A stretch of DNA of 64,000 nt, taken from assembly GCF_010233585.1 (NCBI RefSeq), contig NZ_CP045997.1, positions 8,640,682 through 8,704,681 on the forward strand. Direction: 5' to 3'. The position numbers and the translations under genes were made by a program. Each line of letters opens with the position of its first letter. Within the stretch, counting starts at the first letter, position 1. Source of the DNA: Spirosoma endbachense (GTDB taxonomy: Bacteria; Bacteroidota; Bacteroidia; Cytophagales; Spirosomataceae). This document shows positions 1 through 64,000 of the stretch, in pieces. The notes beneath the pieces were generated by a model. It saw nothing but the letters and a program-made list of their open reading frames with translations, was not told the origin of the DNA and ran no database searches.

Positions 1-1641
1 ACAACCCAGCTCTCGTCGGATCTGTTCTGGAAAACCACCGACGATGCCATCTTTGCCGTAAACGGTGTTTACGATGCGAATCGCACCACCTTCGACCGCG
101 ACTATTATTTCGACGGTGGCGGGGAGTTTGTCCATACACGGGGTACCAGCAACAACCAGGGCGTATTCAATCCCGGTGCAATCGGATCGAATACCAACTT
201 CGGTTTTCTGTGGGGCGACTGCTACCGGACCATCAACCGGGCCAATTACGTGCTGGGCAACATTGGTGCTTTGCGGGCAAGCCTGAAAACGCCGTCAGAT
301 CTGGCGCTGATGGACAGGCTCGTTGCCGAAACCCGTTTTCTGCGGGCTATCAACTACTTCCGGCTGATCGACCTCTGGGGCGATGTACCTTATTTTACCA
401 GCAAGCTCAATGGCAATACGGAAGCGTACTCACTGATCCGAACACCGCGTGCGGTTGTGAAAGATTCGATTCTGGCCGACCTGGCCTATGCCGCCACCGT
501 GTTGCCGGAAACCTATACCGGCGACAATCTTGGACGCGCGTCAAAACTCGCTGCCTGGGCTTTCAGTGGTAAGGTGCGGCTGTTCTGGGCCTGCTGGATG
601 AAAAATGAAGGAAAAACGGCCGATGCACAGGCACATTATACGGCTGCTGCGGCAGATTTCAAGAAAATCATCGACAAAAATATTCCGCTGTTCCGGAACG
701 GCGAGCCCGGTCCTGTCGACAATCCGAACTATTGGCACCTGTTCCAGTACTTCAACGAATACGATCCTGAGATTATCTTCTCCGTTCAGTTTGGAGGCCC
801 CTTACTGGCGCAGGGCGAGGAAATGCAACGGGACTTCGGTACGCGCAATACTGGCAACGGGCAGGTATGGGTTGCGCCTACGTTCCGGTTGGCCAATCGC
901 TACCAGCTCCTGTCAACGGGCGATTTTGCCCCTTCGCTTGTGCTGTCTAAAAATACGACGCAGCTCAACAGTGCCACTAACCCCAAATCGTATGCGGGCC
1001 GCGACTACCGGATGCGGGCAACGATTCTCTGGGATGAACAGAAGATGCTCCGGCTCTCGACGGATGGGTTGACCGTTGGTGATAGTATGCCGTTCCGCTT
1101 CGGTAGCCGCGATGGTGTGACTTTCATCAATTACGACGGTGCTCCTGCTGGGTACATTTTCCGAAAATGGATACGGCAAACGGGTGGCATTGGCCGTAGC
1201 GATGGCCCACAGGACATGTATATGATGCGATTGCCTGATGTATGGCTGATGTATGCCGAAGCGATCAATGAAACCAATGGCGGCCCAACATCCGAACTCT
1301 TTACGTTACTCAATCGCATTCGTCGGCGCGGCAATCTGCCTGCGCTGAATCAGGCGAAGTTTGCGGCCAAAGCCGACTTTTTCAAAGCCATCGAGCAGGA
1401 ACGCATTGTTGAGCTGGTTGGCGAAGGGCATCGTTTCTTCGACATCCGGCGATGGAAAAAAGCCGAAGAAATCTGGCCATCACCCGGCGGACAGGTACTA
1501 TATGACAGCCAGGGCACCCGCGTTCGTGACGAATTCGTCAATGCCCCCGAGCGTGATTATCAACGGTACTACTTATTCCAGATCCCGCCTGGTGAGATCG
1601 AAGTCAATTCTAAAATTATCCAGAATACACCCTGGCTTTAG
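1..1641 (+). CDS. SusD/RagB family nutrient-binding outer-membrane lipoprotein (5' end cut by window)
   Basis: The reading frame is open from base 1 to a TAG at 1639-1641, so the N-terminus with its signal peptide and lipobox lies outside the window. About 546 residues are visible. SusD proteins are surface lipoproteins that cap a SusC TonB-dependent porin and bind oligosaccharides. The SusD C-terminal signature is clear: a stretch with MYMMRLPDVWLMYAEAINE, then LLNRIRRRGNLP, an EQERIVELVGEGHRFFDIRRW segment split around residues 460-480, and a closing FQIPPGEIEVNSKIIQNTPW. Two small lipoprotein genes follow directly on the same strand, as in polysaccharide utilisation loci. The SusC partner should lie just upstream. 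Substrate cannot be read from SusD alone; the neighbouring lyase-like genes suggest a uronate-containing glycan. Confidence 0.95.
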   Translation, partial: TTQLSSDLFWKTTDDAIFAVNGVYDANRTTFDRDYYFDGGGEFVHTRGTSNNQGVFNPGAIGSNTNFGFLWGDCYRTINRANYVLGNIGALRASLKTPSDLALMDRLVAETRFLRAINYFRLIDLWGDVPYFTSKLNGNTEAYSLIRTPRAVVKDSILADLAYAATVLPETYTGDNLGRASKLAAWAFSGKVRLFWACWMKNEGKTADAQAHYTAAAADFKKIIDKNIPLFRNGEPGPVDNPNYWHLFQYFNEYDPEIIFSVQFGGPLLAQGEEMQRDFGTRNTGNGQVWVAPTFRLANRYQLLSTGDFAPSLVLSKNTTQLNSATNPKSYAGRDYRMRATILWDEQKMLRLSTDGLTVGDSMPFRFGSRDGVTFINYDGAPAGYIFRKWIRQTGGIGRSDGPQDMYMMRLPDVWLMYAEAINETNGGPTSELFTLLNRIRRRGNLPALNQAKFAAKADFFKAIEQERIVELVGEGHRFFDIRRWKKAEEIWPSPGGQVLYDSQGTRVRDEFVNAPERDYQRYYLFQIPPGEIEVNSKIIQNTPWL

Positions 1642-1700
1642 TTGTGAGCAAGTCTGCATACGATCGAACCGAGACCTGTCTCTTCAAAATTAGCAAGCAA

Positions 1701-2096
1701 ATGAAACCTAAACGTTTTCCTCTCTTTTTGGGTCTGATGGCCCTGATTGGACTGCTTTCCTGCGGCAAAGAACCTGTTGATGAAGCGGGTCTCCTCATAA
1801 CCGGCCGCACCCAGTGCTACATGACCTTTTTTGATCTGCTGGGTTCCGACCACCGAACGGTGCTGGTTAGTGGTCAGACGGTGATTGACACCACGGCGCT
1901 CACCGTGACTGCCGTAGCCAAATTTGGCACCAACATGGAACGCGTAAAGCCCTATTGCAGCGTGGTGACCGATGCCATTGTTGAGCCAACGATGGGCATC
2001 TGGACCGACTATACGCAGGCGCAGAAATACACTGTCGTTTCGGGCAATCGCCAGGTTCGCAAAACATACACCGTAACGGTAACTGTTCAGAAATAA
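1701..2096 (+). CDS. DUF5018-like surface lipoprotein
   Basis: A 131-residue protein starting at the ATG at 1701, where the signal peptide MKPKRFPLFLGLMALIGLLSC gives a lipobox (LLSC) at about residues 18-21. An earlier in-frame start at 1644 would only add an unlikely leader before the signal peptide. The mature part reads as one immunoglobulin-like beta domain: a variable strand set, then FGTNMERVKPYCSVV and a closing RKTYTVTVTVQK. This resembles DUF5018-type domains that accompany SusC/SusD in Bacteroidota. It sits 59 bases after susD and 29 bases before the next lipoprotein, so co-transcription is likely. The family match is from memory of its pattern; a glycan-binding role is inference. 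Confidence 0.75.
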   Translation: MKPKRFPLFLGLMALIGLLSCGKEPVDEAGLLITGRTQCYMTFFDLLGSDHRTVLVSGQTVIDTTALTVTAVAKFGTNMERVKPYCSVVTDAIVEPTMGIWTDYTQAQKYTVVSGNRQVRKTYTVTVTVQK

Positions 2097-2125
2097 CCCA
2101 AACCAGCCATAGCCATTTCATTCGT

Positions 2126-3124
2126 ATGAAAAAGATAGTCTATTTCGTTCTGCCGGTTTTGGGCACTCTGTTACTCAACGCGGGTTGTCAGAACAAAGAG
2201 GTTGATCCGGGAACAACGTTCAAAAATGATCTGCTCAAAAAAACGACAGGTCCGGCTGTTGTTGGCGACCGCATTGAATTTGCCTACGCCATCGGCACGC
2301 TCGAAGGCGACCTGAAAGATGTACGCGCCGAAGCATCCATTGCCGGAGGAAAAGGCACCGGATTCAGCGGATTTTCCTGGTATACGGATCGCAGTACGGG
2401 TGTCGATAAACCCGTGCAGACGGCCGCCGATACTGTTACAAACGGAGCCGTTTCGACCGCTTCAATCATCGATGTCAGTAAAAACAAAGCCGTTACGCTG
2501 CGCTACTACTATTACCCTTCTGAAGAGGGGAAAGGCAAAGATGTTTCGTTCCTCTTTATCGGTACTTCGTCTACCGGCAAAGAGGTTGCTATTCAATCAC
2601 CGGCTTATCGGATCAGTCGCATGAGCATGAAACGGTCGCTGGTGCTCACCGATGGGGCGAAAGCTTATGTGTCGCTCGCCGATATGGCGGTTTATTCGAA
2701 AGCCGAAGTAGAGCAGAACAATCTGGCCAGCAAAATCGACTTTGTCTATATTTACCGGCCAACGCTTGGTAGTGGCAACTTTGCATTTGGCCACGCGCTA
2801 GTTGCGCCATCCAATGCCGATTACCTCAAAGACGTTTCGCTGCCAACTGGACTTCCTAAAACACGCACCGCCATCGACAAACGGGTAGATGTAAAAGACG
2901 CACAGCTTCGGAATACAGCCGGCTTTGATGTATACATCGACGACGTTGATCTGGAACAAACCACTTTCCCCAGCGCGGCAGATTATGCCTATGGTTTAGC
3001 CGCGGATCAGGGTGCGTTTGTTAAAACCGCCGATGGGGCCTATGCGGCCTATGTGTACGTAAACGCGGTCAATAATACGACGAAAAGTATGACAATCAGC
3101 ATCAAACAGATCAAGCTAAAGTAA
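2126..3124 (+). CDS. DUF4466-like lipoprotein of the SusC/D locus
   Basis: A 332-residue protein with signal peptide MKKIVYFVLPVLGTLLLNAGC and a cysteine at 21 fitting a lipoprotein signal. The opening of the mature part, FKNDLLKKTTGPAVVGDRIEFAYA, split here as NDLLKKTTGP then VVGDRIEFAYA, fits the DUF4466 family found beside SusD genes. The rest is beta-rich with a second domain from about residue 165 (SMKRSLVLTDG) to the end (TKSMTISIKQIKLK). No catalytic motif is visible. As the third gene after susD, and followed at once by a terminator hairpin, it probably closes this transcription unit. It is likely a surface glycan-binding or accessory protein, but the function is unknown. Confidence 0.7.
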   Translation: MKKIVYFVLPVLGTLLLNAGCQNKEVDPGTTFKNDLLKKTTGPAVVGDRIEFAYAIGTLEGDLKDVRAEASIAGGKGTGFSGFSWYTDRSTGVDKPVQTAADTVTNGAVSTASIIDVSKNKAVTLRYYYYPSEEGKGKDVSFLFIGTSSTGKEVAIQSPAYRISRMSMKRSLVLTDGAKAYVSLADMAVYSKAEVEQNNLASKIDFVYIYRPTLGSGNFAFGHALVAPSNADYLKDVSLPTGLPKTRTAIDKRVDVKDAQLRNTAGFDVYIDDVDLEQTTFPSAADYAYGLAADQGAFVKTADGAYAAYVYVNAVNNTTKSMTISIKQIKLK

Positions 3125-3135
3125 GCCGTTTTGTA

Positions 3136-3173
3136 TTTTCCCGAACGGTTTGCCGCTCGGGAAAATCGTTTTT
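3136..3173 (+). terminator. Rho-independent terminator after the SusD unit
   Basis: Arms TTTTCCCGA (3136-3144) and TCGGGAAAA (3157-3165) enclose a further CGG/CCG pairing (3146-3148 with 3153-3155), and a T5 run follows at 3169-3173. It lies 11 bases after the DUF4466-like gene and just before the start of the alginate-lyase-family gene, so it should separate or attenuate the two. Confidence 0.75.
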
Positions 3174-3197
3174 AACCCCCTTTACCAGCGAAGCCAC

Positions 3198-4403
3198 GTG
3201 AATAAATTTATAGTATACGGCTTTATTTTTCTTCTTGTTTTAACTGTTGATTCAGCTGCGCAGTCGCCCTCCAAACCGACTACCTTTCTGCTGAATGCGG
3301 ATTTTTTACGGACCAATAAGGCAAAAATCAAAGCGGGCGATCAGACGTTGGTGCAGGCAGCCAAAAGGTTGATTGCCGATGCGGATAAAACCCTGAAGCA
3401 TGCTACTTACACCGTAACAGCTAAAAGTAAGACTCCGCCCAGTGGCGATAAACACGACTATATGAGTGTGGGGCCGTACTGGTGGCCCGATTCGACCAAG
3501 CCCAATGGGTTGCCTTACATTCGGAAAGATGGGCAGGTTAATCCAGATCGGTTTGCCATTAATGACGCCACCTATCTGAAGAACTTATGTGATGATGTTG
3601 AGCTGCTGGCCGTGGCCTATTATTTCTCCGATGATGAGAAATACGCCAGACGAGCTGCCGACTTACTTCGTGTCTGGTTTCTGAATACAGACTCCAAAAT
3701 GAACCCGAATCTGAATTACGGGCAGGCGATTCCCGGCATCACCGATGGCCGGGGCATTGGCCTCATTGACAGTCGGGCCTTTGCGAAACTGGCCGATGCC
3801 GTTCAATTGCTACGCGGGTCATCAGTTTGGACACCGGGCGATCACGCAGCTTTACAGAATTGGTTTCGGCAGTTTCTGGACTGGATGCTCACAAGCCCGA
3901 TCGGGAAAGACGAAGAAGACGAGCACAATAATCATGGCACTTACTACGACTTCCAGTCGATTGGCCTGGCTCTTTTTACGGATAACAAAACCCTGGCCCG
4001 CCAGATTATCGAGCAAAAGACCATGAAACGAATTGAGAGTCAGCTAAAGGCCGATGGCAGCCAACCACACGAGTTGGCCCGTACACTTTCCTGGAATTAC
4101 TCGGTGATGAACTTACAGGGCTTTTTCGGGATTGCCCTTTTGGCAGAAAACGTGCAGATTGACTTGTGGAACTACGAAACAGCAACCGGGAAAAGCGTAA
4201 AAAAGGCGTTTCTATGGCTGCTCCCCTACGCCGAAGGGAAAAAAACTTGGGAACATCAGCAAATCAAAGCCATCCATACGGAGGAATTTCAGCCGTTGGC
4301 GACCGTTGCATCGGCCAAGTATAAAATTGCAGAACCGGCCTTTTCATCGGGTCATCAACAGAAAGAAAACAGCCTTTTTATCCTAACAAACTCCCTGTTC
4401 TAA
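3198..4403 (+). CDS. Secreted alginate lyase family protein (PF05426-like)
   Basis: The chosen start is GTG at 3198, which gives the signal peptide MNKFIVYGFIFLLVLTVDSAAQ; the upstream in-frame start at 3150 lies inside the terminator region and puts a long hydrophilic leader before it. The mature protein (about 380 residues) is an alpha-barrel lyase-like domain. The hallmark of this family is GDKHDYMSVGPYWWPDST, followed by LPYIRKDGQVNPD, then NNHGTYYDFQ near the middle, a stretch that contains the candidate catalytic His/Tyr. The family includes polysaccharide lyases that cleave uronate-containing chains by beta-elimination in the periplasm, but many members have no assigned substrate. A heparinase-like gene follows within 30 bases, so the pair probably act on one glycan. 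Alginate itself is not proven as substrate. Confidence 0.85.
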   Translation: MNKFIVYGFIFLLVLTVDSAAQSPSKPTTFLLNADFLRTNKAKIKAGDQTLVQAAKRLIADADKTLKHATYTVTAKSKTPPSGDKHDYMSVGPYWWPDSTKPNGLPYIRKDGQVNPDRFAINDATYLKNLCDDVELLAVAYYFSDDEKYARRAADLLRVWFLNTDSKMNPNLNYGQAIPGITDGRGIGLIDSRAFAKLADAVQLLRGSSVWTPGDHAALQNWFRQFLDWMLTSPIGKDEEDEHNNHGTYYDFQSIGLALFTDNKTLARQIIEQKTMKRIESQLKADGSQPHELARTLSWNYSVMNLQGFFGIALLAENVQIDLWNYETATGKSVKKAFLWLLPYAEGKKTWEHQQIKAIHTEEFQPLATVASAKYKIAEPAFSSGHQQKENSLFILTNSLF

Positions 4404-4431
4404 GCCGTTGATTTTCCCTTTTCCTCTCCCC

Positions 4432-6378
4432 ATGAAGTCATTTCTGCTGCTGGTTGCTGCCTTGCTCAGTCTTTCATCCTACGCCCAAGATCAGGATTTG
4501 CTGAGTGGAAAATTCCCGCCGGGTGAATTAAAAAAAGTGCTGATTCCGCAGGCGCAGTGGGCACCCTTTCCCAAACGGGACGACCGCGCCGGATGGGCTA
4601 AAGCCGATCAGAACATGATGAAGGCGTACCTAGAAAAGGCAGAATCGTATCTCAACTATCAATGGCCCTACATCCCGGCAACAAAATCGCTACTTATCGA
4701 ACGGACGGGTGACCGGGATCAGTTTCAGGCTGTGAGTTTCGAGAAACGGGAAGTGCTGGGAACCCTATTGCTGGCCGAAATCTACGAGAATAAAGGCCGG
4801 TTTGTTGATCCTATTATCGACGGTGTCTGGTCTATTTGCGAAGAGTCGTTCTGGGGTGTACCCGCTCACTTGCCCAAATCGAAAGAGTATGCCGGGCTAA
4901 TGGACGTATCGAAACCCTTTGTCGATTTATTTGCCGCTGAAACCGCTACTTACCTGGCCTGGGTCGATTATTATCTGGGCGATAAACTGGATGCGGTATC
5001 TCCCCAGATCCGGAAACGGATCTATAACGAAACCAACGACCGGATTTTTGAGCCACTGATGACGAAACCACACGGCTGGATGACCAAAACAGCCAATGGG
5101 CGGGCACCCAACAACTGGAACCCCTGGATTTGCTCCAATTGGCTCAATGCGACGCTGCTTCTCGAAAAAGACGATGAGAAACGAACCGCATCGGTCGCCA
5201 AATTGCTGGACGTGCTGGATGAGTTTCTGAATCCGTATCCGCAGGATGGTGGCTGCGACGAAGGCCCCAGCTATTGGGGGGCCGCAGCAGCATCTTTGTA
5301 CGACAACATTGCCATGCTGAATCTGGCCAGCAACGATGCCTTTCAGTACGTCTATGCCGATGAGAAATTTCGCAACATGGGCCGGTTCATCTACCGGGCT
5401 CAGATCAGCGAGAAATACTTTCTGAACTTTGCCGACGCAGATCCGCAACCCGGCATGGCAGCTACCATGATTTACCGCTATGGTAAGGCGATCAACGATC
5501 CTGACATGATGAAATTCGGAGCCTTTTACCGCCAGCCGGAAGATGGCACCGTTGGCAAATTTCATTACTTCAGGCACTTTTATTCGCTGTTCATGCAGGA
5601 TGAATACCAGAAAGCTCCGCAGGGTTTACCGCTCCCCAAAAACGTCTGGCTACCAGACCTTCAGGTATTTGCCGCCCGCGACCAGGAAGGAACCACCAAA
5701 GGATTTTATGTAGCTGCCAAAGGAGGACACAATGATGAAAGCCACAACCATAACGATATTGGCAATTATGTGATCTACTACGATGGCCAACCACTGCTGA
5801 TCGATGTTGGGCGAGGCACCTACACGGCTAAAACATTCAGTAATAAGCGCTACGATATCTGGTACAACTGTTCAGACTACCACAATCTGCCGACGATAAA
5901 CGGCCAGAATCAGCCACCCGGCATGTCGTTTAAAGCGTCGAATGTTACCTACAAAGCCGACAATGCAGCTACCCAGTTTGCTGTCGATATTTCACGGGCC
6001 TACCCGAAAGAAGCGGGCGTAAACAGCTGGCAGCGAACCATTCGGCTGAACCGGGGCAAAAACGTTCAGATCGATGATGTAATCAGCCTGCAAACGGCCA
6101 ATGCGCTAACGCAACATCTGATGACTGCCTATCCCGCCGAAGTCGGCAAACCCGGCGAGCTGATTATTCATTACAATCCCAAAGGTGGGCAACCCAAAAA
6201 TTTTGTAGTCAAGTACAATCCCAGACAGATGCAGCCGTCGGTCGAAAAAGTGAAACTGGATTCGCCTGAAGATCGTGGTATTATTACCAAATGGGGCGAT
6301 ACGATTTACCGCATCAATTTCACCGTTCTCACCCCTAAAACGTCGGACAAACTCAACTTTGTTGTTGCGAGTGAATAA
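4432..6378 (+). CDS. Heparinase II/III family polysaccharide lyase
   Basis: Starting at the ATG at 4432 gives 648 residues with signal peptide MKSFLLLVAALLSLSSYAQ; the in-frame ATG at 4408 adds eight residues and is possible. The N-terminal half (about residues 60-370) is helical with NNWNPWICSNWLNATLLLEKD-type toroid repeats and a CDEGPSYWG motif. The C-terminal half is a beta-sandwich heparinase II/III domain: KGGHNDESHNHNDIGNYVIY followed by LLIDVGRGTYTAK, where His and Asn residues form the usual active-site and metal region. Members cleave acidic polysaccharides by beta-elimination. It follows the alginate-lyase-family gene by 28 bases and so is likely in the same operon. Exact substrate is unknown; rhamnogalacturonan-like or glucuronate-containing glycans would fit the neighbourhood. 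Confidence 0.88.
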   Translation: MKSFLLLVAALLSLSSYAQDQDLLSGKFPPGELKKVLIPQAQWAPFPKRDDRAGWAKADQNMMKAYLEKAESYLNYQWPYIPATKSLLIERTGDRDQFQAVSFEKREVLGTLLLAEIYENKGRFVDPIIDGVWSICEESFWGVPAHLPKSKEYAGLMDVSKPFVDLFAAETATYLAWVDYYLGDKLDAVSPQIRKRIYNETNDRIFEPLMTKPHGWMTKTANGRAPNNWNPWICSNWLNATLLLEKDDEKRTASVAKLLDVLDEFLNPYPQDGGCDEGPSYWGAAAASLYDNIAMLNLASNDAFQYVYADEKFRNMGRFIYRAQISEKYFLNFADADPQPGMAATMIYRYGKAINDPDMMKFGAFYRQPEDGTVGKFHYFRHFYSLFMQDEYQKAPQGLPLPKNVWLPDLQVFAARDQEGTTKGFYVAAKGGHNDESHNHNDIGNYVIYYDGQPLLIDVGRGTYTAKTFSNKRYDIWYNCSDYHNLPTINGQNQPPGMSFKASNVTYKADNAATQFAVDISRAYPKEAGVNSWQRTIRLNRGKNVQIDDVISLQTANALTQHLMTAYPAEVGKPGELIIHYNPKGGQPKNFVVKYNPRQMQPSVEKVKLDSPEDRGIITKWGDTIYRINFTVLTPKTSDKLNFVVASE

Positions 6379-6406
6379 GCTCGTATAAGGACAAGGCAAA
6401 TCACCC

Positions 6407-7171
6407 TTATTTTGTCTCTGGCTTCACGATTCGGTCGGCCAGATCGAGTTTTAACGATTTGATGTTCGCCAGAACCAGCTCTGCTATTTTTCGGGCCCCG
6501 AGTTCGTTGAAGTGTGTATTGTCTTCTTTCCCTTCCGGATAGTTGGGATGTTCGCCCGGCGCAAGCTGGTTGAAAAAAAGGCGGGAGTTTTCGACGCCAG
6601 CCCGTTGGTAGAGGTCCTGGCCCTGTTTATCTAAGTCAATCATTGGCGTTTTGTACTCGGTTGCCACGGCCCGCACGATTTCGGAATAAACTGCGTGCGT
6701 ATCAACAATCTTTCCGGCCGCATCGAACTGTCGGCGGGCAACGGGCGTGATGAGTATGGGGGTTGCTTTTTTGGTTCGGGTTTCGGTAATAAAGCGGATC
6801 AGGTTTGATCGAAACTCACCTTCTGCCGTATAGCTTTTCTTGGTTTTCACCTCGTCGTTGTGCCCAAACTGGATGAAGACATAATCACCTTCCTTTAGTC
6901 CATCGGCCACGGGTTGCCAGCGATTTTCTTCGATGAATGTCCGCGTGCTCCGCCCATTCTGCGCCCGGTTGTCTACGGTCACGCTCTCATCGAAAAAGTA
7001 GGCGAATGGCATACCCCAACCTGTTTCAGGATAGTACTTCACCTGCTTTATCGACATCGTGGAATCGCCAATGAGGTATACGGTAATCTTGTTCGCTGGC
7101 GGAGCGAAGGCCAGCAAAACTGACAGGGTAAGAAAACAGACGCTTTTCAAAAAAAATGATTTGCTCATCAT
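6407..7171 (-). CDS. Rhamnogalacturonan acetylesterase (CE12, SGNH hydrolase)
   Basis: A 254-residue secreted SGNH esterase that would remove acetyl groups from the rhamnogalacturonan I backbone. Signal peptide at residues 1-22. The SGNH blocks are intact: GDST at 35-38 (Ser37 nucleophile), NGRST at 72-76 (Gly/Asn oxyanion block), GHND at 103-106 (Asn105), and DNTHFNELG with Asp217 and His220 completing the triad. Length is normal for CE12. It is the third gene of a - strand set with pectinesterase 42 bases upstream and pectate lyase beyond, all pectin-active. It converges with the heparinase-like gene with only 28 bases between stop codons and no obvious hairpin there. Either MM or the second Met may be the start. 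Confidence 0.92.
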   Translation of the reverse strand: MMSKSFFLKSVCFLTLSVLLAFAPPANKITVYLIGDSTMSIKQVKYYPETGWGMPFAYFFDESVTVDNRAQNGRSTRTFIEENRWQPVADGLKEGDYVFIQFGHNDEVKTKKSYTAEGEFRSNLIRFITETRTKKATPILITPVARRQFDAAGKIVDTHAVYSEIVRAVATEYKTPMIDLDKQGQDLYQRAGVENSRLFFNQLAPGEHPNYPEGKEDNTHFNELGARKIAELVLANIKSLKLDLADRIVKPETK

Positions 7172-7213
7172 AATTTACGTATTGATAAACGTTCGAAAAA
7201 GTTGGTTTAAACC

Positions 7214-8206
7214 CTATTTTGTCAGTTTTTCATCCGGTTTCCAATGATCATCACCGGCCAGAATCGTTTCTGTTTTATAGGATTTCACCTCATCTTTGGC
7301 TAGCTGCCGTGACCAATCGACTCGGGCTGACGGATTCGCTCCCGACCCAATCGATTCATATTCGGCATAGAACGTTGTTTTTTCTGCGTTCGGCTTATCC
7401 CAATTATGCCATCCTGCGGGTTGAATGTGCTCGCCAAGCTGGCAATGAATAAACGTTGTTTTGGCAAAATCCCGCCAGGGGCGACCCAGATAAACGCTGG
7501 CTTTGGGGGCATCGCTGGTGAGTGTACAATTCAGGAATACAAAACCATACGGTTTGCCTTCGGGTGTTGACGCTGCGGTGATGTATGTTCCGCCGGTTTT
7601 GCTAAAAATCGTGCAGTGATCAAAGACCGCCGTTGCTGATCCAAAGATAAAATCAATAGTTCCTTCGATATAGCAATCCAGATAGTATTGACGGCCATAT
7701 TGCCCCGGCATCCCGGTATATAACGTATCCTGATTGCCCAGAAACCGGCAATTGACAAACACCGCCCGGTCGCCGGTAACGAAAGCAGCCACAGCCTGAC
7801 CAACCCGCCTGCCAGCGGTGTTTTCAAAAGTGAGATTTTCAGCCCGAAAATCGTCGCCGAAGATGTAAAACGAGCCTGATGTCGACGTTCTTAATGTCCT
7901 GCCATCGGGCAGGGCTTTACCGGAATAATCATCGTACGTCAATAGTGTCGAGCCTTTCTCTTCACCGATTAGTGTAACCAGGTGCTGAGTCGAATCGAGG
8001 GCCAATTTCTCCTTGTAAACGCCTTTTTTGATGTAAATAACGATCCTGCTTTTATTATTCGAAGGAACCATGTTCAGGGCCGCCTGCACAGTTCTATAAT
8101 CGCCACTCCCATCCTGAGCAACTGTGATGTGCTGCTTCTGGGCAAACGTCATCAAGCCGGGAATAACCAGACAGACTAGCAGACAAACGGCGTTTTTCAG
8201 AACCAT
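7214..8206 (-). CDS. Pectinesterase (CE8)
   Basis: A 330-residue secreted pectin methylesterase, which hydrolyses the methyl ester of galacturonan so that lyases and polygalacturonase can act. Signal peptide about residues 1-22. The right-handed beta-helix starts with VAQDGSGDYRTVQAALN. The catalytic set is present: GNQDTLYTG with Asp160, GTIDFIFGSA with Asp185, and VYLGRPWRDF with Arg242 and Trp244. It sits between pelA (69 bases upstream) and the CE12 esterase (42 bases downstream) on the same strand, so the three likely form one pectin-processing operon controlled from the operator upstream of pelA. Nothing unusual in length or motifs. Confidence 0.95.
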   Translation of the reverse strand: MVLKNAVCLLVCLVIPGLMTFAQKQHITVAQDGSGDYRTVQAALNMVPSNNKSRIVIYIKKGVYKEKLALDSTQHLVTLIGEEKGSTLLTYDDYSGKALPDGRTLRTSTSGSFYIFGDDFRAENLTFENTAGRRVGQAVAAFVTGDRAVFVNCRFLGNQDTLYTGMPGQYGRQYYLDCYIEGTIDFIFGSATAVFDHCTIFSKTGGTYITAASTPEGKPYGFVFLNCTLTSDAPKASVYLGRPWRDFAKTTFIHCQLGEHIQPAGWHNWDKPNAEKTTFYAEYESIGSGANPSARVDWSRQLAKDEVKSYKTETILAGDDHWKPDEKLTK

Positions 8207-8275
8207 TATTTTTTCAAATCCAGTTATCAGGAAACCAGGATAATTAACTCACGGTCAGGTCAGTAACGCAGTAAT

Positions 8276-9385
8276 TTATTTACCCCACTTCTTTGCCCAG
8301 TTTGGGTAATCGGTAGCCAGCAATTTGGCAGGCCAGATGCCATACCAGGCATAGCCAACCCGTCGTTCGTTTTCAATCTCGGCAAGGGCGTATTTCTTAA
8401 TCCCATTCCGACCGCAAAAGAACGGTTTGTTTGTGTCGAGATCATAAAATCGGGCCCAACGGGTTGAGCCCGGCTCCTGCACAACAACAACATCTTTACC
8501 CTTCGGCTGGCTGGGATCAATGATGATTTTGGTCGCGATATCCGGCAATCTGACCGATTCAAGCCAGGCCGTTGCCGCCCGAACGGACTTCCTGATCCGA
8601 TCCGATGGGTTGTCGATACTCATTAAAAATTCCAGAATACCAACGCTCTCATTGCCACTTAGGGATGGCAACTCAAATGTACGGGCGCCCGTAGGTTGTA
8701 AGGTAATACGGTCGTGCTGGGCGCACCAGGCAGTCAGGATTCCCTTCTGACTATACTGGGTCTTCAGAATACAATCGACACCCCGATCGACGGCCTTTTG
8801 CGCTTTTGGGACAAGTTGTTTATCAACCACATCGAACGAATTTGTTCCATCTGTGATGGATTTCATAACCCAAAGCACATCGACCATGGCATTGTCGTTA
8901 TAGGTAATCTGCTTGCGGTAACTGCTCGAATCGGGATAGAATTGTGCCCAGCCTCCGTTTTTTTTCTGCGCCGTCAGCAGGTAGATGATTCCTCGTTCGG
9001 CTGCTTTCCGATAGTCATCGTTTTGGGTTTGTTTGAACGACGCGACCAGGTAATTGATTTCGTGGGTTGTAGATTTATCGTCGATGGTTGCATCGAGGTT
9101 ATTTTTCTCCGCTATAAGCTGTTGTTTCTGGGTTGATGTCAGGATACGGTTATAGTTGATGGCATCTCCCCCTGGCTGCGGCCAACCTCCGTTGCTTCGC
9201 TGATAGTACAGCATTCGCTCTGCTATCGAATCTTTAGGAATTTCGGAAATCGCCGGGATTGTGCTACCTCTGGAAATGGAGCAATTGCCTGAAAAAACAA
9301 AACTTAGTAGCGTTCCGACTAGTAGGACAATTGATTGAAAACTCGATTTTAGGCTCACGTCAAGTAGCGAAAAAGGCAATACCAA
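8276..9385 (-). CDS. pelA: Pectate lyase (PL10)
   Basis: A 369-residue protein of the PL10 pectate lyase family, which cleaves de-esterified homogalacturonan by beta-elimination using calcium. The N-terminus is hydrophobic and ends with SFVFSGNC, so it may be a lipoprotein (Cys33) rather than a freely secreted enzyme; the start at 9385 is the one that provides this leader. Family landmarks: MLYYQRSNGGWPQPGGDAI near residue 57, DKSTTHEINYLVASF, QKKNGGWAQFYPDSSSYRK and ITYNDNAMVDVLWVM, then RWARFYDLDTNKPFFCGRNG near the end with the conserved Arg-rich active-site strand. First gene of the pelA-CE8-CE12 set. A 18-bp dyad shared with the uxa and GH28 promoters lies about 75 bases upstream. Confidence 0.93.
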   Translation of the reverse strand: MVLPFSLLDVSLKSSFQSIVLLVGTLLSFVFSGNCSISRGSTIPAISEIPKDSIAERMLYYQRSNGGWPQPGGDAINYNRILTSTQKQQLIAEKNNLDATIDDKSTTHEINYLVASFKQTQNDDYRKAAERGIIYLLTAQKKNGGWAQFYPDSSSYRKQITYNDNAMVDVLWVMKSITDGTNSFDVVDKQLVPKAQKAVDRGVDCILKTQYSQKGILTAWCAQHDRITLQPTGARTFELPSLSGNESVGILEFLMSIDNPSDRIRKSVRAATAWLESVRLPDIATKIIIDPSQPKGKDVVVVQEPGSTRWARFYDLDTNKPFFCGRNGIKKYALAEIENERRVGYAWYGIWPAKLLATDYPNWAKKWGK

Positions 9386-9445
9386 GCTATGGATAACAGA
9401 CTAAAACTTGTTCGAAGAATTGTAATGAACAATTAATTGATTGAC

Positions 9446-9475
9446 TTTTTTTACGCAATCGTTGCCGGGAACGTT
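9446..9475 (-). promoter_or_regulatory. Predicted LacI-type operator upstream of pelA (site A)
   Basis: Core 9458-9475 reads ATCGTT-G-CCGG-G-AACGTT, a near-perfect dyad. It is preceded on the + strand by T7 and ACGCAA (9446-9458), exactly as at the site in front of the GH28 gene. Reading toward pelA, the operator abuts an ATTG box and an AT-rich stretch about 18 bases on, placed like the -33 and -7 elements of Bacteroidota promoters, so binding should repress. The same dyad occurs near uxaB/lacI and GH28. Confidence 0.75.
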
Positions 9476-9609
9476 ATCAAAGCGATTTTTTTGATGGTTA
9501 TATACGACTAATTTTAGATGAAGCGCTGGATCAGGATAATCTGATGCAGGTCAAAAAGCAGCCATACGCTGACAACAGTATAGAACTTTTACAGGAATAC
9601 TAGTTTGTC

Positions 9610-9649
9610 AATAAACAAACAGACCGGCATGCCGGTCTGTTTGTTTATT
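9610..9649. terminator. Perfect 40-bp palindrome, probable bidirectional terminator
   Basis: Two perfect 20-base half-sites meet at GGCATGCC (centre 9629/9630); outer parts are A- or T-rich (AATAAACAAACAG and its complement). It lies 45 bases beyond the 3' end of the doxX-like gene. A terminator is the simplest reading; the exact symmetry would also suit a protein site or cruciform. Confidence 0.65.
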
Positions 9650-9694
9650 AATCCCTTAAACTTGATTTGGCTTTCTATAAGCGCTTACGCTTTA

Positions 9695-10054
9695 TTATTC
9701 AGCCGTTGCCAGGAATACGTTCCGGTCACGCAGGAAGGTGGCAATCCAGATGAGTATCATTGGAGTCAGCGCATTCAGTGGCGTGCCATGCGAAAGTTCG
9801 GTCGCCAGGGCGCCTGCAAAGTAACAAGACAATAGAATAAAGCCCAGCTTCATTGTTTTTGGGTACAGAAACAGCGCAGAAAAGCCAATTTCCATTAGTC
9901 CCAGCATCGTAATGTAGGGCCCTACACCCACTTTGGAGAGTGTTTCAACGATCTGAGCCGAGTGCGTTAATTTCATCACGCCACTCAATATCACCATTCC
10001 AGCGGCCAGAACCGTCACGACAATGGTGGCAATACGTTTTATTTTTGGATTCAT
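9695..10054 (-). CDS. DoxX-like membrane protein
   Basis: A 119-residue protein with four predicted membrane helices: about residues 8-26, 46-63, 69-86 and 93-110. The MKLTHS segment after helix 1 and the GLMEIGFSALFLYPKT segment are typical of the DoxX-like family (PF13564). These small inner-membrane proteins are often induced with redox or electrophile-stress regulators, though their reaction is mostly unknown. The gene is divergent from an HxlR regulator and a 34-bp dyad lies between them, so HxlR control is likely. Its -7 element TACGTTTG lies at 10100-10107. Confidence 0.85.
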   Translation of the reverse strand: MNPKIKRIATIVVTVLAAGMVILSGVMKLTHSAQIVETLSKVGVGPYITMLGLMEIGFSALFLYPKTMKLGFILLSCYFAGALATELSHGTPLNALTPMILIWIATFLRDRNVFLATAE

Positions 10055-10099
10055 CTCTTTGGACTAGTTAGGTTGTTTTTTCGATGTCAATCGACAGGA

Positions 10100-10107
10100 C
10101 AAACGTA
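10100..10107 (-). promoter_or_regulatory. -7 promoter element for the doxX-like gene
   Basis: On the - strand this reads TACGTTTG, a full match to the Bacteroidota TAnnTTTG element, about 46 bases before the doxX start. No TTTG box is found 19 bases upstream; the position holds ACTA instead, which suggests a promoter that needs an activator bound at the dyad at 10135-10168. Confidence 0.55.
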
Positions 10108-10134
10108 CATGAACTAACTATCCATTTAGTAGCA

Positions 10135-10168
10135 GTATCCCAAAGGATAGCGCTATCTTTTGGGATAC
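10135..10168. promoter_or_regulatory. Predicted HxlR operator (34-bp dyad)
   Basis: Arms GTATCCCAAAGGATAGC (10135-10151) and GCTATCTTTTGGGATAC (10152-10168) match at 16 of 17 positions. Each arm also contains a smaller TATCC/GGATA-type dyad. A second short dyad, ACTAA (10113-10117) with TTAGT (10126-10130), sits beside it. Placement between divergent doxX and hxlR genes fits an operator for the HxlR protein encoded next door. Confidence 0.65.
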
Positions 10169-10265
10169 CGCATACCCGATTGAATCCTTCCTGTTATCTT
10201 TATTCAATCAAAAGAGAGACCTGAGGTACCAATAAAAAGGCACCTCCATTAACTATACACAACCT

Positions 10266-10685
10266 ATGAATGCAGTCATTGAAGAGGCCGTACCATATGC
10301 ATGGGGGCGAAAACACCCTACCATTGTCGAGTGTACACAAAGCCTGAAAGGTGTGCAGGATGCGCTCTATGTACTGAATGGAAAGTGGAAACTCCCAATC
10401 ATCATTGCGTTAAGCCACGGCCCTATGCGCTTCCGGGAACTTCAGCGAACCATTCGCACCGTTACCGCCCGCGTGCTTAGTAAAGAATTGAAGGAACTGG
10501 AAATGAATGAATTCCTCATACGACACGTGTATCCAACAACGCCCGTAACCATCGAATATGAGCTAACCCCTTATAGCGAAACACTGGATAGTGTCATCGA
10601 AGCCCTTCGGAATTGGGGGCTTCAGCACCGGGAACGTATTTTAAAGAAAGACCACAGCATAGACGCAAACTTCCCGGAAGCCTGA
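10266..10685 (+). CDS. HxlR family transcriptional regulator
   Basis: A 139-residue winged-helix protein of the HxlR/MarR-like type, usually a dimer that senses electrophiles or redox change. The family landmarks are CTQSLKGVQDALYVLNGKW split as 'CTQSLKGVQDALYVL' and 'NGKWKLPII' (residues 22-46), then GPMRFRELQRTIRTVTARVL (recognition helix near 55-75), LSKELKELEMNEFLIR and YELTPYSETLDSVIEALRNWG. Cys22 precedes the first helix where HxlR/YodB-like proteins carry their sensing cysteine. It is divergent from the doxX-like gene across a dyad, so self-regulation and doxX control are likely. The 3' end overlaps a terminator hairpin. Confidence 0.92.
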   Translation: MNAVIEEAVPYAWGRKHPTIVECTQSLKGVQDALYVLNGKWKLPIIIALSHGPMRFRELQRTIRTVTARVLSKELKELEMNEFLIRHVYPTTPVTIEYELTPYSETLDSVIEALRNWGLQHRERILKKDHSIDANFPEA

Positions 10686-10700
10686 TACTTTCGGGAAGTT
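10668..10700. terminator. Hairpin between hxlR and fbp 3' ends
   Basis: Arms AACTTCCCG (10668-10676) and CGGGAAGTT (10692-10700) overlap the stop codon of the hxlR gene and sit 8 bases from the 3' end of fbp on the other strand. There is no clean T run, so its strength as a terminator is uncertain. Confidence 0.5.
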
Positions 10701-10707
10701 GCAACCG

Positions 10708-11724
10708 CTATTTCAACAAGTTAACCAGATTGTCAACCATAACCGGCGAACCAATGTATAAAGGTGTACGCTGGTGTAGGGCGGATGGTTTGATATCCAG
10801 AACTGCCTGCTGACCCGACGAGGCTAAACAGCCAGCCATTTCGGCCAGAAATGCCAGTGGAAACGCTTCGTAAAGCAGACGAAGTTTACCATCCGGATTC
10901 TTCTTCGTTGGAGGATATAAATAAATACCTCCTTTCAGCAGATTCCGGTGAAAATCGCCCACCAGCGAGCCAATATAACGAGCCGTATACTTGTTACGGC
11001 GGCACGTTGTGAGGTAGTCCTGAACACCAAGTTCATAGTCGTCCAGATTTCCGTCATTGCAGGAATAGATCTGGCCATCAACCGGGCTGTGGATGTCGGG
11101 ATGCGACAGGATAAATTCGCCCAGCGACGCATCGTAGGTGAACCCGTTGGCGCTGTGCCCTGTCGTATAAACCATGATGGTTGATGAACCATAAAGGATA
11201 TAGCCAGCTGCGACCTGCCGACGCCCTCCCTGAAGAAAATCTTCCAGCGTTGGCGCCGTACCAATGGGTGTAACGCGCCGATAGATCGAAAAAATAGTGC
11301 CTATCGACACGTTTACATCGATATTGGATGATCCATCCAGCGGATCGATCGCGACAACATATTTACCGTTATTGTTGCCCGTGTAAATAATATCTTCCTC
11401 TTCTTCCGAAATAATAGCACAGGCTTCACCCCCATTTTTCAGCGCCCGGCTAAAGCGAATATTAGCGATCATATCGAGCTTCTGCTGGCTTTCACCCTGC
11501 ACGTTCTGAACGCCCATTCCGCCCGTTAAATCGATCAACCCGGCCCGATTAACCTCTCTATGAATGATTTTTCCGGCCAGTGCAATGTCGCGCAGTAACT
11601 GCGAGAGTTCACCGGTTGCATACGGGAATGCCGTTTGGCGGTGCATGATGTACCGGTCGAGGGTTACACCAACTGGCAGCGCGAGTGGATGTGAGGCTGT
11701 TATTTCCATCTGTTGAACGTCCAT
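10708..11724 (-). CDS. fbp: Fructose-1,6-bisphosphatase, class I
   Basis: A 338-residue cytosolic enzyme that removes the 1-phosphate of fructose-1,6-bisphosphate in gluconeogenesis, needing magnesium. Metal and phosphate motifs are intact: ISEEEED near 105-111, [18 protein letters not shown] with DPLDGSSN at 127-134, and [21 protein letters not shown] near the C-terminus. Length fits the family. Start may also be Met6. It is the last gene of the galacturonate run, 86 bases after exuT. Growth on uronates yields only C3 units, so fructose-1,6-bisphosphatase would be needed to make hexose phosphates; this explains the placement, by inference. Confidence 0.96.
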
Positions 11725-11810
11725 AAGAGAGAGTTGAAAACTGGTTTGTGGTTTTGTTTTTCTGGCACTGACAAATCAAAGACAGAATACCAATATCTAT
11801 AAAATCAACT

Positions 11811-13130
11811 TTAGGCTACTGGCTCCGACTGTTGAGGCTCCAGGTTAACGGGCTGCATTTTTGGGGTAAGCAAGTGCATAACAAGCCATGCAAGCAGGTA
11901 AGCTGAGCCACAAATCAGGAAAATAATTCCGTATCCACTTTGTAAATCGCCTGCTTTCTTATAGCTATCCAGAACGCGTCCAACAATTTCAGGGAATATA
12001 ATACCACCTACTGAGCCTGCCATACTTCCGATACCAACTACTGAGCTAACGGTCCGTTTGGGAAACATATCGGAGGCCGTCGTAAAGATATTGGCGCTCC
12101 AGGCCTGGTGGGCTGCCCCGGCAAGCCCAATCAGCGCCACCGCCGTCCAGATGCCTGGCCCAAACCGAACCGCGATAACCGGAACGACCAGCAGCGCGAA
12201 AATGAACATAGCCGTTTTACGGGCTCTCCACACACTCCAGCCCCGTCCAATCAGCCACGATGACAGATAGCCACCACCAATGCTGCCAATACTGACCAGC
12301 GTGTATAAGACTGCCAGGTATAAATTTGGCTTCTTGGTATCCAGATTGAACGTCGTTGAAAAATAATCCTGAAGCCAGAACAGGAAAAACCACCAGATCG
12401 GATCAGTAAGCATCTTCCCGAAAACGAACGCCCAGGTTTGCCGAAAACTCAGCAGTTTGCCCCACGAAACGGGTTTTCCGTGATCAGCGGCTTCGTCGGG
12501 CGTCGTTTCATTATCGCTGTGAATGTAATCAAATTCAGCTTTCGACAGTTTAGCCTGTTTAGTGGGTATTTCATACCCAATATACCAGAAAATCAGCCAA
12601 ATGAAACCTACCGCTCCTGTTGCGAGGAAGGCCATCTGCCACCCATATATCCCCAGAATCCAGGGGACCACAACGGGTGCAATGACAGCTCCTATATTAG
12701 CTCCCGAGTTAAAAATACCCGTTGCCAGTGCACGTTCTCTTTTGGGAAACCACTCAGCCACCGTTTTGATAGCCGCCGGGAAGTTTCCGGCCTCACCCAG
12801 CCCCAGCCCGATCCGGGCCAGAATAAAGCCAAACGTACTGGTTGCCAGCGCATGTGCCATAGCGGCTATGCTCCAGAAAACAATGGCGATCGTGTAGCCC
12901 GTTTTGGTGCCAATACGGTCAATAACCCGCCCAAAGAGCAACAACCCAATGGCATAAGCTGCCGAGAACACCTGTACAATTCGACTGTAATCGATCTCTG
13001 ACCAATTGAACTCCTTTTCCAGAGTGGGTTTAAGCAAGCCCACCACCTGCCGGTCGAGGTAGTTAATCGTCGTCGCAAAAAATAACAACGCAACAATAGT
13101 CCAGCGATAATTTCCTATGGATTTAGTCAT
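11811..13130 (-). CDS. exuT: Hexuronate transporter, MFS (ExuT-like)
   Basis: A 439-residue major facilitator with about twelve membrane helices. The N-terminal RWTIVALLFFATTINYLDRQ and LGLGEAGNFPAAIKTVAEWF motifs are typical of the anion:cation symporter (ACS) branch that includes ExuT. It should import galacturonate or glucuronate with protons. The start codon overlaps the stop of eda (ATGA, 13127-13130), so the two are translationally coupled. Context with uxaC, uxaB, uxaA, kdgK and eda supports a hexuronate substrate rather than another organic acid. Confidence 0.9.
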   Translation of the reverse strand: MTKSIGNYRWTIVALLFFATTINYLDRQVVGLLKPTLEKEFNWSEIDYSRIVQVFSAAYAIGLLLFGRVIDRIGTKTGYTIAIVFWSIAAMAHALATSTFGFILARIGLGLGEAGNFPAAIKTVAEWFPKRERALATGIFNSGANIGAVIAPVVVPWILGIYGWQMAFLATGAVGFIWLIFWYIGYEIPTKQAKLSKAEFDYIHSDNETTPDEAADHGKPVSWGKLLSFRQTWAFVFGKMLTDPIWWFFLFWLQDYFSTTFNLDTKKPNLYLAVLYTLVSIGSIGGGYLSSWLIGRGWSVWRARKTAMFIFALLVVPVIAVRFGPGIWTAVALIGLAGAAHQAWSANIFTTASDMFPKRTVSSVVGIGSMAGSVGGIIFPEIVGRVLDSYKKAGDLQSGYGIIFLICGSAYLLAWLVMHLLTPKMQPVNLEPQQSEPVA

Positions 13131-13795
13131 ACAGGTTGCGGAATAAAGGGAGAGATCGTTTGAACAAGGGCTGCTACGCGTTCGCGCAGGAATTCGGGTT
13201 CGGCACTTTTGCCCGAAAATAATTGCGAGCCAATACCAACGGCCGTAACGCCCGCCCGAAACCAGGTTGTCAGGCTGTCGATCGTCGGCTCAACGCCACC
13301 TGTAACCATCAATTTCAAACCCGGCATCGGCCCTTTAATGGCTTTGATGAAATCGGGGCCAACTACATTTCCCGGAAAAACTTTCACCAGACTGGCACCC
13401 AGCAAAGTAGCCTGGTAAATCTCGTTCAGGGTTGATCCGGCAGGCACCCAGGGAATACCCCGCTCCCGGCACACATCGCCTACAGTGGCAGTTGTAACTG
13501 GCTGCACCACAAAATCAGCTCCTGCGTCAATAAATTGGATGGCCAATGCGGGTGTCAGTATCGTACCGATTCCCATTGCCATGCCAGGACACTGTTCCCG
13601 TACATAACCTACTAATTGCGTAAAGACTGACAATGCTTTGTCGCCCCGATTTGTGAACTCAAACACGCGCAAACCACCATCGTAGCAGGCTTGTACAATC
13701 GCCTTGGCATGGTCGACATCAGCATGGTAAAACACTGGAACAATAGGATGCTGTATAACCAGATCAAGAATTTTTTCGGGGGAGAAAACCGGCAT
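13127..13795 (-). CDS. eda: 2-keto-3-deoxy-6-phosphogluconate aldolase
   Basis: A 222-residue class I aldolase that splits KDPG into pyruvate and glyceraldehyde-3-phosphate. The Schiff-base lysine lies in SLVKVFPGN (Lys138) and the catalytic glutamate in RVFEFTNRG (Glu46); GIGTIL (75-80) and VTGGV mark the phosphate-binding strands. Length fits the KDPG/KHG aldolase family. It overlaps exuT by four bases and follows kdgK by 105 bases, so it takes the kinase product directly. Confidence 0.95.
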   Translation of the reverse strand: MPVFSPEKILDLVIQHPIVPVFYHADVDHAKAIVQACYDGGLRVFEFTNRGDKALSVFTQLVGYVREQCPGMAMGIGTILTPALAIQFIDAGADFVVQPVTTATVGDVCRERGIPWVPAGSTLNEIYQATLLGASLVKVFPGNVVGPDFIKAIKGPMPGLKLMVTGGVEPTIDSLTTWFRAGVTAVGIGSQLFSGKSAEPEFLRERVAALVQTISPFIPQPV

Positions 13796-13900
13796 AATAA
13801 CCTTGTGTTAAAATGATTAAGAGAGTTGGCATTAGGCTTGTGGATTTGTCAATTACGGTTAGACGCATTAGTCAACGAAAAATAACAAACCAAAGACTAA

Positions 13901-14926
13901 TTAATAAATACTTACCGAATGAATCCGTTTTTTTACGTCTTCTATTGTCTGCCCTGTAGCATCGCCCATTTCCTGCAATTTCCCAAAAGCAGCCTCAGCA
14001 GCGAAATTGACAATATCCTGCGGGGAATGTCGATTGTAAAGTCCGTAAATCAGGCCAGCCATGAAGCAGTCGCCACTACCTACCCGATCCACGACCGAAT
14101 CGGTCAGTAGCTCGGGCGAAACATATTGCTGACCATCCACAAATAAAGTGGTGTAATACCGCAACCCAGTCGGTTCTTTATCGAACCGGAACGTATTCGC
14201 AACGACTTTGCAGCGTGGGAAACGTTTTATAATGGCCTCTGAAGTACCCTGTGCATGACTGATATAATCGGCCTGCTGGTCACTTTCTAGGCTACGTTCA
14301 TCAACGGGAATGCCCAGCAACGTGTTAGCCGCCCAGATATTTCCCATCACCACATCGCAATACGCAACCAGATCAGGCATAATTTCGGTTGGAGCAACGC
14401 CATATTGCCAGAGCCGCGCCCGGTAATTCAGATCGATCGAAACAGTAATTCCTCTGGCCGAGGCTGTAGCCATCAGTTCCCGGCAAGCCTCCGCTACAGA
14501 TGCGTTCAACGCGGGACTGATCGCGCTAACGTGCAACCAGCTTGTATTTTGCAGCACTTCGTCCCAGTCAACTTTGCCTGCTGTCAGTTCTGAAAATGCA
14601 GAATGGGCCCGATCATAAATTACGCCCGCATTTTTAAGATCAGTACCTTGGGGTAGAAAATAACTACCCACTCGCTGCCCAAACCGAACGATCCCCGATG
14701 GATCGATGCCTTTGCCGACAATATAGTCCGTAATGTCATTGGCCAGTGAATTTTCGGGAAGAACCGTGCTGTACTTCACCGGAACGCCCCAGATTGCCAA
14801 CGCCGTTGCTACGTTCAGCTCAGCTCCGCCTACATACACTGGCATCGATGTCTGTCGAATCCATTCGCCATTGGATACTGGCGAAAACCGCAATAATAAC
14901 TCGCCAAAACAGCAGACTTTTGTCAT
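13901..14926 (-). CDS. kdgK: 2-keto-3-deoxygluconate kinase (PfkB family)
   Basis: A 341-residue PfkB sugar kinase. The N-terminal CFGELLLRFSP and VGGAELNVATALA segments bind the sugar, and the C-terminal DRVGSGDCFMAGLIYGL motif carries the catalytic Asp and anion hole (the usual GAGD is GSGD here). It phosphorylates 2-keto-3-deoxygluconate, the product of altronate dehydratase, to KDPG for eda. Assignment among PfkB kinases rests mainly on its position between uxaC and eda. The 138-base gap from uxaC contains a strong hairpin, so it may be expressed partly on its own. Confidence 0.9.
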   Translation of the reverse strand: MTKVCCFGELLLRFSPVSNGEWIRQTSMPVYVGGAELNVATALAIWGVPVKYSTVLPENSLANDITDYIVGKGIDPSGIVRFGQRVGSYFLPQGTDLKNAGVIYDRAHSAFSELTAGKVDWDEVLQNTSWLHVSAISPALNASVAEACRELMATASARGITVSIDLNYRARLWQYGVAPTEIMPDLVAYCDVVMGNIWAANTLLGIPVDERSLESDQQADYISHAQGTSEAIIKRFPRCKVVANTFRFDKEPTGLRYYTTLFVDGQQYVSPELLTDSVVDRVGSGDCFMAGLIYGLYNRHSPQDIVNFAAEAAFGKLQEMGDATGQTIEDVKKRIHSVSIY

Positions 14927-15001
14927 AGAATAAAGTAGTGCTTTTTGTCAGCATGGTCGTGATGACAGCAAAAGCCGTTATGTGATTTCTGAACAATTTC
15001 T

Positions 15002-15047
15002 CAGGACTTTCGTAAAAAGCTCTGTGTAGCTTTTTACGAAAGTCCTG
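15002..15047. terminator. Strong hairpin between uxaC and kdgK
   Basis: Two perfect 20-base arms (15002-15021 and 15028-15047) with a six-base loop lie 17 bases after uxaC. The stem contains internal A5/T5 runs but no clear T run on the - strand beyond it, so it could be a partial terminator, an mRNA 3' stabiliser or a bidirectional element. Its foot, TCAGGACTTT, resembles the feet of hairpins at 46311 and 63600. Confidence 0.65.
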
Positions 15048-15064
15048 CTGCTTTTATGCAATCC

Positions 15065-16510
15065 TTAAACAGCGAATGAAGCTGGTTCGTGGCTGAAGCC
15101 AAAATAGGTTTTGGCATTACCGTAGCAGATATTCTGAACGACTTGTCCCATCCAGGCCATGTCGTCAGGAAGTTCACCATTTTCGATGTCGTTCCCGAAC
15201 AGGTTGCATAAAATCCGGCGAAAATATTCATGCCGCGGATACGACAGGAAACTCCGCGAATCCGTCAGCATACCCACAAAACGGCTCAGTAAACCCATGT
15301 TTGAAAGCGTATTGATCTGGCGCTCCATACCCTCTTTCTGATCTAAAAACCACCAGCCTGAACCGAACTGAATTTTACCCGCTACTGACCCGTCGTTAAA
15401 ATTGCCGATCATGGTAGCCATCAGTTCATTGTCGGCTGGATTCAGGTTATACAAAATAGTTTTAGCCAGTTTATCGGTGGTATCCAGCCGATCGAGGAAT
15501 CGGGCCAGCGCACGAGCCTGCGTAAAATCACCGATGCTGTCCCAGCCCGTGTCCGGACCGAGTTGCTGTAACATGCGCGTGTTGTTGTTACGAAGTGCGC
15601 CTAAGTGAAACTGTTGAGTCCAGCCTTTTTCCCAATCCATTTCGGCTAAATTGACCAGCATAGCCGATTTGAACACCAGAACTTCAGAATCAGTAAGTGA
15701 TTTGCCCGAACGTATCTTGTCGAAAATAGCCCGAACGTCAGACTCCCGATAGTTTTCAGCGTAAACCTGCTCCAGACCGTGGTCTGATAGTTTACACCCC
15801 ATTTCAGCAAAGTAATCGTGACGCTGGCGCAGAGCCTCCAGAAAATCGCTGAAGCTCGTAATGGCGGTATTACTGGCCGCTTCCAGCCGGGCAACATAAA
15901 GGTTAAACGACCTCGCATCTTCAACAGCCATTGTCTTATCGGCCCGAAATGTTGGCAGAACACTAACGCCAAATTCTGTCCCGGCCACCCGCTCGTCGAG
16001 CAACTTTTGATGATGTTCGAGTGAATCTACCGGATCGTCGGTCGTACAAACGGTTTCGACATTCATTCGTTGAAGCAGACTCCTGACCGAATAATCTGGT
16101 AACTGTAATTTCTCGGTACAGGCCTCATAAATACGCCGGGCGCTCTGTCCGTTAAGTGTTTCAGTAATGCCAAAATACCGCTGTAGCTCCAGGTGCGTCC
16201 AGTGATAAAGCGGGTTGCGAACCGTATACGGTACAGTTTCGGCCCATTTCTGAAACTTATCGTAATCAGACTGATTTCCCGTGCAGAAGCTTTCATCTAC
16301 ACCGTTCGTGCGCATCGCCCGCCACTTGTAATGATCGCCATAGAGCCAGATTTGCGTCAGGTTCTCAAACTGGCGATTCCCGGCTATCTGGTCTGGTGGC
16401 AGATGGCAATGATAGTCGATGATTGGCATAGGCTTGGCAAACTCATGATAAAGCTGCCGGGCTGTTTCAGTCTGTAATAAAAAATCGTCGTTTAGAAAGG
16501 GCTTTTTCAT
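15065..16510 (-). CDS. uxaC: Uronate (glucuronate/galacturonate) isomerase
   Basis: An amidohydrolase-fold enzyme of 481 residues from the ATG at 16510 (MKKPFLNDDFLLQ); a longer reading from 16564 adds 18 residues that run into an inverted repeat and look non-native. UxaC converts D-galacturonate to D-tagaturonate or D-glucuronate to D-fructuronate. Metal-site histidines lie in DYHCHLPP (His34, His36). Further landmarks are NPLYHWTHLELQRYFGI, ETVCTTDDPVDSLEHH, TRMLQQLGPDTGWDSIGD and LTDSRSFLSYPRHEYFRR, all typical of UxaC. Third gene of the uxaB-uxaA-uxaC run. The upstream gap of 114 bases holds a 24-base-arm inverted repeat. Confidence 0.96.
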   Translation of the reverse strand: MKKPFLNDDFLLQTETARQLYHEFAKPMPIIDYHCHLPPDQIAGNRQFENLTQIWLYGDHYKWRAMRTNGVDESFCTGNQSDYDKFQKWAETVPYTVRNPLYHWTHLELQRYFGITETLNGQSARRIYEACTEKLQLPDYSVRSLLQRMNVETVCTTDDPVDSLEHHQKLLDERVAGTEFGVSVLPTFRADKTMAVEDARSFNLYVARLEAASNTAITSFSDFLEALRQRHDYFAEMGCKLSDHGLEQVYAENYRESDVRAIFDKIRSGKSLTDSEVLVFKSAMLVNLAEMDWEKGWTQQFHLGALRNNNTRMLQQLGPDTGWDSIGDFTQARALARFLDRLDTTDKLAKTILYNLNPADNELMATMIGNFNDGSVAGKIQFGSGWWFLDQKEGMERQINTLSNMGLLSRFVGMLTDSRSFLSYPRHEYFRRILCNLFGNDIENGELPDDMAWMGQVVQNICYGNAKTYFGFSHEPASFAV

Positions 16511-16528
16511 GGAATTAATGATCGAATG

Positions 16529-16620
16529 TTGACTGATAGAGTGATTGAATAAACGATCCGCCATTGCTGTGACTACATGGTGCGCTAGCTATTCAATTAT
16601 TCAATCACTCTATCAGTCAA
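16529..16620. repeat. 24-bp perfect inverted repeat between uxaA and uxaC
   Basis: TTGACTGATAGAGTGATTGAATAA split over 16529-16552 recurs as its exact reverse complement at 16597-16620, with 44 bases between. (Left arm begins TTGACTGATAG; right arm ends TATCAGTCAA.) It fills the whole intercistronic space inside the operon, ending 4 bases before uxaA's stop. A mRNA stem-loop that stabilises or separates the two cistrons is likely; a mobile miniature repeat is also possible. Confidence 0.85.
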
Positions 16621-16624
16621 CCCT

Positions 16625-18292
16625 TTAGAGTGAAACGCCCCGTTTCCAGGGGATAAAATCGTCTTGTCCGTGACGGACAGCAGCAACTTCGGCTTCGCCA
16701 CTGGCTACCCGGATAATCTGTTCCAGCAGTCTTTCGCCCGCCTGTTGAATCGTTTCGTTGCCGTCGATAACCGTTCCCGTGTTGACATCGATAATGTCGG
16801 GCATTCGATTGGCCAGAACCGTATTGCTGGCAATTTTAATAACAGGTGCAATCGGATTGCCGGTTGGCGTTCCCAGACCTGTCGTGAACAGCACAACTGT
16901 AGCGCCCGAGCCAACCTCAGCCGTTGTCGATTCAACGTCGTTGCCGGGTGTACAAAGCAGATTCAGGCCTGGTTTGGTTACAAGCTCGGGGTAGTCAAGC
17001 ACGGCAACTACCGGCGATGTCCCTCCTTTTTTGGAGGCTCCGGCCGACTTCATGGCATCGGTGATCAGGCCATCGCGGATGTTTCCGGGTGACGGATTCA
17101 TGTCAAAGCCCGATCCGGCTTCCTGTGCCCGTTGGGCGTAAGTGCTCATCAGTTCCCGGAACCGGCCGGCCGTTTCAGCATCCACACAGCGGTCGCAGAG
17201 TTCCTGCTCTACCCCGCAGAGTTCAGGGAACTCCGATAGAATGACGGTTCCACCGAGGGCAACGACCAAATCAGAGGCATGTCCCACCGCAGGATTGGCC
17301 GAAATTCCCGAAAAGCCGTCGGAGCCACCGCATTCAAGCCCGATGCTCAGTTTGCTGAGCGGAGCAGGTTGCCGGACACAGGCGTTTGCCTGCATCAACC
17401 CCGCAAACGTCTGCCGAAGCGCCTGGCTGATCAGCGATTCTTCGGTACCAATCGTCTGCTGTTCCAGCACAAATAACGGTTTATCGAACTGCGGGCTTCG
17501 CTTCTGAATTTCTTCCTGCAACATGGCCACCTGCGCATTCTGGCAACCCAGACTCAGCACGGTAGCACCCGAAACGTTGGGGTGGGTAATGTAGCCTGCC
17601 AGCAATCCGCATAGTGCCTGTGCGTCCTGTCGGGTTCCTCCGCAGCCGCCTTCATGTGAAAGAAATTTCACGCCATCAATATTCGGGAATAACCGTAACT
17701 GATTGCGTTTGAGCCCATCGAAGGATTGTTCAGCTCCCTGCAAATCAGCCTGCAATACTTCTTCAATCGTATGACCGGCCTGTACCAAAGCCATCAGTTC
17801 CTGCGTTTGTCGCTGGTACGTATGCCGTCGTGAATAGCCCAGATCACTGACAAGGGCTTCTTCAAGCACCTGAATGTTGCGATTTTCGCAAAATACGAGT
17901 GGCACCACGAGCCAGTAGTTAGCCGTTCCAACGCGACCATCAGAGCGATGATAGCCCATAAACGTCTGCGTCTGCCAACGGTCTACAGTCGGAGGTGTCC
18001 ACTGGTACAACGAGCCATGCAGGTCGTAGCTGTTCGTGGCATGTTGTACATTAAACGTCGTCAGTCGGCCCCCCATCGAAATCGGTTGTTTGGCCTTTCC
18101 GACCAAAACCCCATACATCGTAATCGCATCTCCCGGCGCAAATGCCTGAATCGCCAGTTTATGCTTTGCCGGAATCGCTTCGGTAACGGTCAGGGTCAAT
18201 GCCTCCCATTGCACAGCCTGACCCGGTTCCAGATCGACCAGCGCAACCAGCACTGAATCGTTCGGGTGTATTTTCAGAACGTTCTGTTTCAT
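16625..18292 (-). CDS. uxaA: Altronate dehydratase
   Basis: A 555-residue enzyme that dehydrates D-altronate to 2-keto-3-deoxygluconate, using iron. Both parts of the family are present in one chain: an N-terminal SAF domain (residues about 1-95, VLKIHPNDSVLVALVDLEPG) and the catalytic UxaA domain (from about 105, GRVGTANYWLVVP). Landmarks are FLSHEGGCGGTRQDA, VLSLGCQNAQ, GLECGGSDGFSGISANPAVG and LTTGLGTPTGNPIAPVIK-like sequence near the end. The Gly/Cys-rich segments hold the metal site. The start overlaps the uxaB stop (ATGA, 18289-18292), so translation of the two is coupled. Confidence 0.96.
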   Translation of the reverse strand: MKQNVLKIHPNDSVLVALVDLEPGQAVQWEALTLTVTEAIPAKHKLAIQAFAPGDAITMYGVLVGKAKQPISMGGRLTTFNVQHATNSYDLHGSLYQWTPPTVDRWQTQTFMGYHRSDGRVGTANYWLVVPLVFCENRNIQVLEEALVSDLGYSRRHTYQRQTQELMALVQAGHTIEEVLQADLQGAEQSFDGLKRNQLRLFPNIDGVKFLSHEGGCGGTRQDAQALCGLLAGYITHPNVSGATVLSLGCQNAQVAMLQEEIQKRSPQFDKPLFVLEQQTIGTEESLISQALRQTFAGLMQANACVRQPAPLSKLSIGLECGGSDGFSGISANPAVGHASDLVVALGGTVILSEFPELCGVEQELCDRCVDAETAGRFRELMSTYAQRAQEAGSGFDMNPSPGNIRDGLITDAMKSAGASKKGGTSPVVAVLDYPELVTKPGLNLLCTPGNDVESTTAEVGSGATVVLFTTGLGTPTGNPIAPVIKIASNTVLANRMPDIIDVNTGTVIDGNETIQQAGERLLEQIIRVASGEAEVAAVRHGQDDFIPWKRGVSL

Positions 18293-19824
18293 TTTATTAG
18301 CGCTTCCGGTTGCACCTGACCAAAATAGGCCGACACCGTTGCCAGCACACCTTTATCAAGCATTTGCGTCAGGTGATTGACTACCGCATCAGCAAAGCCA
18401 GGTAACTGGCTCAGGTCATGCCCCCAGAGAGTTGTGTTTTGTAATACGGTTTTTGTCAATTCTTCAGGTGTCAGACTGGCCCAGAGCTCAGCAAAATAAC
18501 CCGCCTGCGCATCATAGATCGGGTATGCTTCGCCATTCCGTTCGCCATACCAGACTTCATCCTCCTGCGTAGTGGCCCGCATGAACAACAGATAAGCAGC
18601 AAAGCCCAGTGATATGTACCGGGGAGTTACGGCTAATTTCTGGTAGTAATGGAGCAACGTCGGTACATTCCGCATCTGCATCTTGGCCGAATATTGCATG
18701 GTAATAGCCAGCCAACGGTGCTCGATGAATGGATTCCTAAACCGATCCAGCACCTGAAAACCAAATCGTTGCGCTGTTTTCTCATCGACCTGATACGGAA
18801 TACCCGGAATCAGTTCGGCCAGCATCACATTGCTGACAAAAGCCGACAGGACTTCATCGTCCATTGCCTCACGAACAGTATCGAACCCGCTCAGGAAAGC
18901 CAGTCCACAACTCAATGTATGGGTGCCGTTCAGCAGGCGTAATTTCAGTTCACGGAACAGGTCGATATTAGGCCGGATGATCACGTTCTCGTCGGTCTGA
19001 TGAAACGATAGCACTTCCTGAACGTGTTCGTCGCCCTCGATGGCCCACAATTTAAACGCTTCCGAAATGGTCAGCAAGTCATCTTCGTAGCCCAGTTGCT
19101 CGGTCAGGGCATGCTGAGTAGCAGGGTCAGGACGACCGGGTACAATGCGATCGACCAGCGAGTTACAGCAGGTATTGGCCGTTTCGAGCCAATCGATAAA
19201 CGCACTTTCCAAACCATTCCGATGCGCTAATTCCAATAGAATTCCTTCCAGTTTGGTGCCGTTTTCCGGAATAAGTTCTGTCGGCACAATGACCAGCCCT
19301 TTTGTCGGATCACCATTGAAAGCCTGAAAACGAGCGTACAATACGGCCAGTAGTTTACCGGGAAACGATTCGGGGGGCGACTGGCGGATATCATCCTGCA
19401 CGAGCTGAATGCCTATTTCGGTCGTGTTTGAAATCACGATCTGTAAATCAGGGCTAGCAGCAAATTTGAGGATCTCATCCCATGATTGTTTGGCCGACAA
19501 CACCCGACTAATGGCCGAGCAAACAACATTCTGTTCAACGGTCCGGCGATTTTCGACACCCCGGATGCAAAGCGTATACAGATTATCCTGCCGGGTAAAG
19601 GCTGTCATATCTCCTCCATCGGTCGATTTTACGACCACAATTCGCCCGTTAAAAATTCCCTGCCGGTTCGCCTTGTCGATCAGGTAGTCGGGCAGTCCCC
19701 GCAACAACACCCCCGTTCCGAATTGGAGTACCCGCTCCGGAAGTTGTAACAACTCATCAGAAGGAAGGCTGACGTCGGTTTGCGACTGAATACTTGATAG
19801 CGATTGTATTGTTAATGAGTCCAT
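18289..19824 (-). CDS. uxaB: Tagaturonate reductase (altronate oxidoreductase)
   Basis: A mannitol-dehydrogenase-family enzyme of 511 residues from the ATG at 19824 (MDSLTIQSL); 19854 is a longer alternative. It reduces D-tagaturonate to D-altronate with NADH. The N-terminal Rossmann part has VLQFGTGVLLRGLPDYLIDKAN split as 'VLQFGTGVLLRG' and 'LPDYLIDKAN', and IVVVKSTDGGD. The catalytic C-terminal part has KLRLLNGTHTLSCGLAFLSG with the conserved Lys/Asn/His set and PFIEHRWLAITMQYS. Because uxaC and uxaA flank it, tagaturonate is preferred over fructuronate as substrate. First gene of the operon; the operator dyad lies about 200 bases upstream. Confidence 0.95.
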   Translation of the reverse strand: MDSLTIQSLSSIQSQTDVSLPSDELLQLPERVLQFGTGVLLRGLPDYLIDKANRQGIFNGRIVVVKSTDGGDMTAFTRQDNLYTLCIRGVENRRTVEQNVVCSAISRVLSAKQSWDEILKFAASPDLQIVISNTTEIGIQLVQDDIRQSPPESFPGKLLAVLYARFQAFNGDPTKGLVIVPTELIPENGTKLEGILLELAHRNGLESAFIDWLETANTCCNSLVDRIVPGRPDPATQHALTEQLGYEDDLLTISEAFKLWAIEGDEHVQEVLSFHQTDENVIIRPNIDLFRELKLRLLNGTHTLSCGLAFLSGFDTVREAMDDEVLSAFVSNVMLAELIPGIPYQVDEKTAQRFGFQVLDRFRNPFIEHRWLAITMQYSAKMQMRNVPTLLHYYQKLAVTPRYISLGFAAYLLFMRATTQEDEVWYGERNGEAYPIYDAQAGYFAELWASLTPEELTKTVLQNTTLWGHDLSQLPGFADAVVNHLTQMLDKGVLATVSAYFGQVQPEALIK

Positions 19825-20158
19825 ATTCTTGAATGACGATACCTCAGCAAGCAATAATTTCCAATAGGGCTTATTACTCCATGAGCAGGTTGAACAAAAC
19901 AGAAAATTATCTTTTTCGTGGAAATGGCTTAACCGGGAAGATGAAGTGCGTAGCGAATTGCCTGAATAAGGTTAAGCAGGATGTTTTTTATATTGAAATT
20001 TTAAATGATATTTATTCATGCAAACGTTATCGGGAACGTTGCCGGATTTTAATTTTCCTTACTACCAGTTACGGTGTAAGTAGTTGAACCCTATTTAAAG
20101 CTTCTACTTAAGTAGCACCTGGTGCTCAATATTTTTTTGTATTTTACCAATAATCACC
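19825..20158. other. Divergent uxaB-lacI regulatory region
   Basis: This 334-base AT-rich gap carries the promoters of uxaB (-) and the lacI-type gene (+) and one copy of the regulon dyad (20023-20040). An 84-codon open frame on the + strand across it (19833-20087) has no protein-like pattern and is not called. Confidence 0.8.
20018..20040 (-). promoter_or_regulatory. Predicted LacI-type operator between uxaB and lacI (site B)
   Basis: Core 20023-20040 reads AACGTT-A-TCGG-G-AACGTT, preceded on the + strand by ATGCAA, matching sites A and C in sequence and orientation. Reading toward uxaB, a TTTG box directly follows the dyad and an AT-rich TAAAATTT lies about 18 bases on, as for a -33/-7 promoter. 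The site can control uxaB and also the regulator's own gene. Confidence 0.78.
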
Positions 20159-21184
20159 TTGGACGCGATCACCATAAAAGATATTGCCCGTGCTTTAAAT
20201 CTTTCGACCTCGACTGTCTCGCGGGCCTTGCGGGACAGTTATGAAATCAATCCGGAGACAAAACGACTGGTTATTGAATATGCTGAGCGACTTAATTATC
20301 GGCCGAATCCGATTGCACTCAGTTTAAAAGAGAATCGTAGCCGGGTTATCGGTGTTGTTGTGCCCCAAATTGCCAATAATTTTTTCTCGCAGGCTATCAA
20401 TGGCATCGAAGCAATCGCCTACAATCGAGGCTATCACGTTATCATTTTTCAAAGCCACGAGTCCTACGAACGGGAAGTGGCGACGGTGCAGCAGGCGGTT
20501 GCCAGAAAAGCGGACGGGCTGCTGATCTCACTGTCCAGCAGCACCTCTGATGTTTCGCATTTGCGTGAGTTGCAGGAGAAAAAATTACCTATCGTTCTAT
20601 TTGATCGGGTATCGAAGGAAATAGACTCCCCCTGTATTACGGCGGATAATTTTGGCGGAGCCTTTGCCGCCACTGAACACCTGATCCAATCGGGTCGTCG
20701 ACGGATTGCGCACCTGACCATTCCTCCCTATATTTCAATTACACAGGAGCGCCTGGCGGGCTACCGCGCGGCTTTGGAACAGTATGGCATCGCCTATGAC
20801 GAAAGCCTGATCCGGTATGCGGGGTTCGGTCATAATGAAGTAGAACCGATTGTCGATGATTTATTAAGCCTGTCGCCCGATGCTTTTTTCGCGGCCAGCG
20901 ACCGGCTGGCAATTGGTTGCCTGTCGGCGCTTAAAAAGCGGAATATTTCCATTCCTGAAGGCGTTTCACTGATTGGTTTCACCAATACCACAGTAGCGGA
21001 TCTGCTTGCCCCTCCAATGAGTACGGTTGAACAGCCTGCTCAGGAAATTGGTCAGGTAGCCGCTGGTCGACTTATCGATTTAATTGAGGGAAAACAGAAA
21101 ATACCACAGCCCGGCACGATCCGGATTCCAACCAAGCTAATCGTGCGGGCTTCGTCGCAGTTAGAAAGTACGCTCCTTACCTAA
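20159..21184 (+). CDS. LacI family regulator of the pectin/galacturonate genes
   Basis: A 341-residue repressor-type protein. The DNA-binding helix-turn-helix is at about residues 4-23 (TIKDIARALNLSTSTVSRAL), with the hinge NYRPNPIALSLKENRS near 46-61. The rest is a periplasmic-binding-protein-like effector domain (IGVVVPQIANNFF, LFDRVSKEID, RLAIGCLSAL, GFTNTTVADLLAPPMSTVEQ). A TTG start is used at 20159; no ATG or GTG is placed better, and the following MDAITIKDIA pattern is the normal start of this family. It sits between the uxa operon and the GH105/GH28 operon and near all three copies of a matching dyad, so it is the likely regulator. The inducer may be galacturonate, tagaturonate or KDG (inference). 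Confidence 0.92.
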   Translation: MDAITIKDIARALNLSTSTVSRALRDSYEINPETKRLVIEYAERLNYRPNPIALSLKENRSRVIGVVVPQIANNFFSQAINGIEAIAYNRGYHVIIFQSHESYEREVATVQQAVARKADGLLISLSSSTSDVSHLRELQEKKLPIVLFDRVSKEIDSPCITADNFGGAFAATEHLIQSGRRRIAHLTIPPYISITQERLAGYRAALEQYGIAYDESLIRYAGFGHNEVEPIVDDLLSLSPDAFFAASDRLAIGCLSALKKRNISIPEGVSLIGFTNTTVADLLAPPMSTVEQPAQEIGQVAAGRLIDLIEGKQKIPQPGTIRIPTKLIVRASSQLESTLLT

Positions 21185-21202
21185 TCAACAGGAAGCTAAA
21201 CG

Positions 21203-21239
21203 AGTGAAGCCGGGTCTAAGACCCGGCTTCACTTTTTAT
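21203..21239 (+). terminator. Terminator of the lacI-type gene
   Basis: Arms AGTGAAGCCGGGTCT (21203-21217) and its complement (21219-21233) form a GC-rich stem followed by TTTTTAT. It ends the regulator transcript and, read the other way, helps end the convergent GH105 transcript. Confidence 0.88.
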
Positions 21240-21261
21240 CTATAAAAGACTGGCAATCAAA

Positions 21262-23187
21262 TTACTTAGCCTGCTTTAACAGCCAGGTAGCCAGGTCTTT
21301 TCCGGCACTAAAGTTTTCGTAGCGGGCTGGTATTTTCCGACCGTCGGTATATTCATTGTAAAGCCACGGATCGCCCACGGCGAAAACTGTGCCCTTACCC
21401 ACGTTAGCGACGGCAATTATAACATTATCACCAGCACTCACGACCGATTTAGCCGGAGCTTTCACACTCAGCGGAGACAATTCTTTGATGTACACCTCTT
21501 TGGTGTGTGAAAAAATCGGATTACCCGCTGAAATTTTCACCGAGCCCTGTTCGAACTGATCGCCTTTCACCATGTTCACGTTTTTGGGAAGGAACTGCAA
21601 CCCGAACTGAGCAGCTAACTGGTTAAAATGGAGATGTTCGCAGTTGGACGTGTCATTGGACATCAGGACCAGAACACCACCGGCTTTTACCCAGTCACTA
21701 ATGGCTTTGCTGTCGGCCTGGCTCACATAATTAGGCTTGGCGGTTTCTTTAGGTGTATCGGGATCAACGATGATGTAGACATCAACGCCCTTTAACGAAG
21801 CAGCCGTTGGTGCAGATGACACCGATACCGTTTTAGCGCCCAGATCGCGGAAGGTATTCCCCCAGAGCCAGAAACCCGAGTGCTGACGGTCTTCCCAGGT
21901 ATAGTGGAAAGGCTCCTGCTCTCCAGTAATACCTTTACGAAACTCATGATTGAAGTAGGTATCAACCCCAACGGTTTTACCTTTACCCAGGCCAGCCTCT
22001 TCAGCGGTTTCCATTTCAACACTCGCCATAATAAAAGGCCCAACACCCTTCAGATCATCCTTACGCAGGGGCTCACTCAGGTAATAGTCGTAGCTACCGC
22101 TTCGGTATGGGTTTCCGCCCAGACCGCTCACACTCACTGTTTTTTCGAGGTGAATCAGTCCTGCTTCATCAGTCGAGATGAAATTTTTAAGCATACCAGT
22201 ATACCCTTTTTTCGCATAGGTCATCATTGATGCGGGCAGATAACCCAGCCGAACTCCTTTGGCCAGCCCGTAAACGAACATCGCCGTACCGGATGCTTCC
22301 ATGTAGTTGCCTTTATCGCCCCCGCGATCGGTCACCTGATACCAGCAACCTTCTTTGGGGTCCTGATAGTTCACCACCGCGGGCATCAGCCGTTGCAGGA
22401 TCGCGACTAACTCGCCCCGGCGCGGCTGATCGGCCGGAATGTAATCCAGCACATCGACCAACGCCATGACATACCAACCAATAGACCGGCTCCAGAAATT
22501 TGGCGACTTCCCGGTTTTAGGATCGGCCCACTTCTGCTCACGACTTTCATCCCAGCCATGGTACAACAACCCCGTTTTAGGATCGTGGGCATGTTGCTCC
22601 ATCCAGACAAACTGATTGATGATGTCATTAAAATCCTTCCCATCGCGGCTAAAGAGTCGCGTGTATTCAGCATAGAAAGGCTCGGCCATGTAAAGACCAT
22701 CGAGCCACATCTGATTGGGGTAGATTTTTTTATGCCAGAAACCGCCTTCTTTCGTGCGGGGCTGCTCCGCTAGTTGCTTACGAAGCAGGTCGGCAGCTTT
22801 ACGGTATTTTTCCTTGTTGGGCAGCGTTTGCTGATACAGCAGCAACAACGACCGGCCGGGAGTAACGTAATCAATATTGAAATGATCCAGATCGTAGGTT
22901 CGGATCGTGCCATCGGCATTTACGAAGCGGTCCATATTTTTCTGGATGTAATTGATATAACGGGCGTCGCCGGTACGATACCACAGCAGTTCGTATGACC
23001 GCAGTAAAACGCCCATTTCATACTCCCAACGGGCCATTTTAGCCCTTGGATAAGCGATCGAATCCGGATTGGTAGTCAGCATGGAAGCTGCCATTCGCTG
23101 TGACCACGGCAGCGGAGTCGACCCGTTCGATTGAGCAACCAGGCTATAGGGTAGTACAAGCAGGCTAAGGAGAATTATTTTTTTCAT
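21262..23187 (-). CDS. GH105 unsaturated rhamnogalacturonyl hydrolase with C-terminal DUF4350-like domain
   Basis: A 641-residue secreted protein, about 270 residues longer than a plain GH105. Signal peptide MKKIILLSLLVLPYSLVAQ. Residues about 25-400 form the GH88/GH105 alpha/alpha barrel: WEYEMGVLLRSYELLWYRTGD, NQMWLDGLYMAEPF with the probable catalytic Asp163, and NFWSRSIGWYVMALVDVL. It would remove the unsaturated uronate left by pectate or rhamnogalacturonan lyases. Residues about 415-641 read as a DUF4350/GATase-like alpha/beta domain (VDVYIIVDPDTP, AISDWVKAGGVLVLMSND, FAVGDPWLYNEY), of unknown role. The gene starts 6 bases after GH28, so both share one transcript under site C. Confidence 0.92.
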   Translation of the reverse strand: MKKIILLSLLVLPYSLVAQSNGSTPLPWSQRMAASMLTTNPDSIAYPRAKMARWEYEMGVLLRSYELLWYRTGDARYINYIQKNMDRFVNADGTIRTYDLDHFNIDYVTPGRSLLLLYQQTLPNKEKYRKAADLLRKQLAEQPRTKEGGFWHKKIYPNQMWLDGLYMAEPFYAEYTRLFSRDGKDFNDIINQFVWMEQHAHDPKTGLLYHGWDESREQKWADPKTGKSPNFWSRSIGWYVMALVDVLDYIPADQPRRGELVAILQRLMPAVVNYQDPKEGCWYQVTDRGGDKGNYMEASGTAMFVYGLAKGVRLGYLPASMMTYAKKGYTGMLKNFISTDEAGLIHLEKTVSVSGLGGNPYRSGSYDYYLSEPLRKDDLKGVGPFIMASVEMETAEEAGLGKGKTVGVDTYFNHEFRKGITGEQEPFHYTWEDRQHSGFWLWGNTFRDLGAKTVSVSSAPTAASLKGVDVYIIVDPDTPKETAKPNYVSQADSKAISDWVKAGGVLVLMSNDTSNCEHLHFNQLAAQFGLQFLPKNVNMVKGDQFEQGSVKISAGNPIFSHTKEVYIKELSPLSVKAPAKSVVSAGDNVIIAVANVGKGTVFAVGDPWLYNEYTDGRKIPARYENFSAGKDLATWLLKQAK

Positions 23188-23193
23188 GGATTC

Positions 23194-24879
23194 TTATTTC
23201 GTAGTCAACGAGTTAATAGGGACGTTGGCGTCGGTTTCTACTGTTTTGCGGGCGTGCGAGGTGTCGGTGTTCAGCAATCGAATATCTTTCGAACGATCGC
23301 CAGCGATGTGCATGAGCAGGTCTGGATTGCCTGAATACTGGATTTTATCGAACGTCAGATTCCGGCTGTTCTGAATCTGCATAACGGTTTTTGCACTCGT
23401 AATCAGCGAGACGTTTTTCAGACGAATATTGTCGGCTTCGATGCAAACTAAGCCTTTCCGGGCTTGTATAACGGCATTTTCGATCAGGATATCCTTAACG
23501 GCCATTTCGGGTAAACCACGAACCAGAATGGCCGTTTCGGCTCCCTTACACATGACATTACGCACCTGAAAGGACCGGAACTGCGGTGTAGCATCCGAAA
23601 GGGGTTGGGCCGGAATAGCGGGTAATTCATTCGATTCTCCCTGTTGCGGAACCGGATCTTTGGCGGCATAATACATATCAAACAGAATGGCCTCGCCAGC
23701 AATATCGGTCATATCGATGCCATCGATAAAAATATTTTCGACGACACCACCACGACCACGGGCGGTTTTGAAACGAAGTCCCACATCGGTACCCATGAAG
23801 GTACAATTCGACACATACAGATTTCGCACACCACCCGACATTTCGCTGCCGATGACAAATCCACCATGTGCGTGATATACCCGGCAATTACGAACAAGTA
23901 TGTTCTCCGTTGGAACGCCCCGTTTGCGGCCCTGCTCGTCGCGACCGGATTTGATGCAGATACCATCATCACCCACATCGAACGTGCAATTTTCGACCAG
24001 ACCATTGCGGCACGATTCAAGATCCAGACCATCGCCGTTCTGTGCGTACCACGGATTTTTCACATTGAGATTACGTAAGGTAATGTGCTCACACAAAAGC
24101 GGGTGCAGGCACCAGGCCGGAGAATTCTGAAAGGTGACACCCTCCAGCAGAATCCGCTTACAGCGTGTCAGACTCAGCATGTTCGGCCGTAGAAAATCTT
24201 TAATATCCAGGTAGTCGCCGGGCGCTCCATCTTTTTTTATCGTTGCAGTAGCCCCCTTTAGCGACTGCGCCGACGGATACCAGGAATCCTGTTTATCGTT
24301 TAGCACACCACCCGATGCAACGAGTTTTTTCCACTGATCGGCGGTGAGCTTGCTTTTCTTCACCATTCGCCAGACCTCCCCGGCTCCATCCAGAATACCG
24401 CTACCGGTTATGGCTATGTTTTCCAGATCGGTACCAGAAATGGGAGCCTGATTTCGGACGGCATCCTCCCCTTCCCAGGTTGTTTTAACCAGTGGGTAGG
24501 CATCCCGTTGATTGGTGAATTGTAGCAAGGCTCCGCTGGCGACGTGTAGATTCACGTTACTTTTCAGGGCAATCGGGCCAGTCAGCCACAGCCCGTGCGG
24601 AACAAGTACCACGCCCCCTCCACCCCGATTGCATTGCTCGATGGCTTTGTTAAGAATAGCCGTATTGAGTGTCAATCCATCAGCAACAGCGCCCAGCTTG
24701 CTGATGTTAATGGTATCTTTTCGGAAAGTCGGGGTAATAACTGGCGGCAAATCGTAGCGAAAAGCAGCATTCAACGAAACCAGCGGGTTCGTGTTGGGCC
24801 CATCTGTGAGATGAACTCCTGCGTCTGGTCGAAAAGCCGCAGCAACCCCCAGAAGGGCTAATCCAGTGAGTATTTTCAT
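23194..24879 (-). CDS. Polygalacturonase (GH28)
   Basis: A 561-residue secreted right-handed beta-helix enzyme that hydrolyses galacturonan or related pectin chains. Signal peptide about residues 1-16. The four GH28 active-site motifs are present: NGDGLD (281-286, NTD-type), DVGDDG (301-306) with the catalytic Asp pair, HGG (338-340) and RFK (369-371, RIK-type). A long insert of about 60 residues between 165 and 225 (TADQWKKLVASGG) is shared by exo-acting Bacteroidota members. Transcribed ahead of GH105. The promoter region carries site C about 135 bases upstream. Whether it acts on homogalacturonan or rhamnogalacturonan cannot be decided by eye. Confidence 0.93.
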   Translation of the reverse strand: MKILTGLALLGVAAAFRPDAGVHLTDGPNTNPLVSLNAAFRYDLPPVITPTFRKDTINISKLGAVADGLTLNTAILNKAIEQCNRGGGGVVLVPHGLWLTGPIALKSNVNLHVASGALLQFTNQRDAYPLVKTTWEGEDAVRNQAPISGTDLENIAITGSGILDGAGEVWRMVKKSKLTADQWKKLVASGGVLNDKQDSWYPSAQSLKGATATIKKDGAPGDYLDIKDFLRPNMLSLTRCKRILLEGVTFQNSPAWCLHPLLCEHITLRNLNVKNPWYAQNGDGLDLESCRNGLVENCTFDVGDDGICIKSGRDEQGRKRGVPTENILVRNCRVYHAHGGFVIGSEMSGGVRNLYVSNCTFMGTDVGLRFKTARGRGGVVENIFIDGIDMTDIAGEAILFDMYYAAKDPVPQQGESNELPAIPAQPLSDATPQFRSFQVRNVMCKGAETAILVRGLPEMAVKDILIENAVIQARKGLVCIEADNIRLKNVSLITSAKTVMQIQNSRNLTFDKIQYSGNPDLLMHIAGDRSKDIRLLNTDTSHARKTVETDANVPINSLTTK

Positions 24880-25003
24880 GATGTCTTTTTCAGGGTCAGT
24901 GCAATACGAATTGGTGACGTCAAGTCATGTTGGCGACTTCCAATCCGGCAATTTCTCCCTAAAGTGACAGCAAATGCAGTACTCTTTCAAGAATGCCTTT
25001 ACC

Positions 25004-25033
25004 TTTTTTTACGCAAACGTTCCCGGCAACGTT
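25004..25033 (-). promoter_or_regulatory. Predicted LacI-type operator upstream of GH28 (site C)
   Basis: Core 25016-25033 reads AACGTT-C-CCGG-C-AACGTT, a perfect 18-bp dyad. It is preceded by T7 and ACGCAA (25004-25016) exactly as at site A. Toward GH28 a TTTG box follows at once and CATTCTTG lies 18 bases on, placed as -33 and -7 elements. Repressor binding would block the GH28-GH105 promoter. Confidence 0.8.
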
Positions 25034-25070
25034 GTCATCACGCCCGGTTGACTACGATTCTCCGGTCAAA

Positions 25071-25113
25071 ATGAGAAAAGCTGATTGTTACCAGAACAAT
25101 CAGCTTTTCTCAT
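25071..25113 (-). terminator. Terminator of the GMC oxidoreductase gene
   Basis: Perfect 19-base arms (25071-25089 and 25095-25113) with the five-base loop ACCAG; the stem has runs of A and T at its base. It lies 85 bases after the oxidoreductase stop on the - strand. Confidence 0.8.
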
Positions 25114-25197
25114 CAGGGTTTTTCCTGGTCGATTTTCAAGGTCTCATTTCACCCCAAAAGCGGCCATTTATCGGCTTGCTATCAGGCCTTTATTTTG

Positions 25198-26916
25198 TTA
25201 CAAATTTCCCTTTTTCATTTCTTTCACGGCATGATCAGCGGCACGTGCGGTGATAGCCATAAAGGTCAGCGATGGGTTTTGTGTAGAGGTCGATGTCATG
25301 CAGGCCCCATCCGTAACAAACACGTTTTTGCAGGTGTGAAACTGATTCCACTTGTTGAGCAGCGACGTTTTAGGGTCTTTCCCCATCCGGACACCGCCCA
25401 TTTCGTGAATGTCGAGTCCGGGTGCTTTATCGGGTTTGTCGTGGGTCTGGATGTTCATAAAGCCTGCCACCGTTAGCATTTCGGTCATTTGCTCGTGAAA
25501 GTCCTTGATCATCTTTTCGTCATTATCGTCGTAAGCGACCGAAATCCGTAACTGTGGAATACCCCAGGCATCTGTCAGAGCGGGATCAAGCGTCACGTAA
25601 TTGGTTTCTTTCGGAATGGTTTCGCCCATCATGTGCGAGCCTACGCGCCAGTTGCCGTATTTGGTTTCCATCAAGCTCGTTTTCAGGCTTTCACCCATGC
25701 CAGCGGTGTCGACATTCATTACACGATTTGCCCCAAATCCGGCAGCATAACCCCGCAGAAAGTCGGTTTCCTGTTTGAAAACGTTCCGGAAACGTGGGAT
25801 GTAGCTGCTGTTGGGCCGAATTCCCTCTGTAATGGAGTCAGTAAACCCTTCGTGTTCTGCCGAAATGGTTGTCCGGAAGTTGTGAAATGCTACATATTTC
25901 CCCAGCAATCCATTGTCGTTTCCTAATCCGTTCGGGAAACGCGTCGATTTGGAATTCAATAAGATCAGGTTGGAATTCAGACAGGCCGCATTGACAAAAA
26001 TGATCTTTGCATAATAGTCTTTCGTTTCTTTCGTATGCGCATCGATAACCCGAACACCGGTAGCCTTATTCTTTTTCTCATCGAAAATAATCGAATGCAC
26101 TACCGAATCGGTTCTTAGCGTCATCTTTCCTGTTTTTGCGGCCCAGGGTAGCGTTGATGAGTTGCTGCTGAAATAACCGCCGTATGGGCACCCGCGCTGG
26201 CACAGGGATCGATTCTGACATTGCCCCCGCCCCTGCTGTAGATGAATGGGTTGCGGCTTTGTCAGGTGAGCACATCGGCCAATAATAACGGGCCGGGTAT
26301 TGTTATAATGTTTTGCCATCTGCTCACTAAAATGCTTTTCAACACAGGCCATTTCGTGAGGGGGTAAAAATTCGCCGTCGGGCAGTTGAGGCAGCCCATC
26401 TTTGTTGCCCGAAATACCAGCAAACCGCTCTACATAACTATACCAGGGGGCAATATCGGCGTAGCGGATAGGCCAGTCAACGGCAAAACCATCGCGGGCG
26501 GGACCGTCGAAATCGTAATCCGACCAGCGCTGTGTTCCCCGTGCCCACATCAGGGACTTTCCGCCAACCTGGTAGCCCCGAATCCAGTCGAACGGTTTGT
26601 CCTGAACGTAGGGATGCTCGGCATCTTTCACGAAAAAATGAGCGGCATCCTCCCGAAACGCATAGCATCGGCTGGCAATTGGATTGGCATCCGTAATTGC
26701 CTTCGGCATTTGGCCCAGGTGCGCGAACTCCCAGGGCTGCATCATGGTGGTTGGATAATCGGTAACGTGTTTTACGTCACGGCCGCGCTCCAGTACGAGT
26801 GTACGCAGACCTTTGCCCGTTAATTCTTTGGCCGCCCAGCCACCGCTAATTCCCGATCCAACAACAATGGCATCGAATGTGCGCTCTTTGACGGAATCTA
26901 TATTGAGAAAAGACAT
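25198..26916 (-). CDS. GMC family oxidoreductase (gluconate 2-dehydrogenase-like flavoprotein)
   Basis: A 572-residue FAD enzyme. The N-terminal dinucleotide motif VVGSGISGGWAAKEL lies at about residues 16-30, followed by VLERGRDV. Middle landmarks are GGKSLMWARGTQRW, QNRSLCQRGCPYGGYFSS (a Cys-containing segment shared with gluconate 2-dehydrogenase large subunits), and the C-terminal GMC part MGGVRMGKDPKTSLLN and TDGACMTSTSTQNPSLTFMAITARAAD split across about 525-560. It oxidises a sugar or polyol alcohol group and passes electrons to a partner. The subunit-3-like gene 57 bases upstream should be that partner's chaperone subunit. No cytochrome subunit is seen here. Substrate unknown. Confidence 0.9.
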   Translation of the reverse strand: MSFLNIDSVKERTFDAIVVGSGISGGWAAKELTGKGLRTLVLERGRDVKHVTDYPTTMMQPWEFAHLGQMPKAITDANPIASRCYAFREDAAHFFVKDAEHPYVQDKPFDWIRGYQVGGKSLMWARGTQRWSDYDFDGPARDGFAVDWPIRYADIAPWYSYVERFAGISGNKDGLPQLPDGEFLPPHEMACVEKHFSEQMAKHYNNTRPVIIGRCAHLTKPQPIHLQQGRGQCQNRSLCQRGCPYGGYFSSNSSTLPWAAKTGKMTLRTDSVVHSIIFDEKKNKATGVRVIDAHTKETKDYYAKIIFVNAACLNSNLILLNSKSTRFPNGLGNDNGLLGKYVAFHNFRTTISAEHEGFTDSITEGIRPNSSYIPRFRNVFKQETDFLRGYAAGFGANRVMNVDTAGMGESLKTSLMETKYGNWRVGSHMMGETIPKETNYVTLDPALTDAWGIPQLRISVAYDDNDEKMIKDFHEQMTEMLTVAGFMNIQTHDKPDKAPGLDIHEMGGVRMGKDPKTSLLNKWNQFHTCKNVFVTDGACMTSTSTQNPSLTFMAITARAADHAVKEMKKGNL

Positions 26917-26973
26917 GATTCTTTGTTAGAAATGATTTAGAAATAAACTCACTTGTCAAACCCGTAGGGGCAA

Positions 26974-27492
26974 CTATTTTATTACAGACACACAGCCATG
27001 ATAAAATCCCGGCGCCATGTTGTATTTCAACTGATTAACCATGAAATACTCTGAATTTCTATAGCCCTGAATCGTGAGGTTCTTAATCATTTCAACGAAC
27101 TGTTTGGCCGCCGGGTCCGATGCGTTTGCCATTTGAGTTAAAACCTCAAGCCGTTGTGGTGTATCGCAGGCAGTGAATGCCTTCGTGTAAGCTTGCTGAG
27201 CCGTCTGATCGACCAGCACCAGCCCTTGTTTGAGCGCAGTCTGGGCCGGTTCTCCATAACAATCCTGAATCATGCGCATCGCAAATTGGTGCACTTTAAG
27301 CGATTTAGCGCCTGGCGTGTTCGTTTCCGGAATGATCGTTTCTACGAGTTCGCCGAGTAAATCTTCATCACTGACGGGCAAAAAAGAAACGGACCCAATC
27401 GACTCCGGTGTCCAGTTTGAGGCCCAGGCAGGAAGGCTCATCAGCCCTCCAAATGCCACGGCTACCTGTTTTATGGCAGAACGTCGTTGCAT
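26974..27492 (-). CDS. Gluconate 2-dehydrogenase subunit 3 family protein, Tat signal
   Basis: A 172-residue protein from the ATG at 27492 (MQRRSAIKQVAVAFGG). The N-terminus is a twin-arginine signal (RRSAIK followed by a hydrophobic stretch), which would carry the folded complex, including the signal-less flavoprotein, to the periplasm. The mature part has the family pattern LLGELVETIIPETNTPGAKSL split near residues 45-65, and ends YFMVNQLKYNMAPGFYHGC. Transcribed just before the GMC enzyme, with which it should form a complex. An upstream in-frame start at 27516 would add eight residues in front of the Tat motif and is less likely. Confidence 0.88.
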   Translation of the reverse strand: MQRRSAIKQVAVAFGGLMSLPAWASNWTPESIGSVSFLPVSDEDLLGELVETIIPETNTPGAKSLKVHQFAMRMIQDCYGEPAQTALKQGLVLVDQTAQQAYTKAFTACDTPQRLEVLTQMANASDPAAKQFVEMIKNLTIQGYRNSEYFMVNQLKYNMAPGFYHGCVSVIK

Positions 27493-27924
27493 ACTTGCGG
27501 TTAGAGTTAAGTACATTTAGTTGTTAGTAGATTCTGAACAGCATGCGTTATTTTCGTACGTACAAATGGTGTAGATTAGCTCCTTAACATTTATTCGTTT
27601 GATAGCATACGCCCCATCAGACAAAATAAGGTCAACAATAACTAAAAATAAATCAAAATAAGAAAAAGCACTGGCTAATAAATTCTAATTATCAAGCCAG
27701 TAAATTCATAAGAAATGGATTTTATATAAACTTTTTTCAGGGCACGACCTAAAAATATAATCTCCTAAATAACAATAGTTTAACTAGACATAAGCCGTAA
27801 TTAATTTAGTATTTTCGTCTAAATTTACTATTGTCATAAAAGACATATTTTCAATTGAATAACCTTTCGGAACAAGCAATCCACCAATTTTGTAGCTATA
27901 ACGAATACATACCTGCCTATCATT
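27493..27924. other. AT-rich divergent promoter region
   Basis: About 430 bases between the subunit-3 gene (-) and mqo (+). It is markedly AT-rich, has no credible open frame and must hold promoters for both directions; I cannot fix a convincing TTTG/TAnnTTTG pair in it. Confidence 0.6.
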
Positions 27925-29454
27925 ATGGCGAAAAATAATAAAGCTGTACAAAAAGGCCCTGATGTTATTTTAATCGGTGCCGGTATCATGAGTGCAACAT
28001 TGGGCGTGTTGCTGAAAGAATTACAGCCCGATATAACCATCGAAATTTACGAGCGGCTCGATAGCGCAGCCGCCGAAAGTTCCGATGCCTGGAACAATGC
28101 GGGCACGGGCCATTCGGCCTTTTGCGAATTGAACTATACGCCCGAAAACGAAGACGGTATGGTCGAATCGGCCAAAGCGGTTAAGATTGCCGAATCGTTT
28201 GAACAGTCGAAGCAGTTCTGGGCCTACCTCGTTCAGAACGGGTTTCTTAGCGATGCGCCCAACTTCATTCGCTCTATCCCTCACATGAGTTTTGTTTGGG
28301 GGAACGACAATGTGAACTATCTGCGTAAACGCTACGACGCACTCCAGAAAAATTATCTCTTCCACGGCATGCAATACTCCGAAGATCGGTCGCAACTGGC
28401 CGACTGGATGCCGCTTGTCATGGAAGATCGCGACCCGGAACAGCCGGTTGCGGCTACGCGCATGGAAATCGGCACAGATGTAAACTTCGGTGCACTGACG
28501 CGGGCTATGTTTCGGCGTCTGTATGACATGCCTGGGGTTCGCCTTTACTTTGCCCACGAGGTTCGCGACCTGTGGCGTTCCAAATCGCTTGGCGGATGGA
28601 AAATACGGGTAGAAAATGTAACGACCAATCAGGTTCGCGACGTACAGACCCAGTTTATATTCATCGGTGCCGGGGGCGGCTCTCTACGGCTGCTCGAAAA
28701 ATCAGATATTCCCGAAAGTCGCGGATTTGGCGGCTTCCCGGTAAGTGGTCAGTGGTTGAAATGCGTCAACCCTGAGGTTATCTCCAGACATCAGGCCAAA
28801 GTCTACGGAAAAGCTTCCGTTGGTGCTCCTCCCATGTCGGTCCCCCACCTGGACACGCGCATGATTGAAGGCAACCAGGAGCTTCTATTTGGCCCCTATG
28901 CGGGCTTTTCGACCAAGTTCCTCAAAAGTGGCTCCTACATGGATTTACCAAAATCCATTCAATTGAGCAACATGGCCCCCATGCTGATGGCGGGTATGCA
29001 CAACATCCCGCTGACGAAATACCTGATTCAACAGGTGTTACAATCGCCCGAGGATCGACTGGCGGCATTGCGGGAATACTATCCGGATGCTAAAATGGAG
29101 GACTGGGAATTAGAGATTGCTGGTCAACGCGTGCAGGTGATCAAGAAAGACGAACACGAAGGTGGTGTACTCGAATTTGGTACCGAAGTAGTCAGTGCCG
29201 CCGATGGTAGTATTGCCGCTTTGCTGGGTGCCTCACCCGGCGCATCGACTGCCGTTTCGATCATGCTCGACCTGTTGAAACGCTGCTTCCCGGAACAACT
29301 GGCAACCGAAACCTGGCAACAAAGACTGAAAGAAATGATTCCGAGCTACGGTCAGGTGCTGGCCAATAATCCGGAACTGGGCATTGCGCTTCGGAAGCAT
29401 ACAAGCGAAGTGCTGGGTCTGGGGGTGTATGAGTATACCCCAACAGAAAATTAA
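27925..29454 (+). CDS. mqo: Malate:quinone oxidoreductase
   Basis: A 509-residue FAD-dependent, membrane-associated enzyme that oxidises malate to oxaloacetate and reduces quinone, serving the TCA cycle. The FAD motif is DVILIGAGIMSATLGVLLKE (residues 13-32). Then SSDAWNNAGTGHSAFCELNY, typical of Mqo, and FIFIGAGGGSLRLLEKS, and GGFPVSGQWLKC. The C-terminal LLGASPGASTAVSIMLDLL binds FAD. Full length, stand-alone gene with a very large terminator hairpin 22 bases after the stop. Confidence 0.96.
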   Translation: MAKNNKAVQKGPDVILIGAGIMSATLGVLLKELQPDITIEIYERLDSAAAESSDAWNNAGTGHSAFCELNYTPENEDGMVESAKAVKIAESFEQSKQFWAYLVQNGFLSDAPNFIRSIPHMSFVWGNDNVNYLRKRYDALQKNYLFHGMQYSEDRSQLADWMPLVMEDRDPEQPVAATRMEIGTDVNFGALTRAMFRRLYDMPGVRLYFAHEVRDLWRSKSLGGWKIRVENVTTNQVRDVQTQFIFIGAGGGSLRLLEKSDIPESRGFGGFPVSGQWLKCVNPEVISRHQAKVYGKASVGAPPMSVPHLDTRMIEGNQELLFGPYAGFSTKFLKSGSYMDLPKSIQLSNMAPMLMAGMHNIPLTKYLIQQVLQSPEDRLAALREYYPDAKMEDWELEIAGQRVQVIKKDEHEGGVLEFGTEVVSAADGSIAALLGASPGASTAVSIMLDLLKRCFPEQLATETWQQRLKEMIPSYGQVLANNPELGIALRKHTSEVLGLGVYEYTPTEN

Positions 29455-29475
29455 TCAATAAATTCAGTATTCGTT

Positions 29476-29559
29476 AAACAGGATTGGGTTGTGAGGGTGA
29501 AGCGGTGCCTTGGTTTAGAACCGTGGCACGCTTCTCGCCCGCAACCCAATCCTGTTTTT
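29476..29559 (+). terminator. Large terminator hairpin after mqo
   Basis: Outer arms AAACAGGATTGGGTTG (29476-29491) and its perfect complement (29542-29557) continue inward as an imperfect stem of roughly 38 pairs in total, and T5 begins at 29555. The inner part contains AACCGTGGCAC (29519-29529), which also occurs in the hairpin at 46311-46387. It separates mqo from the convergent LytTR gene. Confidence 0.85.
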
Positions 29560-29578
29560 GGCGCACAGCTAACAGTCA

Positions 29579-30328
29579 CTAACCCGACAATTGCTCTGCA
29601 ACATACCGTTTATATACTTTGCCCACACGCAGCTCTTTTGCTCCAATCCAGAAAGCATCTGGCTCACTTCTGTCTACCTGGGTTATATGGACAATACACG
29701 ACCGACTAATCCGAATAAATTGTCGCTTAGGTAATCGTTCTTCAGCTTCTTTCAGAGTCAGGCGTGTAACATAGGTTTTCGCTTTCGTAATGACTTTCAA
29801 ATAGTTTTCCAGACTTTCTATATACTGAATATCCGTGTATGGAATGGCTTCCCGAACACCATCGACCATACAGGAAAAATGCCCTGATTCATCAGATGCG
29901 GGCATTGCAGGCATTATAAGTAACTCTTCCGTTTTAGCATGTATGCGCAGATAGCGATAGGTGACAAAAACGCCCAGACCCGTGATGGTGTATACCCAAA
30001 AATTGACCAGATAAGGAAGCGAACGGGAGATACTAAACTCAGTGCGAAGGACAAAATTCATGTTGAACGAACCGAGTACCATTAACAGAAAAAACCAGCC
30101 GAAGTAAAGCATTTTTTTATCCTGCAAAAACAGCCGCTCGAACAGAATCCGATTGTGAAAAACAATCCAGCCATAGAGCAGCAACAGATACAAATAAGGG
30201 GATACTTTAGAAAATCCAGGTCGCCCTTCTATTGCATAAAAGTCGGTAAGATAATGAGCAGCCAGTAATGCTGCCAACCCCAGGAAGTTGCGAACGACGA
30301 AATGATCCAGAAGTCGGGTACGTTTCAT
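29579..30328 (-). CDS. Membrane-anchored LytTR transcriptional regulator
   Basis: A 249-residue protein with about four N-terminal membrane helices (near residues 12-28, 44-60, 72-92 and 103-124) and a C-terminal LytTR DNA-binding domain (about 150-248). The domain shows IPYTDIQYIESLENYLKVIT split as usual, YVTRLTLKEAEERLPKRQFIRISRSCIVH and a final FWIGAKELRVGKVYKRYV. No response-regulator receiver domain is present, so the membrane part probably senses the signal directly or a separate kinase is absent. The gene is divergent from a multi-pass membrane protein, with a TACGTGAC dyad in the gap. Confidence 0.9.
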   Translation of the reverse strand: MKRTRLLDHFVVRNFLGLAALLAAHYLTDFYAIEGRPGFSKVSPYLYLLLLYGWIVFHNRILFERLFLQDKKMLYFGWFFLLMVLGSFNMNFVLRTEFSISRSLPYLVNFWVYTITGLGVFVTYRYLRIHAKTEELLIMPAMPASDESGHFSCMVDGVREAIPYTDIQYIESLENYLKVITKAKTYVTRLTLKEAEERLPKRQFIRISRSCIVHITQVDRSEPDAFWIGAKELRVGKVYKRYVAEQLSG

Positions 30329-30367
30329 ATGGGCAAATTACGACGCAGAATTAGTACAGTCATCAAC

Positions 30368-30414
30368 TACGTGACAAACGGCCTTCGTCACAGACAACAG
30401 CAGTTGGTCACGTA
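30368..30414. promoter_or_regulatory. Candidate LytTR-site dyad in the divergent gap
   Basis: TACGTGAC (30368-30375) and GTCACGTA (30407-30414) form an 8-bp inverted repeat with 31 bases between, in the 166-base gap between the LytTR gene and the divergent membrane-protein gene. LytTR proteins often bind paired short elements about three helical turns apart, which is near this spacing, so it may be an autoregulatory site. Confidence 0.4.
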
Positions 30415-30494
30415 AGTCTTGCATTGGCGATTTAAGCCCTCCAATTTTGACCATACTCCGATCATCACTAAAGCCGTTCGGGTAGCCATCTCTT

Positions 30495-31187
30495 ATGCAA
30501 CTGCTTCACAACCTTAACATCACCATACACGTAATATTCGGTACGATTGGCTTACTCATTGGCCTGTTAGCTCTCTTCTACCGAAATCGCTCTCAACGGC
30601 ACATTCGTTACGGCCTATACTTCCTCTATACCCTAACTATCGTTGTAGGAACCGCTTTCATTGGCATCCTCTGTTTCCGCTCCAACCCCTTTCTGCTGTT
30701 GTTAACATTATTGGGAGGGTACGTCGGTTATTCTGGCTTCCGGACTATTCGGCTTCGAGAACAGCCAGCCTCCACTATTGATCTGCTGATTTCAATAGGT
30801 GTGTTAATAACAGGCGGGATCTATCTAGGATCAATGGAACTGGCGGGTGGTAACTGGTCACCATCGGTAGTTTATCCAACCTTATCGGCATTGGTTCTGG
30901 TTGCTGGCTACGACCTGATAAAACGCTTATGGCTGTTCGACAAGCTAAAAACATGGTGGCTATACGAACATATTTATAAAATGATATCGGCCTATAGCGC
31001 CATACTTTCTGCATTTTCAGGAACGGTATTTCCTCAATACAAACCCTGTAGCCAGATTTTACCCTCAGCCCTTTGCGTCAGTGCAATTATTTATTTCATC
31101 TGGCAGCAGGCAAAAAACAGAAAAAGTGTGTCTAGTCACAGCAAGGGTTTAGGCATGTCTGAGCCAAAGCAAAGCTATAGTTCTTAA
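30495..31187 (+). CDS. Multi-pass membrane protein, DUF2306-like
   Basis: A 230-residue protein with about six or seven hydrophobic helices. The first one, NITIHVIFGTIGLLIGLLAL, contains a His, and later HIYKMISAYSAILSAFSGT contains another, giving a pattern reminiscent of DUF2306-type proteins with possible haem-binding histidines. There is no recognisable catalytic motif, and the tail (from about 205) is hydrophilic. Divergent from the membrane LytTR gene, so it may be that regulator's target. Family call is tentative. Confidence 0.6.
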   Translation: MQLLHNLNITIHVIFGTIGLLIGLLALFYRNRSQRHIRYGLYFLYTLTIVVGTAFIGILCFRSNPFLLLLTLLGGYVGYSGFRTIRLREQPASTIDLLISIGVLITGGIYLGSMELAGGNWSPSVVYPTLSALVLVAGYDLIKRLWLFDKLKTWWLYEHIYKMISAYSAILSAFSGTVFPQYKPCSQILPSALCVSAIIYFIWQQAKNRKSVSSHSKGLGMSEPKQSYSS

Positions 31188-31537
31188 CATGTCAGTAGCG
31201 TTTGATTTCTCTTGTAAGGCCCTTATTCGTAAAGAAAAGTAATTGCCATAATTGCCATTTTTATTAGAAAGTTTAGCAAGTAGCGTAGCGAGATTTTGTC
31301 AGTACGATTTTGCAGGACAGCCGATTGACCATTCTGAATTGGCAGTAGGATAACATTGAGCTATATTAGGTAAGTTACGTCTAAATCATTGGCACTATAA
31401 AGCATAGATTACAGAATTAAATGATGTAATTTTATCAAGTATTTTTAGTAGCTTATAACCCACAAACAGTTATAGGCACTAAAAGCACGTTTGCCATATA
31501 CGCAAACGAAAATTCGTTAAAGCATTTAATTTTGTAT
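31188..31537. other. Non-coding left edge of the AT-rich island
   Basis: About 350 bases without a credible gene. Base composition shifts here from the mixed composition of the flank to strongly AT-rich, which continues to about 41.1 kb. It should contain the promoter for the glycosyltransferase pair. No att-like direct repeat or tRNA was found. Confidence 0.6.
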
Positions 31538-32563
31538 ATGTACCAGGTTGTACAAACTAAAAAATGGAAAAAAGAGCGTTCACCAAAACGCATTTTAGTA
31601 ATTCGCTTGCAGGCAACTGGTGACGTTATAATAACACTTCCTTTTGTACAGCTCCTAAAAAATGAGCACCCAACTAGTCAAATTGATTTTCTGACTCGAG
31701 AAACGCAAGTAAGTATTATTGAAAATTTAGTTGCCGTTACGAATGTAATATCATTTACAAACAGCCATAAACGATGGAAGCAGCTGTTAGCATTGATCAT
31801 AATTTTGCCCAGATTACTTGTAAATAGATATGATGTAGTACTAGACTTGCAGGTAAACCGTTATTCCAGAATTATCCGACAGTTATTATTCCCAACGGCC
31901 TTCAGCGAATTTGAAAAGTATACGCCGTTACCAGCAGTCGAAAGAAATTGGAAAGCTGTTGAGAGGAGTGGCTTAGTGAAGAATTTCGCACATCCAATCT
32001 TATCATTTATTAATAATAATACGGGTGGTATAATTTTAAAAGAAAACGGGTGGAATCAACCGAAAGATTTAATTATTTTGAATCCAGCAGGTGCATTTAA
32101 AAGTAGAAACTGGCCATTAGCGTATTACGTATCTTTCGCTAGAATTTGGATAAGAAAATACCCAGATTCTCAATTTTTAATATTGGGAATAAATCGAATA
32201 GAGCTAAAGGCGAGTTCATTGAAAAAAGAATTAGGAGACAAGATGATCAACCTGGTCTCAAAAACATCGCTACCTGAAGCGTTTGAAATAATTGAAAAAT
32301 CAACGCTTGTTATATCAGAAGATTCAGGTTTAATGCATATTGCCTGGGCTTTAAAGATACCAACGATAGCCTTGATTGGTTCTACTGATAAAAATAGAAG
32401 TTCACAACCAGGGAAGCATCTTGTTACTCTAAATTCTGACGATTTACCTTGTGGTAATTGTATGAAATCTGATTGTATATTTGGAGAGATTCCAAGCTGC
32501 TTAAGTCGATACTCGCCGGAGATGATTCTAGATCTAAGCGAGAAATTATTAAAGAGGCAATGA
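31538..32563 (+). CDS. Glycosyltransferase family 9 (heptosyltransferase-like)
   Basis: About 341 residues from the ATG at 31538; a TTG six bases earlier is an alternative. GT9 enzymes move a heptose or other sugar from a nucleotide donor to a lipid-linked core. N-terminal RILVIRLQATGDVIITLPFV is the classic GT9 opening (RxxxxGDV). The C-terminal donor site is also typical: ILNPAGAFKSRNWPLAYYV, then LVISEDSGLMHIAWALKIPTIALIGST split near residues 260-290, and the Cys-containing PCGNCMKSDCIFGEIPSCL tail. It overlaps the next gene by four bases (ATGA). Low G+C like its neighbours. Acceptor unknown. Confidence 0.9.
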   Translation: MYQVVQTKKWKKERSPKRILVIRLQATGDVIITLPFVQLLKNEHPTSQIDFLTRETQVSIIENLVAVTNVISFTNSHKRWKQLLALIIILPRLLVNRYDVVLDLQVNRYSRIIRQLLFPTAFSEFEKYTPLPAVERNWKAVERSGLVKNFAHPILSFINNNTGGIILKENGWNQPKDLIILNPAGAFKSRNWPLAYYVSFARIWIRKYPDSQFLILGINRIELKASSLKKELGDKMINLVSKTSLPEAFEIIEKSTLVISEDSGLMHIAWALKIPTIALIGSTDKNRSSQPGKHLVTLNSDDLPCGNCMKSDCIFGEIPSCLSRYSPEMILDLSEKLLKRQ

Positions 32564-33678
32564 ACAAAAAAAGAATTGCAATTATTATTTATGGTGGGGT
32601 CGGTGTAGGAATCGGCCTGGAAGGAGTTGTTTGCTTAGTCAAACTATGCGAACAGCTTTCTAATGAATTTGATTTAACTGTTTTTTCGTTAGTTAAGGTT
32701 GACAGTAGTTATCAACCAATTGGTTATCAACTGATTGGAACACCATATAATGATCAAAAAGGTATTGTCTGGCGATTTTTATATGTTGGTAAAAGGCTAA
32801 TTCAATTGCATTTTAAGAAAAAGTATTCGCTGATACATGCTTTCTGGGCGTATCCGGCTGGTCTTTTAGCATTATTTCTTGGAAAAATATTGAGATTAAA
32901 AACAATAATTACGTTCATGGGTGGGGAAGTGGCCAATATACCTTCAATAGGATATGGACTATATCAATCTAAATTTAAAAAATTAATTGTCCAGCTTATT
33001 GCTAAAAAAGTCGATGTTGTCGTTTCTTTGACGCAACATCACGCGCAAAAGTTAAATGAAAATATATCTTTCAAGCGAATGGAAGTTATCTCATTCGGCG
33101 TAAATTTAAGTAAATTTCCAGCTTTAGATAAGCAGCTAGTACCTCCTTATCGATTTCTCTATTTAGGTAATATTAATAAAGTAAAGGACTTGCCTGTACT
33201 AATTAAGACGTTTCAACTTATTAATGAAAATGTAGAAGCGAGTTTAGATATTGTCGGTCTAGATACATTGAATGGTGAGATTCAACGAATAGTTAATCAA
33301 CTAAACCTAACCAATAAAATTCATGTTCATGGTTATTACCCTAACAATCAACTGAGTTTCTTTTTAAGTAAATCCCATATACTATTGCATACATCCCGCT
33401 GGGAATCGCAGGCAGTAGTTGTTAATGAGGCATTGGCCGCTGGTGTAGTCGTGTGTGGAACTAAAGTCGGACTAATTGATGATCTAGCTAATAAAATAAC
33501 CATCGCAGCGCCAGTAGGTGATGCAGATTTACTATCGAAACAAATACTTGATTTATTAGAAAATAGACAAAAATATGAAGAGCTTAAGGCTAATGGTATT
33601 GCCTGGAGTGCTAAACATGGATTGCAAATTCAATCTCAAAAATATAATAATTTGTATAATAGTTTATTGAATAGTTGA
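32560..33678 (+). CDS. Glycosyltransferase family 4 protein
   Basis: A 372-residue GT-B enzyme from the ATG at 32560, which overlaps the GT9 stop codon; the open frame extends upstream to 32473 but only inside the GT9 gene. The N-terminal half opens with RIAIIIYGGVGVGIGLEGVV. The C-terminal donor domain has FLYLGNINKVKDLPVLIKTF, LDIVGLDT, IHVHGYYPNNQLSFFLSKSH and HTSRWESQAVVVNEALAAGV with the E-x7-E region. It adds a sugar to a glycan or lipid acceptor. Paired with GT9, it suggests glycosylation of a cell-surface or secreted product. It ends 16 bases from the convergent methyltransferase. Confidence 0.9.
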   Translation: MNKKRIAIIIYGGVGVGIGLEGVVCLVKLCEQLSNEFDLTVFSLVKVDSSYQPIGYQLIGTPYNDQKGIVWRFLYVGKRLIQLHFKKKYSLIHAFWAYPAGLLALFLGKILRLKTIITFMGGEVANIPSIGYGLYQSKFKKLIVQLIAKKVDVVVSLTQHHAQKLNENISFKRMEVISFGVNLSKFPALDKQLVPPYRFLYLGNINKVKDLPVLIKTFQLINENVEASLDIVGLDTLNGEIQRIVNQLNLTNKIHVHGYYPNNQLSFFLSKSHILLHTSRWESQAVVVNEALAAGVVVCGTKVGLIDDLANKITIAAPVGDADLLSKQILDLLENRQKYEELKANGIAWSAKHGLQIQSQKYNNLYNSLLNS

Positions 33679-33694
33679 TTAATTAGGAGAAACA

Positions 33695-34486
33695 TCATAG
33701 CGGTTTTTCTATTACTATCCATTTAAAGGGACTTGCAGGCATTCCTAGAACTCTATCCCATAAAGATGGTTTACTTTTCTTGATAATGGGGAAATATGGG
33801 AGCAAATCCTGATATGTGTGATGGAAATAATAATTGGCCATATCAGGATAGCCAATTAATTGATAATATTCCAGGCTTCTGTTCTTGGCATTGACAACTT
33901 CGCCTATCTCATAAAAAGGGCTATCTAAGATATGAATTTCACCAGTTGGTTTTAAGAGTTTAAAAAGGTTATTAAAAAGTTGTCTAATAGAATGAAAATA
34001 TTGAATAGAAGAATTTAAAACAATCTTATCGAAACATTCGGTCCGAAATAATTCTGTAAAAATATCACCATAGCAGAAAAGTAAATTTGAATTTCCAAAA
34101 TTTTTCTGAGCCTGTTGTAATTCCGGCATATTAAGATCTAAGCCTAGTACATCAATTTTAGGAATTGAAGCCAATTTCGCAGAAAACCACCCATTCCCGC
34201 AACCCAAATCCAAGATTGTTAATGGTTTTTTTTCGGCAGCTACTGAAACACAAAAGCTATTAGCCGTTTGCTTACGCAAGCTCCATTCTCTGAAATGGGG
34301 AAAATCTATTGGTACATTGGGTAGATCTTTTACAATTTCATCGCTCAATAGACGATTCTCTTTCGCTCTTACCGCCAGATAGGGTAGCTCATGCGTATAT
34401 TCAGGCTTATAGCCTGAAAGCAGAAAAACTCCCTCAGCAGTAATCTTATGATCTAGATTTTGTATAATTTCTAAGAGTTTATTCAT
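33695..34486 (-). CDS. Class I SAM-dependent methyltransferase (last gene of the seven-gene operon)
   Basis: A 263-residue methyltransferase. The SAM-binding motif I is TILDLGCGNGWFSAKLA (about residues 89-105), with motif II LGLDLN (about 113-118) and FDKIVLNSSIQYF followed by LKPTGEIHILDSPFY as later motifs. About 85 residues precede the fold, with no domain I can name. The start overlaps the stop of the radical SAM gene (ATGA at 34483-34486), so the pair is made together. The substrate is unknown; the presence of a B12 radical SAM partner suggests a lipid, sugar or natural-product intermediate. Confidence 0.85.
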   Translation of the reverse strand: MNKLLEIIQNLDHKITAEGVFLLSGYKPEYTHELPYLAVRAKENRLLSDEIVKDLPNVPIDFPHFREWSLRKQTANSFCVSVAAEKKPLTILDLGCGNGWFSAKLASIPKIDVLGLDLNMPELQQAQKNFGNSNLLFCYGDIFTELFRTECFDKIVLNSSIQYFHSIRQLFNNLFKLLKPTGEIHILDSPFYEIGEVVNAKNRSLEYYQLIGYPDMANYYFHHTYQDLLPYFPIIKKSKPSLWDRVLGMPASPFKWIVIEKPL

Positions 34487-36003
34487 ACCATTGTGGCTCC
34501 TTCTTGTTCAGGCTGACGGTATTTAAGCCAAAATCGCTGGAGAAGCTTAAGCTCATAAGGAAAATAAAAAAAATTGGTATTATACCTTGCCTTCGATAAT
34601 AAAGAAACCATTTTTCGTTGTAAGTTACTCAACTTTATATCTTGTACGGTAGGATAGCGTGCATTCAATACCACTTCAAAATCTCGAATTTTATCAATCA
34701 TCTTTGAAGTGAGCCAGGGCGTTAGTGGATTTTTACGCAAATCAAAACCTTTCCATTCTTGAGCCAACCAATCTTCCAGTTTTTCTGGAAACTGGAAGCC
34801 AGTTGCTTTAACTTTCTCATATAATTCACTACCCTCAGTAAGCACGGGACTATAGACATAGATGATAATCTCAGTCAATGGATTAGCTTTCTTAACTTGT
34901 TTTATAAATTCGATATCTTCGTTAATCATCGCCATCACCTGATCAGGTGTTTCAGCGGGAAAGCCTAATACGAATGAATATTCAGGGATTATATTAAATT
35001 GGCCAAGCCTTTCGGCAAAACTAATCATCTGAGCCGCATTTTGGGTTCCGCCTTTATCAATTGCTTTAAGCATTTCCTCATTGCCAGTTTCAGCGCCTAA
35101 AAAGATCATTCTGCATCCGGCCTTACTCATATAAGCCAACGTCTCATCTGAGAACTTATCCAGGGTATCAATACGAGCCTCACCCCACCATGTAATATTT
35201 TCGGTTTCGATCAATTTGCAGAAAGCTATTATTCTTCTTTCCGACACAAAAAAATTATTATCACAAAATTCAACCGAATCAATTCCGTACTTATCTTTTA
35301 AATATTTAACATTCTGATATAGTCTCTCAGCCGATTCTCCCTTCCATCGAGCTTCAAATATTGGTACAATACCACAGAAAGAGCACGTAAATGGGCAGCC
35401 AAAACTACTATGGTATAACGTGGTTTTTTTCCCTAAATATGTTCGCCCAAAATAAGATCGTATAGGGTAAAACTTATCAAGTTCATGATATGGAAGCGTC
35501 TGTAACGAATCCATATCGATCGATGTGATTTTGCGCGTTTTAATGGCTTTATCATTTTCTTTAAAAATTAAGTTATTTATTGTACGTAAATCAAGTGATT
35601 TCTCCAAAGTATCCAGTAAAGCTGGAAATGCTAAATCGCCTATTCCATTGACAATGTAGTCTATATATCCCGACTCCATGCAAACCTGATATTGGTTGGA
35701 TGCGAAATATCCACCCCAAATAGTAATTATATGAGGATATTCTAATTTAATTTTTTTAGTAAATGGAATAGCTTGCCGCAATTGCGGGCCAGGCATAACA
35801 GTACATCCAAAATATTTAAATTCTCCTGTATCTAAGAGCGTTTTTATTTTCTTCCAGGGATCATCTTCGCGGTTTCCGTCAATTATAACAAACTCATGTT
35901 TACCATAGATCGACGCTGCAACTTGCAGGATCGAAAGCGGAATCCTGGCCTTATATTTAGTTACAAGCGGGTTAAAGAGAATGATTTTATGTTTGGTTTC
36001 CAT
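34483..36003 (-). CDS. B12-binding domain radical SAM enzyme (copy 2)
   Basis: A 506-residue radical SAM protein of the BchE-like class. Residues about 1-150 form a Rossmann-like cobalamin-binding domain (IILFNPLVTKYKARIPLSIL, FGCTVMPGPQLRQ, ITIWGGYFAS, YIVNGIGD), in which I do not see the DxHxxG cobalt-ligand motif. The iron-sulfur motif CxxxCxxC is at Cys203, Cys207 and Cys210 (FGCPFTCSFCGI). Then EFCDNNFFVSERRI, GAETGNEEMLKAIDKGGT and EYSFVLGFPAETPDQV of the TIM barrel. The last 120 residues are a basic helical tail. Such enzymes carry out C-methylation, ring closures or other radical steps. The downstream methyltransferase overlaps it. Confidence 0.88.
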   Translation of the reverse strand: METKHKIILFNPLVTKYKARIPLSILQVAASIYGKHEFVIIDGNREDDPWKKIKTLLDTGEFKYFGCTVMPGPQLRQAIPFTKKIKLEYPHIITIWGGYFASNQYQVCMESGYIDYIVNGIGDLAFPALLDTLEKSLDLRTINNLIFKENDKAIKTRKITSIDMDSLQTLPYHELDKFYPIRSYFGRTYLGKKTTLYHSSFGCPFTCSFCGIVPIFEARWKGESAERLYQNVKYLKDKYGIDSVEFCDNNFFVSERRIIAFCKLIETENITWWGEARIDTLDKFSDETLAYMSKAGCRMIFLGAETGNEEMLKAIDKGGTQNAAQMISFAERLGQFNIIPEYSFVLGFPAETPDQVMAMINEDIEFIKQVKKANPLTEIIIYVYSPVLTEGSELYEKVKATGFQFPEKLEDWLAQEWKGFDLRKNPLTPWLTSKMIDKIRDFEVVLNARYPTVQDIKLSNLQRKMVSLLSKARYNTNFFYFPYELKLLQRFWLKYRQPEQEGATMV

Positions 36004-36055
36004 ACTAGCCAGGCTGTTTCAAATTTAAAGAGTCATTTGTTGCTCGTGTTTAACG

Positions 36056-36742
36056 CTAATCTCGTTCATAAGTCAAAACGGATAGTTTGAACAAAAAATA
36101 CCATTCACCCTTGTCTTTCTTTTCCAATATTTTCTGCCATGAATATCCGCCTTTAATAGCCAATTGATTAATTCTGCCGATGTCACAATCTTCAGAAAGA
36201 ACCATAATTGCACAACCATCGCTTTCCAAGAAATTCGTCATTTGGCTAAATAACTTACTGAAATACTCAAAGTTTCTACCACAAAACCAAGCCTTTTCAG
36301 TATCATTTTTCGGATCTTTAGGATAATAAGGTGGGTTTATTAGGATCAGATCAAATTTTCTATTAGCCATATTTTCAAATAAATCGGAATGGATAACTTC
36401 TATTAATGCACTATTTAAATGTGCATTTTTCTTAACAGTATCACAAGCCAATTTACTGATATCCGAAGCAGTAGTCAAAGCACTACATCTTGCCATGCTG
36501 ATTGAAAGTAATCCAGATCCAGCCCCCAATTCCAGCGTTTTTAAGTTTTTTATTGATTGTCTCTCAATAAAGCCAAGTAGTATCTTAGTGCTTGAAAATA
36601 AAGTAGGATGGAATACTCCGCTTGGGATCACTAAGCGAAGACCATTAATTTTTATTTTTCGTTCTTTCGATAAATAATATTTAGTCACTGGAATTAATAC
36701 CCAATTACCTAAATTTTTATATATTTTTCTCAGGTAAATCAT
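36056..36742 (-). CDS. HemK-like SAM methyltransferase (NPPY type)
   Basis: Called from the ATG at 36742 (MIYLRKIYKNLGNW), giving 228 residues and a 31-base gap from the upstream gene; an earlier in-frame ATG at 36814 would overlap that gene by 41 bases. The SAM motif is TLELGAGSGLLSISMA, and LILINPPYYPKDP is an NPPY motif, which in this superfamily holds a planar nitrogen such as an amide or an adenine N6. The overall size is close to the PrmC/HemK group. However, in this operon the target need not be a protein or DNA; a nitrogen or other group on a small molecule is possible. Fourth methyltransferase in the cluster, and the only one with NPPY. Confidence 0.8.
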   Translation of the reverse strand: MIYLRKIYKNLGNWVLIPVTKYYLSKERKIKINGLRLVIPSGVFHPTLFSSTKILLGFIERQSIKNLKTLELGAGSGLLSISMARCSALTTASDISKLACDTVKKNAHLNSALIEVIHSDLFENMANRKFDLILINPPYYPKDPKNDTEKAWFCGRNFEYFSKLFSQMTNFLESDGCAIMVLSEDCDIGRINQLAIKGGYSWQKILEKKDKGEWYFLFKLSVLTYERD

Positions 36743-36773
36743 ATTATCATGTCTATTAATTTTTAATATATAA

Positions 36774-37580
36774 TCAAAACTCTTTCTTTCTAAAGGTGAT
36801 GATATAGTAATCACCCATATACTTAAAGGGAAAAATACCGCGATATTTGTCTTCTAGAAATTTTAAGGTTTTCCATAATTTAGAATACGCATTTGGAAAG
36901 GTTTCCATGTAGGAGGGCGGGACGATTGTACAAATTCCTTCAATGCTGAGCAAGTCAAAATTATTTTTTAAATTCTTTATTACAAAAGATGGTCGATAAT
37001 ACCAACACAAAAAATGGACGCCTTCTATATGTGCCTTTGCTCCTTTCTTCGCAAACAATCGGCGAAAAGCAACTTTAAAGTTTCCTCTCAGAACTTGTAA
37101 AAACTCCCATAAACAGAAGGGAGGCATTATAACTAATGTAACAATTCCATTTGGCTTTAATAAAGGGGCAAACGATGCCAGTACTTTATCGAGCTGATTG
37201 GTACAATTTAATCCTCCAAAGTTTGAAAATATTGCATCAAAAGGACCTTTAGTAGTCAAGCTAGCCAATTCTAAAAATGAAATTTGCTCATGAGTAATTG
37301 ATTTGATTAAGTGTAAAGCGGAAACTTTTTGTTTTAACTGGCGTAACATCCCTTCTGAAATATCAGTAGCATGGACTAAATAGCCTTTTCGGGCAAAATG
37401 AATGGAATCTTGTCCAGTACCAGCGTTTAGTTCTAAAATTTTGTATCCAGATTTTATATGTCTTTCAAAATGCGAACGAGTAGCTTCTCGTTTATAAGTA
37501 ACAATTACATTGTTAGCGTATGTCTCATCAAAAGAGGCAGATTGTTTGTCAAACGCCATTTTAGCTTCTTGATTTACCAT
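36774..37580 (-). CDS. Class I SAM-dependent methyltransferase
   Basis: A 268-residue methyltransferase; Met8 (MAFDKQSASFDETY) may be the true start, as that is the common opening of this group. Motif I is ILELNAGTGQDSIHFA (about residues 48-63, with Asn in place of the second Gly), followed by VHATDISEGMLRQL and FDAIFSNFGGLNC. After the Rossmann fold comes a 100-residue region rich in aromatic and basic residues (FRRLFAKKGAKAHIEGVHF, FCLWEFLQVLRGNF), which could face a lipid or aromatic substrate. Seven bases separate it from the upstream methyltransferase. Confidence 0.85.
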   Translation of the reverse strand: MVNQEAKMAFDKQSASFDETYANNVIVTYKREATRSHFERHIKSGYKILELNAGTGQDSIHFARKGYLVHATDISEGMLRQLKQKVSALHLIKSITHEQISFLELASLTTKGPFDAIFSNFGGLNCTNQLDKVLASFAPLLKPNGIVTLVIMPPFCLWEFLQVLRGNFKVAFRRLFAKKGAKAHIEGVHFLCWYYRPSFVIKNLKNNFDLLSIEGICTIVPPSYMETFPNAYSKLWKTLKFLEDKYRGIFPFKYMGDYYIITFRKKEF

Positions 37581-37587
37581 TGCGTTT

Positions 37588-38385
37588 TCAACATTTTTTT
37601 AAATTTAATGCCATTATAAGATAGCCTGCCATTATCTTTTGAGTCGGTTGATGCTTCAGATCTGTTTCTTTAAATAGTAGAAACTCTTTTTGCAGGAATA
37701 ATTTCCCATAAACGGCACCAAGAAGTGAAAATAGTTTTGATAACCATTCGTTAAAATTTTTCTTGCGTTTAAACTCCTTCAAATTATCAACCTCTTCTAT
37801 TTTCAGAATGTCAAATTGATTTGCGATTAATAACAATTTCCAATCTCTCAAATATGCATAGGTCGAGTTAGATTGAATAATACCAAATTTATCTTTTACG
37901 CGGCCATTAAACTGATGTATAGTTTCAGGCAATGTGCTTTCTAACCAGATTGTTTCGTTAAGTAGTAATTTTCCCGACGGCTTTAAGATCCGATTGAATA
38001 AAGAAATAATAGTTTGTAGTGACTCATCATCCTGTATTCCTAAAACAGATTCTACATAAATCTTATCAAAATAACTATCGGCAACATCATTAAACTGAGT
38101 TTCCACTATTTTTTCAATAACCGCCTGCTTATCTAATTGGCAAAATTTAAGTCTATCTATTGCCTTTACTATCATTAAATCTGATACATCAATACCATAA
38201 AATTTTGTTTGTTTATATCTAGATATTAGCTTTATTAACGTTGCTCCTGTACCTATGCCAAATTCTAATATTTTTTCACCAGGTTGACAGTCAAGCCAAT
38301 CTATTAGATGCTCCGTAGCCAGTTCACCTTTCGCATGAAGGAAGGACCTATGTATTTCGGCGAAATAATCTAATAGCTGGCTCAT
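37588..38385 (-). CDS. Class I SAM-dependent methyltransferase
   Basis: A 265-residue methyltransferase. Motif I is KILEFGIGTGATLIKLI (about residues 38-54), with FYGIDVSDLMIVKAIDRL and YFDKIYVESVLGIQD, and LKPSGKLLLNETIWLE as the post-motif strand. The N-terminal YFAEIHRSFLHAKGELATEH segment and a basic C-terminus recall methyltransferases acting on prenyl-lipid or fatty substrates, but this is not enough to assign one. It lies 14 bases after the first radical SAM gene. Confidence 0.85.
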   Translation of the reverse strand: MSQLLDYFAEIHRSFLHAKGELATEHLIDWLDCQPGEKILEFGIGTGATLIKLISRYKQTKFYGIDVSDLMIVKAIDRLKFCQLDKQAVIEKIVETQFNDVADSYFDKIYVESVLGIQDDESLQTIISLFNRILKPSGKLLLNETIWLESTLPETIHQFNGRVKDKFGIIQSNSTYAYLRDWKLLLIANQFDILKIEEVDNLKEFKRKKNFNEWLSKLFSLLGAVYGKLFLQKEFLLFKETDLKHQPTQKIMAGYLIMALNLKKC

Positions 38386-38399
38386 TGATTTGTCACGTA

Positions 38400-39824
38400 T
38401 TATCCTTCATTTAGAAGCATCTTCATTCTTTGATTACTTAGTTGCACTCTTATCAATTGGTAAGGAAACTTTAGCAATGATAGCATTGGCATTTTCCTCC
38501 AGCTCTTTATTGTCTTCTCTTTTTGGTAAAACCGATGTGTATACTCATATAACTGTCTATAGAACTTCGTCGAATAAGTAGCCTTGTACATCATGCATAA
38601 ATCGTCCGAATTCTCCCAGTTTCGTTTCTTTTCAAATTGGGCTTTCACTCTTTCATAAAAGCCCGTTCCCGGCAAAGGATATGAAATCGAAATCCCTATA
38701 TCATCCGGCATTAATTTCTTTACCATTAATAGCGTTTTCTGAATATCCGCCCATTGCTCACCTAGGTATCCATACTGCAAAAAGAATGCCACCTTAACTC
38801 CTTTCCGCTGTAGCAATTGAGTAGATTTTTCAATTTCTTCTATCGTAATTCCCTTATCCATTGCATCCAGTATTTTTTGAGATCCACTTTCTGCCCCAAT
38901 CCATACCTCGTCAAGTCCTGCCTCAATTAGGTCTTGAATAGTATTCTCTTTTAATAACAAATCTGCTCTCGATTGAATTTTTAACCTAATTTCTAATTTC
39001 TGCACTTGCACTATCTCCTTAAATTCCTTGACCCAGCCTGGTTTTAAGCCAAATATATCATCACTAATCCAAAAATGCGCAGCCCCTTTCTTCACTAATA
39101 TAGTTAATTCATCAACTACATTTTGTGGTGATCTGGAATTATATCGATTACCATAAATCGGTTTTGCGCACCAGTTACATTTAAATGGACAGCCACGGGT
39201 GGTAGCAATATTCAATGAAAAATATCCCTGCGATTTCATCCAAATATGCTCATAGTCGCTCAATTGAATTAAATCCCAAGCAGGAGTTGGATAAGTATCT
39301 AAAGCCGGAGTACTATTTTTTGGCTGCACACTTATTATCTCTTCTTCTTTCAAAAATGCAATACCTTTGAATTTATCAAGGTCTTTTAGGTCATTTTCGA
39401 GTATGTCTTGTAGTGTTTGCTCGGCTTCACCCAGCAAAATTATATCTGCGCCAACCTTTAGGTATTTTTCAAAGTGGTCAGTTGCATCTGCGCTATTGAC
39501 TATTATTTTACAATCTGCTGCTTTCCCTAAGTTAATTAACTCAAAACAGGCTTCTCGCATCACAGTGAGGCACATTTTGCTTAGGTAGTTAAAGTTATCA
39601 TCAAAAATTATCAGATAATCGGGTCGAAAATTTTCAAGTTTTGATTTTATTCCCAAAGTTGTTTCAACGAGGCTAGCATCAAATAAATCAACTTCATAGC
39701 CTAGTTCGCGCATTATAGCAGCGGCTAGTATTGTTCCATATGGTGGATAAGGCTTCTGCGCTTTCCACTGCTTCTTGTCAAAGCGATAAAAATAAGTATT
39801 TGCAAATAGTATTTTCTTTTTCAT
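38400..39824 (-). CDS. B12-binding domain radical SAM enzyme (copy 1)
   Basis: A 474-residue radical SAM protein. The N-terminal 150 residues form a cobalamin-binding-type Rossmann domain (KILFANTYFYRFD, PYPPYGTILAAAIMRELGY, DYLIIFDDNFNYLSKM, GADIILLGEAEQTL), again without an obvious DxHxxG. The CxxxCxxC cluster site is Cys212, Cys216, Cys219 (TTRGCPFKCNWCAKP). Later: FWISDDIFGLKPGW, VWIGAESGSQKILDAMDKG and ISISYPLPGTGFYERV, typical of the BchE/HpnR-like class. It differs clearly from copy 2 in sequence, so the two probably catalyse different steps. It follows the nucleotidyltransferase gene by 8 bases. Confidence 0.88.
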   Translation of the reverse strand: MKKKILFANTYFYRFDKKQWKAQKPYPPYGTILAAAIMRELGYEVDLFDASLVETTLGIKSKLENFRPDYLIIFDDNFNYLSKMCLTVMREACFELINLGKAADCKIIVNSADATDHFEKYLKVGADIILLGEAEQTLQDILENDLKDLDKFKGIAFLKEEEIISVQPKNSTPALDTYPTPAWDLIQLSDYEHIWMKSQGYFSLNIATTRGCPFKCNWCAKPIYGNRYNSRSPQNVVDELTILVKKGAAHFWISDDIFGLKPGWVKEFKEIVQVQKLEIRLKIQSRADLLLKENTIQDLIEAGLDEVWIGAESGSQKILDAMDKGITIEEIEKSTQLLQRKGVKVAFFLQYGYLGEQWADIQKTLLMVKKLMPDDIGISISYPLPGTGFYERVKAQFEKKRNWENSDDLCMMYKATYSTKFYRQLYEYTHRFYQKEKTIKSWRKMPMLSLLKFPYQLIRVQLSNQRMKMLLNEG

Positions 39825-39832
39825 AAATCAAT

Positions 39833-40747
39833 TTATATACATGAACTCTGTTCAATGCCTTCAAAATATTTTTTCATTATTTTAGGATATTTATCCGTAA
39901 TATGCGATTTGGCAACATGCCTTTGTAGGTCTATGTAGTAATGTGAGTATTCGAAAAGCTTCGATTCAAATTTTTTCTTTCTTTTTTTAATTGAATAATT
40001 TAAAAGCCATTTATCAAGCCAATTCCCAAAGGCATTGTTAAAGCAAAATTCAATACTTCTTTGTATGAAAGAAAAATTTTTTGAAATATCATTCTTTGGC
40101 ATCAGAGGATATTTTGGAAAATAATTATTAGTCCACTCATTCTCTTGCAGCATATTTTTGTAATAATTATATCCCAATAAAGGAATTAACGTTTTAATTT
40201 CAATTGCGGTATATAAGCTCTGCTCCTCTATTAATAGGTGTTCACTATCAATCAAATAATTGTAGCAGAAATATTTTGAGCTATTTAATAAAAATGTATG
40301 TCTGAATACACTACAAAACAAATGAGCAATCCATAGGCGTTCAGGCTCTGTAATTATAAAAAAATCAATATCACTATTTTCATCCATACAATCTTTAGAA
40401 ATAGAACCTGACAGAAAAACTGCTCTAATAAATGGAAAATGAGCTATTACCCTAGTAATAATCCTAGCTCGATTTATGAAAATATCTGCCCGCTTATTCC
40501 TTTTTTTTCTATTTTCAATTATTTTATTATCGTTATGCAACGTATAGAAATCTTCTATTAAAAATATCTTTTTCTCGCTCCTTAGATTTATTAGGCATGT
40601 TTCTAATTGACTAATGTCAATTTTCCCCCTTTCGTAAATCTCTTTTTTTGTAAGCGGATAATTAAATATATTAGCATAAACAAGGATATTTAAAGTTTCT
40701 TGTTTATGTGTACTTTGATCCACAGTCTCATTTCCTACAAGTTCCAT
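39833..40747 (-). CDS. Winged-helix plus nucleotidyltransferase-domain protein (first gene of the operon)
   Basis: A 304-residue protein. Residues about 15-75 look like a winged helix (ETLNILVYANIFNYPLTKKE, LINLRSEKKIFLIEDFYTL). Residues about 105-180 hold a DNA polymerase beta-type nucleotidyltransferase core: FLSGSISKD (Gly114-Ser115) with DENSDIDFFII, giving metal-binding Asp126 and Asp128. The C-terminal 100 residues are helical, with a very basic KKRKKKFESK stretch. It could adenylylate or guanylylate a small molecule, lipid or protein. Proteins of this kind are seen with radical SAM genes, but I know of no proven function. First gene after a 458-base AT-rich gap. Confidence 0.8.
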   Translation of the reverse strand: MELVGNETVDQSTHKQETLNILVYANIFNYPLTKKEIYERGKIDISQLETCLINLRSEKKIFLIEDFYTLHNDNKIIENRKKRNKRADIFINRARIITRVIAHFPFIRAVFLSGSISKDCMDENSDIDFFIITEPERLWIAHLFCSVFRHTFLLNSSKYFCYNYLIDSEHLLIEEQSLYTAIEIKTLIPLLGYNYYKNMLQENEWTNNYFPKYPLMPKNDISKNFSFIQRSIEFCFNNAFGNWLDKWLLNYSIKKRKKKFESKLFEYSHYYIDLQRHVAKSHITDKYPKIMKKYFEGIEQSSCI

Positions 40748-41205
40748 AGATTGTATTGAAAATAATTTACTTAATCAGAATCATGTCAAAGCGAATTTGT
40801 AGGCAAATAACTTGCCTTTCTCTCTACTTAAAATACAGACCAAACATGTGTAAAAATCATTAGGAGCTGTTCATTATTTACTCCCAATACGGAGTGACAA
40901 AGCTAAGGGTTGCGTATTAATAAAAAATTAATCCTCCTCCAAAATGTCACTTTTTTCTATATCTTCAATGCTTTATAAATGAATAATTAAAATCAATATG
41001 TTACTTTAATTTAAGTATATTATGGGTTACTCTTAATCATTGACTTATCTTTATAATTAATTACATTAATAATACCTTTATTAAGTCATTTCACGATTTT
41101 ATGACAATAACTTTAAGCACAAAAAAACATCGGACTACCAAATGGTTATCCGATGTCGAAACTAAATAAACAAAACAAAAACACAAGTACTCCTTATAGT
41201 GTCTC
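40748..41205. other. AT-rich gap with operon promoter and efflux terminator
   Basis: No credible gene in 458 bases. Its right part holds the terminator of the efflux operon (41127-41156); its left part must hold the promoter for the nucleotidyltransferase/radical SAM operon. The composition change back to that of the flanks occurs near its right end. Confidence 0.65.
41120..41156 (-). terminator. Terminator of the efflux operon
   Basis: ACATCGGA (41127-41134) pairs with TCCGATGT (41149-41156), with an inner ACCA/TGGT pairing, and the - strand continues into T7 (41121-41127). It lies 50 bases beyond the emrB-like stop codon. Confidence 0.85.
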
Positions 41206-42762
41206 CTATTCCATAACCATCTCGGTATGGGCAGACGCTTCGATTTTCTTACCAATGAACAACAGTAGCAGTGGCACACAAATCAGGAAGAATCCGCCGA
41301 TAATCAGGAAGGCATCGGCATAGGTCATAACAAGTGCCTGTTTGATAACAGCACCCTGGATTACCCCATATGCTTTACCTGTTGCCGTCATTAAGGCATC
41401 GCCCTTAGACAGAAACAAGCCCGTATATTGACGAATTCGGTCAACTGATAATGGATTGTAGATGGATACATTATCCGACAATCGTGACGCATGAAATACG
41501 GTCCGTGTTGATATATACGTTGTCATGATGGCGGTTCCGAAAGTTCCGCCTAACTGACGAATCATACCTGTGAGAGCCGAGCCCTGAGGAATTTCAATGT
41601 TTTTCAGATCAGCCAGGGTTATGGTTGTCAGCGGAATAAAAATCAACCCCATACCAACACCCCGAATAATGAGTGGCCAGAAGAAATAATCGGGACCAGC
41701 CTCCAGGCTAATTGCCGACAAATCGAAACAGAATCCGAAGAACATCAGAAAACCAATGGCGGCATACCAGATTGGCGAGATGTAGTTTTTACTAAGCAAC
41801 CCGCCAACAACGGGCATCATTAAACCCGTTGCAATTGAACCCGGCATTAGCAATAATCCGGTCTGGCTGGCAGTGAACCCCAGAATGGTCTGGCAGAAAA
41901 CCGGAATGATAAAGACGGATGCAAACAGCCCAAAACCCAGGATAAAGTTAAACAATGTACCAACCGCAAATCGACGCTGGAGCAGTAGTCTCAAGTCGAG
42001 TATGGGCAGTTTTACGGCAAGTTGCCGCCAGATAAACCCAATCAGGCCAACAGCAGCGGCAATAGACATGCCTACAATGAAACTCGAATCGAACCAGTCT
42101 TTTTCCTCGCCTTTTTCCAGAATAATTTGTAAGCCACCGATTCCCATCGTCAGGAGTATCAGGGCCAGCCAGTCCATCTTACCCGCCACCATCTTCTCGG
42201 CGGGTTCTTTAATGTAGGTGTACGTTAGGAATGTGGCCAGTATTCCAAACGGAATATTGATGTAAAATACCCAGTTCCACGACAGGTTGTCGGTAATGTA
42301 TCCGCCAAGAGTTGGTCCAATTGAGGGACCAATGATGACCCCCATCCCGAAGATCGCGTTGGCAATGCCCAGATCTTCTTTCGGGAAGGTCTGAATCAGA
42401 ATGGATTGGGCTGTTGTTAGCAAACCTCCTCCACCGATACCCTGTACAACCCGGAAAAAGACCAGTTCCCAAACGTTGGTCGAGGTACCACAAAATACCG
42501 ATGCAACCGTAAAGAGAATAATCGAAGCGGCAAAATAATTCCGGCGACCCAGTTTGGCTGTCAGCCAGCCCGACATGGTGATCATCACGGCACTGGCAGC
42601 TGCATACCCCGTAACAACCCAGCTAATATCGCCCAGTGATGCGCCGAGATTGCCCATCATCTGGTTCAGCGTAACGTTAACAATCGATGAGTCAATTGTT
42701 TGCAATAGGGCGGCTGTCGTTACCGTAAGTACGACGATCCATTTATCAAATCCTAACTTCAT
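41206..42762 (-). CDS. emrB: DHA2-family MFS multidrug efflux protein (EmrB/QacA-like)
   Basis: A 518-residue inner-membrane exporter with about fourteen helices. Family motifs: TIDSSIVNVTLNQMMGNL (helix 1, motif D1), AAASAVMITMSGWLTAKLGRR (motif A region), FFRVVQGIGGGGLLTTAQSI (motif B), and GPSIGPTLGGYITDNLSWNW (motif C). It pumps hydrophobic compounds with protons, linked by the HlyD-like protein and TolC to the outside. Last gene of marR-tolC-emrA-emrB. The 107-base gap in front holds a 15-bp inverted repeat. Confidence 0.94.
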   Translation of the reverse strand: MKLGFDKWIVVLTVTTAALLQTIDSSIVNVTLNQMMGNLGASLGDISWVVTGYAAASAVMITMSGWLTAKLGRRNYFAASIILFTVASVFCGTSTNVWELVFFRVVQGIGGGGLLTTAQSILIQTFPKEDLGIANAIFGMGVIIGPSIGPTLGGYITDNLSWNWVFYINIPFGILATFLTYTYIKEPAEKMVAGKMDWLALILLTMGIGGLQIILEKGEEKDWFDSSFIVGMSIAAAVGLIGFIWRQLAVKLPILDLRLLLQRRFAVGTLFNFILGFGLFASVFIIPVFCQTILGFTASQTGLLLMPGSIATGLMMPVVGGLLSKNYISPIWYAAIGFLMFFGFCFDLSAISLEAGPDYFFWPLIIRGVGMGLIFIPLTTITLADLKNIEIPQGSALTGMIRQLGGTFGTAIMTTYISTRTVFHASRLSDNVSIYNPLSVDRIRQYTGLFLSKGDALMTATGKAYGVIQGAVIKQALVMTYADAFLIIGGFFLICVPLLLLFIGKKIEASAHTEMVME

Positions 42763-42781
42763 AGTGCCAAAGGTTTACGGT

Positions 42782-42862
42782 TTACAGTATTCCGTTAACG
42801 AGCGTCCAGCTCGACCAATAAGAAACATCAGTCAAGCAAAACCGGTAAACGGAATACTGTAA
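42782..42862. repeat. Inverted repeat between emrA and emrB
   Basis: TTACAGTATTCCGTT (42782-42796) returns as its exact complement AACGGAATACTGTAA (42848-42862), with 51 bases between. It fills the intercistronic space of the efflux operon, in the same way as the longer repeat between uxaA and uxaC. A mRNA stem-loop is likely. Confidence 0.75.
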
Positions 42863-42869
42863 GTCGGTT

Positions 42870-43979
42870 CTATTTCTGTAAATCCACGGCCACTGTCGCA
42901 CTCATACCAGGGCGAAGTTTAGCGTACAGCGGACTCTTTTTGTCCAGTTCGATACGTACAGGAATACGTTGTACGACTTTCACGTAGTTACCCGTAGCAT
43001 TGTCGGGGGGAAGTAAGGAAAACTTGGCACCTGTTGCACCAGCAAACGAACCAACCTGACCCGTCAATTTCTCACCGCCGAAGGCATCGACATCGATGTC
43101 TACCGTCTGCCCAGGCACCATCTGATGCAATTGCGTTTCCTTAAAGTTTGCCGTTACCCAAAGATTGGTGTTGCCCACCACAGAGCATACAGCCTGACCT
43201 GCCTGAACTAATTGACCAATTTGTACGGAACGCTTTGAAACAACGCCTGAGGCTGGTGCACGTACAATCGTATACGAAAGTTGCAGTTTAGCCATGTCTA
43301 AATCCGCCTGACGCTGTTTAATCGTCGACTGGGCCACCGTAATCTGACCTTGTGTGGCCCTACGCTGTGAACTCGTAACACTGGTCTGCGTACCAGCCGC
43401 GTTTACCTGCGATTGAGCCGTTTGCAACTGAGCCTGAGCAGCCAGCAGTTGAGCCTGTGCAGCATCACGTTCAGCCTGAGCAACATCAAACTGTTGTTGG
43501 GGAACAGTTTTTTCAGCCAGCAGTCGGCTATAACGGTCAAAATCCTGATTGGCTTTACGGGCACGTGCCTGAGCAGCCGCTACATTAGCCTGAGCCGTGG
43601 CTACCTGATCGCGGGCAGTTTGTACACTTGCCTGCGAGCTTTGTACGGTCGCCGACGCAACATTTACCTGCGAGCGGGAAACCCCGACAGCAGCCATAGC
43701 ACTTTGCAAAGCAGCTTCAGCCTGATCGACCCGAATGCGATAATCGGCATCGTCGAGCACAATAAGCGTATCGCCTTCTTTAACGAACTGGTTGTCTTTG
43801 AAGCGAATTTCCTTCACATAACCGCCCGCTTTGGGTATTACCGGGTTTACATCACCATCAATTTGAGCGTCGTCGGTAGTTTCATGACGTTGCAGGTAGC
43901 GAAACTCGCTGTACCCGAAAAAGAGGGCAATGGCCAGGATTACGACCCCTCCTACGCGGAATAAAATTTTCTTATCCAT
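42870..43979 (-). CDS. emrA: HlyD/EmrA-type periplasmic adaptor protein
   Basis: A 369-residue membrane-fusion protein with one N-terminal helix (about residues 7-24). The lipoyl halves are at about 40-80 (DAQIDGDVNPVIPKAGGYV, IRFKDNQFVKEGDTLIVLDD) and about 245-275 (IVRAPASGVVSKRSV, GQLVQAGQAVCSVV). Between them lies a long Ala/Gln-rich coiled coil (about 85-235) that reaches across the periplasm to TolC. It joins the EmrB-like pump to the TolC-like channel. 26 bases after tolC. Confidence 0.94.
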   Translation of the reverse strand: MDKKILFRVGGVVILAIALFFGYSEFRYLQRHETTDDAQIDGDVNPVIPKAGGYVKEIRFKDNQFVKEGDTLIVLDDADYRIRVDQAEAALQSAMAAVGVSRSQVNVASATVQSSQASVQTARDQVATAQANVAAAQARARKANQDFDRYSRLLAEKTVPQQQFDVAQAERDAAQAQLLAAQAQLQTAQSQVNAAGTQTSVTSSQRRATQGQITVAQSTIKQRQADLDMAKLQLSYTIVRAPASGVVSKRSVQIGQLVQAGQAVCSVVGNTNLWVTANFKETQLHQMVPGQTVDIDVDAFGGEKLTGQVGSFAGATGAKFSLLPPDNATGNYVKVVQRIPVRIELDKKSPLYAKLRPGMSATVAVDLQK

Positions 43980-44005
43980 GATTGTATGCTATTGTCGAAA
44001 CAAGA

Positions 44006-45337
44006 TTAATTAAGGTTGTTGCCAGTGGCTTTTAACAGGCGTTGGTAAGCAAGCTGTGCGTCCACGGTGGCATTAATGACGTTAAGTTGAGCCTGAAGCA
44101 GAAAGCTGTCTGCTTCTAATAGATCAGTTGAACCAACCAGTCCATTACGGAAACGGGATTCCGTAAGGCGATAATTTTCCTGCGCCTGCCCGACAGACGT
44201 ACGAATTACATTCTGTTGTTCGAGGGCCAGTTGGTAGTTATTATAGGCCGTAACGACCTCACTCCGAATCTGATCGGTTTGCTGTTGGCTTTGCAGATTC
44301 GCCTGATCAATGGCGGTTTGGGCACCATGCAGTTTCCCTTTCAGATTATACAGCGAACCGATGTTATACGTCAACCCCGCTCCTACATTCCAGGCGCTAA
44401 TGAATGCTCCCCCCTCCGGAATAACCTGAGCGGTGGGGTTTATGTAATTGTAGCCAGCCGATACACCCAGATGCGGATACATAATACTCTTCGTATTGCG
44501 AAGCATCGCTTCAGCCGATTGAACCCGTAAACTATTTGCCTGTACTTCAGGCCGGGCCTGCACCGCCCGTGTCAGAAATGAACTCAGGGGCTCGGCCGTA
44601 ACGACTGGATTGGCCAGCGTGGTATCAATCGCAATAGTCTGGTCTTCAGGCAGACCAACCAGCAAATTAAAGTTGTAAAGAGCCGTCTGGCGGGCTTTCT
44701 CGACCTGTAAACGACTCAATTGCAAATTGTTTTTCTGCAACTGAATCTTCAGCACTTCGTTGGCTGTCACGATTCCTTCTTTCTGTAGATTCGAAGCTTC
44801 ACGCTCTTTTTCGTCGAACTGTTTGATATTCTGCTCAATAACGCCAATCGAACGCGCCAGCTTAACAATGTTGTAGTAGGCATCGGTTACCGTATAGACA
44901 AGTTCGGAACGATTTCGCTGTGCATCCAGATGGCTCGCTTTAGCCAGCAAATCAGCCGACCGCTCGGCCGACTTTTCGGCAAAACCTCCAAATACTTCCT
45001 TGCTAATTGTAACTCCACCCATTGTTGCATTGAATGCGCCAGCCGGTATCGTCAATGCCGATTTTCCATCGCTGCCAGCTCCCAGCGAAAACGGCCCGGT
45101 CAGGCTGTAACGTGAATAAGCCAGCGATGCATTAGCTTGTGGCAAACTACGATCTTTTGTCTCCTGTAAATGAGCTTCGGCAGCCTGCGTGCGCGAATCA
45201 GCCAGCTTAATTCCCTTATTGTTTTGCAGTGCAAGTTGGATTGCTTTGTCCAGAGGCACCACAGCTGGCGCTGTCTGCGCAACTGTTAGGCCTATGCCTG
45301 TTAGCCACAATCCAACTCCTATGATGTACTTTTTCAT
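44006..45337 (-). CDS. TolC family outer-membrane efflux protein
   Basis: A 443-residue protein from the ATG at 45337, one base after the marR stop; the in-frame ATG at 45361 would overlap marR. Signal peptide MKKYIIGVGLWLTGIGLTVAQ. The mature chain shows the doubled TolC pattern: PLDKAIQLALQNNKGIKLAD, then VYTVTDAYYNIVKLA, RAVQARPEVQANSLRVQSAE, and IRSEVVTAYNNYQLALEQQN and RFRNGLVGSTDLLEADSFLL near the C-terminus. It forms the outer-membrane duct for the EmrAB-like pump. Confidence 0.94.
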   Translation of the reverse strand: MKKYIIGVGLWLTGIGLTVAQTAPAVVPLDKAIQLALQNNKGIKLADSRTQAAEAHLQETKDRSLPQANASLAYSRYSLTGPFSLGAGSDGKSALTIPAGAFNATMGGVTISKEVFGGFAEKSAERSADLLAKASHLDAQRNRSELVYTVTDAYYNIVKLARSIGVIEQNIKQFDEKEREASNLQKEGIVTANEVLKIQLQKNNLQLSRLQVEKARQTALYNFNLLVGLPEDQTIAIDTTLANPVVTAEPLSSFLTRAVQARPEVQANSLRVQSAEAMLRNTKSIMYPHLGVSAGYNYINPTAQVIPEGGAFISAWNVGAGLTYNIGSLYNLKGKLHGAQTAIDQANLQSQQQTDQIRSEVVTAYNNYQLALEQQNVIRTSVGQAQENYRLTESRFRNGLVGSTDLLEADSFLLQAQLNVINATVDAQLAYQRLLKATGNNLN

Positions 45338-45338
45338 G

Positions 45339-45770
45339 TTAACGGTTTCTAATTTTTTCAAGGAGTGTGTTCATTATCCGGACTTCCTCGTCAGTTAAGT
45401 GGCTGAGGATCGATTCAAAATCTTTAAATTCAAGTGCTACTTTCTCGACAAATTGATGCGATTCTGGCGTAAGCCGCAGATTGACCCGCCGACGATTCAG
45501 TGGATCGATCTCCCGTCTAATCAGGCTTTTTGCTACCAGCCGATCAGTCAGTCGAGTCATGTCTGAGTTTAGATCAGTCATTTTTTCTTTCAGTTCACCG
45601 GCACTCAGACTATTCGGATAGACTTCCGATAACCGACGCAATGCGATGTATTGCTGAACCGATAAATCGAACGGCGATAGTTTCTGCTGAAAATGGTTAA
45701 AGATGTATCCATCAGTCTGGTGCAGGTTGGCAATGAGCCGATGGTGTTCATTTTTGAACTGATTTCCCAT
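45339..45770 (-). CDS. MarR family repressor of the efflux operon
   Basis: A 143-residue winged-helix regulator. Landmarks: FDLSVQQYIALRRLSEVYP, LSAGELKEKMTDLNSDMTRLTDRLVAKSLIRRE split over about residues 57-90 (recognition helix), and the wing DPLNRRRVNLRLTP, with a C-terminal dimer helix. As the first gene of the efflux operon it probably represses its own promoter, where a 12-bp palindrome overlaps the -33 region, and lets go on binding a drug-like ligand. Confidence 0.94.
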   Translation of the reverse strand: MGNQFKNEHHRLIANLHQTDGYIFNHFQQKLSPFDLSVQQYIALRRLSEVYPNSLSAGELKEKMTDLNSDMTRLTDRLVAKSLIRREIDPLNRRRVNLRLTPESHQFVEKVALEFKDFESILSHLTDEEVRIMNTLLEKIRNR

Positions 45771-45787
45771 GTTTTCTAATCGTGTAA

Positions 45788-45818
45788 CAAAGGTATAACC
45801 AACATTTGTTTAAACAAG
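45788..45818 (-). promoter_or_regulatory. marR-operon promoter with overlapping MarR dyad
   Basis: On the - strand TACCTTTG (45788-45795) is a full -7 match, and CTTG (45815-45818) lies 19 bases upstream as the -33 box. The perfect palindrome TTGTTTAAACAA (45806-45817) sits in the spacer and -33 box. A MarR dimer bound here would exclude RNA polymerase. Confidence 0.75.
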
Positions 45819-46064
45819 TTTTGTGCAAACGACATTCAGGAGCCTCTAATGCATAAATTAGATTATTTCAATAATAAATTTTCAACAAAAAGCATTAAAA
45901 CTGACCATAACTATCTCATAATAAAGTATTTAAAAATATTATATCAATATATTTTTTGAAAAATAAGTAAAATTATTTCCGGCATGAGGCAAATTTTTAA
46001 TGGAATTTTAAGCTCCAAAATCAAGATAAAATGATACGCCTGAGGCTTAGTAGCAGTATTCACC

Positions 46065-46107
46065 TATAACAACCAGCGCTCCTAATACCGGAGCACTGGT
46101 TGTTATA
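46065..46107. terminator. Hairpin of unknown role in the marR-GH3 gap
   Basis: Arms of 18 bases (46065-46082 and 46090-46107), TATAACAACCAG at the base, matching at 17 of 18 positions with a seven-base loop. No gene ends close by on either strand, so it is either a terminator for an unseen small RNA or a structural element. Confidence 0.5.
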
Positions 46108-46310
46108 GCAAAGTTTTAGAATAAAAGCTAGTTGGTAGTAATGTCAACCGAATTCATTGTCGACAATCGGCTTTAATGGAGTCGATACTTAATTGACATA
46201 CTGGTTGTAATACGCAGCTGCTATCAATTTTTAGGTAAAATATCTAGATGTCCTATTTGTGTAGTAAATTGTATTCTGTACATGATAAAAATAATTATTT
46301 TAATGAACTT

Positions 46311-46387
46311 AGGACTTTTGCTCAGAACCGTGCCACGGTTACTGTTGATGTCTTAATAACCGTGGCACAGTTCTGAGCAAAAGTCCT
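46311..46387. repeat. 31-bp-arm hairpin 70 bases upstream of GH3
   Basis: Arms 46311-46341 and 46357-46387 match at 30 of 31 positions with a 15-base loop; the base is AGGACTTTTGCTCAG and the top contains AACCGTGG. The foot resembles those of the hairpins at 15002 and 63600, and the top resembles the mqo terminator. It may act as an upstream leader structure for GH3 or be a dispersed palindromic repeat. Confidence 0.7.
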
Positions 46388-46456
46388 GAAATGTATCAGG
46401 CCCCCTTCCTATTGATTGGGCTATATCAATGCCTTTAATTAACCTAAAACTAACGT

Positions 46457-48796
46457 ATGAGACGTGTAATAACCTCCGCCAGTCTGCTTGTGTTGCTGTC
46501 GGTATCGATTGGGTTTGGTCAAAACTGGACGGAAACTAAAATTGGAGTCTGGACCAAGGTGATCAATAAAGATGGGCAAACGTTGGGGTACTCTCCAGCC
46601 TCTGGAGTCAAGCTACTAACCGTCGATGCTTTGGCGTTTAAAGACCTAAATAAAAACGCCAAACTGGACCCCTACGAAGACTGGCGATTACCCATTGCAA
46701 CCCGCGCCAAAGACCTGGCCTCGAAATTATCGGTTGAGCAAATTGCCGGTCTAATGCTTTATAGCAAACATCAGCCGATTCCAGCCCCAGCTGGTGGACC
46801 TTTTGCGGGTACATATGGCGGAAAAGTATTTGCGCAAAGTGGCGCGAATGTAGCTGACTTGTCCGATCAGCAACGGGAGTTTTTGACCAAAGACAACCTG
46901 CGCCATGTATTGGTTACGTCGGTCCAAAGTCCGGAAGCAGCCGCGCAGTGGAATAACAATGCTCAGGCACTGGTAGAAAGCCTTGGTCTGGGAATTCCGA
47001 TCAACAGTAGTTCAGACCCACGTCACAGTACGAGAGCCGATGCCGAATACAATGCCGGAGCTGGTGGCTCAATTTCAATGTGGCCCGGTTCATTGGGACT
47101 AGCCGCTACATTCAACCCGGATCTGGTGAAACGATTTGGCCAGATTGCCGCCACTGAATACCGGGCACTGGGCATTGCCACAGCCCTTTCTCCACAGGTC
47201 GATTTAGCAACCGATCCACGTTGGAACCGGGTAAGTGGCACCTTTGGTGAAGACCCACAACTGGCTACCGACATGGCCCGCGCTTACATTGATGGTTTCC
47301 AGACCTCAGTCGGCGCAAAGGAAATAACCGGAGGCTGGGGTTACAACAGTGTAAATGCAATGGTTAAACACTGGCCAGGTGGTGGTTCTGGCGAAGGTGG
47401 TCGTGATGCACACTATGGGTATGGAAAATATGCCGTTTATCCAGGGAAGAACTTTGAATCGCATTTTCGCCCCTTCACCGAAGGTGCCTTCAAACTCAGT
47501 GGAAAAACAGGTACGGCATCAGCGGTCATGCCGTATTATACCATTTCGTTCAATCAGGACAAAAAATATGGCGAGAATGTCGGCAATAGCTACAATAAAT
47601 ACATCATTGGTGATTTATTGAGGGGCAAGTATCACTATGATGGTGTGGTTTGCACCGACTGGCTGATAACAGCCGACGAAACAGCCGTTGACGTCTTTCT
47701 GACGGGCAAATCGTGGGGTGTTGAAAAACTATCGGTCCCGGAGCGTCACTATAAAGTACTACTGGCGGGAGCCGACCAATTTGGTGGTAACAACGATGCT
47801 GGGCCTGTAATTGAAGCCTATAAAATGGGGGTTAAAGAAAAAGGCGAAGCGGCAATGCGGGCACGGTTTGAACAATCGGCAGTACGGTTGCTGAAAAATA
47901 TCTTTCAGGTCGGTTTGTTTGAAAACCCATACCTCGAACCAGAAACGTCTCGTAGTGTAGTCGGTAAGCCTGAATTTATGCAGGCAGGTTACCAGACACA
48001 ATTGCAATCGGTCGTGCTGTTGAAAAATAAGGCAAAAGCCCTGCCACTGACGAAAGGAAAAACAGTGTACATACCCAAACGATTTACGCCCGCAGGCCGC
48101 AATTTTCTGGGGATGGAAACGCCCGAAAAGCTGGAATATCCTGTCAATTTGGCCATTGTCAAGAAGTACTTCACCGTTACGGACAATCCCGACGAAGCTG
48201 ATTACGCACTGGTGTTTATCCAAAGTCCGAATTCAGGTGGTGGCTACAATAGCGATGATGCAAAATCTGGTGGTACCGGCTATGTTCCTGTAAGTCTTCA
48301 ATATGGTGATTATACAGCGCAGGGGACACGTAATCCCAGCATCGGCGGTGGCGACCCGCTCGAAAAATTCACCAACCGGACTTACAACGGCAAAACGGCA
48401 AAAACAATCAACGGTACCGACTTGGGCATGGTGAACGACACTTACGCAAAAATGAAAGGCAAACCTGTAATTGTTTCGCTACAGGTATCGAATCCAACGG
48501 TAGTTGGAGAATTTGAAAAACAGTCGAATGCAATACTGGCACACTTTGGTGTTCTGGATCAGGCTTTGCTGGATATTCTAACAGGAGCCAGTGAGCCATC
48601 GGCTTTACTACCGATGCAGTTTCCAGCCGACATGAAGACTGTAGAAGCCCAGTCTGAAGATGTTCCGCGTGACATGAAGTCTTATATTGACTCCGAAGGA
48701 AACGTTTATGATTTCGGGTATGGACTAAACTGGAAAGGTGTCATTCAGGATGCCCGCACAGCTAAATACAAGAAAGCGGCACTTAGCATGAAATGA
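46457..48796 (+). CDS. Glycoside hydrolase family 3 protein (beta-glucosidase-like)
   Basis: A 779-residue secreted enzyme with signal peptide MRRVITSASLLVLLSVSIGFGQ. GH3 enzymes remove terminal beta-linked sugars by a retaining mechanism. The N-terminal TIM-barrel domain has LDPYEDWRLPIATRAKDLAS, LGLAATFNPDLVKRFGQIAA, RVSGTFGEDPQLATDMARAY split near residues 255-275, and AMVKHWPGGG (substrate His). The nucleophile is Asp401 in GVVCTDWLIT. The C-terminal GH3 domain begins around LLKNKAKALPLTKG, and ends VYDFGYGLNW. Stand-alone gene; it is not near the pectin genes, so its substrate is open. Confidence 0.92.
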   Translation: MRRVITSASLLVLLSVSIGFGQNWTETKIGVWTKVINKDGQTLGYSPASGVKLLTVDALAFKDLNKNAKLDPYEDWRLPIATRAKDLASKLSVEQIAGLMLYSKHQPIPAPAGGPFAGTYGGKVFAQSGANVADLSDQQREFLTKDNLRHVLVTSVQSPEAAAQWNNNAQALVESLGLGIPINSSSDPRHSTRADAEYNAGAGGSISMWPGSLGLAATFNPDLVKRFGQIAATEYRALGIATALSPQVDLATDPRWNRVSGTFGEDPQLATDMARAYIDGFQTSVGAKEITGGWGYNSVNAMVKHWPGGGSGEGGRDAHYGYGKYAVYPGKNFESHFRPFTEGAFKLSGKTGTASAVMPYYTISFNQDKKYGENVGNSYNKYIIGDLLRGKYHYDGVVCTDWLITADETAVDVFLTGKSWGVEKLSVPERHYKVLLAGADQFGGNNDAGPVIEAYKMGVKEKGEAAMRARFEQSAVRLLKNIFQVGLFENPYLEPETSRSVVGKPEFMQAGYQTQLQSVVLLKNKAKALPLTKGKTVYIPKRFTPAGRNFLGMETPEKLEYPVNLAIVKKYFTVTDNPDEADYALVFIQSPNSGGGYNSDDAKSGGTGYVPVSLQYGDYTAQGTRNPSIGGGDPLEKFTNRTYNGKTAKTINGTDLGMVNDTYAKMKGKPVIVSLQVSNPTVVGEFEKQSNAILAHFGVLDQALLDILTGASEPSALLPMQFPADMKTVEAQSEDVPRDMKSYIDSEGNVYDFGYGLNWKGVIQDARTAKYKKAALSMK

Positions 48797-49303
48797 AATC
48801 GGTGTTGACATAGCTAATGTGACATACCAGTCAACCGAAAAAACGATACCATTGCTTCCTGTTTCTTCTTGTTTTTTTAAGTGCGTATTGGCTCTGTAGT
48901 GCTTTCCCTGTGCTTCACCCCTCTTGTTAAGTTAACAGAGATTTAGCGTGGGAATGCATTATAGGGCTTTTGTTTTTTCCGGGTAAGCCCGAAAAGCGAA
49001 TTCGTCAAATCTTCAGTTGCTGCAAAAATTCCATTCATAAAGATTTTCCTGCAAATAACTATAAACTCATTGTTACTAATTGATAGCCAACCAGTCTATA
49101 CTAGTACAGTTGCTTTATTAATATAGCAGGCTACTGTTCTGCCTTAGCCAAAAGGCCTAAAACTTCCTGGCTAGAATTAGTACCCATTATTTAAACAAAT
49201 GAGAAGATACTTATCATGGGAAATTGGCTACTCAGTAGTTGCCGGCCAGTTAATTATGAAATCCACTCATTAGTTTACGCCGATAACCCGCCGGAGAAAG
49301 TCT
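48797..49303. other. Gap after GH3 without recognised features
   Basis: About 500 bases with no credible gene and only a weak short hairpin (around 48975-48998, CGGG/CCCG). No clear GH3 terminator is visible. Confidence 0.5.
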
Positions 49304-49579
49304 ATGGATAGTAAGTACCCAACCTATTACATCAGTATCGATGAGCTTATGATTGTTTTTATGGCTCTGCCTGAGAATCCGAACCATAAGCTTCGTTTTA
49401 TCACCTTACCTATCTCTCTCAGAAGTGAAAGTGGCCAACTGAGCGACTATCTGCTACAATTTGACTGGAATGACACATGCCAGGACTGGGAACTGAGTCA
49501 GGGGCAGCCTATAGCCATAACAGCCAGATATCATGCTCCCTCTAGTTGCGAGAATTTATCCCCTACTGTAGTAAGGTAA
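49304..49579 (+). CDS. Small hypothetical protein
   Basis: A 91-residue open frame. A GGAG stretch lies about 10 bases before the ATG. The sequence has a mixed, globular composition (ISIDELMIVFMALPENP, KLRFITLPISLRSE, YLLQFDWNDTCQDW) with no signal peptide, membrane helix or known motif. Beta-rich with two cysteines. It has normal codon use for the region, so may be real, but nothing around it indicates a role. Confidence 0.5.
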   Translation: MDSKYPTYYISIDELMIVFMALPENPNHKLRFITLPISLRSESGQLSDYLLQFDWNDTCQDWELSQGQPIAITARYHAPSSCENLSPTVVR

Positions 49580-49837
49580 ATGGTCTGAATTCTTGCTTCA
49601 TCGGCTGGAAACCCATATATCCATGGTAAGGGGGAATATTCAGCAGTGAAAACAGGCGATTTAGCCTGGCAATTCAGGCATTCAGATAGATTGACTGGCA
49701 GCAGCAGTCAAAAGCACTAATCTTTGTTATAACGTATAGCTTGGGTATGTATAGCCTGAGTTAATAAACTGTTGCAACAATCTCTGATAGGTATATCACC
49801 TCAATGATAGAGATGGTAACCCAACTTATTTTTTACT

Positions 49838-50227
49838 ATGAGAAAATCGTCATTTGCCAGCATTAGCATTCAGTTCGTAAATAAAGCCGTTCAAGACGCG
49901 ATTCGTCGATGCGAACGAATTGTTGTTGTTGGCCCTTCCGATGAATATGAGAAGATCTATTTCTTTACTGGCAAAAAGAATTATTTTCGCTATTACACGA
50001 TTGACCTGACAGCGATTGACTCAACAGTTCCCAAGCGTTTTCAACAGGCTAAACGAGGGTTCTACGATGAGGTTTTAAGCAGAGAGCCGCTTGCTCAGGC
50101 AGTTACCAGAATTGAAGCCAGCCAGTTGCTGAACACGAATTCGACAAATCAACTGGCCCCTAATATGCCAACGATAAAGTCGAACTCAGCGCTAGTGCAA
50201 TGGGTAAAAGGATTGCTTATTCCTTAG
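49838..50227 (+). CDS. Hypothetical protein
   Basis: A 129-residue soluble protein of unknown function. It begins MRKSSFASISIQFVNKAVQD, followed by CERIVVVGPSDEYEKIYFFTG, which looks like a small alpha/beta fold, then a Tyr/Phe-rich KNYFRYYTIDLTAID. The last 40 residues are low in structure, then end with LVQWVKGLLIP. No signal peptide. A perfect 26-base-arm hairpin 56 bases after the stop suggests a discrete transcript and supports the gene being real. Confidence 0.6.
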   Translation: MRKSSFASISIQFVNKAVQDAIRRCERIVVVGPSDEYEKIYFFTGKKNYFRYYTIDLTAIDSTVPKRFQQAKRGFYDEVLSREPLAQAVTRIEASQLLNTNSTNQLAPNMPTIKSNSALVQWVKGLLIP

Positions 50228-50282
50228 CCGACTGGTATAAAAGGAGAATAGATCCTTCTTCAGTTAATCAATAACTGAAATT

Positions 50283-50339
50283 AAGTACTAAAGATAAAAG
50301 CCAGCCTACAGTATAGGCTGGCTTTTATCTTTAGTACTT
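50283..50339 (+). terminator. Terminator hairpin after the 129-aa gene
   Basis: Perfect 26-base arms (50283-50308 and 50314-50339) with a five-base loop; the stem core is AAAAGCCAGCCTA. The 3' arm is T-rich. It ends the upstream + strand transcript. Confidence 0.85.
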
Positions 50340-50372
50340 GTGCATTATAGTGTTTGTTCTCTTTTCGTCGTA

Positions 50373-50408
50373 AAAAAAAGCCGGAAGCGTTGGCTTCCGG
50401 CTTTTTTT
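50373..50408. terminator. Bidirectional terminator before the envelope-protein 3' end
   Basis: A7-GCCGGAAGC (50373-50388), loop GTTG, and the perfect complement ending in T7 (50393-50408). Both strands have the stem-plus-T-run form, so it can end the 692-codon - strand gene and act as backup for the + strand. Confidence 0.88.
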
Positions 50409-50421
50409 ATTGTTACGTATC

Positions 50422-52446
50422 CTATTCGACACCGAACATCACGTCTGACCGACGGCCGCTGTTACCAGCCCGACGACGCGTTGCTTTTTTCTTAACCGGT
50501 GCAGGCGGTGCCAGTAATTTGGCTTTCTGTTCATCTGTCAGTGGCTTCAGGTCAGTGATCGAGTAGCTGTTGTCGCTAATCGTCGTGTTGAAGCTACCCA
50601 CTGGCTGTTCAGGCTGACCGTTGCATGGCAGTTTCGTGACTGTGAATATAGCTTTGAAGTACTGCACTTGCGGACGTACCCGACGGCCTTTGTAACGAAT
50701 TGCGTTGCCGCTTTCGATTTTAGCTTTCTCAGCCTGGAACTGTTGAGCTAAATCACCTGGCAGATCGCGAAGGTTCAGGATAACCGTGTTGGTATCAAAC
50801 TCGATCGCGCTGGTTGCCAGCTTGCGATTCAGACCACGGTAGCGTAGGCGGGTAACTGTATCGCCAACTGATGTGATTGTACCATTACAGTAGCAGACAT
50901 TAGCCACTTCACGTGTGTATGGAGTACGGTAGTATACTTCCAGACGCTCCAGACGGTGACGGTATTCGCACTCAGGCCGAGGTGGAATTTTTGGGCGAAT
51001 AACCGAGAAGCTCGTCGTAGCGACTTCACTCATACAGGAACCACACTTGGCATTCTGGCGGTTGTGTACCGTTACGTAGTAGAAACCTGGATTTACCTGA
51101 CCCTTCGAGAAATAAGCAGTCGGGAATGTCAGTGTTGTATCCGTTGTGTTTTCCAGTTGAGCAATTACCAGATCAGAAGAACCGGCAACTACAGAGTCCG
51201 GACGGTAATACAACCGGGCAGTGAATGTTTCGTTCTTCGGATTGGGAGTCGTGCTGCGCCAGCTGATAACAGGAGCGGGTGCGTTTAGGTCAACAGGCGG
51301 CATTTGCTGTGCGTTTGTGCTGTCAACAAATGCGAGCGATACACCTTTAAGCGTATTACCATTAAACTTCACGCGGAGTTCTGGAATCGAGTCGCAGGTT
51401 GGGCAAACCGTTGGTGCTTTTGGAATCAGCTTTTTCTGAACGAAGCCTTTACGTACGGCTAAACCAGCGCTGAAACCACCATGTGTACGCTTGAATTCAT
51501 ACAGAACATCCTGCTGACCGTTAACGATCAGGTAGTTCAGTTTTGTGATAAATCCTTGTCCCTGGATACCGATGTTCCAGTTATTGCGTCCAATTGGGAA
51601 GAAGATGGCCAGATTTCCAATTGCCCCTAAGTGATACAGGTTAGAACTTGGATTGACCGTACGAATCAGTCGACCGCCTTCAACAAGTGGGCCACTTGAG
51701 ATAATACCACCCTGCGATGGGATGAAAGCCGAGATGGTAGCTGCTTCTGTTCGGAACAATCCACCATAAGCCCCTGCCTCAATGAATGTAGTGGCATCAG
51801 GATTCTTACGACTCCGGGCCAGGGTAAACGTGATAGCTGGTCCGACGGTCAGGAACATATCTTCCGAAGCACGCTGGCGGATTGTCACCTGATCACGGTT
51901 AACGCCTTGCGCAGCTGCCAATCCGTATAGGTAATCGCGATAAATGTTTCGGGTAATGTAGTTCTGATAACCGAAAGCCGATCCTAAAGCAAAACGAAGC
52001 CGTCGGGTAGCTGGGGTAAAGAAATACTGAACAGTGGCGGTAACGTTAAAACCGGCACCGTTGTATAAGGTATTATCCCGTTTAGTTGGACCAAACGTAT
52101 TTTCCCAGGTACCGCAATAAGCGAAGTTCGGTCCTGCATACAGCCCAACACGCCAGGGTGAGAGCCGGCGAACCAGAACAAAGGTTTGAAATGTGGTATC
52201 GCAATCATCCAGCTCAGCCACATCGCTAGCCTGAGCCTTGAATTCATCCCGACGTAAAGTGTCGGTATAAACTCCTTTGCCCAGGCGATAGATATTCTCT
52301 CGCGGGTACGATTGATTAGTTGTTGTCGGGGTATTAGTCCGAACAGTGTCGGCCTGTTGGGCCTGTGTGCCGAAAGGGGCAGCAAAACTCAGCAACACGA
52401 GTCCAGCCAGCATCCGCAGGGGGTGTCGTTGGATAAATGTTCGCAT
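50422..52446 (-). CDS. Large cell-envelope protein, probable outer-membrane barrel with Cys-rich modules
   Basis: Called from the ATG at 52446, where MRTFIQRHPLRMLAGLVLLS gives a signal peptide ending near GTQAQQ; 52500 is a longer alternative without a signal start. The 674-residue chain has a beta-barrel-like first half (VGLYAGPNFAYCGTWENTFG, NVTATVQYFFTPATRRLRFA, GFVQKKLIPKA), then Ig-like segments with FTARLYYRPDS and FYYVTVHNRQNAKC. Short Cys motifs occur: CPTC, CGSC and CYC. The C-terminus carries a Pro/Lys/Arg-rich tail (APPAPVKKKATRRRAG). I do not recognise the family. Stand-alone gene; likely a lineage-specific structural or transport-linked protein. Confidence 0.7.
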   Translation of the reverse strand: MRTFIQRHPLRMLAGLVLLSFAAPFGTQAQQADTVRTNTPTTTNQSYPRENIYRLGKGVYTDTLRRDEFKAQASDVAELDDCDTTFQTFVLVRRLSPWRVGLYAGPNFAYCGTWENTFGPTKRDNTLYNGAGFNVTATVQYFFTPATRRLRFALGSAFGYQNYITRNIYRDYLYGLAAAQGVNRDQVTIRQRASEDMFLTVGPAITFTLARSRKNPDATTFIEAGAYGGLFRTEAATISAFIPSQGGIISSGPLVEGGRLIRTVNPSSNLYHLGAIGNLAIFFPIGRNNWNIGIQGQGFITKLNYLIVNGQQDVLYEFKRTHGGFSAGLAVRKGFVQKKLIPKAPTVCPTCDSIPELRVKFNGNTLKGVSLAFVDSTNAQQMPPVDLNAPAPVISWRSTTPNPKNETFTARLYYRPDSVVAGSSDLVIAQLENTTDTTLTFPTAYFSKGQVNPGFYYVTVHNRQNAKCGSCMSEVATTSFSVIRPKIPPRPECEYRHRLERLEVYYRTPYTREVANVCYCNGTITSVGDTVTRLRYRGLNRKLATSAIEFDTNTVILNLRDLPGDLAQQFQAEKAKIESGNAIRYKGRRVRPQVQYFKAIFTVTKLPCNGQPEQPVGSFNTTISDNSYSITDLKPLTDEQKAKLLAPPAPVKKKATRRRAGNSGRRSDVMFGVE

Positions 52447-52980
52447 AGGTACGTAATTAATTTTGACGCAATGTTTCAAACTAAACTTTAATTCTCCCAA
52501 AAGCCATTAAAGAAACTTATGGAACGGTCAAACCACTTGTCAAGTAGTTTTTGCTACTTTTCAGTTAAGTGCTTAAACGCTATAATTCTTCAAATGGCTA
52601 TTAGACGGACTAATGTTTCTTTTGCCACACAAAGCTATTATAACTTTAGCACAAAGACGGTCAAATTTGCTCTACAAGACTGTTTTTTTACAAAGAATTG
52701 GTTCCACTGGTAAGCTGCAATCACCCAAAAGTCTTCTAGTCAGCCTATTGCTTTAAGATTCCTTAGAGGCACTATCCGTTGGAAAAATATTTATAAATTA
52801 GTGTGGAGTGGTCTGCTAAAAGCCATAGCTGGTAATCCTTTTTCCGTTAACCAGTTCAACTATGATCCTTTGTTGAAATAAAGCTGTTCTTTTTTATAAC
52901 AGCGGATATTGTTTGACCGGCCAATTATAGGTATTAACTGCTAAATCCCCAACAAAAGGTTTCATATAACTTTCATTTTC
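52447..52980. other. Non-coding gap around the envelope-protein promoter
   Basis: About 530 bases. The right-hand end of the envelope gene's promoter region has a TTTAGTTTG stretch near 52470 that may be a weak -7 box. Near 52883-52903 a short GCTGTT/AACAGC hairpin with a T-rich loop could end the small gene at 52981. A 64-codon + strand frame here (52519-52713) is not protein-like. Confidence 0.5.
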
Positions 52981-53340
52981 CTAGCTTCTTCCCAATTCTT
53001 CTAGGATTTCTTCCATATTTCGGTTGTTTTCATCCGGTTGTTGGATGGCTTCGAGTTCTTGTTGTACGATACGAAGGATGCGGGCAATGTAATCGGCGTG
53101 CCAGTGCTGCCGTTTTTGTGCCTGCTCGGGGGTTGGGATAAAGTATTCTATTTCGTCATCGGTTACTACCTGTTTCACTTGCAACAATCGTTCCAAGGTA
53201 TCTAAACGTTCGCGCGTAACGGCTAATTCACCAGCTACTGCCATCGTAATAGTTAGCACTCGTTCGACTGTTTCATCACTAAAAAAATAAGGTCTTTGGC
53301 CTTTCGCTTTATTATTCGAAAGCAGAATCTCATTAATCAT
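52981..53340 (-). CDS. Hypothetical helical protein beside a methyltransferase
   Basis: A 119-residue soluble, strongly helical and acidic protein (VERVLTITMAVAGELAVTRE, LDTLERLLQVKQVVTDDEIE, IARILRIVQQELEAIQQ), probably a coiled-coil dimer. No known motif. It follows a methyltransferase gene by 69 bases on the same strand, and could be a partner or regulator for it. I do not recognise the family. Confidence 0.7.
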   Translation of the reverse strand: MINEILLSNNKAKGQRPYFFSDETVERVLTITMAVAGELAVTRERLDTLERLLQVKQVVTDDEIEYFIPTPEQAQKRQHWHADYIARILRIVQQELEAIQQPDENNRNMEEILEELGRS

Positions 53341-53409
53341 AATGACAGTTTATGATTTCTGTTTTAAAAAGATGCATTTAAAATAAAAACCGTAACCAAC
53401 TCATTGGAT

Positions 53410-54600
53410 TTATTTCCAGGCACCAAATACGTTTTGCCGGGCCTGGAAGCCATTTCCTACTAATTGGTGGTTATTATTGACAATAGGAATTCCAAATTGC
53501 AATAGGTTATCAGACTGGAAACCGGCCGACTTCATCCATTCCGTTTTATCCATTTGATGCATAACACGGTAGAATGGTTCGTTGTTATTAAATGTATCCC
53601 AGTCACGCATAAACTGGTCAAATAAAGACATCTCGGCCGTATTCTGTGCATGCTCTACATGAAGCATCAATCCGCCGGATGCTAGTACACGATAAACTTC
53701 CCGGACAATATTGTTTATAGCCCTGATCGAGGTTTCGTGAAGAAACATGGTCGACTGAACCCAATCAAAGGAGTCATTGTCAAAGGGAATCGTTTCGGCA
53801 TTCGCTTGTATAAACCGAACGTTTTCGACTCCCAACGAAACCGCACGTGCATGTCCATAGCGAAGCATTGGCGCACTGACATCAATGCCTATTACCTCAG
53901 CATCAGGGTTTTCTATCGCTAAGGGCAGCGTATTAAGACCTGCTCCACAGCCTATATCCAGAATGCGACGGGGCTTGAATTCTGGATAATTGTGCGTCAG
54001 CCAGTTAACCAGGGCTTTACCGCTACCATCAGAAAGTTCGCCAAATTCGCCCGATGTTGTCACAAAAAAACTGGCATCTTCAGCTGCTGCATTGGCTACA
54101 TCTCCGGCAATGTATTCAGTATAGTAACCTCCGGGTAAACAGTGATAGTCTACTACCTTCAGGTAATGAGGTATTTCCAGATCCGGATTCAGGGTTAGTG
54201 TTTCGGGGCGCTGGTCATTATAATAGCTGGCTTTATCGGCAAGGCTATCAATTTGGCGTAGCACCATAGACCGACTTGCCTGCTGCGTCATTTCCAGCGT
54301 TGCTCGACGTAATGCGCTCGACATCTGATAGTATGTATCTTGCTGCATAGCCTCTTTTACCTCTGCCGGTGTATGAAAATCATGGCCGGTTCGCGCCTGA
54401 AACCAAGGTTTTATACGTTTGTCGAAAGCCACTTTGTTGCCTGGTTTTACAACAGTGGCAAGATGTCGATTGAGATTGGTCAGAAAATTGAAACGGGCGT
54501 TTTCATCGTGAGAAATCTCTGGGAAAGCACCGTGTTTTTCAACATGATTATAGACCGGCGGCAGGTTAATGGCTTGCGCCTTTTCGTCGGTTCTATTCAT
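53410..54600 (-). CDS. Class I SAM-dependent methyltransferase with long N-terminal region
   Basis: A 396-residue protein. The first 200 residues are a helical domain without a known motif (MNRTDEKAQAINLPPVYNHV, WFQARTGHDFHTPAEVKEAM). The methyltransferase fold starts near 213: RILDIGCGAGLNTLPLA, EVIGIDVSAPMLRYGHARA, DNDSFDWVQSTMFLHETS and VYRVLASGGLMLHVEH. The C-terminal part contains a KTEWMKSAGFQSDNLLQFG segment. The fold is that of small-molecule methyltransferases. It follows hyuB by 96 bases, so may belong to that operon, and precedes a small helical protein. Substrate unknown. Confidence 0.85.
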   Translation of the reverse strand: MNRTDEKAQAINLPPVYNHVEKHGAFPEISHDENARFNFLTNLNRHLATVVKPGNKVAFDKRIKPWFQARTGHDFHTPAEVKEAMQQDTYYQMSSALRRATLEMTQQASRSMVLRQIDSLADKASYYNDQRPETLTLNPDLEIPHYLKVVDYHCLPGGYYTEYIAGDVANAAAEDASFFVTTSGEFGELSDGSGKALVNWLTHNYPEFKPRRILDIGCGAGLNTLPLAIENPDAEVIGIDVSAPMLRYGHARAVSLGVENVRFIQANAETIPFDNDSFDWVQSTMFLHETSIRAINNIVREVYRVLASGGLMLHVEHAQNTAEMSLFDQFMRDWDTFNNNEPFYRVMHQMDKTEWMKSAGFQSDNLLQFGIPIVNNNHQLVGNGFQARQNVFGAWK

Positions 54601-54696
54601 TAGTTTATTCAGTTTTGCTTTGTACTGATAACTGCCAGCTACCTGAAAGGTTTTAGACTATTTTATTTCATCGAATAACTACAAATTTCCTTCTAT

Positions 54697-56379
54697 TTAA
54701 TCAATAATATACCCCAAATCCCGATCTCGCTCAATGGCGGACAGTTCCCGTTCAGTTGCCGGGCCATATCCGCCCGACCCAGGCAACTGGAGGATTACTT
54801 CCTCGCCAAAACGTAATTTAGCCAGACCTTTGGGTGGTAAAAACCGCTCTGGTGTGCTATGTAGAGCACCGCCCTTTCCCGCATCGCCACCCAAAAGTCC
54901 ATGTGGCTGAGTTTTTAGTTTTTCGGTCAGTATCGATATCGTGATTGGTTCGCTGCCAACCATGCGAAAGCTGAATGTTTGCCCTAAGCCTCCTCTAAAT
55001 CGACCATTCCCACCGGTTCCGGCCCGTAACGATTTTTCGGTAACCAGCACCGGTGCATTCCGTTCCAGCACTTCAATCGGAACATTGGCTACATTGGTCG
55101 GAAAACTTAACGTGTTAATACCATCCATGGTTGGGCGAGCGCCATAGCCTCCATTCAGGAAACAGTATTCAACGAATTCCATCTTCCGGTTTTCAATCCC
55201 CTTTTTTGTCTTTACGAGCGTTTCTTTCTGGCCGTTCAAAACAATGCTCCAGCAGGCAGAGCCGCAATCGGCCTGCACCTGCATGGGTACGGCCTGCGCC
55301 AGAGCACCGAATAAGGGAGCATGAAGCAGATTACCCGTCACATAACGCCCACCCAAAGGAACCGGTCGCTGGGCGTTTAGCAGCGAGCCTTTCGGGGCCG
55401 AAACCCTGATGGGTCGAAATGAGCCTTCATTAGATGGAACATCCGGACTGAATACGCATTTAATCGGATAGGCAGTATAAGCATATACGTAGTTAAAGAC
55501 GGCATTTATTGCCAGTGAGTGTGCCTTTGACGTTCCGGCATAATCTACACGTATCTCATCGTTCTGAATCGTGACGGTACAATTGATATGTGCAGGTTCG
55601 TCGAGGCCATCTCCATCAGCCGGATAAAAATAATGATACGTTCCATCGGGAGCCTTCCTGATGGCCTCCCGCATTGCCTGTTCCGATGCCCGAATCACCT
55701 GATCGCCCAAAGCCACGAGATCATCCATTTGATGTCCATCCATCATGCGCATGAGCGAGCGAATCCCCTGCTCGCTCGCAGCAACCTGCGCCCGAATGTC
55801 GCCAAGGGTTTGCTGTGCGGCCCGGACATTAGCCTCAATAAGCGAGAATATTAACTGATTGGGCTTTCCGGCCTCATACAGTTTGGTCGGCGGAATTAAC
55901 AATCCCTCTTCATATAAATCACGAGCTCCTGCTCCCCAAAGAATACCGCCCATATCGGGGGAGTGAGCAATACAGCCAATGAAACCGATCAATTTCATAG
56001 CGCCGAAATCGCTTTGCGACCGAAAAATAGGAGTAACTAAACCCACGTCGGCTTTCGCACCTGCACAAAGCCAGGGATCATTCGTTATAACCACATCGCC
56101 AGCCTGCCAGGTATCGGCCGGGAAGTAATCGGACAGTAAAGCTCTCGTTAACATCGGCAGCACACCCATAAAGGCAGGCACGCTGGTAGCTGACTGTGCC
56201 ACCGAATTCCCATCGGTATCCATAAGCACAATAGCAAAGTCGTTCGATTCGCGGGTGCCCGTCGAAAAAGCCGTTCGTTTCAACGTAATACCCGCTTCAT
56301 CGACAACAGCCAATAGCCGCGCCCATAGAATACTGAGCGTAACGGCATCGTAAGTTTTAACTGGATCTGCTGGCTGCAT
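54697..56379 (-). CDS. hyuB: Hydantoinase B / oxoprolinase beta family protein
   Basis: A 560-residue protein of the HyuB family, which with HyuA forms ATP-dependent amidases or carboxylases such as N-methylhydantoinase and acetophenone carboxylase. Landmarks: STGTRESNDFAIVLMDTDGN, DVVITNDPWLCAGAKADVGL, IGFIGCIAHSPDMGGILWGA, EGLLIPPTKLYEAG, RVSAPKGSLLNAQRPVPLGG split near residue 330, and GGNGRFRGGLGQTFSF near the end. Full length. 77 bases after hyuA. The exact substrate cannot be read from sequence. Confidence 0.93.
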   Translation of the reverse strand: MQPADPVKTYDAVTLSILWARLLAVVDEAGITLKRTAFSTGTRESNDFAIVLMDTDGNSVAQSATSVPAFMGVLPMLTRALLSDYFPADTWQAGDVVITNDPWLCAGAKADVGLVTPIFRSQSDFGAMKLIGFIGCIAHSPDMGGILWGAGARDLYEEGLLIPPTKLYEAGKPNQLIFSLIEANVRAAQQTLGDIRAQVAASEQGIRSLMRMMDGHQMDDLVALGDQVIRASEQAMREAIRKAPDGTYHYFYPADGDGLDEPAHINCTVTIQNDEIRVDYAGTSKAHSLAINAVFNYVYAYTAYPIKCVFSPDVPSNEGSFRPIRVSAPKGSLLNAQRPVPLGGRYVTGNLLHAPLFGALAQAVPMQVQADCGSACWSIVLNGQKETLVKTKKGIENRKMEFVEYCFLNGGYGARPTMDGINTLSFPTNVANVPIEVLERNAPVLVTEKSLRAGTGGNGRFRGGLGQTFSFRMVGSEPITISILTEKLKTQPHGLLGGDAGKGGALHSTPERFLPPKGLAKLRFGEEVILQLPGSGGYGPATERELSAIERDRDLGYIID

Positions 56380-56456
56380 GACTGAATATAATTAGGAAGA
56401 CTCTATTCTACGCCGAACTCATTACCAGCATCGATAAACCATGGATCAATAGTGGC

Positions 56457-58553
56457 TTATCGTTTCAGGCTAATGATCAGATTTCTGTGCTCATCCATCC
56501 GCACATACGCTCGATTGCCAATAACGACCGTCGACTCTACTTCTTCGATGATAGCCGGACCGGATAAATATTCGTTGGGCCGGATTTGGTAGCGATCATA
56601 AACCGGACAGGCACAGGGAACGGTATCTCCGCTATAATACACCTGTCGATATCCTTTCAATCCCGAAAAATCTTTACCGCCTTCAATCCGCTTTTGCTCG
56701 ATGTTTGCTCGCTTAGGGCTAAAGAATACAGGAAGACTACTAACCATAACACGCCACGTAACCGCTTCAATAACGGCATTGTCGATTGTGGTACCAAACC
56801 GAAGTTGATACTCTTCGCCAAAACTGGCTTCGAGTTCGACCATTGACAGGGGCGAAAGAATTCCATTGGGAACTCTGACCGAAATTTCATGTCCCTGCCC
56901 CATATACCGCATATCAGCCATACGTGTGACGGTAGCTTCAGCTGATTTATGGCCTGTTTGCTCCAGAAAATGAAAACCCTCCTCTTCCATATCGGCAAGC
57001 ACATCGTTCAGCCGTGCCCAATCGAGACGGGCAATCGGACACACGTAACTGCGAACCCGTTCGGAAGCAGTCGGCGATACCAGAAAACCAAGCGCCGATG
57101 TTACGCCAGCTCCAACCGGAATAATCAACTCCGGCGATCCCAGCAACCGTGCTACATCGAAGGCATGAACGGGTCCAGCTCCACCAAAGGCCAGTAAACT
57201 GTAGTTACGGGGATCATGCCCTTTCCCCAGAATATGGACACGGGCCGCATTGGCCATGTTCTCGTTCACAATTCGGTGAACACCCATTGCGGCCTCCCGA
57301 ACACTAATGCCAAGAGGTTTGGCTATATGCTCTTCTACAGCGTGCTGAGCTGCGGCCTTGTCTAAGCGGATGCTGCCACCAAGGAAATAATCTTCGTTTA
57401 AATACCCCAGCAAGAGGTCGCAATCGGTAACAGTTGGCCGTGTGCCTCCTCGTCCATAGCAGGCTGGCCCCGACTCGGTCGTCGCACTTTCCGGACCTAC
57501 TTTCAACAGACCAAGTTTGTCTACGTAAGCAATGCTACTGCCTCCGGCGCCAATTTCAGTCATATCAATCAATGGGATTCGGACGGGCAATCCAGAGCCT
57601 TTTTTGAATCGACTTACACGAGCTACTTCAAACTCGTTTGTCAGTTCAGGCTGATGATTAAAAATCAACGATGTTTTCGCCGTAGTTCCTCCCATATCGA
57701 AGGTAGCGATGTCAGTATGCCCCGTAAGTTTCCCAAAAAACACACCAGCCATAGCTCCCCCGGCCGGGCCGGATTCGAGCAGTTGAATGGGCTTTTGCCG
57801 AGCTCCATCAACGGTAGTCAGCCGCCCACTCGACAGCATGATCTGAAGGTTACCCAAAAAGCCAATTTCAGTAAGCTGACTGTTCAACGCATTCAGGTAT
57901 TGATCAATCAGCGGCTGCACGTACGCATTCATTGCCGTTGTGGAGGTGCGCTCGTATTCACGCAGTTCGGGCATGATATCCACCGACAAACTGACATAAA
58001 TCTCCGGATAACGCTGCCGGATGAAATTGCCCAGCGCCCGTTCGTGCACAGGATTGGTAAACGACTGGAGCAGACAGACCGCTATCGACTGAACGCCCCG
58101 CCCAACAAGTTCTTCAACAATGTGAGCGACATCGTCCTCCATCAACGGAGTCAGCACATTTCCCTGATAATCTACCCGCTCCGAAACCCCAAATCGCAAA
58201 GTACGCGGCACCAGCGGCTCCGGCATGGTAATCTGAAGGTCATATACGTCGTAGCGATATTCGCGCCCTATTTCGAGAACGTCTTCAAATCCGCGCGTGG
58301 TTATCAGGCCGGTTTTAGCGCCTTTTCGTTCGATAATGGCATTCGTAACCAGGGTGGTCCCGTGGATGATCGTGCCAATGTCGGGAAATTGAAGTCCTGC
58401 CCGACTCAGTAAATCTGTTGCACCAGCAATAACACCATTGGTAGGATTATCGTAGGTAGTCAACGTTTTATTAAAATTAAGCTCACCGGTCGTTTCATTA
58501 AGAAGGACCAGGTCTGTAAATGTTCCGCCGATGTCGATACCAAGTTTGTACAT
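56457..58553 (-). CDS. hyuA: Hydantoinase A / oxoprolinase alpha family protein
   Basis: A 698-residue ATPase-fold subunit. The N-terminal MYKLGIDIGGTFTDLVLLNE is the phosphate-1 motif, ATFDMGGTTAKTSLI with GGSSIAYVD the second half of the fold, and FGGAGPVHAFDVARLLG with VPVGAGVTSALGFLVSP close the domain. (The IPVGAG stretch is at about residue 490.) It would phosphorylate and help open a cyclic amide or carboxylate with HyuB. Transcribed after an HpaI-type aldolase, so the pathway may end in a small keto acid. 85 bases after the aldolase. Confidence 0.93.
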   Translation of the reverse strand: MYKLGIDIGGTFTDLVLLNETTGELNFNKTLTTYDNPTNGVIAGATDLLSRAGLQFPDIGTIIHGTTLVTNAIIERKGAKTGLITTRGFEDVLEIGREYRYDVYDLQITMPEPLVPRTLRFGVSERVDYQGNVLTPLMEDDVAHIVEELVGRGVQSIAVCLLQSFTNPVHERALGNFIRQRYPEIYVSLSVDIMPELREYERTSTTAMNAYVQPLIDQYLNALNSQLTEIGFLGNLQIMLSSGRLTTVDGARQKPIQLLESGPAGGAMAGVFFGKLTGHTDIATFDMGGTTAKTSLIFNHQPELTNEFEVARVSRFKKGSGLPVRIPLIDMTEIGAGGSSIAYVDKLGLLKVGPESATTESGPACYGRGGTRPTVTDCDLLLGYLNEDYFLGGSIRLDKAAAQHAVEEHIAKPLGISVREAAMGVHRIVNENMANAARVHILGKGHDPRNYSLLAFGGAGPVHAFDVARLLGSPELIIPVGAGVTSALGFLVSPTASERVRSYVCPIARLDWARLNDVLADMEEEGFHFLEQTGHKSAEATVTRMADMRYMGQGHEISVRVPNGILSPLSMVELEASFGEEYQLRFGTTIDNAVIEAVTWRVMVSSLPVFFSPKRANIEQKRIEGGKDFSGLKGYRQVYYSGDTVPCACPVYDRYQIRPNEYLSGPAIIEEVESTVVIGNRAYVRMDEHRNLIISLKR

Positions 58554-58638
58554 ACGAAAGGCAGTAGGCAGTGTGCAGGTCTCAATAGGTGGTTTGCCGT
58601 TTCCAGTAGATGTGTTACGGCAAAGACCCTATTCTTCT

Positions 58639-59397
58639 TTATCGTCCTTTCATAAATTCACCAGCGGCAGATTTCAGCAGCCCAGCAAATGAATTCAGAC
58701 AAAACAAAACACCCCGGTCAATCAAAGCTTTTGCCTGATCGCCGGTAGCAGCGGTCGTGCCAGCGATCAGGCCCGCTTTACGGATTTTCTCGACAACACC
58801 CGCTATCGTTCGCTTTACTTCGTCATGACCGGGTCCATCAAAATACCCCATCGACATCGCCAGATCGCGCGGCCCGATCACAAATCCATCAACGCCTTCA
58901 ACTGTCAGCAGATCGTCCAGATTGTCAATGGCTTCGCGGTCTTCAATTTGTGGTAAAACCAGCGTTTGCTCATTAGAAAAGTTCACGTATTCTCCCTGAT
59001 TCATTTCTCCCAGCAAATAGTCTGACGATCGGGCCGGGCCAAAGCCGCGCTTACCGAACGGTGGATACTTCACCGCCTGAACCAATGCTTCAGCTTCCGC
59101 AACTGTTTTAACGCCCGGCATCATGATACCCATCACACCCGAATCCAGAAACTGCAAAATCAGTTTAGGGTCATTGCTCCGCACACGGGCTAAAGGCGTA
59201 ATACCGCTCAGTTCACAGGCCCGCACAATGTCCTGCACCTGCGCTGTTGTTACGGGGCTATGCTCCCCATCGATCATATAAAAATCAAGACCCGAAAAGC
59301 CGCAGAGTTCGGCAACGGTAGGGTCGGTGCTATTCGAGAGAACGCCCAATACAGGCTGGCCATTTTTGAGCCGGGTTTTAACAATATTTTGCTTCAT
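58639..59397 (-). CDS. HpcH/HpaI aldolase family protein
   Basis: A 252-residue class II pyruvate-type aldolase. The opening KTRLKNGQPVLGVLSNSTDP and the base His in FYMIDGEHSPVTTAQVQDIV are typical, as are ARVRSND (substrate Arg), LPQIEDREAI (metal Glu) and GPRDLAMSMGYFDGP (metal Asp). Such enzymes split 4-hydroxy-2-keto acids into pyruvate and an aldehyde. First gene of a probable hyuA-hyuB run, where it might handle a keto acid released upstream or downstream of the amidohydrolase step. The substrate is unknown. Confidence 0.92.
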   Translation of the reverse strand: MKQNIVKTRLKNGQPVLGVLSNSTDPTVAELCGFSGLDFYMIDGEHSPVTTAQVQDIVRACELSGITPLARVRSNDPKLILQFLDSGVMGIMMPGVKTVAEAEALVQAVKYPPFGKRGFGPARSSDYLLGEMNQGEYVNFSNEQTLVLPQIEDREAIDNLDDLLTVEGVDGFVIGPRDLAMSMGYFDGPGHDEVKRTIAGVVEKIRKAGLIAGTTAATGDQAKALIDRGVLFCLNSFAGLLKSAAGEFMKGR

Positions 59398-59670
59398 AGA
59401 GTCTGCAAAACGAACTCCATTGTTCCGTTTCGCTAATTTTCATTGGGTCACAGGAAGTACGGGCCGATCAATTACCATCGGTCCGTTTTGGGCAGCAAGA
59501 TACGACCGAATCGATTCCGAATATATAGAATAGGCTAAGCTTTACACTGGTTAGACAATCGCATAGCTATTCTTTATTAAAACGCATACTTCTTAACGAA
59601 ATACCGGGTTCATGGTATTTCACAACTCCTTATTCTCGCTTAGATTTAGATCCTCTTTCTCCACTTGTTT

Positions 59671-62600
59671 ATGCGCTGGCTATTCTTCATTTTTATTGCT
59701 CTATTGCAACCCAGCCTGGCACAACAACCATTTGCAATTCGCCACCTGACCACTATTGACGGATTATCACAAGGATCGTGTTTCTACATTCGTAAAGATT
59801 CGCGCGGATTTGTGTGGATCAGTAGCCAAAATGGCCTGAATCGCTTTGATGGTACACAATTCACCGTCTATCGATTCAACGACCGGGATTCAACAACGAT
59901 TGGTAAAGGAGAGGTTCGAGGGATTGTAGAAACGCCCTCCGGCGATCTTTGGGTTGGTACCGAAGAATGCCTGAATCAGTATGTCCGCCGAACCAATACC
60001 TTCCAGCGAATATACGCTACCGACCGGCAAGGCAAACGCCTTCCAGCGCTTCAGGAGCCTTTTTTTGCCGATGATTCAACGGTTTGGTATGCCAGCAACC
60101 GAGAGGGTATTATGAAGCTGAATTACCGAACCGGGCGAAAAACGAACATTAATCCGTCCGTAAAACCAAAATTCAGTATTACTACCGAGTGGATCGAACA
60201 TCAGGTTGATCAACAGGCGCTTATCTACCTGTTGCCAATGGGGTTTGCCCGTTATAACTACCAAACGCACCAACTTACTACGTTTCTGACAGGTCAGCCA
60301 ACCGACCAACCTATACGTAACGTGGCGGCTGGCGAGCACCGCCCCGAACGCTTACTTCAGTCCATTCATCATTGCCATGTCCGAGGGCCACATTATGGTC
60401 ATTACTGCCTGGCCGGACCACAGGGCATTTTTGAGTTCGATGCCAGCCTGACGAAACTGATTCGTCATCATCCACTACGGTTGGGTATTTCTCAATATCG
60501 CCTGGTTAGTATGGACGAAGATGCGCAGGGACGCTGGTGGATAGGAGCTGAAGGGTCAGGTGTATGGCTTTATGATCCGGATAAGATGACCTTACTGCGC
60601 GAAATAACACCGGGCGCGACAAAGGCTAATTCACTATTAACCAACCAGATTGCCGATGTTTATGTCGATGATCTGGGATTGGTCTGGACAAACGGCGATC
60701 CGTTTGGCGTCGATGTGATTTTCCCGAATGCCTACACGATCGAAACACTACCGGATAATCCTGCCGACATTACCGATCTCAACAATCACCCCATCAGAGG
60801 TCTGTGCGAAGATGAGCATGGCGGTATCTGGATAGGAACGACCGATGGTGGTATCCGTTACTATTCCCCTACGACGGGCTCAATGAAAGCTTACTCAGCC
60901 GAACAGGGTGTCACAACGGAGGGAAATGTCCGGCAAATTATTCGAACGCTAAACGGACAATTTCTAGTGGTTAATTTACAGGGAATCCTTCGCTACGATC
61001 CTAAACTGGATCGATTTATCCAGGTACCAAATCCGTTGTGTGATGAACCTGACTGCCGCTTTGCCAGAGGGCTTCTGGAACTACCCGATGGCCGCTTTGT
61101 CATGGCTACTTACGGAGGTTTGTACTTGTTAAGTCCTGATCTTAAACCAATAAGCCGGATTGATCCTGAAGGCACCTACTTCGGCTCCTTGTATTTTGAT
61201 CCGGTAACGAACCTGCTATATACGGGTCGGCGCGATCAGGATCTTATTGTTTACCGATACCAGCAGGGCAAGTTCACGGAGGACTATGTAACCCTGCCTG
61301 GCCACAACATCATGGCGATTTACCGGGATTCAATCCGCCATTGTTTATGGCTTGGCACTGATCGCGGCCTGGTTCGTTTCGACCCAGCCACCCGGAAAGC
61401 AATTCATACGTATACCGTTCGGGAAGGATTACCCGACGATGTCATTTACTGTTTGCTACCAGACCGAAAAGGGCGTTTCTGGTTAAGTACGAACAATGGA
61501 CTGGCCAAGTTTTTTCCAGATGAAGGGAAAGCCAGTTCGGTAGTGTCTACGAAAGGTCGGGAATATAATAGTCATGCGGCCATGATCAGCACAGACGGGA
61601 CTTTCTATTTTGGTGGCGTACATGGGCTGGATCACTTTATCCCGGATCAGTTAGAGATTTATAAAGCCAAGGTGCCGGTACGGATTGTAAGCTTTCAGGT
61701 CAATGATCAACCTTTTAAGTCCGACGGATTCGTTGGTGAAACGGGCACTGTAAATTTAACCCACCAGCAAAACACATTTTCGATTGGCCTCGCAGCATTA
61801 GATTATTTCAGCCGGGGCAAAAATCAGTTTTTCTACCATTTATCTGGTATTGACCGGGATTGGGTTCCGCTTTCCAATGCCAATCAGGTTCGCTACGCCG
61901 AGCTTTCACCCGGCAATTATGTGTTTCATGTTCGGGCGATGGATGCTCGCGGCCAACTGACTCCTATTACGAAACTACAGATAACGATTCAGCCACCCTT
62001 CTGGCAACAATGGTGGTTCTGGCTTCTGAGTTTATTACTGATTGCTTCGTTCATTGCCTTTTTGATAATTAGTTATAACCGGCAGAAACTCGCCAGACAA
62101 CGGCGATTACTCACTAATACACTGGCCACTCAGGAGGAAGAACGTCGGCGTATTGCCCGAGACCTGCACGATGACGTGGGAAATACACTAGCCGCGATTA
62201 AAGGTATATTAGGAATAGCCCAGGAACGACTCACGGTAGCCACTGAAATGCCTGAAGTGGCACGCGCATACGGCCTGCTTGACAAAGCCAGTAACGACCT
62301 CCGGACCATCACCCATGATCTGATGCCCATTGAGTTCGAGAAATATGCTTTACCCGATGTTGTATCACAGCTTGTAGATCGGGCCAATCGCTCCTCTAAA
62401 ACCGATTTTGAGTTTATTCTCTTTGGCGATGTTCGTCGGTTAAAACCCGAGCGCGAATTGGTTGCCTACCGAATCATTGCCGAGCTGGTTCAAAATGCGC
62501 TTAAGCACGGTGGGCCTGGATTAGCAATCGTGCAATTAGGCTATCATACCCGCCAATTAAGTCTACTTGTAGAAACTCCATTGGATAATAAACAATTGAA

Positions 62601-62757
62601 CGTAGTTTTTTCTGATCAAATGACTACAGGAATTGGGCAAAAAAACATAACTTATCGGGCAGAATACCTGCATGCCGTATTAACTACGGATAGCAACGCT
62701 CAGAGTTATACCGTCATGCTCGACATTCCTTATGACGCAGTCGGACAACATCATTAG
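59671..62757 (+). CDS. Two-component-propeller sensor histidine kinase (HisKA_3 type)
   Basis: About 1028 residues from the ATG at 59671; a TTG six bases upstream is the alternative. After a signal peptide (MRWLFFIFIALLQPSLAQQ), repeats such as IRKDSRGFVWISSQNGLNRFDG, VGTEECLNQYVRR and IWIGTTDGGIRYY build two seven-bladed propellers. A Y_Y_Y domain (about 680-770, YAELSPGNYVFHVRAMD) precedes one membrane helix (about 778-803). The cytoplasmic part has EEERRRIARDLHDDVGNTLA with the phospho-accepting His833, then N-box ELVQNALKHGG (about 936). The G1 box is not the usual DxGxG (LLVETPLDN) although G2 GIGQKN is kept. The response-regulator gene overlaps its 3' end by 26 bases. It likely senses a glycan breakdown product. 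Confidence 0.92.
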   Translation: MRWLFFIFIALLQPSLAQQPFAIRHLTTIDGLSQGSCFYIRKDSRGFVWISSQNGLNRFDGTQFTVYRFNDRDSTTIGKGEVRGIVETPSGDLWVGTEECLNQYVRRTNTFQRIYATDRQGKRLPALQEPFFADDSTVWYASNREGIMKLNYRTGRKTNINPSVKPKFSITTEWIEHQVDQQALIYLLPMGFARYNYQTHQLTTFLTGQPTDQPIRNVAAGEHRPERLLQSIHHCHVRGPHYGHYCLAGPQGIFEFDASLTKLIRHHPLRLGISQYRLVSMDEDAQGRWWIGAEGSGVWLYDPDKMTLLREITPGATKANSLLTNQIADVYVDDLGLVWTNGDPFGVDVIFPNAYTIETLPDNPADITDLNNHPIRGLCEDEHGGIWIGTTDGGIRYYSPTTGSMKAYSAEQGVTTEGNVRQIIRTLNGQFLVVNLQGILRYDPKLDRFIQVPNPLCDEPDCRFARGLLELPDGRFVMATYGGLYLLSPDLKPISRIDPEGTYFGSLYFDPVTNLLYTGRRDQDLIVYRYQQGKFTEDYVTLPGHNIMAIYRDSIRHCLWLGTDRGLVRFDPATRKAIHTYTVREGLPDDVIYCLLPDRKGRFWLSTNNGLAKFFPDEGKASSVVSTKGREYNSHAAMISTDGTFYFGGVHGLDHFIPDQLEIYKAKVPVRIVSFQVNDQPFKSDGFVGETGTVNLTHQQNTFSIGLAALDYFSRGKNQFFYHLSGIDRDWVPLSNANQVRYAELSPGNYVFHVRAMDARGQLTPITKLQITIQPPFWQQWWFWLLSLLLIASFIAFLIISYNRQKLARQRRLLTNTLATQEEERRRIARDLHDDVGNTLAAIKGILGIAQERLTVATEMPEVARAYGLLDKASNDLRTITHDLMPIEFEKYALPDVVSQLVDRANRSSKTDFEFILFGDVRRLKPERELVAYRIIAELVQNALKHGGPGLAIVQLGYHTRQLSLLVETPLDNKQLNVVFSDQMTTGIGQKNITYRAEYLHAVLTTDSNAQSYTVMLDIPYDAVGQHH

Positions 62758-63376
62758 TATTTTAATTATTGATGACCATCGTCTGTTCAACGATGGACTG
62801 AGCCTGATGCTTGCCGATGTTCCTGACCTACTTATTGCAGGCCAGGTCTACCACAGCCGCGAAGCCACAGAACAGGTAGTCAAACTTCAGCCTGATGTTC
62901 TGATCATCGATTTTAATATGCCCGAAATTGACGGCCTTGAACTCACACGCCGACTGACAGTTGAACTGGGTACTCAACGAATTTTGATCGTGAGTATGTA
63001 TGGCGAGAATCGGTATATTGAAGATTTTCGAAAAGCCGGAGCATCAGGGTATATGCTAAAAACATCCAGCAAAGATGAGTTGCTAACGGCTATCAGGTCG
63101 GTGGCGCAGGGGTTAATGTATTTCGATCCCAAACTTGCTGACAAGAAACAATTTAGCAACCACGCTGATGACGTTTTTCTGAAAAAATACAAACTATCTC
63201 CCCGTGAGGTTGAAATTATCAGGTATATAAAAGCCGGATTGAGCAGCCCTCAGATAGCGGATAAGATACACCTCAGCCAGCACACCGTTGATACCCATCG
63301 GAAGAACATTCACGCTAAACTTGGCATCAATACGATAGCCGATTTAGTACGATTCGCTGTTGAAACTGGACTATAG
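62732..63376 (+). CDS. NarL/FixJ-type response regulator
   Basis: A 214-residue regulator. Receiver domain: ISILIIDDHRLFNDGLSLML, phosphorylated Asp60 in LIIDFNMPEIDG, and GYMLKTSSKDELL with the conserved Lys. LuxR-type helix-turn-helix at about residues 148-205: LSPREVEIIRYIKAGLSSPQ and LSQHTVDTHRKNIHAKLG. Its start lies 26 bases inside the kinase gene, so they are coupled and cognate. It may control the adjoining SusC/SusD genes, which begin to the right on the opposite strand. A terminator hairpin follows. Confidence 0.96.
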   Translation: MTQSDNIISILIIDDHRLFNDGLSLMLADVPDLLIAGQVYHSREATEQVVKLQPDVLIIDFNMPEIDGLELTRRLTVELGTQRILIVSMYGENRYIEDFRKAGASGYMLKTSSKDELLTAIRSVAQGLMYFDPKLADKKQFSNHADDVFLKKYKLSPREVEIIRYIKAGLSSPQIADKIHLSQHTVDTHRKNIHAKLGINTIADLVRFAVETGL

Positions 63377-63483
63377 TCTACTCGGTCTATAAATATACCC
63401 GAATCCGGGTATTGCCCTCTCAATTAGGCTAAAGTAGCTTTGTTAAAATTCTATCCACATTGTTGGTGACCACCTGACGCATC

Positions 63484-63514
63484 GGTCGTCTCGCTCATAC
63501 GGGACGACCTTTTT
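63484..63514 (+). terminator. Terminator after the response regulator
   Basis: GGTCGTCTCG (63484-63493), loop CTCATA, CGGGACGACC (63500-63509), one G-T pair, then T5 (63510-63514). 108 bases after the stop. Confidence 0.8.
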
Positions 63515-63599
63515 GTTTATTTACTTTCTGTCGGCTCCTACTTTCCCCTTGGCATCGGCATGACTCAGTACATTGGCAAGGATACTGTATATCAAATAA

Positions 63600-63647
63600 T
63601 GATTTCAGGACCGTTACTGATTTAAATCAGTAACGGTCCTGAAATCA
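63600..63647. terminator. Perfect 48-bp palindrome next to the SusD 3' end
   Basis: Two perfect 24-base halves (63600-63623, 63624-63647) centred on ATTTAAAT, starting TGATTTCAGGACCG. It lies 13 bases past the SusD stop codon on the - strand. A terminator is likely; the foot TTTCAGGAC matches other hairpins in the window. Confidence 0.7.
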
Positions 63648-63660
63648 GCATCCTACTGGA

Positions 63661-64000
63661 TCAATAGCCCTTATTTTGCTGCAATTTGGTATTGTTTCTG
63701 ATTTCGGCCGTAGGAATAGGAAACAACAATTCTCTCTCTTTGAGAACAGGCCCATATGAAAACTTGTGCCCAACAAAATCATCAAATGTTCGGGTGGACT
63801 CATTGAAGGCCTTACGAAGCCTGGCCATGTCAAACCAGGTTTTATTCTCGAAGCTCAGTTCGTACCAACGCTCCCGCCAGATCGATTCCCGGAGCTGCTC
63901 TTTCGTTAAGCCGGCCAGATCAGGTAATTTCGCCCTTCGCCGAATCTTGTTAACGGCCTCGTAGGCAGCCGTGGTGGGACCAGACACTTCATTGGCCGCT
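63661..64000 (-). CDS. SusD/RagB family lipoprotein (C-terminal part; cut by window end)
   Basis: The frame is open from the window edge to a stop at 63661, giving about 113 C-terminal residues of a SusD protein. The pattern NEVSGPTTAAYEAVNKIRRR, then WRERWYELSFENKTWFDMAR and a final ERELLFPIPTAEIRNNTKLQ, is the standard SusD end. The remaining N-terminal part and its SusC partner should lie to the right of the window. The preceding kinase/regulator pair probably controls it. The substrate is unknown. Confidence 0.95.
   Translation of the reverse strand, partial: AANEVSGPTTAAYEAVNKIRRRAKLPDLAGLTKEQLRESIWRERWYELSFENKTWFDMARLRKAFNESTRTFDDFVGHKFSYGPVLKERELLFPIPTAEIRNNTKLQQNKGY

Follow-up and report, generated by a model that had tools for sequence, protein, structure and literature searches.

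An AT-rich island of nine genes in Spirosoma endbachense carries a nucleotidyltransferase (NT) and a radical SAM protein (RS2) that are found together across Bacteroidota and Ignavibacteria. The conserved core of these loci is formed by NT, RS2 and, less strictly, the methyltransferase MT3, and its frequent partners are a second radical SAM protein (RS1) and the methyltransferases MT1 and MT2. We propose, with about even confidence for and against, that the island is the Spirosoma copy of a widespread and apparently unnamed Bacteroidota/Ignavibacteria module that tailors a sugar-containing molecule destined for the cell surface or for secretion.

Organization of the Island

Within the window, the 64,000-nucleotide stretch of DNA that was analyzed, an ORF scan and Pfam searches recover nine intact open reading frames: a GT9-GT4 glycosyltransferase pair on the + strand, followed by seven genes on the - strand (Table 1). 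The initial annotation had described the latter as a single operon faced by the glycosyltransferase pair, and both statements agree with the ORF coordinates. From MT1 to NT, the - strand genes are separated by gaps of -4, 52, 31, 7, 14 and 8 bases, and GT4 and MT1 converge with 16 bases between their ends. An alternative GTG start of MT2 at 36814 would create an overlap with MT3, giving a gap of -41 instead of 31. No Rfam RNA or riboswitch reaches its gathering score in the 27-45 kb interval. Terminator-like sites number 9 versus 5.7 expected, and promoter-like sites are uninformative (46 found versus 45.7 expected).

Table 1. Genes and boundaries of the island, in window coordinates
Feature	Position	Strand	Description
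GT9	31538..32563	+	glycosyltransferase family 9, heptosyltransferase-like; PF01075 (Glyco_transf_9) 2.3e-22
GT4	32560..33678	+	glycosyltransferase family 4; PF00534 (Glycos_transf_1) 1.1e-23; ATG inside longer ORF
MT1	33695..34486	-	class I methyltransferase, BioC-like below cut-off; PF13847 6.5e-17
RS1	34483..36003	-	radical SAM, N-terminal B12-binding-type domain; PF04055 7.6e-13; CX3CX2C at residue 203
MT2	36056..36742	-	NPPY-type methyltransferase; PF05175 1e-15; ATG start
MT3	36774..37580	-	class I methyltransferase, third member of conserved core; PF13649 1.9e-13
MT4	37588..38385	-	class I methyltransferase; PF13649 8.5e-11
RS2	38400..39824	-	radical SAM (Radical_SAM 3e-21), B12-binding-type domain; CX3CX2C at residue 212; core
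NT	39833..40747	-	winged helix + KNTase-like nucleotidyltransferase; Polbeta/NTP_transf_2 8e-6, 2e-5; core, first gene of operon
Island	31188..41205	.	between membrane-protein gene 30495-31187 and MFS gene 41206-42762; different genes here in relatives

Distribution of the Core Genes

In a sample of 395 genomes, NT occurs in 30, RS2 in 27 and RS1 in 17, and at the thresholds used these occurrences are nested, such that no RS2 is found without NT and no RS1 without RS2. Although loci anchored on NT supplied the RS2 and RS1 profiles, the searches of the 395 genomes could have picked up copies lacking NT, and none is found at E≤1e-80. After the duplicates L095, L098, L099 and L134 were dropped, RS2 proved to be adjacent to NT or no more than 3.2 kb away in 88 of 100 NT loci, which bears out the expectation that the genes co-occur in other genomes. 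Specifically, RS2 lies beside NT on the same strand in 67 loci, and on the opposite strand within 3.2 kb in 21. The gap between the two genes is negative in 52 of the 67 same-strand loci, a count in which overlap is inflated by the use of the most upstream starts; the ORFs of relatives were called by a simple longest-ORF script. Loci L041, L047 and L141 yield no NT call above 50 bits, though the first two had earlier been kept as NT relatives.

Ten NT loci from species genomes lack RS2. Eight of the genomes carry RS2 elsewhere, two only in part, and G593 and G595 have NT with no RS2 found anywhere in the genome. Another genome, G173, has one locus with everything except RS2, plus a second NT-RS2 pair. 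MT3 is present in 80 of the 88 RS2 loci, MT1 in 31 and MT2 in 19, and MT4 is matched at E≤1e-10 in L094 alone among 87 loci (a set that leaves out the 20 loci L131-L150) and also in L244, so that it is confined to Spirosoma within the loci covered. Thus, the four methyltransferases on which the initial annotation had remarked are indeed four class I enzymes in the window, but the foursome is not a conserved unit. In a 200-genome family sample, GT9 has relatives at E≤1e-60 in exactly five genomes, namely the Spirosoma genomes that bear RS2. Relatives of GT4 at E≤1e-10 occur in 15 of 87 loci when duplicates are counted.

Radical SAM Proteins and Nucleotidyltransferase

Both radical SAM proteins of the window have a Radical_SAM domain and a CX3CX2C motif, which is kept in 73 of 73 RS2 relatives and 35 of 36 RS1 relatives; mean column identity of RS1 is 67% over 18 sequences. 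The B12-binding domain falls below the Pfam cut-off of 32.1 bits in both window proteins (31.9 bits for RS1 and 16.4 bits for RS2), and in the alignments it is detected at E≤0.01 in all 18 RS1 sequences and in 20 of 22 RS2 sequences. Of the earlier designation of two B12 radical SAM enzymes, the radical SAM part holds, and use of B12 by RS1 and RS2 is no more than plausible, given that the best structural match of RS2 is an enzyme not known to need it. MetH is encoded in all 27 of the RS2-bearing genomes, the set that was checked, and therefore these hosts use B12.

Neither protein reaches an NCBIfam cut-off, among the 21 families listed for RS1 and 25 of the 38 matches for RS2. Membership of the named radical SAM families listed was rejected because the scores of RS2 and RS1, respectively, are far below the curated cut-offs for BchE (127 and 110 bits versus 481), HpnJ (112 and 92 bits versus 578), the ladderane-associated TIGR04072 (97 and 41 bits versus 360) and AprD4 (48 and 64 bits versus 500). 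The initial annotation knew of no named pathway for this gene set, and none emerges among the families listed; no published description was found either, in a search of open-licence PMC text that constitutes weak evidence of absence.

Among the fold matches listed, the RS2 model is closest to AprD4, OxsB and MgmA. The best structural match, AprD4, is a radical SAM 1,2-diol dehydratase of apramycin biosynthesis that is not known to need B12, and it is set apart from RS2 by an identity of only 15% in the fold alignment. RS2 shares the two-domain B12 radical SAM architecture of OxsB and of the methyl-coenzyme M reductase glutamine methylase MgmA, its best PDB sequence match (9ccb, 5e-21). However, MgmA acts on a protein glutamine, and TIGR04014 is scored at 112 bits versus a cut-off of 360. 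The substrate of OxsB is a nucleotide.

The NT model consists of a winged helix and a kanamycin-nucleotidyltransferase-like domain resembling ANT(4'')/KNTase, among the fold matches listed. A polymerase-beta-like nucleotidyltransferase fold with GS and DxD motifs is present, and residues S113, G114, D126 and D128 are invariant in 35 sequences; a PDB search with the NT profile returned three chance-like matches only (E 0.28 and up). NT differs from aminoglycoside nucleotidyltransferases of the kanamycin/ANT(4'') type in sitting in a biosynthetic operon and in carrying an N-terminal winged helix, which may have a regulatory role through nucleic acid binding or a purely structural one. In MT2, the NPPY motif is kept in 18 of 18 relatives.

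In fosfomycin biosynthesis, the B12 radical SAM methylase Fom3 acts on a substrate that has been nucleotide-tagged by the cytidylyltransferase Fom1, according to PMC8158854. There, as here, a nucleotidyltransferase shares its pathway with a class B radical SAM enzyme, which provides a precedent for a nucleotide handle. In contrast, Fom1 tags a phosphonate and its fold differs from the KNTase-like domain of NT. A fosfomycin-type phosphonate pathway was rejected, as PEP mutase exceeds its cut-off in 0 of the 27 RS2 genomes, with weak matches in 6.

Glycan Genes near the Core

Glycosyltransferases make up at least 24 of 130 neighboring ORFs versus at least 5 of 130 control ORFs (Fisher p 0.0003), the control count being a lower bound among the 25 families listed. 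When Spirosoma's own GT9 and GT4 are removed, 21 of 130 neighbors compare with the same control minimum (p 0.0015), and if the controls held 10 glycosyltransferases, the values would be 0.016 (for 24) and 0.054 (for 21). Control stretches were chosen by hand in 18 of the genomes that supplied the neighbors, 130 ORFs were used per side of 181 and 210, and the counts are summed family totals that assume one such family per protein.

Neighbor genes in other loci encode Wzy_C, Bac_transf, GT87, an ABC exporter, a weak EpsG match and a polysaccharide deacetylase, and genes of the Wzy, initiating-transferase and ABC-export types adjoin the core in several lineages. The Mucilaginibacter, Chitinophagaceae and Fulvivirga loci of the core share such neighbors with Wzy-type O-antigen/exopolysaccharide clusters, whereas the nine proteins of the window island include neither a polymerase nor a flippase nor an initiating transferase (Pfam). 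A GT9-GT4 pair also faces MT3-RS2-NT in a distant locus, L138. Two NT-RS2 loci, L139 and L142, have no glycosyltransferase among the three scanned neighbors of each, and no tag-removing phosphodiesterase is found in the 20 of 37 recurrent neighbor families that were scanned.

Origin of the Spirosoma Copy

The sharp compositional departure of the 31-41 kb region from both flanks, which the initial annotation took to suggest transfer, is evident by each measure used. GC content is 0.342 over 31532-40747 versus 0.492 (1-31187) and 0.470 (41206-64000), 2-kb windows range from 0.317 to 0.366 within 31-41 kb versus 0.425-0.536 wholly outside 30-43 kb, and GC3 is 0.24-0.34 in the nine island genes versus 0.43-0.58 in four flanking genes. 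This AT-richness is strongest in Spirosoma-type loci. Elsewhere the gene set is resident, as core genes differ in GC from their neighbors by a median of -0.4 points over 104 loci.

RS2 is patchily present, in 5 of the 34 Spirosoma genomes that form the same-genus part of the family sample. Spirosoma copies occupy four or more sites, and three copies share one site. The slot contents differ in G149, where two other genes fill 3.3 kb (L213), and in G155 and G173, and G167 is 93% identical over window positions 23409-31184 and departs thereafter. The unusual base composition, the scattered occurrence and the different filling of the slot in kin all fit a horizontally acquired island. No integrase was found among the nine island proteins (Pfam) and no tRNA near the island, and 30900-41400 contains short chance-like repeats only. 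Plasmid carriage was rejected, with no RS2 tblastn match at E≤1e-40 among 72,556 plasmids.

The RS2 tree mostly tracks host taxonomy, with the Spirosoma sequences clustering with Runella and a Cytophagaceae genome, and a near donor is therefore likelier than a distant one. The Spirosoma copy was probably acquired from an AT-rich donor belonging to its own family. Because three Spirosoma copies occupy one site, inheritance with loss and relocation may also account for the pattern.

A Possible Sugar-Tailoring Pathway

In the proposed module, NT would attach a nucleoside monophosphate at a hydroxyl group of a sugar unit or precursor, and this nucleotide tag would serve as the handle for RS2. The radical chemistry of RS2 would be a C-methylation, or a diol dehydration or rearrangement, and RS1 may make a second radical change. 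MT3 and the optional methyltransferases would add O- or N-methyl groups, MT2 presumably on planar nitrogen, and GT4 and GT9 would pass the unit to a glycan or glycolipid of the cell surface. A bolder version, which we offer tentatively and as rather less than probable, is a phylum-wide pathway in which a KNTase-like enzyme tags a sugar with a nucleotide and B12 radical SAM partners rebuild its carbon skeleton, so that Bacteroidota and Ignavibacteria would make an undescribed class of surface sugars with C-methyl groups or a rearranged skeleton.

The product might instead be a small soluble metabolite outside any polymer (an aminosugar, nucleoside or thiol-like compound), either kept or secreted; the glycosyltransferases would then build it, and the nucleotidyl group would be permanent or protective. 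Similarity to enzymes of aminoglycoside chemistry is seen in both NT (ANT(4'')) and RS2 (AprD4), the seven genes of L131, a compact operon of the Ignavibacteria type, include a single glycosyltransferase and no membrane gene, and the best NCBIfam score of the window GT4 is with BshA, albeit below cut-off. We nevertheless consider this outcome unlikely, given the recurrent Wzy_C, Bac_transf, GT87 and ABC neighbors and the weak EpsG match. The initial annotation had proposed a lipid product, but modification of a membrane lipid or of a hopanoid-like compound appears improbable: the HpnJ and TIGR04072 matches that favor it score well under the curated cut-offs, and the 20 scanned of the 37 recurrent neighbor families include no lipid or isoprenoid gene, barring one of acetyl-CoA-synthetase type that 11 loci carry on the other strand. 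The glycan neighbors agree with the glycosylated part of the surface-lipid suggestion drawn from GT9 and GT4, and no island gene supports the lipid.

There is a similarly small chance that a nucleic acid or protein is modified. The winged helix of NT, the NPPY methyltransferase and a MiaB-like fold would suit RNA, DNA or a peptide, whereas the presence of the genes is patchy (27 of 395 genomes), their neighbors are glycan genes, and the MiaB-type fold matches of RS2 rank below AprD4 and OxsB. Finally, the island occupies a variable slot, as might be expected if its genes were assembled by chance and had no joint function. This last explanation is very improbable and was rejected on the nested co-occurrence of NT, RS2 and RS1 across the phylum; moreover, G188 carries the identical nine genes in identical order.

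Implications

B12 radical SAM enzymes carry out reactions that are within reach of few other enzymes. Uncharacterized members far outnumber characterized ones, as stated in PMC8992657. The strict, phylum-wide co-occurrence of two radical SAM proteins with a nucleotidyltransferase provides a testable idea of how a substrate handle might be used. The chemistry may be frequent, because the RS1 profile by itself has matches at E≤1e-60 in 6347 of 7999 scored protein clusters, some of which may be paralogues outside such gene clusters. Should the product prove to be a surface sugar, the module could bear on phage receptors, biofilm formation and host contact.

Recurrent linkage of NT and RS2

The nucleotidyltransferase of the island, with a winged helix and a KNTase-like fold (NT), usually resides next to a radical SAM protein with a B12-binding-type domain (RS2). 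A search of 5.8 billion proteins yielded 93 NT relatives, from Bacteroidota wherever the organism is named, and 359 places encoding one turned up across 84,980 scanned species genomes. The best 80 of these 359 (with 10-kb flanks where the contig permits) and 27 stretches from whole genomes, minus four duplicates, gave 103 loci, 100 with an NT call above 50 bits. In 67 of these 100 loci, RS2 directly adjoins NT on the same strand; in 21, it lies on the opposite strand, at most 3.2 kb away. Thus, the neighborhood search that the initial annotation called for links NT with RS2 in 88 loci. RS2 is absent from the fetched stretch in the other 12, ten of which come from the species-genome scan; eight of those ten genomes carry RS2 elsewhere (two of the eight in part only), and no RS2 was found in the other two. 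The remaining two of the 12, L146 (genome G322) and L147 (G311), and a third genome have only a weak NT match and yielded no RS2; the relatives at L146 and L147 possibly represent another use of the NT fold. Three Mucilaginibacter genomes have NT as the last gene of a glycan operon that includes Wzy, and a separate operon elsewhere reads RS1-SPASM-RS2-MT3, where RS1 resembles RS2 in domain type and MT3 is a class I methyltransferase. In 10 loci (L048, by Pfam, L053 and L058 among them), NT is preceded by a DNA polymerase I gene of the same orientation, and this position is a stable chromosomal address, unlike that in Spirosoma.

Gene presence is nested. Of 395 phylum genomes, 30 carry NT, 27 carry RS2 and 17 carry RS1; no genome has RS1 without RS2 or RS2 without NT, and the NT matches of the three NT-only genomes are weak. 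Among 200 family genomes, RS2 occurs in eight, including five of the 34 from the genus of the window (its own genome among them), and close relatives of the glycosyltransferase GT9 occur in exactly those five. In one of these, G173, the set is split: locus L244 carries NT, MT4, MT3, MT2, RS1, MT1, GT4 and GT9, with only RS2 missing, and L095 carries NT-RS2. Each locus has its own NT.

Partner genes and a probable glycan setting

Column identity averages 42% for NT (35 sequences), 60% for RS2 (22) and 67% for RS1 (18), which suggests a constant substrate. The 88 RS2 loci include, as lower bounds because some end at contig edges, MT3 (80), MT1 (31) and MT2 (19); RS1 (40), the RS2 paralogue RS3 (31) and a SPASM radical SAM protein (23); and an ABC exporter (23), GT87 (20), Wzy (14) and Bac_transf (13). 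A recurrent 325-aa neighbor (cluster c21), with only a weak flavin-reductase match, is a possible electron donor.

In 18 genomes, at least 24 of the 130 ORFs lying no more than 8 kb from NT-RS2 (core families left out) encode glycosyltransferases, versus at least 5 of 130 control ORFs from other stretches of the same genomes (Fisher p 0.0003; 0.0015 without three that are Spirosoma's own GT9/GT4 relatives); were the control count 10, these values would be 0.016 and 0.054. GT2, GT4, GT87, Wzy_C, Bac_transf and ABC exporter genes recur nearby; one neighbor matches EpsG weakly, and G155 has a polysaccharide deacetylase. The arrangement seen in the window, GT9-GT4 facing MT3-RS2-NT, reappears at locus L138, which comes from a distant family within the phylum; there, a cytidine-deaminase-like gene separates the two groups. 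Enrichment, recurrence and this arrangement favor a glycan product; against it, none of the three neighbors scanned at each of L139 and L142 is a glycosyltransferase.

In fosfomycin synthesis, according to PMC8158854, a cytidylyl tag precedes B12 radical methylation and is hydrolysed later. NT and RS2 are proposed to work alike. By this analogy, NT would place a nucleotide tag on a sugar hydroxyl, and the tagged sugar would be the substrate of RS2. MT3 might then methylate the product, RS1 and other enzymes might complete it, and GT4/GT9 could transfer the finished sugar. Gene linkage, folds and motifs are what we observe; every chemical step we infer.

The constituent enzymes are of known kinds, and the cluster is classed with radical-SAM tailoring clusters. 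The initial annotation knew of no named pathway with this set, and in agreement we found no description of it in the literature searched; as far as we found, this stable unit of NT, RS2 and MT3, together with RS1, has no name.

The island and its origin

The host genome is a single 10.33-Mb contig whose close relatives are Spirosoma. Nine intact ORFs, their protein classes borne out by Pfam, fill the slot between a membrane-protein gene and an MFS gene: GT9 and GT4 on the + strand, then, counted down from 40747, NT, RS2, MT4, MT3, MT2, RS1 and MT1. Base composition is, as first noted, sharply unlike both flanks (GC 34.2% versus 49.2% and 47.0%; GC3 24-34% versus 43-58% in four flanking genes). 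The window's sole tRNA gene lies far from the island.

Coordinates of features in the window and in compared loci
Sequence	Feature	Coordinates	Strand
Window	Identity of 93% to G167	23409-31184	
Window	Membrane-protein gene, end	31187	
Window	Low-GC stretch	31532-40747	
Window	NT to MT1 genes	downward from 40747	-
Window	MFS gene, left edge	41206	
Window	tRNA-Ser (GGA)	54243-54331	
L208	Compared stretch for the variable slot	8343-9926	
L138	GT9-GT4 arrangement	4478-6731	+
L031	325-aa neighbor (c21)	12197-13174	

This slot, 31188-41205 of the window, is variable within Spirosoma. G149 holds two other genes there (3.3 kb), and G173 and G155 hold more. G167 diverges directly past the membrane-protein gene and is not among the RS2 matches in the 200 family genomes; short ORFs next to its left flank resemble transposase pieces by eye. 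DNA comparison shows common flanks for the copies in G155 and G194 and the NT-RS2 pair of G173, which therefore occupy one site. The window, the copy in G188 and the larger locus of G173 have nothing in common outside the cluster, so that the sites number four or more.

In a tree of 87 RS2 rows, Spirosoma groups with Runella and then with a Cytophagaceae genome (support 100/94 and 100/100), and most other clades mirror host families. L014, recorded as Flavobacterium sp. SUN052, falls within the Spirosoma clade, and its neighboring genes have 48.8% GC; either the gene was transferred recently or the record bears the wrong name. The RS2 sequences of L059 (uncultured Bacteroides) and L038 (uncultured Chitinophaga) are nearly identical to those of Ohtaekwangia (L033) and UBA5867 (L032), which suggests misassigned bins.

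Transfer, which the initial annotation read from base composition, accords with the deviant GC, the patchy presence and the differing slot in kin. However, low core GC is most marked in Spirosoma-type loci, with a median difference from neighbors near zero over 104 loci, and the RS2 tree is mostly host-like. Taken together, slot contents, patchy presence, sites and tree therefore indicate a pathway that is old in the phylum and that moves or relocates inside Spirosomataceae.
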